A stretch of 36,841 nt of DNA, taken from positions 20,904 to 57,744 of the forward strand of contig QHWT01000085.1 in assembly GCA_003222675.1 (NCBI GenBank), read 5' to 3'. Source of the DNA: Acidobacteriota bacterium (GTDB taxonomy: Bacteria; Acidobacteriota; Vicinamibacteria; Vicinamibacterales; 2-12-FULL-66-21). The notes beneath the pieces were generated by a model. That model was not told the DNA's origin. It saw only the letters and a list, made by a program, of their open reading frames with translations, and did no database searches. Each line of letters starts with the position of its first letter. Position 1 is the stretch's first letter. Below are positions 1 to 36,841 of the stretch, in pieces. The position numbers and the translations under genes were made by a program.

Positions 1-753
1 CACCACAATGTGATGCGGCTGCAGCACCATCGCGCTGGTGACGAGGACGCCCATCGATACGACCCCGCCGAAGCACATACCTGCGTACGCGGTGGTACGG
101 TTCACCCATAATTCGCTTTCATCGAGCTTCTCCTCGATGCTGCCTGACGAATAGAAGTTCAAGAGATATGGGCTCACCGTGGCGCCGAGGATCGTGACCG
201 CCAGGAACGCGTAGCGAGTGTGGTGGTGAGTCGGGAGCGACGGTATCAATGACGCGCTGAGGTCCGCCACGTCGGGTTTGAGCTGCCATGCAGACGCGAC
301 GAACGCGAGCGTGACGAGCCCGAGCAATCCAATGCCGTACTCAATCACGCCAAACCCGCACAGCCACAGCACCAGCCATGCGGCAAGCCCGATCGGCAAT
401 ATCCACCACTGAAAGCCGACGCCAGTGAGGAGCTTTACCGCTATGGCGGCGCCGCCAATTTCCGCGGTCAGCAAGAGCACATCGATGAACAGTTCCGCAG
501 TGAGCGGAATGATCTGAAAGTGAATCCCGAATCGCTCCCGCACGGCGGCCGCAACCGAGCGTTTGCTGACGGCCGCCATACGACCAGACATCTCGACGAG
601 CATCGCGAGTATGACTGTCGCGGCAGCAATAGCCCAGAGCAACTGGAATCCAAATTCAGATCCGGCTTGTGCCGCGGTCGAAATCGAGCCGACCTCGACG
701 AAGCCACCGATGCTCGTGACGACCCCGAGGACCAGATCGACGATGACGCTCAT
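1..753 (-). CDS. NRAMP-family divalent metal transporter, C-terminus cut by window edge
   Basis: The 251 visible codons encode an integral membrane protein of the NRAMP (Mn2+/Fe2+/Mg2+ symporter) superfamily, expected in the inner membrane. The first helix (about residues 5-40) ends in AGSEFGFQLLW, the counterpart of the NRAMP AGAQYGYSLLW segment. A later helix holds GATVSPYLLNFYSSGS, matching the TM6 region of the bacterial GTTISPYLFF-type branch rather than the MPHN type. Oddly, the TM1 metal-site tetrapeptide DPGN/DPSG is replaced by EVGS at about residues 19-22, so substrate cannot be assigned. The ATG at 753-751 overlaps the TGA of the upstream lipoprotein gene (ATGA), implying translational coupling. 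The gene continues beyond base 1, and the last visible residues are QPHHIVV. Family call is firm from motifs; substrate is unknown. Confidence 0.85.
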   Translation of the reverse strand, partial: MSVIVDLVLGVVTSIGGFVEVGSISTAAQAGSEFGFQLLWAIAAATVILAMLVEMSGRMAAVSKRSVAAAVRERFGIHFQIIPLTAELFIDVLLLTAEIGGAAIAVKLLTGVGFQWWILPIGLAAWLVLWLCGFGVIEYGIGLLGLVTLAFVASAWQLKPDVADLSASLIPSLPTHHHTRYAFLAVTILGATVSPYLLNFYSSGSIEEKLDESELWVNRTTAYAGMCFGGVVSMGVLVTSAMVLQPHHIVV

Positions 754-1157
754 CGTGATTTCGAGGGGACGATCGGAATTGTGGTCAGGTGCTTCCGCAG
801 GGATGTCGCATCGGCCACGCGGACATCGTGGATCATGGCGGCGATGAGCCGGGAGAGGCGCTCGGCCGCTTGCGATAATTCCGCGCCGCGCGGATCAATT
901 AGCGCGTCGGGCGCCGAGGCGAGCGCGTATCGCTCCTGCTCCACCAGCAGAAACGTCTGTTGCAGCGCAGTGCTGGTGTAAGTGCCGGAGGTTTGGCCCG
1001 CAAGCCACGCTTCGCCGATCGCGGCCGTGGACGATCCTAACGACTCGAACTTTTCGCGATGTTGCTGGAGACGCTCATCCTGCCGGCTGCACCCGGCGGA
1101 GCCCAGCGCGACTGCCGCGAAGACGATCCACGATGCTCGCCCAAGTTGACGAGGCAC
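750..1157 (-). CDS. Small predicted lipoprotein, coupled to the NRAMP gene
   Basis: A 135-aa protein with an N-terminal hydrophobic signal (about residues 9-22) followed by a lipobox-like SAGC, putting the lipidated cysteine at residue 23. It is therefore probably anchored in the periplasm or outer membrane. The mature part is helical, rich in Gln, Glu and Ala, with no motif I recognise. The start is GTG at 1157; no good Shine-Dalgarno sequence is visible, but no other start lies upstream in frame. The stop overlaps the ATG of the downstream metal transporter, so the two are likely co-transcribed. A periplasmic accessory role for that transporter is inference from context only. Confidence 0.7.
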   Translation of the reverse strand: MPRQLGRASWIVFAAVALGSAGCSRQDERLQQHREKFESLGSSTAAIGEAWLAGQTSGTYTSTALQQTFLLVEQERYALASAPDALIDPRGAELSQAAERLSRLIAAMIHDVRVADATSLRKHLTTIPIVPSKSR

Positions 1158-1529
1158 AGCGCGAGCAAAGCAATATCTGCGCCGCCACCATCAAAAAAAT
1201 GCGTTTGGCGAAACAGTCGAGGTGTGTGACGTTGAACGCCTCTTCACTACAGACCTTGCGAACTGCTTCGAATCCCTTCGACGATGAAGCGTCGGCCAAG
1301 CGGATTCCGGCCCTCCAGAAGCGCAGGCTGGTCGCCTTTCGCGCGGCCTGCTTCAACACGACGTTGTGCTCTGGTTTGATGACCGCTGGTCTTCGAATCG
1401 GCTAGTTGTCTTCGTCCATCGCGCGGCAGACAGAATTCATCTCCCGGGGCGACAAACGAACCGTAGTTGATACAAAACCCGTCGAATTCTGTTAGATCGA
1501 TGGGGGACCTCCTTTGCATCTTATCGAGT
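1158..1529. other. Intergenic region between divergent genes; contains a block shared with the paralogue's leader
   Basis: No gene I can support lies here. Short open frames exist on both strands but have no homology signature. The part at about 1420-1475 contains AGACAGAATTC followed by a C/G-rich block. The same motif and a similar succession of bases lie upstream of the inverted paralogue (about 14440-14500, minus strand), so part of the 5' region appears to have been duplicated together with the gene. Confidence 0.4.
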
Positions 1530-3086
1530 ATGCAAGTTCGCTCAATCAAGACTTCAAAGAGAGCAAGTGTTCTGGTGACGAGACTTCTCGTCGTCGGACT
1601 TGCGCTGGCAACAACGATTTTCTTCGGCTCTGGAGCGGCCACATCGCCGCTGGGGGCCCAGGCCGTCAGCCGTCCTCCCGTCGCGATTGGCGATCAGATC
1701 GCGGGGAGCTTCGGCGACGCGACGGGACATTCGGCGCAGTCGCATCTCGTCTACGCCGTCAATTCGCGTGTCTGGTGGTTGTTCACGCTGACATCGACCG
1801 CCGACTCAGAGGGCGGAACGAACCACGTCGTCAAGACATTCCGCTCTTCGGGTCCGGATCTCGCGACCGCGACGTGGATCGCCGGCGCCGACAGTCCTGC
1901 GGCGGCGGCGGCCAGTCCCAACGCATTCATGGGCGGCGGGCGCGCGCTCGGCGTCGCCTACCTCGATAACAGTCCCGTCGATGTCATTCACGCGGACATC
2001 AGCATGGCATTCGACGGGCAGGACGGCCGGACCGGGCATATCCGTGCCGTGGTGACCGGCACGTCGATCACATGGTCCTCCTGGAATTTCTTCGACGAGC
2101 CCGCGGCGATGTGGACGCTGCCGCACGGCAACACCATCGGTGTGTCCAGCGGAAAGTTCATCCATACGGGCGGCCCAATCCTCCAGCAGGAAGTGGATGC
2201 GAATGTCCGCAAGTCCAACAACGCTGACACCGGCAGTACGTGGGCGAACGGGTTCTCCGTCCCCGCCGTCATCGATGGATCGATGGTGAATCAGGACAAC
2301 GCGCTGGCGTTTGCGCCGCTGGCGAACAACGTGATGCTCGCGGTGTACGACAACGGCCAGGGCATCGAGCCGAACCTGACAAATCTTCGTTACAAGCGGT
2401 CGAACGCCGGAGGGGCCTGGAGCAGCATCGTCGTCGGATCGCAGGCGGGGGGCGACGGCAACGTCTTCTCGACAAACGCGACCATCGATCAGAACGACTG
2501 GGGACTCGTGTCGGTCAGCACGAATCAGGTCTACGGGTTCCGGCGCAAAGCGAACGGCAGCGGCATCGACGCCTCGTCCTATAACGTTGCGGCCAACACC
2601 TGGTCGGCGATGTCTCCTGCGCCGCCGGCGTTAGGCACCGGCCAGTCCTTCAAGGCCGGCGCGGGCCTGTTCGGCGCAACAGATGGCACGAGCGTCTGGG
2701 TATGCGTGATCAGTACCGACATCGCCAACTCGATTCTCTGCTCCAGGTTCGACGGTACAGCATGGACGCCGTGGTCGATCGTGGCCGGAACCGAGATCGG
2801 CAGTCAAAACCGCAACTACATTTCAGGATCCCCGCAGGTCGGCAATAGCGAGATCGGTTTGATCTGGACGGAAGGCACGTCGCTCTTCGACGTCGTCGCC
2901 ACTTCATTTGCCGCGACTCCCGATGTCAAGCCGCCCACGGTGACGCTCACGACGCCTGCGGACGGCGCGACGGTTACGGGGACGATCCCGATTTCTGCCA
3001 CGGCATCGGACAACGTTGGCGTCGCCGGTGTGCAGTTCCGGCTGGACGGACTGGATCTGGCCGTCGAGGTCACCGTGCCGCCGTAA
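1530..3086 (+). CDS. 5' half of a split secreted giant protein (signal peptide, beta-domain, Ig-like start), ended by in-frame TAA
   Basis: About 518 aa from the chosen ATG at 1530. This start gives basic residues, then VTRLLVVGLALATTIFFGSGAA, a clear signal peptide. The frame is open back to a TTG at 1467, but the paralogue on the minus strand has its signal peptide at the equivalent of 1530. The next ~420 residues form a repetitive beta-rich domain (WWLFTLTSTADS, HADISMAFDGQDGRTGHIRAV), perhaps propeller-like, of unknown function. A bacterial Ig-like domain then starts at PPTVTLTTPADGATV. That domain is cut by TAA at 3084-3086 where the paralogue has a Tyr codon (TAC), followed immediately by homologous sequence in the same frame. 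I read this as a nonsense mutation in a gene that should end at 5714. A truncated secreted product is possible. Confidence 0.8.
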   Translation: MQVRSIKTSKRASVLVTRLLVVGLALATTIFFGSGAATSPLGAQAVSRPPVAIGDQIAGSFGDATGHSAQSHLVYAVNSRVWWLFTLTSTADSEGGTNHVVKTFRSSGPDLATATWIAGADSPAAAAASPNAFMGGGRALGVAYLDNSPVDVIHADISMAFDGQDGRTGHIRAVVTGTSITWSSWNFFDEPAAMWTLPHGNTIGVSSGKFIHTGGPILQQEVDANVRKSNNADTGSTWANGFSVPAVIDGSMVNQDNALAFAPLANNVMLAVYDNGQGIEPNLTNLRYKRSNAGGAWSSIVVGSQAGGDGNVFSTNATIDQNDWGLVSVSTNQVYGFRRKANGSGIDASSYNVAANTWSAMSPAPPALGTGQSFKAGAGLFGATDGTSVWVCVISTDIANSILCSRFDGTAWTPWSIVAGTEIGSQNRNYISGSPQVGNSEIGLIWTEGTSLFDVVATSFAATPDVKPPTVTLTTPADGATVTGTIPISATASDNVGVAGVQFRLDGLDLAVEVTVPP

Positions 3087-3089
3087 ACG

Positions 3090-5714
<2,625 letters not shown>

Positions 5715-5745
5715 CACCGCAGGCTCGTTCATCAGCCTATTAAAG

Positions 5746-5784
5746 TGAAACGGCGATGCCGGTATTATCAGGGTCGCCGTTTCA
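5746..5784. terminator. Perfect 11-bp inverted repeat after the giant plus-strand gene
   Basis: TGAAACGGCGA at 5746-5756 is the exact reverse complement of TCGCCGTTTCA at 5774-5784, with a 17-nt loop. It lies 32 bp after the stop at 5714. There is no T-run, so this may be a weak intrinsic terminator, a transcript-stabilising hairpin, or a dispersed palindromic element. Confidence 0.5.
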
Positions 5785-5965
5785 GATAGACCGTACCGTC
5801 ACCCGTCTCGACACTCTGCCCCGCCGATAAAGTACGGGTGGCCCTGCCTTCAGCTATCATTCACGACGATCTGCCGTAAATGGTCGGCGACATGCGAAGC
5901 ATTTTAGTGGTCGACGCAAGATTTTTCGGCCAGGCGGACACGCGTTCAAGACTGGAGAGCTGCCG

Positions 5966-6877
5966 ATGAATCGTCGGAGGTTTTTGACTACTGCCGGAGC
6001 CGCCGTCGCTGCCGCCGCACTTCCCGACGCCCGTACGCGGCAGGGGCCTCCAGGAAGAGCCCCTCGCATGGGCTCGGGGCAGGCGCGTTTCCGAACGGGC
6101 CTGGTCGCTTACTCGTACCGACAGGCGCTCGAAGCCAAGACGATGACGTATGAAGATCTGATACGCATCGCGGTCGAGACGGGCACGGACGGCATCGACA
6201 TGACGGTGTACTGGTTGCCCAGCACGTCGGATGATTACCTGTTGCCGTTGCGCCGTCTCGCGTATGGGAATCGCGTCGAGATTTACAGCATCGGAACTCG
6301 CGTTCGGCTGGCGCAGCCCACCGCAGAACTGCGGGAACAACAGCTGATCGAGCTGCGCAAATGGCTGGATGTCGCGCAGAAGGTCGGCGCGACGCATGTG
6401 CGCGTGTTCGGGGGCGCGAAGCCGGAGGGGGCCACGCTCGACCAGGCGATCGGGTTTGCGGCCGAGACGCTGAAACGTGGCGCCGAGGCCGCCGGCGCTC
6501 GCGGATTGATCCTGGGTCTGGAGGACGATGGCGGCATCACTGATTTCGCCAAGGAGACGATTGAAATCGTCAAACGCGCCGACTCGCCGTGGGCAGGAAT
6601 GAACCTCGACATCGGAAACTTCCGGCCGCCGGCTGTGTACGATCAGATCGAAATGTCGATTCCCTATGCGGTCAGCACACACGTGAAAACCGAGGTGGCG
6701 CTCGACGATGGCAAGACACGCGCGCCGTTTGATCTGGACCGCGTGTTCAAGATGTTCGCGGCGCACGGCTTTCGTGGCTATATGGGGCTCGAGTACGAGG
6801 CATCGGGTGATCCGGCAACTGCGGTCCCGGACTATCTGCGCCGCCTGAAGGAATTGGCACTCAAGTACTCCGGTTGA
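5966..6877 (+). CDS. Tat-exported sugar phosphate isomerase/epimerase-like TIM barrel
   Basis: A 303-aa protein starting NRRRFLTTAGAAVAAAALP, a twin-arginine signal with Ala-rich core, so it is exported folded to the periplasm. The rest is an AP-endonuclease-2/xylose-isomerase-like (beta/alpha)8 barrel. Likely metal ligands at strand ends are Glu186 (LGLEDDGG), Asp215 (NLDIGN), His239 (STHVKTE) and Glu276 (GLEYEA), the usual E-D-H-E pattern of this superfamily. Such Tat-exported barrels are common in Acidobacteria and Planctomycetes, and their substrates are mostly unknown. A GGAG lies about 9 nt before the ATG. A 25-codon frame from about 5893 ends in a TGA overlapping this ATG, which could be a coupled leader but has no independent support. 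Family is firm; substrate is unknown. Confidence 0.85.
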   Translation: MNRRRFLTTAGAAVAAAALPDARTRQGPPGRAPRMGSGQARFRTGLVAYSYRQALEAKTMTYEDLIRIAVETGTDGIDMTVYWLPSTSDDYLLPLRRLAYGNRVEIYSIGTRVRLAQPTAELREQQLIELRKWLDVAQKVGATHVRVFGGAKPEGATLDQAIGFAAETLKRGAEAAGARGLILGLEDDGGITDFAKETIEIVKRADSPWAGMNLDIGNFRPPAVYDQIEMSIPYAVSTHVKTEVALDDGKTRAPFDLDRVFKMFAAHGFRGYMGLEYEASGDPATAVPDYLRRLKELALKYSG

Positions 6878-6945
6878 TGGAACTACAGCCTCAATCCATC
6901 TCGGCACACTGCTGGAATTCTTTTCGCCAAGAGGCACGGACGATG

Positions 6946-7720
6946 TCACGATGGCGACGGCAAATGCGATGATCTGCTGGGCGTCCGGCGTATTGGCGCG
7001 GTCTGCTTGAAATAGCGCTCGACAAAAGTGAGAAAGGTCGACCGGTTCGGGCCATCGGTGTGACCGCCGGCGTGCTGACGGAGCGCGACGTCTCCATCCG
7101 TCAGTGCGATCTCGATTGGCGGAAACTCGGTCGTGCCGAGATCCCTCTTCCCGAGCAGCAGGTACACTGGCCCGGCTCCGACCGCGGCGAGAAAGCTTCC
7201 TTTGGCATCCACCCAGGCGTCGTTAATGGATGCGGCAACGACGATGCCGGCCTCGTTGGAACGCGTCGCAATCGTTCCATCAGGATTCGTGTCTGGCCCC
7301 TTGCCCGCGCTGATGAAGACCGGTCGCGGGGCGCAGAGCGCGATCAGCTCGTGAGAATCCACCCGGCAGTGTGTCCCAGCGTCCGGCGTACTTGAGATAG
7401 TTGCCCGCCATCCAGTGATATTCGCTCGCGGCCACGATGTTCTCGATCGTCTCGCCGTACTTGCGGCGGTGCAGCTTCGCGCCGCTCTGCCCCGATGAGC
7501 TGACGCAGGCGATCGCGAACGTCGATCGAACGCCATCGTCACCAGCGTCGCCTTGCCCCAGCGTGAGTGCCCCTTCGAGACCGACGCGCTTCGCGTCGAC
7601 CGCTTTGTCGGTTTCGAAGTAGTCGAGCGCGCGGCCCGCGCCCCACGCGAGCGCGACGAGCGACCCCCAGTCGTCCAGCTTTCTCGGCTGTCCCTTGTTG
7701 AACTGCGAGGTCATCGTGGA
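6946..7720 (-). pseudogene. Glucuronoyl esterase (CE15-like) remnant, 5' truncated and frameshifted
   Basis: The C-terminal ~250 residues of a CE15-type 4-O-methylglucuronoyl esterase/acetyl xylan esterase are readable only by changing frame. In order on the minus strand: NKGQPRKLDDWGSLVALAWG, RALDYFETDKAVDAKRVGLEG, then after a shift GHSRWGKATLVTMAF (the G-x-S-R-x-G-K nucleophile motif), then back for FAIACVSSSG and ASEYHWMAGNYLKYAG, then another shift for DSHELIALCAPRPVFIS, GTTEFPPIE and GGHTDGPN. The breaks map to an extra G in 7570-7573, a missing base near 7519-7522 and an extra G in 7362-7364. The N-terminal ~150 residues expected for the family are absent, replaced by the CPBP fragment on the other strand. 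An intact enzyme would act on lignin-carbohydrate or uronate esters; this copy cannot. Confidence 0.85.
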
Positions 7721-7722
7721 GG

Positions 7723-8020
7723 CAGACTGCGGACCTACATCCTCGCGATCGCGGGACCCGCGATCTTCGTGGCGAGCCTGATCCTTACCGACCACGTGAC
7801 CGGCTTGGGCCGATTCATATCATCACGCCCGCTGGCGGTAACAGTTTCACTCGTTCTGATCGTCAACGGCGCTCTCGGAATGTTCCTGACACTCGGCGAG
7901 GAGTACGGCTGGCGAGGCTATCTTTTGCCGCACCTGCTTCCGCTCGGCGAGGTGAGAGCAACGCTCACGCTTGCTGCCATCTGGGCGGTCTGGCGCTCAT
8001 GGTACTCTGGTCCAATTTAG
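7723..8020 (+). pseudogene. CPBP (CAAX-like) intramembrane protease fragment
   Basis: An open frame whose part from about 7723 encodes hydrophobic segments RLRTYILAIAGPAIFVASLIL and LAVTVSLVLIVNGALGMFLTL, followed by GEEYGWRGYLLPHLLPLGEV. This is the E-E-x-x-x-R motif of CPBP-family glutamic intramembrane proteases. The family normally continues with a conserved Trp-His segment and further helices. Here the matching position reads IWAVWRSWYSG and the frame stops at 8018-8020. The 5' part is also missing, the upstream codons being antisense to the esterase remnant. This is a gene fragment joined end to end with two other broken or adjacent genes, not a working protease. Confidence 0.75.
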
Positions 8021-8068
8021 ATCGTGCGTCGCTTGGACTTGCCGTTCGCGCGTCGCGTCTTCATCCAC

Positions 8069-11032
8069 TTATCGCGGAACGATTTCGATCGCGACCATGT
8101 TCCATGAGTCGCTTGACGGTGCCGTGTCATAGATTGTGGCGACCGATCCGCCATTCGTGACTGGCGCGACGAACGCCTGCACCCAGAAAGTCTTGTTCGA
8201 GCCCTTGTCGATCCACTGATGCACGATCGCCTCGTCGGACGCAAGCGTTCGGCCGATTGACCGATCCGGATCGACGCCCACGCCGTAAATCAATGAGCCA
8301 GCCTGCGTCGTGATCAACGACACCATCGGCAGTGTGCGATGGCCGCTGGCGGGCACAGCGTCGCCGATTCCGCCCGCACCTCTGAACGCCACTATCGTCA
8401 ACGACTGATGGAACGTCGTGCTGCTCTGGGTCGCGGAGACAACGGCATTGACCAGCGGGCCGGGCGCGGTCGCCGTCCAGATTTCCGCCGTGCCGAACTG
8501 GGCGTTCGCACGCCTGACCAGCGCCCACGCGAGTCCGCCGCCCGAGATATTCACCGTCTGCCTGGTCGACCCGTTCGGTCCGTCCGAGGACGCAAACGCG
8601 ACGAGCAGTTCGCCGGCGCTGCCGGTGCTGAACGCCGGCGTGCTGATCGCGCCGTTACCGTCGACCGAGACGATGACGTCAACCTGTGGCGTCCCCAGGG
8701 CCTGCCCGGCGGAGAGGACGAGGTTCACCGCACCGCCGGCCGCCAGCGTCGCACCGGCGCTCGGTGTCTGACTGATCACGGATCCCGCCGGCACGGTCGT
8801 GCTCGGCGCGCTCGAGACAGTACCTACGGAAAGACCGGCGCTCGTGATCAACGTGCTCGCCGTGCTCTGCGTGAGGCCTACGACATTTGGCACGACGACG
8901 GTGATCTCGGGCGGAGCGGACGCCACGACGAGCGCGACGGCGCTGCTGGTCGCGACCTGTGTGCCCGCCGCTGGAGTTTGACTGATGACGGACCCCGGCG
9001 GCACGGTCGTGCTCAGCTCGGTGGTGACAGCACCCACCGTGAGTCCCGCATTCGCGATCGCGGTCGATGCCGCGGCCTGCGTGAGGCCGACGACGTTCGG
9101 GACGGTGATCTGCGGCGGCCCGGACGACACGAGGAGCGCGACGGCGCTGCCGTTCGCGACCTGCGTACCTGCCGCGGGCGTCTGACTGATCACAGAGCCT
9201 GACGGCGTGATCGTGCTCGAAACGGTCGTGACCGTACCCAGCGTCAGACCGGCGCCCGTGATCGCACTGCTCGCACCGGTCTGCGTCAGACCCACAACGT
9301 TGGGCACCGCAACCTGCGGCGGTCCGGACGAGACGACGAGCGAAACCGCGCTGCCGCTCGCAACCTGCGTCGCTGCCGCGGGTGTCTGACTGATAACGGA
9401 CCCGGATGGAACAGTCGTGCTCGACGTGGTTGTCACCGTGCCGACGACGAGTCCCGCATTCGCGATCGCGGTCGTCGCCGCAACCTGCGTCAGACCCAGA
9501 ACGTTGGGCACCGCAACCTGCGGCGGTCCGGACGAGACGACGAGCGAAACCGCGCTGCCGCTCGCAACCTGCGTCGCTGCCGCGGGCGTCTGACTGATGA
9601 CGGATCCGGACGGCATCGTGGTGCTCGACACGGTCGTGACCGTACCCAGCGTCAGACTGGCGCTCGTGATCGCACTGCTCGCACCGGTTTGCGTAAGACC
9701 CACAACGTTGGGCACCGCAACCTGCGGCGGTCCGGACGAGACCACGAGCGAAACCGCGCTGCCGCTCGCGACCTGCGTCGCTGCCGCGGGACTTTGACTG
9801 ATGATGGATCCGGACGGAACAGTCATGCTCGACGCTGTGGTTACCGTGCCGACAACGAGTCCCGCATTCGTGATCGCGGTCGTCGCCGCAGCCTGCGTAA
9901 GGCCCACAACGTTCGGCACCGCAACCTGCGGCGGTCCGGACGAGACGACGAGCGAAACCGCGCTGCCGCTCGCCACTTGTGTGAATGCCGCGGGCGTCTG
10001 ACTGATGACAATTCCCGATGGCACGATCGCGCTCGAGGCAGTCGTCACGTCACCGGCCGTGAATCCCGCGTCAGTTAGCGCCGTCGATGCCGCGGGCTGC
10101 GTGAGACCGACGAGGTTCGGGACCGTCGGCTTCGGCAACGCCGTTCCGACCAGAATTTCCACGAGCGCAAGATTCCAGCGATCGCTCGTAGGCCCGATAT
10201 CGTTGATCGTGACTGCGGTTCCAGCATCCGCCACTGGCGCGGCAAGTGACTGCACCCAGAAAGTGTAGGCAGCCGCCGCGTCGGTCCACTGGTGCACCAT
10301 CAACTGGTTCGGGCCCAGCATGCGCGCCGCCGCGCGGGCGGAATCGTCGGCCACGCCGTAAACAAGAGAGCCGGCCCCGGTCGTCGTGAGCGAACCGGTT
10401 GTCGCGCCGAACATCGCGCTGGCTCCGCCGGTGGCGCCCGTACCGCCGGCGCCCTGGAACGAAACGACCGTCAGCGATTGATGGAAGCCGCCCACGAGGC
10501 TTTGCGCTGAGGTTACCGTGGCATTCACCAGCGGTAATGGCGCGTAGGCTTTCCAGATCTCCGCGGTCCCGAACTGTGTGTTGACACGATTGACGAGCGT
10601 CCAGGTGAGCCCGGCGCCTGAAATGGCGAGCGTCTGCTTCGCCGACACGCTCGTCGGACCACCCGAAGACGCGAAGAGAACAAGCAGCTCGTTTGGCGCT
10701 TTCGTGCTGAACACCGGAGTCGTCAGGGTGCCGGCGGTCCCATCGGCGGAGATCGTGTTGTCAATCGTGAGCGCGGCAGCCGTCGGCGCTCCTGACGAGA
10801 CGAGCAGTGCGACGGCACTTCCGCCGGCGACGGGAGTGCCCGCCACCGGGCTCTGTTCAATAACGGATCCTGAGGGTACGACCGTGCTCGACGCGGTTGT
10901 CACGGCGCCAACTGTCAGGCCCGCATTCGTGATTGCTGTGGACGCGGCGGCCTGCGTGAGACCGACAGTGTTCGGCACTGCGATCTGCGGCGGGCCGGAC
11001 GATACGACGAGGGCGACGGCGCTGCCGATCAC
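8069..11032 (-). CDS. 3' half of the second split giant protein: PASTA repeats and two copies of a C-terminal beta domain
   Basis: A 987-aa frame that begins inside a PASTA repeat with a GTG whose last two bases overlap the TGA of the upstream half (GTGA). It has no signal peptide, so alone it would stay cytoplasmic. Order: end of one PASTA repeat, a full PASTA repeat, domain D1 (about 10140-10785; ELLVLFASSGGP, FGTAEIW, RMLGPNQLMVHQW, DRWNLALVEIL), seven PASTA repeats (about 8695-10123), and domain D2 (about 8072-8695; ELLVAFASSDGP, FGTAEIW, RTLASDEAIVHQW, SWNMVAIEIV). D1 and D2 are copies of a domain often seen at the C-terminus of bacterial Ig-like-repeat surface proteins. The frame should continue the 11029-14394 gene, and the break is a net 25-bp deletion. 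Coupled translation of the two halves through GTGA cannot be excluded. Confidence 0.75.
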   Translation of the reverse strand: MIGSAVALVVSSGPPQIAVPNTVGLTQAAASTAITNAGLTVGAVTTASSTVVPSGSVIEQSPVAGTPVAGGSAVALLVSSGAPTAAALTIDNTISADGTAGTLTTPVFSTKAPNELLVLFASSGGPTSVSAKQTLAISGAGLTWTLVNRVNTQFGTAEIWKAYAPLPLVNATVTSAQSLVGGFHQSLTVVSFQGAGGTGATGGASAMFGATTGSLTTTGAGSLVYGVADDSARAAARMLGPNQLMVHQWTDAAAAYTFWVQSLAAPVADAGTAVTINDIGPTSDRWNLALVEILVGTALPKPTVPNLVGLTQPAASTALTDAGFTAGDVTTASSAIVPSGIVISQTPAAFTQVASGSAVSLVVSSGPPQVAVPNVVGLTQAAATTAITNAGLVVGTVTTASSMTVPSGSIISQSPAAATQVASGSAVSLVVSSGPPQVAVPNVVGLTQTGASSAITSASLTLGTVTTVSSTTMPSGSVISQTPAAATQVASGSAVSLVVSSGPPQVAVPNVLGLTQVAATTAIANAGLVVGTVTTTSSTTVPSGSVISQTPAAATQVASGSAVSLVVSSGPPQVAVPNVVGLTQTGASSAITGAGLTLGTVTTVSSTITPSGSVISQTPAAGTQVANGSAVALLVSSGPPQITVPNVVGLTQAAASTAIANAGLTVGAVTTELSTTVPPGSVISQTPAAGTQVATSSAVALVVASAPPEITVVVPNVVGLTQSTASTLITSAGLSVGTVSSAPSTTVPAGSVISQTPSAGATLAAGGAVNLVLSAGQALGTPQVDVIVSVDGNGAISTPAFSTGSAGELLVAFASSDGPNGSTRQTVNISGGGLAWALVRRANAQFGTAEIWTATAPGPLVNAVVSATQSSTTFHQSLTIVAFRGAGGIGDAVPASGHRTLPMVSLITTQAGSLIYGVGVDPDRSIGRTLASDEAIVHQWIDKGSNKTFWVQAFVAPVTNGGSVATIYDTAPSSDSWNMVAIEIVPR
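8695..10123 (-). repeat. Array of seven PASTA repeats between domains D1 and D2
   Basis: Seven ~204-bp units, highly similar in DNA. The block encoding PPQVAVPNVVGLTQ and QVASGSAVSLVVSSG recurs almost unchanged at about 9311, 9519, 9721 and 9925. The second and fourth units resemble each other, as do the third and fifth (TTAI-NAGLVVGTVTT versus TGASSAIT), pointing to duplication of a two-unit, ~408-bp block. Confidence 0.85.
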
Positions 11033-12378
11033 TGACTGATGACGGATCCAGCCGGCACGATTGTGCTCGACACGCTCGTGATGGCGCTGACTGTGAGGCC
11101 CGCATTCGCGATCGCTGTCGATGCCGCCGCCTGTGTCAGACCGACGACATTGGGCACGACGACCTGCGGAGGTCCAGACGAGACAACCAGATTGACGGCG
11201 CTCGTCAACAGGATCTGCGTCCCGGCGGTCGGTGCCTCACTGATGACAATCCCCGACGGCACCGTCGTGCTCGACGCGTTCGTGACGGTCACGAGCGTAA
11301 GACCGGCGCTCAGGAGCGCACTCGTCGCCGCAGACTGCGTGAGGCCGACGACGTTTGGCACCGCGACCTGCGGCGATCCGGACGACACGACGAGCGCGAC
11401 GGCGCTGCCGCTCGCGACCTGTGTGGCTGCCGCGGGCGTCTGACTGATCACGGATCCCGACGGCACCGTCGGGCTCGACGCCGCCGTCACCGTACCAAGC
11501 GTAAGGCCGGCGCTCGTGATTGCGCTGGTCGCCGCGGCCTGCGTGAGACCGACAACGTTCGGCACCGCGTTCTGCTGCGCTCCGGACGAGACGACGAGCG
11601 CGACGTCGCTGCCGCCCGCGACCTGCATGCCCGCGGCGGGCGTCTGACTGATCACGGATCCCGACGGCACCGTCGTGCTCGACGCGGTCGTAACGGCGCC
11701 CAGCGTAAGACCGGCGCTCGTGATCGTGCTGGTCGCCGCAGCCTGTGTGAGACCGACGACGTTCGGGACCGCGACCTTCAGCGGTCCTGATGACACGACG
11801 AGCGCCACCGCGGTGCCGCTCGCGACCTGCGTGCCGGCCGCAGGTGTCTGGCTGATGATGGATCCCGACGGCACCGTCGTACTCGATGCCGTCGTGACGG
11901 CACCGACCTTGAGACCGGCGCCAGAGATCGCACTGGTTGCCGCGGTCTGCGTGAGGCCGACGACGTTCGGCACCGCAACCTGCGATGGTCCGGACGAGAC
12001 AACCAGCGCGACGGCACTGCCGCTCGCGACCTGCGTGCCTGCCGCCGGTGTCTGACTGATGACAGATCCCGACGGCACCGTCGTGCTCGACGCGGTGGTC
12101 ACGGTGCCAACCGTGAGTCCCGCGTTCGCGATCGCCGTCGATGCCGCCGCCTGCGTCAGGCCTACGACATTCGGTACTACCGCTGGAGGTCCTGACGAGA
12201 CCACGAGATCAACAGCCGAAACAGCCGCCACCTCCGTGCCGCCCGAAGGACTCTGGCTGATGACCGATCCCGCGGATATTGTGGTGCTTGATGCGGTGCT
12301 CACCGTTCCGACTGTCAGGCCGGCGGCGCCGATCGCGGCAGCGGCTCCCGCCTGTGCAAGGCCGACCACATTGGGCAC
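10785..12378 (-). repeat. Array of eight PASTA repeats, the seventh damaged
   Basis: Repeats run from VPNVVGLAQ at about 12378 down to about 10785 in 204-bp steps. The seventh reads to GSVISQ and then meets TGA at 11029-11031. The sequence that should follow (counterpart of TPAAGTQVASG) is missing about 25 bp, after which GSAVALVVSSG resumes in another frame. Confidence 0.85.
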
Positions 12379-14394
12379 AATGTTGACGACGTCGATTGTC
12401 ACGCTCGCGGTGGCGATCGTGAACTTCGTCGTGTCCGCAGGCGTGAACGTCATCGACAGTGTCTGCGCCAGCCCGCTTGGCAAAACGGTGCCGGCCGGCG
12501 GAGTGTAGACGAACGTTCCCGGCGTATTGGCTGCCGCGTTCAACTGCGCGGCGCCGAGCGGCGTGCCGAACGCGATCTTGGCGGGCGGCGCCCACGTGAT
12601 GATCGGCGTTGTCAGGTTCGTCACCGTCACTATCACCGGCGCGGAGCTCGCAATGCTGCCGGCGCTGTCGCGGGCGATCGCTGTCAAAGAATGAGTGCTA
12701 TTGGTACTCGTGGCGGTGTTCCAGACCATCGAGTACGGCGCGCGGGTGACTTCAGGGCCGAGATTCGCACCGTCCAACTGGAACTGGACGCCCGCGACGC
12801 CGAGAGCGGCGGAGGCGATTGCGGAGATCGACGTCTGGCCCGAAACCGTCGCTCCATTCGCCGGTGTAGCCACCGACACCGCAGGCGGCGGCGCATCGGC
12901 TGTGACCAACGACGTCGTCACGACGTCGTACAGCGACGTGCCCTCCGTCCAGATCAGGCCGACCTGGTTGTTGCCAACCTTCGGGGATCCCGAAATGTAG
13001 TTGCGGCTCTGAATGCCGACGTCGGTGCCCTGGACAGCGGCCCACGCCGTCCACGCTGTGCCATCGAACTTGGAATAAAGAATGGAGTTAGCCAGGTCCG
13101 TGTTGACGATGAACACCCACAGGCTTATGCCGTCGGTTGCGCCAAACAGTCCGGCGCCCGCCTTGAACGACTGGCCCGCGCCAAGAAGCGGCGGCGCGGG
13201 TGACATGGTCGAAAAGCTGTTGGCGGCGACGTTATAGGTCGCGGCGTCGATCCCGTTTCCCGTGGCTTTGCGCCTGAAGGCGTAGATCTGCGTCGTGCTG
13301 ACCGGGACGAGCGCCCAGTCGTTCTGATCGATGACCGCGTTCGACGAGAAGACGTTTCCGTCGCCTCCCAACTGCGATCCGATCACGATGCTGCTCCATG
13401 TGCCTCCGGCGTTCGATCGCTTGTAGCGAAGGTTCGTCTGATTGGGCTCGACATTCTGGCCGTTGTCGTACACCGCGAGCATCACGTCGTTCGCCAGCGG
13501 CGCAAACGATACGGCGTTGTTCTGATTCAGCATCGATCCGTCGATCACGGCGGGGACGGAGAACCCGCTCGCCCACGTGCTGCCAGTGTCGGCGTTATTC
13601 GACTTGCGTGCGTTCGCATCCACTTCCTGCTGGAGAATCGGACCGCCCGTGTGGATGAACTTTCCGCTGGACACGCCGATGGTGTTGCCGCGGGGCAGCG
13701 TCCACGTCGCCGCCGGCTCGTCGAAGTAATTCCAGGACGCCCAGACGATCGATGTGTCGGTCACGACAGCGCGGATGTGCCCCGTCCGGCCGTCCTGTCC
13801 GTCGAAGGCCATGCTGATGTCCGCATGGATGACGTCGACGGGACTGTTGTTCAGATACGCGATTCCGAGCGCGCGGCCGCCGCCCAGGAAGCCGTCGGGG
13901 CCGGCGGCCGCGGCGGGCGGGCTGTCTGCCCCCGGGGTCCACGTCGCCGTCGCGAGATCCGGACCCGACGAGCGAAATGACTTGACGATGTGGTTCGATC
14001 CGCCATCGGAATCGGCCGTAGAGGTCAGCGTAAACAGCCACCACACACGCGAATTGGCCGCGTAAACAAGGTGCGACTGCGCCGAATGTCCTGTCGCATC
14101 GTCGAAGCTCCCGGCGATCTGACTTCCAATCGTTATCGGAAGACGGGCGCTCGACTGCGCAGCGATCGGCGATGTGGCCGCTCGCAAGGCCATGGTCCGT
14201 GCCGAAAGCTCCCCAAGCGGATTTCGATGGTCGGCGGCCCCTGCCGAACTGCCCATGAACGGCGATTTCCATGCCGAGATCACGGGTGGAGTGACGACGA
14301 ACATCGCTGCCGCCAATGCGAGTCCGAGGATGAGAAGTCTCCTCACGAGAGCCCTCGCCGCTGTCTCCGACCTCTTGAACGCACGGCTTGCCAT
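11029..14394 (-). CDS. 5' half of the second split giant secreted protein (paralogue of 1530-5714)
   Basis: About 1121 aa from ATG 14394 (the frame is open to 14442, but the signal peptide ALVRRLLILGLALAAAMFV fits a start at 14394, mirroring the plus-strand paralogue). After the signal and a ~60-residue low-complexity stretch comes the same ~420-aa beta-rich domain as in the paralogue, mostly identical residue by residue (WWLFTLTSTADSDGG, HADISMAFDGQDGRTGHIRAV, NTIGVSSGKFIHTGGPILQQEV). An Ig-like domain (PAVSVATPANGATVSG), a second beta domain and seven PASTA repeats follow. The frame ends at TGA 11029-11031 inside the seventh PASTA repeat because of a ~25-bp deletion; the remainder is the 8069-11032 frame. 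Restored, the protein would be about 2100 aa with 15 PASTA repeats. Likely an extracellular or cell-surface protein; function unknown. Confidence 0.8.
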   Translation of the reverse strand: MASRAFKRSETAARALVRRLLILGLALAAAMFVVTPPVISAWKSPFMGSSAGAADHRNPLGELSARTMALRAATSPIAAQSSARLPITIGSQIAGSFDDATGHSAQSHLVYAANSRVWWLFTLTSTADSDGGSNHIVKSFRSSGPDLATATWTPGADSPPAAAAGPDGFLGGGRALGIAYLNNSPVDVIHADISMAFDGQDGRTGHIRAVVTDTSIVWASWNYFDEPAATWTLPRGNTIGVSSGKFIHTGGPILQQEVDANARKSNNADTGSTWASGFSVPAVIDGSMLNQNNAVSFAPLANDVMLAVYDNGQNVEPNQTNLRYKRSNAGGTWSSIVIGSQLGGDGNVFSSNAVIDQNDWALVPVSTTQIYAFRRKATGNGIDAATYNVAANSFSTMSPAPPLLGAGQSFKAGAGLFGATDGISLWVFIVNTDLANSILYSKFDGTAWTAWAAVQGTDVGIQSRNYISGSPKVGNNQVGLIWTEGTSLYDVVTTSLVTADAPPPAVSVATPANGATVSGQTSISAIASAALGVAGVQFQLDGANLGPEVTRAPYSMVWNTATSTNSTHSLTAIARDSAGSIASSAPVIVTVTNLTTPIITWAPPAKIAFGTPLGAAQLNAAANTPGTFVYTPPAGTVLPSGLAQTLSMTFTPADTTKFTIATASVTIDVVNIVPNVVGLAQAGAAAAIGAAGLTVGTVSTASSTTISAGSVISQSPSGGTEVAAVSAVDLVVSSGPPAVVPNVVGLTQAAASTAIANAGLTVGTVTTASSTTVPSGSVISQTPAAGTQVASGSAVALVVSSGPSQVAVPNVVGLTQTAATSAISGAGLKVGAVTTASSTTVPSGSIISQTPAAGTQVASGTAVALVVSSGPLKVAVPNVVGLTQAAATSTITSAGLTLGAVTTASSTTVPSGSVISQTPAAGMQVAGGSDVALVVSSGAQQNAVPNVVGLTQAAATSAITSAGLTLGTVTAASSPTVPSGSVISQTPAAATQVASGSAVALVVSSGSPQVAVPNVVGLTQSAATSALLSAGLTLVTVTNASSTTVPSGIVISEAPTAGTQILLTSAVNLVVSSGPPQVVVPNVVGLTQAAASTAIANAGLTVSAITSVSSTIVPAGSVISQ

Positions 14395-14659
14395 ACCCTG
14401 AGGACTGCAAGCCAGTCGCCTGACAGGTTCAGGGAGAATCAACGATTAGTCACCTCGCAAGAGGAATTCTGTCTCCCGCTCGCGGTGAACGACGACCAAG
14501 CTTGGTACTGAAGTACCGCAGGTGACGGCCGCGAAAGACCCACCGTTCGATATGTCACGCAGCCATGCGAATCGGCGGGTCGCGGGTCACATTTCGGGCG
14601 AACCCCGCGCATCCGGCAGGCGCAGGGATGGCGGAGAATCGAGAGGTTCGAGCTTCTCC

Positions 14660-14688
14660 TTGACAGCTTAGGAAAGCGGCCGTAGCAT
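14660..14688 (+). promoter_or_regulatory. Sigma70-type promoter of the padR-permease operon
   Basis: TTGACA at 14660-14665, a 17-bp spacer, and TAGCAT at 14683-14688, placed 27 bp before the GTG of the PadR gene. The spacing is ideal and the -35 box is consensus. Confidence 0.7.
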
Positions 14689-14696
14689 TCTCCTAA
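14668..14696. promoter_or_regulatory. Inverted repeat overlapping the promoter, candidate PadR operator
   Basis: TTAGGA at 14668-14673 and TCCTAA at 14691-14696 form a dyad that brackets the spacer and -10 box, with further AGGAG/CTCCT copies nearby. Its position suits autorepression by the PadR protein encoded next. That role is inferred from location, not from a known site. Confidence 0.45.
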
Positions 14697-14714
14697 CTGG
14701 CATAGGAGAGCCGA

Positions 14715-15050
14715 GTGGCACCGCAGGCTGATCTCTTACCGGGCACGCTGGATCTGCTGATCTTGAAGGCGGTTTCGCTCGGGCCGCAACATGGTTATGG
14801 CGTGTTGCTTCGCATCGAGCAAATCTCCGGCGGCGCACTGGCCATCGAGCAGGGCGCGCTCTATCCAGCCCTGTATCGCCTGGAACACCAGGGATTGCTC
14901 GATACGGACTGGGGCGCTTCCGACAACAACCGCAGGGCCAAGTTCTACCGGCTCACTGCCGCCGGCCGAAAGCGGTTGAAGACCGAAAGCGAACGTTGGA
15001 ATCGCACGGCTCTCGCGATCAACACGGCACTCCGCGCACACGAGGCGTAA
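14715..15050 (+). CDS. PadR-family transcriptional regulator
   Basis: A 111-aa winged-helix protein with the PadR core: LLPGTLDLLILKAVSLGPQHGYGVLLRIEQ, then QGALYPALYRLEHQGLL (recognition helix region) and RRAKFYRLTAAGRKRL (beta wing). It is of the short PadR subfamily, with a brief C-terminal helix for dimerisation. GTG start at 14715, preceded by AGGAG at 14704-14708. The stop overlaps the next start (TAATG), so it is coupled to the ABC-type permease. PadR-ADOP pairs of this kind are repeated many times in Acidobacteria genomes. It probably represses its own operon through the dyad just upstream and responds to an unknown effector. Confidence 0.92.
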   Translation: MAPQADLLPGTLDLLILKAVSLGPQHGYGVLLRIEQISGGALAIEQGALYPALYRLEHQGLLDTDWGASDNNRRAKFYRLTAAGRKRLKTESERWNRTALAINTALRAHEA

Positions 15051-17755
15051 TGCCGCTGCTGGCCCGCATGCGTTCGTTCTGGCGCAACGCGCTCCACCGT
15101 TCCGAAATGGAGCGGGATATGTCGGACGAATTGCGGTTCCATCTTGCGCGGCGCGCCGAGGATCTGGTCGAGCGCCGCGGCCTCGCGCCAGAAGAAGCCA
15201 TGCGGATCGCGCGACTCGAGTTCGGATCGGTGGAGAAGTACAAGGAAGAGGCTCGTCAGAGTCTGGGACTCAAGCTGCTGGACGAATTGCGCGCCGATCT
15301 GCGATATGGGCTTCGCGCCTTCGGCAAGAGCAAAGGCTTCACGGTGGCTGCCGTCGCAACGCTCGCGCTCGGCATCGGCGCGAACACGGCGATCTTCAGC
15401 GTGATGGATTCGGCCATGCTGCGGCTGCTTCCGGTTCAACGGCCACAGGAGCTCGCCGCCGTCCTTCTGCAAACGCCAGGGCAGCCCGCCGAGGACGGCT
15501 TCACGAATGCGCTTTGGGAAGCCATACGCGATCGGCAGGACGTGTTCTCCGGCGTTTTCGCCTGGAGCGCCCCCAAGCCGCTCGCCTTCGCCCGGGGCGG
15601 CGCGATGCGCGACGTGCAGGGATTGATGGTCAGTGGCGACTACTTCAACACGCTCGGCGTCACGCCGGCCGCCGGACGACTGATCGTCGCGGCCGACGAC
15701 CGGCGCGGGTGCACACCTGTCGCCGTGCTCAGTTACGGCTTCTGGCAGGCGCACTTCGGGGGAGCGGACAGCGCCCTCGGCAGTACCGTCTCTCTGGAGC
15801 AGCAACCGTTCCAGGTGATTGGAGTCACCCCGCGGCATTTCTATGGCGTTAACGTCGGCAAGAATTTCGACGTCGCAATCCCACTCTGCGCGAGCGCACT
15901 CTTCGACACGAGGAACCTTGACAGCCGCTCGCGGTGGTGGCTGAGCATCATCGGTCGCGTGAAGGCTGGAGTTACACCCGAACAAATGAAGGCGCGGCTT
16001 GGAGTGCTTTCGCCTCACGTCATGATCGCCGCGCTGCCCGACTGGGATGCAGCCGGGCAGCAACGGTTCCTGGCGAGGAAACTGGATACCGCGCCGGCGG
16101 GAACCGGATCTTCCGATCTGCGCAGCGCCTTCCGGGAATCCCTGAACATTCTGATGGCCATCGTTGCGCTCGTGCTCTCGATCGCGTGCGCGAACATTGC
16201 CAGCCTGATGCTGGCGAGGGCCACCACCTCCGGGAAAGAGATTGCGATTCGCAAAGCCCTCGGTGCCTCGCGAAGCCGCCTGATTCGGCAACTGCTCACG
16301 GAATCCGCGCTGCTTTCGTCAGCGGGGGCCGCGCTCGGCCTGGTCTTCGCAAAATGGGGAAGCGCACTGCTGGTGCGAAAACTGTCAACTGGTCGAAATC
16401 CTCTCTTTCTCGATCTCTCCCTTGACGGCCGCGTCCTGGGATTCACCGTCATCATCACCATCGCGACGACAGTGCTGATTGGCCTGCTGCCGGCTCTCCG
16501 TTCGACGCGGATTGCGTTGATGGAAGCCATGAAGGCGAGGTCAGTCGCTGGAAGCGAGCAGCGGTCGCGCTTTCGCTTGGGAAAGTGGATTGTGGCGGGC
16601 CAAGTCGCGCTGTCACTCGTGCTGCTGATCGGCGGCGGCCTGCTGCTGCGCACGTTCGTGAAACTGTTGACGCTCGATCTTGGCTTCGATCGACACAACG
16701 TGCTGGTGGTGAGTGCGAAGCCGCCATGGTTTGCCGCTGACACAGCGAAGCTGCCGCCGGAGCAACGGCAGGCAGCCTACGACGAGATCGGGCAGCGGCT
16801 GCGCGCAATCCCGGGTGTGATTTCCGTGGCCCGCTCGTTTACCACGCCGATCGGCGACGACAACTGGTTCAGTGACATTCAAACGAATGTCGCGAACCCG
16901 CCCACCGGCGACGAGGCAACCACCTATTTCAACTTCGTGACGCCCGGATATTTCGCGACCATGCGCATGCCCCTCCTGGCGGGCCGGGACCTCGATGAAC
17001 GCGATACAAACCATTCTTCGCTCGTCGCCGTCGTGAATGAGACCCTGGCGCGGAGGTTCTTCCCCGGCGTGAATGCATTAGGAAGGCTCTTCCGCTGGGG
17101 CGACAAGCGGAATCCGGTGGAGGTCGTCGGGATCGTGAAGGATTCGAAGTACGAGTCGGTGCGGCAAGTCCCGCCCCCCACGGTGTTCCTGCCAGCGACT
17201 CAGGTGCCGCCGCACGCGGCGGCGGAAGAATTTGCGGTGCGAACAGCGGTTCCGCCCGCCACCGTCATAGCCGCAGTTCGACAAGCGGTGACGGCGGTGA
17301 GTCGAGATATCCCCGTGAAGTTTCACACGGTCGCGGAGGAAGTCGACGACAACCTCGTTCAGGAGCGGCTGGTGGCAACGCTCTCTGGCTTCTTCGGACT
17401 GCTGGCGTTGCTGCTGGCCATGATCGGACTGTATGGCGTACTCAGCTATCTCGTGACGGAGCGGCAGGTCGAATTCGGCGTTCGCATGGCTCTGGGAGCG
17501 CAGCCCGCGTCGATTCTGCGGCTCGTGATGAGAGAGGTCGTCGTGGTGCTGGCCGCAGGGCTTGCGACCGGGCTCGCGGTCGCCTTCGCAAGCGTCACGC
17601 TGCTGGAACGGATGCTGTTCGGACTCGAGCCTCGCGACACGATGACGATGGTGACCTCGGTTTGTCTGCTTTCCACCATGGCCTTGCTGGCGGCGTACCT
17701 GCCCGCGCGCCGCGCCACGCGGATGAACCCGATGGCGGCGCTTCGGTCCGAATGA
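15050..17755 (+). CDS. ADOP-type MacB-like ABC transporter permease
   Basis: A 901-aa protein; the start ATG at 15050 overlaps the PadR stop (TAATG). Residues 1-80 form the helical N-terminal extension typical of acidobacterial duplicated orphan permeases (MERDMSDELRFHLARRAEDL...EEAMRIARLEFG). Then comes DLRYGLRAFGKSKGFTVAAVATLALGIGANTAIFSVMD, the first membrane segment of a MacB/FtsX half. A periplasmic core domain, an FtsX block with three helices (LNILMAIVALVLSIACANIASLMLARAT) and a second, complete half follow (IVAGQVALSLVLLIGGGLLLRTF ... LLALLLAMIGLYGVLSYLVTERQVEFGVRMALGA), ending MNPMAALRSE. No ATPase is encoded next to it, as usual for ADOPs. Likely role is inner-membrane export or mechanotransmission for lipids or peptides; substrate unknown. 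Confidence 0.92.
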   Translation: MPLLARMRSFWRNALHRSEMERDMSDELRFHLARRAEDLVERRGLAPEEAMRIARLEFGSVEKYKEEARQSLGLKLLDELRADLRYGLRAFGKSKGFTVAAVATLALGIGANTAIFSVMDSAMLRLLPVQRPQELAAVLLQTPGQPAEDGFTNALWEAIRDRQDVFSGVFAWSAPKPLAFARGGAMRDVQGLMVSGDYFNTLGVTPAAGRLIVAADDRRGCTPVAVLSYGFWQAHFGGADSALGSTVSLEQQPFQVIGVTPRHFYGVNVGKNFDVAIPLCASALFDTRNLDSRSRWWLSIIGRVKAGVTPEQMKARLGVLSPHVMIAALPDWDAAGQQRFLARKLDTAPAGTGSSDLRSAFRESLNILMAIVALVLSIACANIASLMLARATTSGKEIAIRKALGASRSRLIRQLLTESALLSSAGAALGLVFAKWGSALLVRKLSTGRNPLFLDLSLDGRVLGFTVIITIATTVLIGLLPALRSTRIALMEAMKARSVAGSEQRSRFRLGKWIVAGQVALSLVLLIGGGLLLRTFVKLLTLDLGFDRHNVLVVSAKPPWFAADTAKLPPEQRQAAYDEIGQRLRAIPGVISVARSFTTPIGDDNWFSDIQTNVANPPTGDEATTYFNFVTPGYFATMRMPLLAGRDLDERDTNHSSLVAVVNETLARRFFPGVNALGRLFRWGDKRNPVEVVGIVKDSKYESVRQVPPPTVFLPATQVPPHAAAEEFAVRTAVPPATVIAAVRQAVTAVSRDIPVKFHTVAEEVDDNLVQERLVATLSGFFGLLALLLAMIGLYGVLSYLVTERQVEFGVRMALGAQPASILRLVMREVVVVLAAGLATGLAVAFASVTLLERMLFGLEPRDTMTMVTSVCLLSTMALLAAYLPARRATRMNPMAALRSE

Positions 17756-17920
17756 ATCGTGCGGCCGCGATCACGAAAGGACTCTGCGCCCATTGTCAAA
17801 ATAGCGGCTGCGCTCTTCAAAAGCGTCCAGCTTGCACCTGCCTGCAATTCGAACCATAGTGTTCGTTTCGAGCAAGACCAATTCGTCACGTTCTTGTTAC
17901 GCAGCAACCAGGAGGTTTCG

Positions 17921-18403
17921 ATGGCGAAAGCAGCGAAAGCCGTGCCCGAGGGTTATCACACCATCACGCCGCAGCTGACGTTGGACAACGCCGCGCAGAC
18001 GATTGATTGGTACAAGAAAGCGCTCGGCGCCGAGGAACTGAGCCGAAGTGTGGGGCCCGACGGCAAGATCATGCACGCCGAGCTCAAGATCGGCAACTCA
18101 CGCTTCATGATGAACGACGTCATGCACGGCGGGAAGGGACCCCAGGCTTTTGGGGGATCACCTGCGTCGTTGTGGCTCTTTGTGGAGAACAGCGATTCAC
18201 TGTTCAATCGGGCCGTAGGCGCGGGCGCGAAGGTCCAGACGCCCCTGGCCGATCAGTTCTGGGGCGATCGGGCCGGCGCCGTCGCCGATCCGGCAGGCTA
18301 CACGTGGTGGATAGCGACACGTAAGGAAGATCTCACGCCGGCGGAAATGCAGCAGCGCGCGGCGGAATTCTTCAAGCAGATGGCGCAGGGGGCGCCGCAC
18401 TAA
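17921..18403 (+). CDS. VOC-superfamily (PhnB/glyoxalase-like) protein
   Basis: A 160-aa cytoplasmic protein starting at ATG 17921, fixed by AGGAGG at 17910-17915; the frame is open upstream to 17759 but that part has no homology features. The fold is the paired beta-alpha-beta-beta-beta module: HTITPQLTLDNAAQTIDWYKKALGAEE, then GKIMHAELKIGNSRFMMND, PASLWLFVENSDSLFNRAVGAGAKV and DRAGAVADPAGYTWWIAT. This is the PhnB-like branch of the VOC family, not a classical glyoxalase I. A C-terminal helix (PAEMQQRAAEFFKQM) follows. Substrate unknown. It appears to be monocistronic and ends before a bidirectional terminator. Confidence 0.9.
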   Translation: MAKAAKAVPEGYHTITPQLTLDNAAQTIDWYKKALGAEELSRSVGPDGKIMHAELKIGNSRFMMNDVMHGGKGPQAFGGSPASLWLFVENSDSLFNRAVGAGAKVQTPLADQFWGDRAGAVADPAGYTWWIATRKEDLTPAEMQQRAAEFFKQMAQGAPH

Positions 18404-18419
18404 TCTCCGGTGCGGTGCG

Positions 18420-18469
18420 GATGCTGACGCGCGTGCTCGCTTCATCGAGACCAACACCGCGTCAGCATC
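18420..18469. terminator. Bidirectional terminator-like hairpin between convergent genes
   Basis: GATGCTGACGCG at 18420-18431 is the exact reverse complement of CGCGTCAGCATC at 18458-18469 (12-bp stem, 26-nt loop). It lies between the ends of the VOC gene (plus) and the TonB receptor (minus). No T-run, so the termination role is inferred from position. Confidence 0.55.
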
Positions 18470-18483
18470 ATTCGCGACGTCGG

Positions 18484-20562
18484 TCAGAAGCGGAATCCGG
18501 CGCTGACGTCGAATCGCCGAGCGGGCATGCGGTAGTACTGCGCATCGCCAAGCTCACTCTCTGAGACGGGCGCGCGCGCGTCGGTCAGGTTGCGGCCATC
18601 GACGCGCAGTTCCCACCGCTCGAAGCGGTAGCCGACACCGATATCCAGTGTTGTGAACGGCGACGCCGGTGCCGTGTTTCGCTTGTCCAGATACCGGTCG
18701 CCCGTATATTTCACGATGACATCGCCGACGAGGCCCGTCTCCTGGGCCACGATCAGACCCGCCGAAAACAGATGACGCGCGGACATCTCGAAGCGGTTGC
18801 CGGCGAGCTGTGTGTTCGCGCCGTCGAAGTCCTGAACGAAGTCGACGAACCTGCCATCGTGGAAACTGTATGCGACCCGCCCAACGATGCTGCGCGCCGC
18901 TCGCGCCTCCGCCGCGATCTCGAACCCCTGAAATCGCGTTGAGCCGCTGTTCTGAAGCGACGGCAGACCGCCGACGACTGTCGCGGCGACCAGGTTCTCG
19001 AAGTCCATGCGAAAGAGAGAGGCCTCCAGATCGACGCGCGCTTTCGCCGCGCGCAGTTTGATACCGCCGTCATAACTGCGGGCCGTCTCGGGCTCGAGGA
19101 CACCCTCGTTTTCGGCCAACGAGAAGTCGAATGCCGCCGGCTTGAACGTGTCGCGATAGTTGGCAAACAGCCTGGCGTGATCCGGTCCGTGCTCCCAAAT
19201 GCCGAAGATCGCGCCTACGCTGCCGGCGGGCCGCACGTGGCGTGCTCCTTCGCCCTCGCCACGCCGCTCCCATGTCCCGTTCAACCTCACGCCGGTTGAT
19301 ACGTGCACGCGCGTTGACGGTGTCCACTCGAGCTGCGCATAGCCACCGGAAAACAGCCGCCGGCTCTCCGAATCGAGATCCAGCCTCGCTCGCTCGGCCA
19401 CCGGGTTCGCGACGGCCCCACTGAGCGGCACGGTGTACGTGAATGTCGCGCCCCTGCCCTCGCCGTTCCCGAAGACGAAGTCGCCGCCGGCGCTGAACTG
19501 AACCTTGGAAGCCACAGGCCAGATGACGTGAGCATCGGCGTAGAGATCGTTGATGTCGATGTTCTCTTTGAAACCGGTCGCGTTGCTGGATGTGTCCGAG
19601 ACGTCGGTCAGGAACCCTCGAGACATGGTTTGCGCCGAGTGAGAGTACGAGGCGATTGTCGTCCAGCGAGCCTTCGTCCTCACGGCTCGCTCGGTGCCGA
19701 ACGCGAGACTGATCCGCGTGTCGTCGAGAAATGCGCCCGCCGGGTTGTAATTCGCGTCGAGCGGCGTGGCGCTTGACAATGCACTGCCCGCGCGCACGTG
19801 AGGGCTCGCCGGGTCCTGAGTGAGCCAGTTGACGTCGGCGAACAGCCACATTTTCCGATCCTGAGATCGGCTGGCGCCGCGATAGTTCGCATGTCCTCGC
19901 GCAAACGAGGTTCGCTCGTCCCTGAACCCCTGGCGATCGAAATCTGCAGTCAATCGCGATTTCCAGCTGCCAAACGCCGGCATCGCGAGATCGAGCGCCA
20001 CGCTGCCGCTCGCGAACGTGCCGCCGCGCGCCGACAGATAACTCCGCTCGGCGGCCGCGGGCTTGTGGACGACGTGGATCGCTCCGACAAACGACGTGGC
20101 ACCGTAGGTCACCGGCGCCGCGCCGCGCAGCACCTCGATGCGTTCGACGTCACGCAAATTGAGCGTGGTGAGATCCGGATTGAACGCGCCGCCCCACGGG
20201 ATGTCGTCGACCACCAGGAGAAACGCGTCGAACTCGCGAAGGCCCCAGAACTCCGGCACCGCTCCGGCGGGGCCGGCATCGCTGCCCGGCGCGATTTCGA
20301 CGCCGGCGGCCACCGACAGCGCGTCGCGGAGATTCGTCGCGCCCATCGCGCGAAGCGTGTCGCCGTCGAGAACTTCGATCGACACAGGTACATCGTGCGG
20401 CGCCTCGGGCACGCGAGTCGCAACGACTTCGATCTGTTCATTGATCCCCAGCGGCGGCTGCGGAGGTGTACTCGGTGAGGTCTGCGCTGCCGCCCGCGCC
20501 GTCAGCGCGAGCGAGCTGGCGAGGACGAGTGCACGGATCACGATTGGGCCCGGCGTCATCAT
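18484..20562 (-). CDS. TonB-dependent outer-membrane receptor
   Basis: A 692-aa protein with signal peptide (IVIRALVLASSLALTARAAAQ). A plug domain follows at about residues 40-160 (IEVVATRVPEAPHDVPVSIEVLDGD, LRDALSVAAGVEI, WGLREFDAFLLVVDDIPWGG, LNLRDVERIEVLRGAAPVTYGATSFVGAIHVV). The rest is a 22-strand-type barrel ending in a terminal Phe (FDVSAGFRF), the beta-barrel assembly signature. The conserved NLTDAR segment near the end matches TBDR barrels. There is no carboxypeptidase-regulatory domain, unlike the other two receptors here. GGAGG nine bases before the ATG at 20562 supports this start over the ATG three bases later. Ligand unknown; siderophore, vitamin and oligosaccharide are all possible. 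Confidence 0.92.
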   Translation of the reverse strand: MMTPGPIVIRALVLASSLALTARAAAQTSPSTPPQPPLGINEQIEVVATRVPEAPHDVPVSIEVLDGDTLRAMGATNLRDALSVAAGVEIAPGSDAGPAGAVPEFWGLREFDAFLLVVDDIPWGGAFNPDLTTLNLRDVERIEVLRGAAPVTYGATSFVGAIHVVHKPAAAERSYLSARGGTFASGSVALDLAMPAFGSWKSRLTADFDRQGFRDERTSFARGHANYRGASRSQDRKMWLFADVNWLTQDPASPHVRAGSALSSATPLDANYNPAGAFLDDTRISLAFGTERAVRTKARWTTIASYSHSAQTMSRGFLTDVSDTSSNATGFKENIDINDLYADAHVIWPVASKVQFSAGGDFVFGNGEGRGATFTYTVPLSGAVANPVAERARLDLDSESRRLFSGGYAQLEWTPSTRVHVSTGVRLNGTWERRGEGEGARHVRPAGSVGAIFGIWEHGPDHARLFANYRDTFKPAAFDFSLAENEGVLEPETARSYDGGIKLRAAKARVDLEASLFRMDFENLVAATVVGGLPSLQNSGSTRFQGFEIAAEARAARSIVGRVAYSFHDGRFVDFVQDFDGANTQLAGNRFEMSARHLFSAGLIVAQETGLVGDVIVKYTGDRYLDKRNTAPASPFTTLDIGVGYRFERWELRVDGRNLTDARAPVSESELGDAQYYRMPARRFDVSAGFRF

Positions 20563-20646
20563 CTGCGCGGACCTCCCGCCGTGGATGCCGGCGTGAAGGA
20601 CAGTGAATCGTAGCCAGCCACACTCGATACTACCAGTGCTAGTACG

Positions 20647-20860
20647 TTAGTACCCGCTCGAATCCGGAGCGTTCGTGGCGTGGTCTCCCAGGATCTGCAC
20701 GATCTCCGGCCGCGTGAAAAAGGCGGCCCATCCGATCGCGTCGCTGTCGTGTTTGCTGTCGCGGATGTTCGGATTGGCGCCGGCTGCCAGGAGTACGCGC
20801 ACGATCTCGGCCTGGCCAGGTCCAGCAGGAGCGAGATGATCTCCCGACCTTTACGCGGAC
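20647..20860 (-). pseudogene. Ankyrin-repeat protein C-terminal remnant
   Basis: On the minus strand, 20811-20647 reads AEIVRVLLAAGANPNIRDSK, then IGWAAFFTRPEIVQILGDH, and stops at TAA 20647-20649. These are the last ankyrin repeats and C-terminal cap of an ankyrin-repeat protein. About 10 codons further upstream in another frame, GREIISLLLDLA looks like an earlier ankyrin helix, so a deletion plus frameshift has joined two repeats. No start codon or complete repeat array is present. The relic sits directly upstream of the TonB receptor gene at 20562 and may contribute to its promoter region. Confidence 0.7.
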
Positions 20861-21022
20861 TGCCGGCCGCCCTTGGCGGCGCAACAAGAATGGTAACGCC
20901 GCGGTCCGAGCAGCAAATACTCCCCTGCCGATTGCCGTGACGAAACCGCAGGAGCCGTGGCCGGAACTCCGCGGTCATTGCCCACGTTCTCGCGAAAAAC
21001 ACGGGAAAAGTTCACTTATCCC

Positions 21023-21052
21023 TTGACCGACCATTTTGGTCGGATATATCCT
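21023..21052 (+). promoter_or_regulatory. Promoter with a perfect 17-bp palindrome in the spacer
   Basis: TTGACC at 21023-21028 and TATATC/TATCCT at 21045-21052 make a plausible -35/-10 pair (16-18 bp apart). The palindrome CCGACCATTTTGGTCGG (21027-21043; 7-bp arms, TTT centre) fills the spacer, the classic place for a repressor. The dyad resembles TetR-family operators in general form. It drives toward the siderophore-type receptor at 21254. Confidence 0.55.
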
Positions 21053-21108
21053 AAGGCACGTTCTGATTGGCTGGCGACGGGCACTCGTCGTGCTGCCGAG
21101 ATGAAAAT

Positions 21109-21162
21109 GCCCGTCTGGTGCGGAAACACCCGACGGGCCGTCGAACCTGGTCTGGCGAGACC
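21109..21162 (+). promoter_or_regulatory. Structured 5' leader: two hairpins before the TonB receptor gene
   Basis: GCCCGTCTGGTG (21109-21120) pairs with CACCCGACGGGC (21127-21138) around a CGGAAA loop, with one internal mismatch. GGTCT (21149-21153) then pairs with AGACC (21158-21162) around GGCG. Both lie in the ~200-nt leader between the promoter and the receptor start. They could form an RNA regulatory element; no known riboswitch class fits. Confidence 0.4.
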
Positions 21163-21253
21163 TATCAACCGCTTGCGCGCTTGACGTGTCCGACGTCCGC
21201 CATTGTACGGACGGGCAGATGTCGGCGCAACTGCGTTTAGGAGTACTGCGCTT

Positions 21254-23581
21254 ATGCGTCGGCTGCTCGTCATCTTCTTCGCATCGTTCCTTCTTGCATT
21301 CCCGGTTGCCACGGCGCATGCGGGGCAGCTGCAATCTGCGCTGCACGGAAAGATCCTCGACGCGAGCCGAAGCCCGCTTCCCGGTGCTCGAATCATGGCG
21401 GTCGCCGATCACGACGGTGCAACAGCATCGACGATCAGCGATCGCTCAGGCGACTTCACACTGCTCCTCGAGTCCGACCGCTACACGATCAAGATCTCGG
21501 CAGAGGGTTTTGTCGAGATCGTGCACCGGATCAACCTCGTCGGAGATTCGACTGAACGCCGCGAATTCGTGCTCCAGCTCGCAGGGGTCGGCGAAAGTGT
21601 CAGCGTCAGCGCGTCTGCGGACGCAGGCGCCACGATGATCAGCAGCGGCATGAAGATCGCGACACCATTACGCGACGTGCCACAGTCCATCACCATCGTC
21701 TCGCGAGAGCTCATCAAAGATCAGTTGATGATGGGCGTCGGGGACACGGTGCGGTACGTCCCCGGGATCACGTATCACCAGGGGGAAAACAACCGCGACC
21801 AGGTCGTGATTCGCGGCAACAGTTCGTCGGCCGATTTCTTCGTCGACGGCGTCCGGGATGACGTGCAGTACTACCGTGATCTCTACAATCTCGATCGCTT
21901 GGAGGCGCTGAAGGGGCCGAACGCGATGATCTTTGGACGCGGCGGCGGCGGCGGAGTGATCAACCGGGTGATCAAGCAGCCGACATTTCAGCCGCTGCGG
22001 GAATTCACCGTGCAAGGCGGTGAGTACGGCAACAAGCGTGTCGCCGCGGACGTCGGCCAGCCGCTCTCTCGTGCGGTTGCCATACGACTGAATGGCATGT
22101 TCGAGGATTCAGGGAGCTTCCGACAGGCGGTGAGCCTGCGGCGCGTAGGCGTCAACCCGACGCTGCTGTTCGTTCCAGACATTCGAACGAAGATCACCGT
22201 CGGCTACGAGTACCTGCGCGATACGCGCGTCGCGGATCGCGGAATCACCTCGTATCAAGGTAAGCCGGCGAGCGTCGGGATGTCCACCTTCTATGGCAAC
22301 CCCTCGGACAGTTACGTGCGCGCCCAGGTCCATCTCGGGTCGGTCACCGTGGAGCGCCGGATCGGAGAGGTGAACGTCCGCAGCCACACGCTGATTGGAG
22401 GGTACGATCGCTCCTACCAGAATTACGTTCCCGGACCCGCGTCAGCGGACGGAACCCAGGTCACGGTGGCGGCATACAACAACGCCACCCAGCGCCTCAA
22501 CGTATTCAACCAGACGGATGCGGTGTACGTTCTTTCCACGGGCCCGGTTCGCCACACACTGCTCGCAGGGGCGGAAATCGGACGGCAGGCGACCGTCAAC
22601 TTCCGCAATTCGGGATTCTTCAACAATCAACAGGCGGCGATTCAACTACCGTTCGACAATCCGACCGTGACGGTTCCTGTTACGTTCCGGCAGAATGCGA
22701 CCGACGCCGACAATCACGTCATTACGAATGTCGCAGCCGTACTTGCGCAGGACCGGCTCGAGCTCTCGCACCACGTGCAAGTCATCGGCGGAATCAGATT
22801 GGACCGCTTCGATTTGCGATACCACAACAATCGCAACGGCAACACGCTCGAGCGCGTTGACAACCTCGTGTCCCCGCGCATCGGCATGGTCGTCAAGCCG
22901 ACGGGCCCCTTGTCGCTGTACGGCAGTTACGGCGTCTCGTATCTGCCCAGTTCGGGAGACCAGTTTTCTTCGCTCACGACAATCACGCAACAAGTCAGGC
23001 CTGAGAAATTCAACAATTATGAAGTGGGCCTCAAGCTGGACACGCGTGGCGGCTTGTCCATCACGGGTGCCGTGTACCGGCTGGATCGCATCAACACTCG
23101 CTCGATCGATCCGAACGATCCGACTCGCATCGTCCAGACGGGGAGTCAGCGGACGAATGGTTATGAACTGGGCGTGAACGGCCACGTCACGGCCGCATGG
23201 TCCGTCACCGGCGGATACGCGTATCAGAATGCGTTCGTGACGAGCGCCACCGCCTCCGCCCGGTCCGGCGCACAGGTGGGCCAGGTCCCCCGTCACACGT
23301 TCTCGCTGTGGAACAACTACCGCATCCATCCGAAGGTCGGAGTAGGCATGGGCGTCACATGCCGGTCGGACATGTTCGCTGCCATCGACAACACTGTGAC
23401 GCTGCCGGCGTATACGCGTGCCGATGGGGCCGCGTACTTCACTCTTCGGAAGGGTGTGCGTGTGCAGGCGAATGTGGAGAATCTTCTGAACAAAAAATAC
23501 TTCCTGAACGCCGACAGCAACACGAACATCTCGCCGGGGTTTCCGCGCACGCTGCGAGTGGCGTTGACCGCCGGGTTCTAG
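21254..23581 (+). CDS. Siderophore-type TonB-dependent receptor with carboxypeptidase-regulatory domain
   Basis: A 775-aa outer-membrane receptor. The start ATG at 21254 follows AGGAG (21239-21243) and gives the signal peptide RRLLVIFFASFLLAFPVATAHAG; the frame is open to 21203 without homology. Residues ~25-105 are a CarboxypepD_reg beta-sandwich (LHGKILDASRSPLPGARIMAV). The plug covers ~125-240 (TPLRDVPQSITIVSRELIKDQ, VGDTVRYVPGITYHQGENNRDQVVIRG, FFVDGVRDDVQYYRDLYNLDRLEALKGPNAMIFGRGGGGGVIN). The PQSITIVS and GPxAMIFGRG signatures are those of catecholate/hydroxamate siderophore receptors such as Fiu. The barrel ends in LRVALTAGF. It probably imports an iron-siderophore complex. Regulation seems to involve the palindrome promoter at 21023 rather than an obvious Fur box. 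Confidence 0.92.
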   Translation: MRRLLVIFFASFLLAFPVATAHAGQLQSALHGKILDASRSPLPGARIMAVADHDGATASTISDRSGDFTLLLESDRYTIKISAEGFVEIVHRINLVGDSTERREFVLQLAGVGESVSVSASADAGATMISSGMKIATPLRDVPQSITIVSRELIKDQLMMGVGDTVRYVPGITYHQGENNRDQVVIRGNSSSADFFVDGVRDDVQYYRDLYNLDRLEALKGPNAMIFGRGGGGGVINRVIKQPTFQPLREFTVQGGEYGNKRVAADVGQPLSRAVAIRLNGMFEDSGSFRQAVSLRRVGVNPTLLFVPDIRTKITVGYEYLRDTRVADRGITSYQGKPASVGMSTFYGNPSDSYVRAQVHLGSVTVERRIGEVNVRSHTLIGGYDRSYQNYVPGPASADGTQVTVAAYNNATQRLNVFNQTDAVYVLSTGPVRHTLLAGAEIGRQATVNFRNSGFFNNQQAAIQLPFDNPTVTVPVTFRQNATDADNHVITNVAAVLAQDRLELSHHVQVIGGIRLDRFDLRYHNNRNGNTLERVDNLVSPRIGMVVKPTGPLSLYGSYGVSYLPSSGDQFSSLTTITQQVRPEKFNNYEVGLKLDTRGGLSITGAVYRLDRINTRSIDPNDPTRIVQTGSQRTNGYELGVNGHVTAAWSVTGGYAYQNAFVTSATASARSGAQVGQVPRHTFSLWNNYRIHPKVGVGMGVTCRSDMFAAIDNTVTLPAYTRADGAAYFTLRKGVRVQANVENLLNKKYFLNADSNTNISPGFPRTLRVALTAGF

Positions 23582-23677
23582 GCAGACTGCTGAAGAACGC
23601 AGCCTGAAGGTCAATGCCAGATGCCAATGCCAAATGGTGAATGATTTGGCGTCGACACTGGCTTTTCAACAATCTGC
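23582..23677. mobile_element. Possible MITE-like element with imperfect terminal inverted repeats
   Basis: GCAGACTGCTGAA at 23582-23594 matches the reverse complement of TTCAACAATCTGC (23665-23677) at 11 of 13 bases. Inside is a perfect hairpin GCCAAAT / ATTTGGC with an 8-nt loop around 23629-23650. Ends of the GCAGA-TG-TGAA type occur on some insertion sequences. No target duplication and no transposase are visible, so this could also be just the terminator region of the receptor gene. Confidence 0.3.
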
Positions 23678-23725
23678 GGCGAGCGCCAGCGCCGCTTCGA
23701 CATGGAACCGGCACATAATGAGCGG

Positions 23726-24265
23726 ATGAGCACGCTCACTGCAGAACAGGCCAAACTCATTCTCGGTGCTGTCGGATTGCCGTCGCTCCAGGCCGAGCAT
23801 CCGGTCACCCGGGGTGTCATCGCCGCGATTCCGCCGGACAAGATCGATTACCGGCCCGACGACATCGTCAAGAGCGCGATCGATCTCGCGTGGCACATCG
23901 TCACGGCTGAGAACCGGTTCCTCGAATCGGTGATCAACGGCGCGTTCGATCTCACGCCGGTGCCGCGCCCGGACACGATCCGGACCTCCGACGGCGTGAA
24001 CCGGTGGTATTCAGAGCGCTTCGAGAAGAACGTCGCGCGACTGGCGCAGCTTCCGGGCGAGCAGCTGACGAAGATCATCAATTTCCGCGGAATCTTTCAG
24101 TTGCCAGCGGTGGTCTACGTTCAGATTGCGCTGAACCATTCGATTCATCATCGCGGGCAGCTCTCGATGTACTTGCGGCCCATGGGCGCGAAGGTGCCGT
24201 CGATCTACGGCGAGAGTTACGACGCGCGGATTGCACGCGAAGCGGCACAGGCGCCGCAGGTCTGA
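23726..24265 (+). CDS. DinB-family putative metal-dependent protein
   Basis: A 179-aa four-helix-bundle protein of the DinB/YfiT superfamily. The expected metal triad is His57 in IDLAWHIVTAE and His138/His142 in the later helix ALNHSIHHRGQLSMYL. The chosen start is the ATG at 23726 (STLTAEQAKLIL); an ATG at 23702 would add eight residues of unlikely sequence. DinB proteins are often metal-dependent thiol transferases or uncharacterised. No partner gene is coupled to it. Substrate unknown. Confidence 0.88.
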   Translation: MSTLTAEQAKLILGAVGLPSLQAEHPVTRGVIAAIPPDKIDYRPDDIVKSAIDLAWHIVTAENRFLESVINGAFDLTPVPRPDTIRTSDGVNRWYSERFEKNVARLAQLPGEQLTKIINFRGIFQLPAVVYVQIALNHSIHHRGQLSMYLRPMGAKVPSIYGESYDARIAREAAQAPQV

Positions 24266-24297
24266 CGCGGACGCAGAGCCTCGTACCCTACGGACTC

Positions 24298-24423
24298 TCA
24301 CATCCGCACACGCTTTTCGAGAAACCGCCGCTCGGTGGAGTTCCGGGCGAGCGCGAGCGCGGCCGAGAAATGCGTCTGCGCTGTTTCGCGATGTCCACGA
24401 CGGAGATAAACAAATTCGCTCAT
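24298..24423 (-). pseudogene. C-terminal tail of an RNA polymerase sigma factor (TPR-type), remnant
   Basis: A 41-codon frame on the minus strand ending TGA at 24298-24300. It reads RGHRETAQTHFSAALALARN, then STERRFLEKRV. This is the typical last helix pair of the ECF-like sigma factors with a C-terminal TPR domain (RLGRxxEAxxxFxxALALxxNxxERRFLExR). Sigma domains and the rest of the TPR region are absent upstream, where the sequence has no homology. A gene end left by deletion, converging on the DinB gene. Confidence 0.55.
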
Positions 24424-24615
24424 GGTCGTGGTCCTCTCTTGTGACCCTCGTCCTGGGGCCGGCATGCCTTCGTGGCCTTGGCGAAGGCGGGTGGCCGCAG
24501 TCGAGGTCAGTTCACGTGTCCGACACCTATTCGACGTTCGACCCCGGAGCGTCCGGACATCTTCTTTTGCGCCCTAGTTGCGGTGCTTAACCCTGTGGGC
24601 CCCTGGTGCCGTGGC

Positions 24616-24645
24616 TTGCGTTGCGATGGGCCGGCTCGTCATAAT
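24616..24645 (+). promoter_or_regulatory. Candidate sigma70 promoter of the Cys-repeat protein gene
   Basis: TTGCGT at 24616-24621 and CATAAT at 24640-24645, 18 bp apart, give a predicted transcript with about 46 nt before the GTG start and its AGGAG. Confidence 0.4.
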
Positions 24646-24697
24646 CCACGCCGTTCGAGCGGCATGGTGCCGCGCGCGAATTCTAGGAGCGTGTGTC

Positions 24698-25114
24698 GTG
24701 ACACATCGATCGATTGCCTGCATGATCCCGCCGGCGCTGGTCCTCGCCGTCGCGATGTCCTCGGGAGCATCGGGCAAAGGCACAGAGACAACCAACCGGA
24801 ACGGTGCTCATCTCCTCTCCGCCGGCGACGCGGACGGAGCAGCGGCCGCTGATGATGTGCAGCAGAAGGGACGGTACAAAAAGCAGGGAAGCAATTGTGA
24901 GTGGGATGCGAACGACACCGGACCCGACCAGTGCGCGCCGCTGACGAAGGGTCGCTTCAAAAAGACGGGCGACACCTGTTCGTGGGCTTTCAACGACACG
25001 GGCCCCGACCAGTGCCGGCCGCCGAAAGGACGCTGGGCGAAAGCCGGAAGCCGATGCGTGTGGCGCCCGAAGGACACGGGACCCGATCAATGCAATCCGA
25101 GGCAGCCGCGCTGA
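24698..25114 (+). CDS. Exported protein with three tandem CX11C / Trp repeats
   Basis: 138 aa from GTG 24698, chosen because AGGAG (24685-24689) lies 8 nt upstream and the start gives a signal peptide (THRSIACMIPPALVLAVAMSSGASG). The mature protein has an acidic Ala/Asp stretch (about 40-55), then three ~25-residue units at 57-80, 84-107 and 110-133. Each unit is KGR-aromatic-xK-x-G-xx-C-x-W-x4-DTGPDQC-xP, with Cys pairs 67/79, 94/106 and 120/132, always CX11C. Even cysteine number, export and fixed spacing suggest three small disulphide-linked loops. The D-x-N-D-x-G pattern in the first unit recalls calcium-loop chemistry, but that is speculation. I do not recognise an annotated family. Downstream, a VOC gene starts 4 bp after the stop, so the two may be co-transcribed. 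Confidence 0.75.
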   Translation: MTHRSIACMIPPALVLAVAMSSGASGKGTETTNRNGAHLLSAGDADGAAAADDVQQKGRYKKQGSNCEWDANDTGPDQCAPLTKGRFKKTGDTCSWAFNDTGPDQCRPPKGRWAKAGSRCVWRPKDTGPDQCNPRQPR

Positions 25115-25118
25115 CGCG

Positions 25119-25514
25119 ATGAGCTTCGCGCACCTCACGTTGGCGACGCGCGACGTCGAGCAGACGGCATCGTTCTTCGAAAGGACGCTCGGCTATACCC
25201 GGCGCTCGGACCCTGGAAACTCTCCTCTCGAGGCAGTATGGCTGGACCTCGGACGCGGGCAGGAGATGCACGTGCTCTTTGTCGACAGGTTCCAGGTGTC
25301 GCCGTTTGAAAACGAGTTCGGCCGCCACGTCGCGGTGTTCTACCCGCTGCCACAGTTTTCCGCTCTCAAGCAGCGCCTGAGCGCCGAAGGTGCGGAACTG
25401 ATCGAACCGATCCGGGCCACGCCGTTCGAGCGCTTCTTCTTCCGGGAGCCGGTGAACGGCTACGTCTTCGAGGTCATCGACGCGGAGCGCTCGATGCCGT
25501 CCGACAGGCGCTGA
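25119..25514 (+). CDS. VOC-superfamily protein (glyoxalase/bleomycin-resistance fold)
   Basis: A 131-aa protein with SFAHLTLATRDVEQTASFFERTLGYTRR (first beta-alpha module, His5 the usual first metal ligand), GQEMHVLFVDRF, HVAVFYPLPQFSALKQRLSAEGAELI and REPVNGYVFEVIDAE (Glu in the final strand is the usual last ligand). So a metal-binding VOC enzyme is likely; reaction unknown. The ATG is at 25119, four bases after the repeat-protein stop and without a strong ribosome binding site, suggesting co-transcription and translational re-initiation. Confidence 0.88.
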   Translation: MSFAHLTLATRDVEQTASFFERTLGYTRRSDPGNSPLEAVWLDLGRGQEMHVLFVDRFQVSPFENEFGRHVAVFYPLPQFSALKQRLSAEGAELIEPIRATPFERFFFREPVNGYVFEVIDAERSMPSDRR

Positions 25515-25597
25515 TCGCGGCCGATGTTCGCCGCGATCACCCTTGGAGCGCGTTTCAAGATTGCCGGAGCGAGGCCGCCGTTTGTCTTTGAAACGCG
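25512..25597. terminator. Two successive perfect hairpins between convergent genes
   Basis: TGATCGCGGC (25512-25521) pairs with GCCGCGATCA (25530-25539), loop 8 nt; CGCGTTTCAA (25549-25558) pairs with TTGAAACGCG (25588-25597), loop 29 nt. They lie between the VOC gene (whose TGA is part of the first stem) and the minus-strand cupin gene, consistent with one terminator per direction. Confidence 0.6.
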
Positions 25598-25600
25598 TTC

Positions 25601-26005
25601 TCAGAAGCCTTTCGCCATCCACTTGGACCAGTAGAACGTCAGCGGCACCTTCCCGGTATTGACGATGCCGTGCGGCGTGTTGCCGGCGCAATACATGATC
25701 GCGCCGGGTCCGACCTCGGTCGTCTTGCCGCCGCATTCGATCTCGCCGGTGCCGGCGGCTATGATGAGGAACTCCTCCTCGGGATGCTGGTGGACCGGAT
25801 GCGGGCTCGCGCCGGGATCGAGAACCGCCATGCCGGTGCACACTCCGCTCAATTGATCGGTCGGTCCGTTGTAGTGCACAAATACCGTGCACCCGTTTTG
25901 TGACTCCGGTTTGAGCACATCGATCTCGAGCACTCCCTCCGGCAGTTTTGCCGCGGTCGTTTCGACGCTGACGGCGCTGTCCTGTTTCGCAGCCATGCGG
26001 GGCAT
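25601..26005 (-). CDS. Cupin-domain protein
   Basis: A 134-aa single-domain cupin. Motif 1 is DPGASPHPVHQHPEEEFLIIAAGTGEI, with metal ligands His72, His74 and Glu78. Motif 2 is YCAGNTPHGIVNTG, with His112. A complete metal site is therefore present. There is no signal peptide; an ATG four codons inside (25996) is an alternative start. It may be a small dioxygenase, isomerase or sugar-binding sensor; the sequence does not discriminate. It sits alone, convergent with the VOC gene. Confidence 0.88.
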   Translation of the reverse strand: MPRMAAKQDSAVSVETTAAKLPEGVLEIDVLKPESQNGCTVFVHYNGPTDQLSGVCTGMAVLDPGASPHPVHQHPEEEFLIIAAGTGEIECGGKTTEVGPGAIMYCAGNTPHGIVNTGKVPLTFYWSKWMAKGF

Positions 26006-26084
26006 CGTCCGACATTCTCACGGCGCGGTCAAGGCACTGGCCGGCCGTCGCGCTTTCTTCGCGCCATTTCTTTCAGACGGCGGG

Positions 26085-26933
26085 CTACTCCTCTATCGGG
26101 CCCGGAACCTGGCAATCATGTCCTTGTGCGTAGTCCGGAGCGTCCAACGGGTTGGGCAGCGCGGGCGCCGGCTTCGTCGGATCGAGAACACCGATTCGTT
26201 TGTTCACCAGCAGGACCTGATAGGCCCAGGCCGGCAGCGGGCTGGATTTCAGCACGGTGCAGGCCTGGTTATTGAAGTGAAGATGTACGACGTGGAACGT
26301 ACGTTTGAGCTTTCTGACCAGCTCCAGGAACCATCGATCGGCGCCGTGGATCTCCATTGCGAGCTGGTCGATTCGATCGAGCACCCGATCTGGCGTCGCC
26401 ATCAGCGACGCCAGCTCCGCACCCTCTACGTCAATTTTCACGACGAGCGTTCTGCCTGCATCTCCGTTCTTCGATATCTGGCTCTTCAGCGTGTCGAAGA
26501 TGCGTGATTCGATCATCGCTCGCCTGGGACCGATACACTCATCGTGGAATATGGACCGACCGCTCGGGCACGCCGCGGCAGGGGGACTGAAGCAATCATA
26601 TTGGTGCACTGTCAGGCCGTAGGTTTGCGAGATCTCACATCCCCAGTCGTCGGTGGGCCCGATGCCGTACGAATACGCCGATTTGGCGCTGCCTAACAGG
26701 TTCTCGCACATCAAGTACCCGCCATCGTTGGGACTGCCAAACCGTCGCAGCGTGCAATTCTTCAGCGTAATGGGCCTAAGCTCCATCAACAGCTGCTGGC
26801 GAATCTGACGTGCCGTCAGGTTCGGGCGCAGCAGCGGCCGGGCGGCCAACGCGCCGGCCGCCACCACGAACAACGTCACAACGATCCAGCGGAGTCCTCC
26901 GGGCAGTCCACGCGGCCGCTGAGGAATCGTCAT
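26085..26933 (-). CDS. Membrane-anchored FkbM/METTL24-like methyltransferase
   Basis: A 282-aa protein with one N-terminal membrane helix (about residues 14-33, WIVVTLFVVAAGALAARPLL) and a Rossmann methyltransferase domain. SYGIGPTDDWGCEI (88-101) corresponds to the SAM-binding loop, HQYDCF (110-115) to the acidic loop after strand 2, and VVKIDVEGAEL (164-174) to the FkbM-type KIDVEGxE motif. The leading LKNCTLRRFGSPNDGGYLMC segment is typical of the METTL24/Methyltransf_22 group. It probably O-methylates a glycan or surface molecule at the membrane. It lies 24 bp downstream of the XdhC-like relic on the same strand. Confidence 0.85.
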   Translation of the reverse strand: MTIPQRPRGLPGGLRWIVVTLFVVAAGALAARPLLRPNLTARQIRQQLLMELRPITLKNCTLRRFGSPNDGGYLMCENLLGSAKSAYSYGIGPTDDWGCEISQTYGLTVHQYDCFSPPAAACPSGRSIFHDECIGPRRAMIESRIFDTLKSQISKNGDAGRTLVVKIDVEGAELASLMATPDRVLDRIDQLAMEIHGADRWFLELVRKLKRTFHVVHLHFNNQACTVLKSSPLPAWAYQVLLVNKRIGVLDPTKPAPALPNPLDAPDYAQGHDCQVPGPIEE

Positions 26934-26957
26934 AGGTGGTACTCGCGGCGAATGAGC

Positions 26958-27368
26958 CTACTCGGCGACACCATTGTCGCGAAGGATCTTCCACACCTTC
27001 TCCGGCGTAATCGGGATGTCGATGTGGCGCACGCCCAGATGCGCGAGCGCGTCGACGACGACGGCATTGACGATCGCTGGTGGCGCGCCTTTCACTGAGA
27101 ACCTGACCGGAACCGTCGGGCACCCCGCTGGCGTCCACGAGCAGGTGCGCATCACGTCGAGGGCGGTGGCGCGGACGTCGGCTTCGAGGCAGCCGCCGCT
27201 CACGCCCCCGAGCGTGCTGCCATCATCTTCTAGAAGGAATTTCGCGCCGGGACGGCGATACGGGGAGCCGGTGATTCGAACGGCCGTAGCGAGAACCGCG
27301 TGGCGTCCAGCCGCGGCGAGGCCGCCGACACGGGCGACGATCTCCCTAGTCTCCTTGCGATGTTTCAT
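26958..27368 (-). pseudogene. XdhC N-terminus fused to a xanthine dehydrogenase large-subunit C-terminus (deletion chimera)
   Basis: The 136-aa frame has two unrelated halves. Residues 1-75 are the N-terminal domain of XdhC/CoxI, the molybdenum-cofactor insertion factor ([53 protein letters not shown]). Residues ~90-136 are the extreme C-terminus of a molybdopterin-binding (CoxL/XdhA) subunit ([35 protein letters not shown]). In complete loci these are separate genes, each several hundred residues long. The simplest reading is a deletion that removed everything between the start of xdhC and the end of the large-subunit gene and kept the frame open. The product lacks the XdhC Rossmann domain and any active site. 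Confidence 0.8.
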
Positions 27369-27518
27369 TGGACTGTGGGTGGGTGCGTGTTTGCCGCCTA
27401 CTGTATTCGCTTGGCGGGAGGCCGCGCAAGCGCGAGGCGATTCGGCCGAGGTTTCAAGCCGCGACGTTTTCAGCCATGATTGATATCGGTTCGAAATCTG
27501 CGTGGAACCTCACGACGT

Positions 27519-28994
27519 ATGCAACAACAGCCGCAGCAGCCGACGCCAATCACCGACGAGGAAATCATCGACCTTGCGCGCGCGTACGACGGCACGTCTC
27601 CAGCGCGACGGAAGAATACGGAAGACTACCTCCGTGACGGAACGTATTACACGAACGGGTACGTGCGATTGCGCATGAGGGGTCTGACGCATGAACAGGC
27701 ACGCGAGATCTTTCTGAGCACTGCCGAACGCGATGCGTACTACGACCTGGACATCAGCGCGCCCGGATTGCCCTGGGTGGGAGACGATGAGATCATCGAC
27801 GTGTCGGCCAGATTCATCTCGCGGTATCGGGCGATCGGACGATTCCAGCGACAGAATCGGCAGGATAACTATCGCGACCTGACGTTTTATTTCCGCAACT
27901 ATCTGGAATATCGGCGGCGCGGATTCGACCACGAGCGCGCGATGCGTCAGATGGAACGGGACATGAACGCGGAAGCAGGCCTGCCCGATCCGTATCCAGT
28001 GCTGGTTGAGCCGATGACCGCGTTGACTGCGGCCGGACGTATCTTTCTGCGCGAGGGTCAACCCCACCGCGTGAAGGGCGCGTCCGCCTTCCCATTGCTC
28101 GACCGATTCGCCAACACAGGCGATGTGTCCGCGTATGTGGGCACGTATCGAGACAAGGGCTACAACATGTTCCGCGTGTGGCCGTACGTGCCCAACCCGC
28201 CGTGGGACCCCGGATGGAATCCGCCGCCCAACGACGTGATTATCGCGTTCGTACAACACGTGAGAGATGAAGGCTTCACGGTGGAGATCACGCTGCTGAC
28301 CGATGACGATCCGTCACGCATTCCGTGGGCACGCAGGCTGGTGGAAGATTTTGGGGCCGCCCGGCCAGAGAACCTCCTCATTGAAATCGGAAACGAGCCG
28401 CTCACGCATAAAAACATCAGGGTCGAGGAATTGAAAGACGTGTGCGAGCGCTCGGGTTTTCTGTACTCGAGCGGGATCTATGAAGACAGCGCGCGCACGT
28501 TCGGCCGATACGGCACGCATCATTCGCTCCGCGACACCGAATGGCCTCGCAGGACTCATGATGCTCTGGAGTTCTACAACGGCGGCGGGCCTAACGCGCC
28601 ATCGGACCCGGCGCACAGGATGCCGTGGGTGCTCGATGAGCCGATCAGGCCCGACGAAGCAAGGGGGAACATCGAGGACAAGAGGCGCGACTTCTACGCG
28701 TATGGCGCTGGCGCGTCGATCATGGCCGCCGGAGCGACATTTCACTCGACCAGCGGAAAGTTCGCGGCCGTGCCGGAGGGCGAGGACGGCATCTGCGCCG
28801 ATGCATTCGGACGCGGTCTGAATGTGTTTCCGCCTGATGCGCCGAACGGCGCGTACGAGCGGATCGTTGAAGACACTCTGCGGACGTACGCGGTTGGGCC
28901 ATACATGGTGCGCATCCGCCCGCAAAGTCCCCAACCACCTCGAAGCGGATTCCGTCCGCTCGACGAGTTCGCGATTTGCTTCGTTCGCGGGTAA
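27519..28994 (+). CDS. Glycosidase-like (GH-A clan type) protein with duplicated N-terminal module
   Basis: 491 aa from ATG 27519 (the frame is open to a TTG at 27480); no signal peptide. Residues 12-75 and 89-150 are two copies of a charged, aromatic-rich helical module: D-E/D-EIID-x-(A/S), then N-x-x-D/N-Y-x-RD-x-T-Y/F-Y-x-x-x-Y-x-x-x-R-x-RG-hydrophobic-x-H-E. From about 165 the protein resembles a (beta/alpha)8 glycosidase: FRVWPYVPNPPWDPG, VEITLLTDDDPSRIPW, LIEIGNEPLTH (Glu293 in the NEP position of an acid/base) and MPWVLDEPIRPDE (Glu374 in a strand-7 nucleophile position), then GAGASIMAAGATFHS. These resemble clan GH-A enzymes, but the exact family is not clear. The combination looks unusual, perhaps phage- or surface-derived. 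No ribosome binding site is obvious. Confidence 0.65.
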   Translation: MQQQPQQPTPITDEEIIDLARAYDGTSPARRKNTEDYLRDGTYYTNGYVRLRMRGLTHEQAREIFLSTAERDAYYDLDISAPGLPWVGDDEIIDVSARFISRYRAIGRFQRQNRQDNYRDLTFYFRNYLEYRRRGFDHERAMRQMERDMNAEAGLPDPYPVLVEPMTALTAAGRIFLREGQPHRVKGASAFPLLDRFANTGDVSAYVGTYRDKGYNMFRVWPYVPNPPWDPGWNPPPNDVIIAFVQHVRDEGFTVEITLLTDDDPSRIPWARRLVEDFGAARPENLLIEIGNEPLTHKNIRVEELKDVCERSGFLYSSGIYEDSARTFGRYGTHHSLRDTEWPRRTHDALEFYNGGGPNAPSDPAHRMPWVLDEPIRPDEARGNIEDKRRDFYAYGAGASIMAAGATFHSTSGKFAAVPEGEDGICADAFGRGLNVFPPDAPNGAYERIVEDTLRTYAVGPYMVRIRPQSPQPPRSGFRPLDEFAICFVRG

Positions 28995-28995
28995 C

Positions 28996-29013
28996 GGCCG
29001 GCTGAAGCCGGCC
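28996..29013. repeat. REP-like perfect hairpin between convergent genes
   Basis: GGCCGGC (28996-29002), loop TGAA, GCCGGCC (29007-29013), one base after the glycosidase-like gene's stop. The sequence GGCTGAAGCCGGCC(ACCAC) resembles short palindromes scattered in acidobacterial genomes (recalled, not checked). It may also act as terminator for both flanking genes. Confidence 0.5.
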
Positions 29014-29030
29014 ACCACAAGCGAGCTAAG

Positions 29031-30386
29031 CTAGCGCCGTGGCGCGCGCGTCAGACCGGCGCGTTCCATCGCCGAGGGGATTTCGGCGTTCTGCATGAAC
29101 CAGCGCCACACACGACCCGTGCGGAGATTTTCCGCACTGAGGAGAGTGATACCGAGATCGATTCCGATGACATCCTGGTTCACCCATCCGTCGGTAGGAT
29201 GGAACGCATCAGCGAAACCGTAGCGTCCGTAAATACGATCTCCGAAGCGGCGGCGCATCTCGCGAAGGGCAGGGACGGTGATGTCCGGGGCGAGCATCAG
29301 CGAGCCGGCGGCGGCGCACGGCACCACGCTGCCGTCGATCGCCGCGTGACGCGGCGGTCCGCCCCAGGCCACGTAGCCCTTGCGGCTGTCCGACGCGGTG
29401 ATGCCCCACACGTTGTCGGTGTAACCGGGGAACTCGCGCGCCAGGCGAAGACAGAACGCCTTGTGCACGCGCGTGGCCGTCACGGAGTTCTCCCACCAGT
29501 CGGTCCGCGGCGATTCGCGCTCGCGCCATCCGCGGAAGTCCACCCACGCATGCGAGTACTGATGCACGAACAGCGGATCGGGGCCGCCGACGTACGAGCG
29601 GCCTTCGAACGTGGTGACCGGCCGCCGCCACGCATGCCACGATTCGGCTGGAATGGCCTGCGCGGGCGAGCCTATCGCGAGCAGATAGAGGATCATCAGC
29701 TCGCAGTAGCGGTCCCACCGGCCGGTGAGGAATCCGCTCTCCGGTTTCCAGCCGTGCGACAGCAGCAACCGATCGCCAGCAAGCATCCATTCGAAATCGA
29801 CGCGGCTGTAGATCGCGTCGGCAAGACGCGGGATCTCGGGATCGCCTGCGAAGCACTGGCGCGCCGTCAGCACGCCCGCGAGCAGCAGGGCCGTATCGAT
29901 CGACGACAGCTCGCTGTTCCACTCGCGCTTGCCGGTCGCCAGATCGATGAAATGATAGAACCAGCCGCGCTGATGCTCCTGCCGCTCGGCGAAGAAGCGC
30001 AGGGTGCTCCGAGCGCGCGCGATCGCTTCTGCGCGCGGGATCCACTGACGCTCGGCGGCGATGCAAAGACCGCTCAACCCGAACCCAACGGCGGAGATGC
30101 TGCCGACGTTCCGGCCGCCTCCCTCGACGGGCGTGCCGTCGGTGCGCGATCGATCCCGCACGATCCCGGTTGAGCGATCCGCCTGTTCCCAGAAAAACAG
30201 GAACGAGCGTTTCGACAGGTCCTCGAGCAGCGCCTCGTCCTCGGCCGAGACGATCGACCGTTGCGAGCCTGTCACCGCGACAGAATGATCGACGGTGGGG
30301 CCTGGCGTCCTGCCGACGGACCACAGCGTTGCCGCCCGCAGCGCGGAGAAAAGTACGACCCCCGAGGCGATCGCGGCCGTGCGCAC
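29031..30386 (-). CDS. Glucoamylase-type (PF10091) glycoside hydrolase
   Basis: A 451-aa predicted periplasmic enzyme. I place the start at GTG 30386, five bases after the receptor stop, because it gives a short hydrophobic export signal (AAIASGVVLFSALRAA); the frame is open further upstream only inside the receptor gene. The core carries the alpha/alpha-barrel signatures of the Glycoamylase family: LLEDLSKRSFLFFWEQAD, SISAVGFGLSGLCIAAERQW, HFIDLATGKREWNSELSSIDTALLLAG, HGWKPESGFLTGRWDRYCELMILYLLAIGSP, FVHQYSHAWVDFRGW, WGITASDSRKGYVAWGGPP and NQDVIGIDLGITLLSAENLRTG. From memory, GH144 endo-beta-1,2-glucanases belong to this Pfam family, so a beta-glucan substrate is plausible but not shown. 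Coupling to the TonB receptor suggests degradation of the imported oligosaccharide. Confidence 0.88.
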   Translation of the reverse strand: MRTAAIASGVVLFSALRAATLWSVGRTPGPTVDHSVAVTGSQRSIVSAEDEALLEDLSKRSFLFFWEQADRSTGIVRDRSRTDGTPVEGGGRNVGSISAVGFGLSGLCIAAERQWIPRAEAIARARSTLRFFAERQEHQRGWFYHFIDLATGKREWNSELSSIDTALLLAGVLTARQCFAGDPEIPRLADAIYSRVDFEWMLAGDRLLLSHGWKPESGFLTGRWDRYCELMILYLLAIGSPAQAIPAESWHAWRRPVTTFEGRSYVGGPDPLFVHQYSHAWVDFRGWRERESPRTDWWENSVTATRVHKAFCLRLAREFPGYTDNVWGITASDSRKGYVAWGGPPRHAAIDGSVVPCAAAGSLMLAPDITVPALREMRRRFGDRIYGRYGFADAFHPTDGWVNQDVIGIDLGITLLSAENLRTGRVWRWFMQNAEIPSAMERAGLTRAPRR

Positions 30387-30391
30387 TCTGT

Positions 30392-33295
30392 TCAGAATCC
30401 GTAGCGCACGCCGAGCTGCAGCCGCCGGCCCGGATCGATCAGGCTGCTCGGCCGGCCGAAATTCGGATTGGTTGCCGGCAGCGTAGGCAGGAATCCCTGG
30501 TAGCCGGAGAAGTTGTCGTAGCTGAAGATGTTGAATCCCTGGAACATCACCGACGCCTGATGCGTGCCATGGAATCGAAACGCCTTCTCCACGTGCAGAT
30601 CGACGCTGCGATAGGCCCACGCGTTCGGAATGATGAACGTGAACTGCTCCGGCTGCCCCGCGTTGCGCTGGAAGCGCCGCTCGTTGACGCCGCCCCCGCG
30701 CGACTGATCGTCAATGGTATACGGAGTCCCCGAGCCGAGCGTGATGAAGGTGCTGACGATGAAGCCGAGTGGGAGTCCTACGATCCCCGTCATCACGAGC
30801 CGATGCCGCTCCTGGCTGTCAGTCGGGTATCGCGGATAGTCGGACACGCGCGGGAAATCGAGGCTGAACAGATCGCCGCCCGTCTGTTCCGATTTGCCGA
30901 GCGTGTAGGTAAGGCTGTAGCCGTACTTCGATCGGCCCACGCCGTACGGCCGATCGACCTGAAGATACAGACCATCGAACCACGCCTTTCGCCCCTCTGG
31001 ATCCGAAATCAGGATGTTGGCAAATCCGGGCACGGAGAGACAGCACGAGCCGTCAGGCCGCCGCGTGCCGAAAATGAATGTCAACAGGTTCCGGCTGCGC
31101 ATGCCTGAATACGTCGCCGACGTCACGATGCCGTGGATCGTCTGGCGCAGGCCCAGCGACCACTGATCCGAGACGGGAACCTTCGTGTCGTTGGCAATCA
31201 GGAACACCTCCGGATTCGGTGCGCGTCCGCTCGAGATGATCGATTCGAGCCCCTGAATGCTGAGAAACGATGGATCCCACACGATCGTCTGCACGCCGTC
31301 ACGGATGCCGCCGTCGGTTGAGAACTGGAACGCACGCACGCCGTATTGCAGGCGGAACCGTTCGTCGAGTATCGAGTTGTACAGCACGCGATCGTAGTAG
31401 CGGCCCCAGCCGCCAAACGCGATCGTCTGCCCCTTCCCTGTGACGTCGTACGAAAACCCGAGTCGCGGCTGCCACATGTCGTAGCGCGGCTTGCGATCGC
31501 TGCCATCGGTGAAATAGCGATTCGCGTCCACGAACGGCGCCGTTGCCGCGCGCACGTTGTCGGGCGTCACGTAATCGTTGTTCAGCATGTCCGACTCATA
31601 GTCCCATCGCAGGCCGGCATTGAACGTGAGTCGTGGAGCGATCGCCCAGTCGTCTTGCACGAAGAGGCCGAGCTCATGGTTCTTCGCGCTCAGGTCAGGG
31701 TTGCCCGATCCGAAGACCGCGGTCGCGGGAAAGTCCCAGCTGATGTCGCCGCGATAGGTGAAGAGCGGGTTTCCGTTGAAGAACTTCTTCACGTTGTAGT
31801 CGGTGAAGCTGACGATCGCACCGGCCTTGGCCTGGTGGTTGCCGCGCCATTTCATGAACCGCGAGTAGTCGTTCCGGATCGACGCGCGCTGTTGGACGAT
31901 GAACTGCTCGGTGTCGCGTCCGCCAATCCGGAGCAATCCCTGAAAATTCTCGCCAATGATTCCGGGATTCTCGGGCCTCGGATTCCATCGGAAGCGTTGA
32001 TACGATGCATACGTCTCGTTCAAGAACGCGGGTCGCGCGATCTGCCACTTGCCCTGCATCGAGTCGACGCGGTTGTGGACGTTCTCCGCGGTCTGGAAAC
32101 TGTTGGCGCCGCCCTGGCCGCCAAATCCCCGGATGTCGCTCTCGTTGCGCCAGCTGTAGGTGATCTCCGCCTGCTGGTCGCGTCGCGGTTGCAGCGACCC
32201 TTTCGTGAACAGGAGCTTTTCACGGAACGGGCTCGTGAAGGTACCTTCGAAGCCGCGCAGCCGCTGCACGAGACTCGCGGGCGCGTTCGAGACCGTACCG
32301 ACGAGCACCGTGCCATCGCGATCCTGCCGGTTCTCTTCGTACGAACCGAAGAACTGCAGGCGGTCCTTGACGATTGGGCCACCGAGCGACGCGCCCCATT
32401 GCCACCGCTCGTAGGTCGGCTTCGGCTCGGTCCTGCCCTTTACCAGGAGGTCCTGCGAGTTGCGCACGATCGTTTTGTTCTCGACGAGACGCTTGTCCTG
32501 GTAGAAGCTGAACACGTCGCCCGAGTACCGGTTGCCGCCGCTCTTCGTAACCGCCGTGATGATCGCGCTGGCCGCCTTCTCGTACTCGGCCTTGAAGTTC
32601 TGCGTCAGCACCTGGAACTCCTGCACCGCGTTCTGCGGAAATGGATTGCCGCGGCTCGAGTCCTGGCCGACGATGCCGCCGTCGATCACGTCGTTTTTGA
32701 AGCTCACGCCGTCCACGAAGACGTTCACGTTCTGAGACGGCAACGCGCCCGCCGAGAACTCCTTTCGAAATTCATTGTCGGACACGCGAACGCCGGGGGC
32801 CAGCGCGGCGAAGTTGAGAAAGTTCCTGGTGTTCTGCGGAAGGTAGCGAATCTGTTCCTGCGTGATGTTCGTCGTCACCTGAGACGTGCGCGTATCGACG
32901 AGACGCGTGTCGCCTACCACCGTGACCGCTTCGGCGTACACCATGTCCGGGGTAATCCGGAAGTTGGCTGTGACGGTCTGTCCGACGAGCACTTCGACCG
33001 TTCTCGCCTCCGGCTTGAACTGCGACACGGTCACGAGGATCTTGTATTTGCCGGGGCGCAGCCCCGCGAGCGCGAACGTCCCGTCGGTCGCGGTGGTCAC
33101 CTCGTGCCTGAATCCGCTCTCAATCTCCTGCGCGATGACGCTCGCGCCCGGGAGCACGCCGGTCGCGTCCGACACGGTGCCCTGAATAGTCGCCGTTGCT
33201 ACCTGGGCGAATGCCACTCCCGACACGGCGATTGAGACAGTTGCCACCGAAATGATCCAGATCGCTGTTTGCTTCACTCGAGCCACACGACGCAT
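30392..33295 (-). CDS. Oar-like TonB-dependent receptor with carboxypeptidase-regulatory domain
   Basis: A 967-aa outer-membrane protein. The signal peptide ends at about residue 30 (SIAVSGVAFAQ). A CarboxypepD_reg domain covers ~35-115 (ATIQGTVSDATGVLPGASVIA, ATDGTFALAGLRPGKYKILVT). The plug is ~120-250 (VVGDTRLVDTRTSQVTTNI, LPQNTRNFLNFAALAPGV, NVNVFVDGVSFKNDVIDGG, PQNAVQEFQVLTQNFKAEY, SGGNRYSGDVFSFYQ). The barrel runs to the terminal Phe in GVRYGF. This is the acidobacterial TBDR type with an N-terminal CNA-B-like domain, commonly associated with polymer or oligosaccharide uptake. AGGAGGAGG 6-14 bases before the ATG is a strong ribosome binding site. A PF10091 hydrolase gene follows 5 bp after the stop. 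Ligand is inferred, not shown. Confidence 0.93.
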   Translation of the reverse strand: MRRVARVKQTAIWIISVATVSIAVSGVAFAQVATATIQGTVSDATGVLPGASVIAQEIESGFRHEVTTATDGTFALAGLRPGKYKILVTVSQFKPEARTVEVLVGQTVTANFRITPDMVYAEAVTVVGDTRLVDTRTSQVTTNITQEQIRYLPQNTRNFLNFAALAPGVRVSDNEFRKEFSAGALPSQNVNVFVDGVSFKNDVIDGGIVGQDSSRGNPFPQNAVQEFQVLTQNFKAEYEKAASAIITAVTKSGGNRYSGDVFSFYQDKRLVENKTIVRNSQDLLVKGRTEPKPTYERWQWGASLGGPIVKDRLQFFGSYEENRQDRDGTVLVGTVSNAPASLVQRLRGFEGTFTSPFREKLLFTKGSLQPRRDQQAEITYSWRNESDIRGFGGQGGANSFQTAENVHNRVDSMQGKWQIARPAFLNETYASYQRFRWNPRPENPGIIGENFQGLLRIGGRDTEQFIVQQRASIRNDYSRFMKWRGNHQAKAGAIVSFTDYNVKKFFNGNPLFTYRGDISWDFPATAVFGSGNPDLSAKNHELGLFVQDDWAIAPRLTFNAGLRWDYESDMLNNDYVTPDNVRAATAPFVDANRYFTDGSDRKPRYDMWQPRLGFSYDVTGKGQTIAFGGWGRYYDRVLYNSILDERFRLQYGVRAFQFSTDGGIRDGVQTIVWDPSFLSIQGLESIISSGRAPNPEVFLIANDTKVPVSDQWSLGLRQTIHGIVTSATYSGMRSRNLLTFIFGTRRPDGSCCLSVPGFANILISDPEGRKAWFDGLYLQVDRPYGVGRSKYGYSLTYTLGKSEQTGGDLFSLDFPRVSDYPRYPTDSQERHRLVMTGIVGLPLGFIVSTFITLGSGTPYTIDDQSRGGGVNERRFQRNAGQPEQFTFIIPNAWAYRSVDLHVEKAFRFHGTHQASVMFQGFNIFSYDNFSGYQGFLPTLPATNPNFGRPSSLIDPGRRLQLGVRYGF

Positions 33296-33432
33296 GGAAG
33301 CCTCCTCCTCCGATCAGAGCCGCCTAGTGACGACGCAGCGAACGACCGCTGCATCAATTAGGCCGCTGGGTCGATACGTGGTGAAGCATCCGGGCATCAG
33401 TTCGCCGATGAGGTCAGAGCGGGTTTACGCCG

Positions 33433-36400
33433 TCACCGCCCTCCGAGCTTGCGGATAAAGTCGGTCTGCGAATCCGTCCCGGCGATTTCAATGCGCGGCA
33501 GGCGCAGCGGCCGGTCGTCGAGCGCGCTCAAACCAAAACGGCACGTGACGCCCGTGAGAAACCCGCTGGCTGCCACGAGATGCTGCACGACAGTGTCCGA
33601 ATCACCATACGGATACGCGAACGCGCAGAGCGCCTGTTTGATCCGTCGTTGAATGTCCGCCCGTGCGCGGCTGGCCTCACGAACGATTTCCGCAGGCGTC
33701 AGCCCTGTCATTGGCGCGTGCGTCGCGGAGTGCGCGCCGATTTCGATCCCGCCTGCCGCAGCACGTTCGATTGCCGACCAATCCATCAGCCTGACCGGCT
33801 CACTGAACCCTGCGTCCCACGTGTTCCAGCCGCCGACGTGCTGGGTCACGACGAACAATGTCGCGCCAAATCCGTACTGCTGCAACAACGGTAGAGCACC
33901 TGCCATGAAGTCGTCATATGCATCGTCGAACGTGAGCGCAACCGGCCGTCCTGCGAGCGGCTCGCGTTTGTGAAGCGCCGCGGTCCATTCCGCGAGCGAC
34001 ACACTGTGGAATCCCGCATCGCGCAGGTACTCGAGATGGCAGCGAAACTGATCGGCCGACACCGTGTATCGCATCGCTGCACCTCCGCCGCGATCAGAGA
34101 CGCGGTGATACATCAGGATCGGCAGTTTCGAGCCTGGCATTGACGGAGGCGCTGGCGATCCGCCACCAGACCATCGGATGCGCTCCGCAACGTGCGGCTC
34201 AGGCATGACAAAGTCTGCGGAGACGACGACGGGTGTACGTGGCTCGTCGGTGCGCTCGAACTCCATGACCGAGTACAGCGGCGTGCGTAATTCCCGCGCG
34301 AGCTGCAAGCCGGGGATCGCGCTCAACGTCTCCCTGACGGTTCGTGCGCCGAACGGGACGTCCCATACAAATCCTGCGGTCTTGGGGTCATCGGCAACCA
34401 CGTTGGCATGCGCCGTCAAGAGGCGGCCGCCGTCGCGCAGCGCGTCGCAGAGCTTTCGACCGACGCTCCCGAGATCATCGACTCCGCCGACGTAATAGAG
34501 CACTTCGCTGCACACGATGAGATCGTTGCCGCCAGGCAGCGCGTCGCGCGCGAGGTCCAGACGCATGAAGGACACGTTCTGCCGCTGTGCACAGCGATCC
34601 GCGGCGCGCTCGAGCGCAATCGACGAAATGTCGGCAGCGACGAGCGCATCGACCCGCGCCGCGAGCGCGGCGGTGAAGTGCCCTTCGGCACACCCGATCT
34701 CCAGTGCGCGGCCGATCGGATGCGACGGCAGCAGCGAGAGCGTCTGCTCGTACTTTCGCGCTTCATACGCGGTCGTATACCGCCACGGGTCGGAGCCGCC
34801 GGCGAACAGCGATTCGAAATGGTGGCGTCCGAACATCGAGGTGTTTACGACGGGCCACTTGGCGGACGGGACGGGTGATTGCTGCGCTCCCGCCCAGAGC
34901 AGATCCGGCACGTATGCGATTCGCTTCGTCCGCCGCCATGTCGTGACCGCGACGATAGGCTCGCCGGCCGCGCCGGCAGCATGGAACACGTCACGGCGTG
35001 CTGCGGATGGCAGGGCGGCCCTGCGAGACGCCGCAGAGCCAGGCCATCCGTACCTGCGGGCGCCAACGATCGCCCTCCCTCGATCCGCAGCACGCATGGC
35101 GTCAACGCGAGCGGCGGCCGACGGTGCGCCATCGGCGACCGCTGGCAGCGGGGAGGCCACGCCGGCCCGTCTCCCGGAACGTCGTCGCCGCGACAGATGG
35201 TCCCGCAGACTGCCGCGATCCCACGAGCAGCCGACGAGCGCTTCGCGCACGGCGACATGCAGGAGCTCCACGCCCGCCACGGCCGTCACGAGCGCGCGCA
35301 GCCGCGAGCCACGAATGAGCCCGTCTTTGACGGTCACCTCGAAGCAGCAGACTGGCGCCGCCGCGATGGTCACCTCCACATTCATCGCTTCAATCGCTGC
35401 GACTCTCCAATCCGTCGCCGCATCCAGAATTTCGACGGTCAGCCACGTACCTTGCACGGATCGTGTGATTGCTTCCGCCTCGAGTCGATCGGGATCGTAG
35501 AACGCCGCGGCGGGCCAATCGCCACGTCCCCAGAGCTGCTGCAGGAATACGGTCCACCCGATGGTGTCGTGACGCCGGGCGTTAGCCTCCGCCTGACCCT
35601 GCTCGTACACGGTCGCGTCGAAGAAACGCCGAAGAATCGACCAGCCGTACTCGTGCGCGATCGCATCGCGGACGACCGCCGCGGTCAGAGAACGATCGCA
35701 GACCGGCAGTTCGAGAAATCCAATCACATCGCTCCCGGCCTGAATGCGTATGACAACGCGCTCGACGCCGTTCGGCACGCGGACGCGCTGCACGGGTTTG
35801 AGGATGTCGACCGTGTGCAGGATCGTGTGGGCGATGCGTGTGAGCGGACTGTTGCCCGCGTGTTCGAGGATCAACCGTCCCAGTGCGGCCAGGACGCGCC
35901 GCGCCAGTCGGGACGCAAGGGTTCGTCGCTCGAGCGCTTTGAGGAAACGAGACACCGCAGCGGAGATCTCAGGCCAGAGAACGCTCCACTCTGCCGGACC
36001 AGCGCAGCGCGAGAGTGGCGCTGAGCGGAACAGCGCGTCAGCAGCAACACTGGGATCGAGATCGGATGCCCGCTTGTCGGCGACATGATCGAGGAGTGAT
36101 ACGGCATCTTCACCACTTCCCAACACGAGTCCTGCCGGCCAGCACGCGTAACCACAGCGAACCGTGGCGCCGTTCTCTGTCGGCATGCCTGCCGCGTACT
36201 GCGGAAGCGGTGACGAGACGCGTGCATCCGGCGCGTGCCCCGTCGTGATGACGCGAAGGCCGTCGATCAGCATCTGCCGCGCGGCGAGCGATGCCGAGCG
36301 TGGCCGCATGTGATAACGAGCGACATCTTCAGGAATTGCGCCGAAGCATGCGCCGGCCCGCGCCAGGCGCTGCCACAGATCCCAGTCCTCGCAGGTAACG

Positions 36401-36841
36401 TAGGTGGTGTCGAATCCGCCGGCCGCGAGTACGGCAGAACGGCGAACGGCCGCACTGTGGATGGCGTATGCAGACAGGCGCGCGAACACCGGGAACATGT
36501 CGCGCGTAATCGGCCAGCGTTCGCGAGTCACGATCTGCCCGTCCGGCGCAACGCGCGCCCACCCGCCGCACAACACGTCGACGCCCGGATCCGCGTCGAC
36601 GCCCGCGTGCCACGCGCTCAATGCGCCTGGGAACAGTGTGTCGTCGGCATCGACGAACACGAGCCAGGAGCCTCCAGCGTCCGTCACGCCCGCATTGCGC
36701 GCCGCGGATACTCCGCGCGAGGCCGCGCGAACAAGGCGAATGCGAGGATCGCGCTCGGCATGCCGCTGCACAATCGAAATGGTGTCGTCTTTGGAACCAT
36801 CGTCGACAACGATTGCCTCCCAGTCGGTGAATGTCTGCGCC
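33433..36841 (-). CDS. Trifunctional GT2 glycosyltransferase / SAM methyltransferase / polysaccharide deacetylase, N-terminus cut
   Basis: 1135 visible residues; the frame is open to the right edge and its true start lies outside. Visible residues 1-250 are a GT-A (GT2) transferase: WEAIVVDDGSKDDT, then RGVSAARNAGV and FVDADDTLFPG (D-x-D). About 250-655 is a less conserved linker region with a sugar-metabolism-type beta domain; it is in frame and continuous. About 661-860 is a class I methyltransferase (NTSMFGRHHFESLF, RALEIGCAEGHFTAALA, LIVCSEVLYYVG), NodS-like. About 900-1135 is a NodB-type deacetylase: LPILMYHRVS, VALTFDDAYDD (metal Asp pair) and EIGAHSATHAPM (H-S-x-T-H). All three active sites look intact. 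It probably builds or decorates a surface polysaccharide. NCBI families with this trifunctional architecture exist (recalled). Confidence 0.92.
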   Translation of the reverse strand, partial: AQTFTDWEAIVVDDGSKDDTISIVQRHAERDPRIRLVRAASRGVSAARNAGVTDAGGSWLVFVDADDTLFPGALSAWHAGVDADPGVDVLCGGWARVAPDGQIVTRERWPITRDMFPVFARLSAYAIHSAAVRRSAVLAAGGFDTTYVTCEDWDLWQRLARAGACFGAIPEDVARYHMRPRSASLAARQMLIDGLRVITTGHAPDARVSSPLPQYAAGMPTENGATVRCGYACWPAGLVLGSGEDAVSLLDHVADKRASDLDPSVAADALFRSAPLSRCAGPAEWSVLWPEISAAVSRFLKALERRTLASRLARRVLAALGRLILEHAGNSPLTRIAHTILHTVDILKPVQRVRVPNGVERVVIRIQAGSDVIGFLELPVCDRSLTAAVVRDAIAHEYGWSILRRFFDATVYEQGQAEANARRHDTIGWTVFLQQLWGRGDWPAAAFYDPDRLEAEAITRSVQGTWLTVEILDAATDWRVAAIEAMNVEVTIAAAPVCCFEVTVKDGLIRGSRLRALVTAVAGVELLHVAVREALVGCSWDRGSLRDHLSRRRRSGRRAGVASPLPAVADGAPSAAARVDAMRAADRGRAIVGARRYGWPGSAASRRAALPSAARRDVFHAAGAAGEPIVAVTTWRRTKRIAYVPDLLWAGAQQSPVPSAKWPVVNTSMFGRHHFESLFAGGSDPWRYTTAYEARKYEQTLSLLPSHPIGRALEIGCAEGHFTAALAARVDALVAADISSIALERAADRCAQRQNVSFMRLDLARDALPGGNDLIVCSEVLYYVGGVDDLGSVGRKLCDALRDGGRLLTAHANVVADDPKTAGFVWDVPFGARTVRETLSAIPGLQLARELRTPLYSVMEFERTDEPRTPVVVSADFVMPEPHVAERIRWSGGGSPAPPSMPGSKLPILMYHRVSDRGGGAAMRYTVSADQFRCHLEYLRDAGFHSVSLAEWTAALHKREPLAGRPVALTFDDAYDDFMAGALPLLQQYGFGATLFVVTQHVGGWNTWDAGFSEPVRLMDWSAIERAAAGGIEIGAHSATHAPMTGLTPAEIVREASRARADIQRRIKQALCAFAYPYGDSDTVVQHLVAASGFLTGVTCRFGLSALDDRPLRLPRIEIAGTDSQTDFIRKLGGR

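What the first reader, a model, noticed from the sequence alone, without database searches (positions are those of the whole stretch)
1530..14394. Inverted pair of giant PASTA/Ig surface proteins, both independently broken, with swapped C-terminal modules
The two genes share signal peptide, a ~420-aa N-domain with very high identity, Ig-like domain, second beta domain and PASTA repeats, but end in different modules: a duplicated ~190-aa domain with Ala-Pro linker versus D1/D2. They face each other about 2.4 kb apart. This suggests duplication with inversion followed by module shuffling through the repeats, and then loss of both copies by different mutations. Loss of both could reflect relaxed selection, antigen-like variation, or sequence errors.
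Basis: partly seen in the sequence, partly recalled or inferred. Interest (0 to 1): 0.7.

Follow-up and report, generated by a model that had tools for sequence, protein, structure and literature searches.

The report
Broken inverted pair of surface-protein genes
Two related, very long genes for repeat-rich secreted proteins sit head-on in a draft bacterial genome, each with one recent-looking break, while a close relative keeps both intact side by side; it looks like ordinary gene-family turnover with some copying between the two genes.

Summary
The pair is real. Gene A (1530-5714, +) and gene B (14394-8069, -) share a 413-aa N-domain (81% aa), Ig-like, beta and PASTA modules, and end in different tails. 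A has one in-frame TAA (3084-3086); B has one net 25-nt shortfall inside a 204-nt PASTA unit (near 11031). A same-genus MAG (G001:C124) has both genes open, in direct tandem, with the same two kinds of tail. So the tails differed before the species split, and no recent tail swap is seen. The N-domains tell another story: the data reject orthologous pairing and group A with B, which points to gene conversion; B as donor is suggested but not settled. dN/dS is 0.16 and there is no further stop, so the breaks are recent (under about 0.03 neutral substitutions per site) or artefacts. Remnants of two other genes between A and B favour real local decay. The N-domain is rare: 3 of 162 order genomes, 1 of 396 in a phylum draw. 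Likely role: secreted glycan- or wall-binding protein; the duplicated tail weakly resembles CBM35 folds. Ordinary family turnover with conversion; the lesions cannot be verified without reads.

The parts
1530..5714 (+). Gene A, interrupted: leader, N-domain, Big_7, beta domain, 5 PASTA, duplicated ~190-aa tail
   Evidence: ORFs 1467-3086 and 3090-5714 in one frame; Pfam
1680..2918 (+). N-domain of A (413 aa)
   Evidence: alignment A1
2934..3203 (+). Big_7 Ig-like domain of A, holding the stop
   Evidence: PF17957 E 1.1e-12 on the part before the stop; start, end inferred from the start of the beta domain
3084..3086 (+). in-frame TAA that interrupts A
3210..3437 (+). beta domain of A (MBG-like; name recalled)
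3441..4460 (+). 5 PASTA units of A, 204-nt period
4479..5045 (+). tail domain 1 of A (189 aa), CBM35-like by a weak model
5046..5129 (+). Ala-Pro linker
   Evidence: translation
5130..5699 (+). tail domain 2 of A (190 aa)
8069..14394 (-). Gene B, interrupted: leader, N-domain, Big_7, beta domain, PASTA block, D1, PASTA block, D2
   Evidence: ORFs 14442-11029 and 11032-8069
12898..14136 (-). N-domain of B (413 aa)
12616..12885 (-). Big_7 of B
12382..12609 (-). beta domain of B
10775..12378 (-). first PASTA block of B, 8 units, one of them shortened
11029..11034 (-). site of the net 25-nt shortfall and resulting TGA in B
   Evidence: unit spacing 179 instead of 204
10154..10774 (-). D1 module
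8690..10123 (-). second PASTA block of B, 7 units
8081..8683 (-). D2 module
5966..6877 (+). open xylose-isomerase-like TIM barrel (AP_endonuc_2) between A and B
   Evidence: PF01261 E 1.4e-23
6946..7795 (-). glucuronoyl-esterase remnant in two frames
   Evidence: PF22244 E 1e-6 on 7795-7283; frame jump near 7353; the 7542-6946 part has no Pfam hit and its assignment is by eye
7731..8020 (+). Rce1-like/CPBP remnant
   Evidence: PF02517 E 3.8e-4, profile 10-52 of 93, 21.1 bits, just under the 22.4 cut-off

Best explanation
A and B are an old paralogous pair of secreted, repeat-rich, modular proteins: leader, 413-aa beta-rich N-domain, Ig-like domain, beta domain, PASTA stalk, binding tail. The pair and its two kinds of tail existed before the two species of this genus split; in the relative both genes are open and in direct tandem. 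In the window's lineage the copies face each other. After the split, part of the N-domain was homogenised between A and B (gene conversion; B as donor of the middle of A's domain is the likeliest reading). Each copy then took one inactivating change very recently, in a stretch that also holds other gene remnants. Likely role (inferred): cell-surface or secreted glycan/wall-binding proteins, A ending in twin CBM35-like domains, B in two D modules. Shown: homology, modules, breaks, grouping of the N-domains, open relatives. Inferred: secretion, ligand, donor, order of rearrangements, and that the breaks are real.
For: Both genes open with the same kinds of tail in G001:C124 (Pfam on both). AU test rejects (A,r1),(B,r2) for the N-domain, p 0.012 aa and 0.0004 nt. 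Nucleotides of codons 110-300 favour ((A,B),r2), p-AU 0.987, and reject the pairing at 7e-6. Site patterns AB:Ar1:Ar2 = 55:30:26, binomial p 3e-4. dN/dS A-B 0.16 in the N-domain, 0.30 in the 117 codons after A's stop, 0.18 in PASTA 1-4. No further stop in A (4,179 nt) or in B's two pieces (6,324 nt): three extra expected at about 0.033 and 0.022 neutral substitutions per site, indels not counted. Remnants between A and B. In-frame stops are rare elsewhere: 1 of 150 scored MacB_PCD matches, and 1 of 40 PASTA matches, that one being B's own.
Against: No reads, so the lesions may be assembly flaws. A crude codon-usage scan gave 17 candidate frame jumps in the other 20 G000 stretches scanned (about 311 kb), so frame disruptions are not confined to this locus. 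G001 is one MAG with coverage 3.3 in the contig name, and the only genome found with the pair. The donor is not settled: whole-domain amino acids prefer ((A,B),r1), p-AU 0.93, and reject ((A,B),r2) at 0.038, while nucleotides leave both open; the region limits were chosen after seeing the sliding values. Codons 0-110 reject the pairing only at 0.048 and leave ((A,r1),B) open (0.25); codons 300-408 do not reject it (0.18). Downstream of the N-domain A-B dS (0.73-0.84) is near between-species values. The N-domain model failed (pLDDT 32.5).
Confidence: 0.6

Rival explanations
1. The two breaks are assembly or sequencing artefacts and both genes are intact in the living organism.
For: One lesion each in 4.2 and 6.3 kb, low dN/dS, no other stops; B's shortfall lies in a repeat array that is hard to assemble; candidate frame jumps elsewhere in the draft; open copies in the relative.
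Against: A's lesion is a stop codon within an otherwise unshifted frame, not an indel; B's 25 nt is not a multiple of the 204-nt unit, so simple in-register repeat collapse does not give it; in-frame stops are rare elsewhere (1 of 150); neighbouring remnants are decayed too.
Confidence: 0.33
2. An invertible tail switch: recombination between the inverted N-domains flips the ~10 kb between them and exchanges the tails of A and B.
For: Inverted geometry with the tails inside the invertible stretch; grouping of A's and B's N-domains suggests that the arms do recombine.
Against: Arms only 82% identical with a longest exact stretch of 32 nt; both copies interrupted; in the relative the same tails sit in direct tandem. 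A recombinase was not specifically sought.
Confidence: 0.05
3. One reading: recent duplication with inversion, then tail shuffling through the PASTA repeats, then loss.
For: A and B share PASTA units partly in order (A 3849 and B 11973 are each other's best within G000, 86%), whereas the relative's A-type gene has one PASTA and no Big_7 match.
Against: Tails pair across species; A-B dS 0.67 is not recent.
Confidence: 0.08
4. The halves are still made as separate proteins, for example by re-initiation at the start codon just after A's stop.
For: ATG at 3090, just after the stop in A; GTG overlapping the stop in B; constraint on both sides of A's stop.
Against: The downstream halves start inside an Ig domain (A) and a PASTA unit (B) and show no leader by eye; no signal-peptide program was run.
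Confidence: 0.06

Closest known systems
PASTA repeat proteins (PF03793), best known from Stk1/PknB kinases
   Same: tandem PASTA units well over the curated cut-off
   Different: no kinase family in the Pfam listing; 5 and 15 units between beta domains. The NCBIfam PknB_PASTA_kin matches fall on the PASTA part
Bacterial Ig-like (Big_7, PF17957) modular surface proteins
   Same: Big_7 after the N-domain in A, B, the relative's B-type gene and G057
   Different: N-domain without a match over cut-off in Pfam (one sub-cut-off DUF905 stretch, 14.0 of 22.3 bits) or any listed in NCBIfam or PDB sequences
Family 35/6/61 carbohydrate-binding modules
   Same: the tail-domain model has CBM35 chains among its best Foldseek matches (E 2.4e-3 to 1.6e-2, TM by target up to 0.57)
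   Different: no PDB sequence match below E 0.19; model pLDDT 58.6; none of 1,343 matches at E <= 0.001, and the top row is not a CBM
Giant repeat ORF of the same genome (C123, C107 end)
   Same: carries a third N-domain (53%) and a D module
   Different: thousands of residues of beta repeats, and no PASTA match listed in it
Invertible surface-protein loci such as Campylobacter fetus sap (recalled)
   Same: inverted related genes with shared 5' parts
   Different: low arm identity and broken genes; no evidence of switching

Membership tests
PASTA-domain proteins (PF03793) | PASTA units over the curated score | tested here: met
Stk1/PknB PASTA kinases | Ser/Thr kinase domain | tested here: not met
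   no kinase family in the Pfam listing; NCBIfam matches start at model position 359 or later in the best stretches
CBM35-type carbohydrate-binding modules | sequence or confident fold similarity | tested here: inconclusive
   weak Foldseek matches of a pLDDT 58.6 model; no convincing PDB sequence match
CBM35-type carbohydrate-binding modules | glycan binding | not testable with these tools
   needs a binding assay
Invertible (phase-variable) locus | long near-identical inverted arms | tested here: not met
   82% identity, longest exact match 32 nt
Invertible (phase-variable) locus | both orientations in a population | not testable with these tools
   no reads
Pseudogene pair | disrupted frames with open relatives | tested here: met
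Pseudogene pair | relaxed selection (raised dN/dS, further lesions) | tested here: not met
   dN/dS 0.16-0.30 and no further stops; compatible with very recent loss

The most novel reading that the evidence does not exclude
The inverted pair is a slow exchange device: the facing N-domains recombine by conversion and now and then by inversion, so that two different binding tails can be moved between two promoters and leaders, with broken forms kept as silent partners that conversion could rewrite.
Probability: 0.06. Interest if true: 0.6.

Novelty: new member of a known kind. Interest (0 to 1): 0.3.

Why it matters
It shows how large modular surface-type genes turn over in a little-studied acidobacterial group: a duplicated pair keeps its tails while the N-domains are partly homogenised, and both copies can be interrupted within a short time. 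The N-domain is a rare family with no match over cut-off in the libraries searched (Pfam, NCBIfam, PDB sequences). If the tail binds glycans, it is a small testable module.

Tried and rejected
N-domain fold: a 4-row AlphaFold model failed (pLDDT 32.5) and was not searched; a propeller fold is only a guess from Y/F...W-type repeats seen by eye. Mobile origin: no N-domain match in plasmids, phages or IMG/VR and no tRNA in the four stretches scanned. Synteny with G001: a neighbour of its pair (DUF1592-like; name recalled) maps to G000:C35:38292-40850, with the next gene beside it, and the TIM barrel of the window has only a 27% match in G001; the other flank of the relative's pair is off its contig. 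A DNA comparison of window 14600-34500 with G001 gave one long match (G001:C278, 77%) and 37 shorter ones, 40 of 376 candidates scored. Frame-jump scan: 23 stretches, that is the window, 20 others of G000 (15 of the 20 fetched) and 2 of G001; 3 kb are counted twice; it flags in-frame neighbouring genes as stops in many stretches and did not flag B's own break, so it is only a rough background. Rfam on C107:1-20000: nothing. In one search the pattern caught no PASTA unit of the relative, so the best matches given there are within G000 only; one search lists 7 of the relative's units and Pfam counts 9. The relative's A-type gene has a sub-cut-off ToxA_N score without a matched stretch (16.5 of 27 bits), taken as chance. 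Papers: only search listings with starts of abstracts were seen, none opened (one search listed none); none listed appeared to concern this family. PHROGs and PADLOC were not searched.
Full report
WHERE. The window is G000:C107:20904-57744, in a 7.16-Mb draft of 152 contigs, 99.9% complete with 3.9% contamination. Its same-genus relative G001 holds the contig recorded as an Acidobacteria MAG, so the window is taken to be acidobacterial.

WHAT IS THERE. Gene A runs 1530-5714 on +, gene B 14394-8069 on -; their 3' ends are 2,354 bp apart. A consists of two ORFs in one frame separated by a single TAA at 3084-3086. B consists of two ORFs in different frames; the break lies in the PASTA unit starting at 11157, where the unit spacing is 179 instead of 204. 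Pfam finds Big_7 in both, 5 PASTA in A, and 7 + 8 PASTA stretches in B's two pieces. A ends in two ~190-aa domains (63% alike) joined by an Ala-Pro linker; B carries D1 and D2 (52% alike). Inverted arms 1633-2908 / 12908-14183 match at 82%.

RELATIVES. The N-domain occurs in 2 of 40 'relatives' genomes (G000 and G001), 3 of 162 order genomes (G000, G001, G057) and 1 of 396 in a phylum draw (G000 itself). No match in plasmids, phages or IMG/VR at the settings used nor in PDB sequences. G001:C124 carries both genes open on one strand: L024:337-3354 (1005 aa: N-domain, beta, 1 PASTA, duplicated tail, no Big_7 match) and L024:4014-8408 (1464 aa: N-domain, Big_7, beta, 9 PASTA by Pfam, one D module). 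G057 has one stand-alone gene (L069:9099-11930, 943 aa) with N-domain, Big_7, an fn3-like stretch under its cut-off, Big_7 and a D tail, and a second N-domain match cut by a contig end. A third N-domain of G000 and one of G001 sit in giant repeat ORFs. The D module occurs in 8 of 161 order genomes, in most of these more than once. The ~190-aa tail domain occurs in 1 of 199 genomes of a phylum draw (G000 itself), where it has two further places, one of them in two pieces.

HISTORY. If A and B had simply descended from the pair in the common ancestor, A's N-domain should group with the relative's A-type gene (r1) and B's with its B-type gene (r2). It does not: A-B 81% aa, dS 0.67; A-r1 74%, dS 0.88; B-r2 74%, dS 0.99; r1-r2 72%, dS 0.90. 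AU tests reject that pairing for the whole domain (0.012 aa, 0.0004 nt). Who gave to whom is less clear. Whole-domain amino acids prefer ((A,B),r1) (0.93) and reject ((A,B),r2) (0.038); whole-domain nucleotides leave both open (0.38 and 0.72). By region, on nucleotides and with limits chosen after the sliding values: codons 110-300 reject the pairing at 7e-6 and prefer ((A,B),r2), the tree expected if B overwrote A; codons 0-110 reject it at 0.048, prefer ((A,B),r1) and leave ((A,r1),B) open; codons 300-408 do not decide. The tails do pair across species: A1-r1_1 66% and A2-r1_2 68% against A1-A2 63%; B_D2-r2_D 56% against B_D1-B_D2 52%. So the tails predate the split and the N-domains were partly homogenised afterwards. 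Orientation cannot be polarised: one flank of the relative's pair is off its contig, and the other maps to C35 in G000.

AGE AND REALITY OF THE BREAKS. dN/dS is 0.16 in the N-domain, 0.30 in the 117 codons after A's stop, 0.18 in PASTA 1-4. Neither gene has another stop; three more would be expected after about 0.033 (A) or 0.022 (B) neutral substitutions per site, indels not counted, against an A-B dS of 0.67. Loss, if real, is therefore very recent. For real loss: in-frame stops are rare in G000 (1 of 150 scored MacB_PCD matches, 301 candidates), and the gap between A and B holds two remnants, a glucuronoyl esterase in two frames and a partial Rce1-like gene just under its cut-off. For artefact: no reads, B's break lies in a repeat array, and a rough scan gave 17 candidate frame jumps in the other 20 G000 stretches scanned, about 311 kb. 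I put real loss at about 2 to 1 (a judgement, not a computed figure).

FUNCTION. Leaders followed by beta-type modules suggest secretion (inference from sequence; no signal-peptide program was run). PASTA domains are known for peptidoglycan binding (recalled). The tail-domain model (pLDDT 58.6, pTM 0.65) has CBM35, CBM61, CBM32 and CBM6 chains among its 50 listed Foldseek matches, none at E <= 0.001; insecticidal-toxin chains (the top row) and BIRC6 chains also appear near the top. A glycan-binding tail is thus a lead, not a result. The N-domain model failed.

VERDICT. A real, fairly old paralogous pair with a conversion signal and one break in each copy.

Noticed in passing
G000:C107:57996-62477 (L027:7997-12478, -) and G000:C123:57043-72624 (L028:2044-17625, +): Tail (about 1,490 aa, FG-GAP-like end; name recalled) and head (5,194 aa) of giant beta-repeat ORFs, both running off contig ends; possibly one gene of more than 6,600 residues next to this window, its head carrying the third N-domain. 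The join was not tested.
   Followed up: partly
window 33433-36840 (-): One long ORF with glycosyltransferase 2, methyltransferase and polysaccharide deacetylase domains; a stretch between the first two looks out of frame by eye.
   Followed up: no
G000:C35:70082-70332 (L074): Isolated remnant of the ~190-aa tail domain in two pieces between two open ORFs.
   Followed up: partly
G000:C148:67966-68532 (L075): Open 850-aa ORF ending in one copy of the same ~190-aa tail domain, on a different front part.
   Followed up: no
window 26958-27368 (-): Short XdhC-like ORF (136 aa) matching the XdhC_CoxI domain, possibly a fragment.
   Followed up: no
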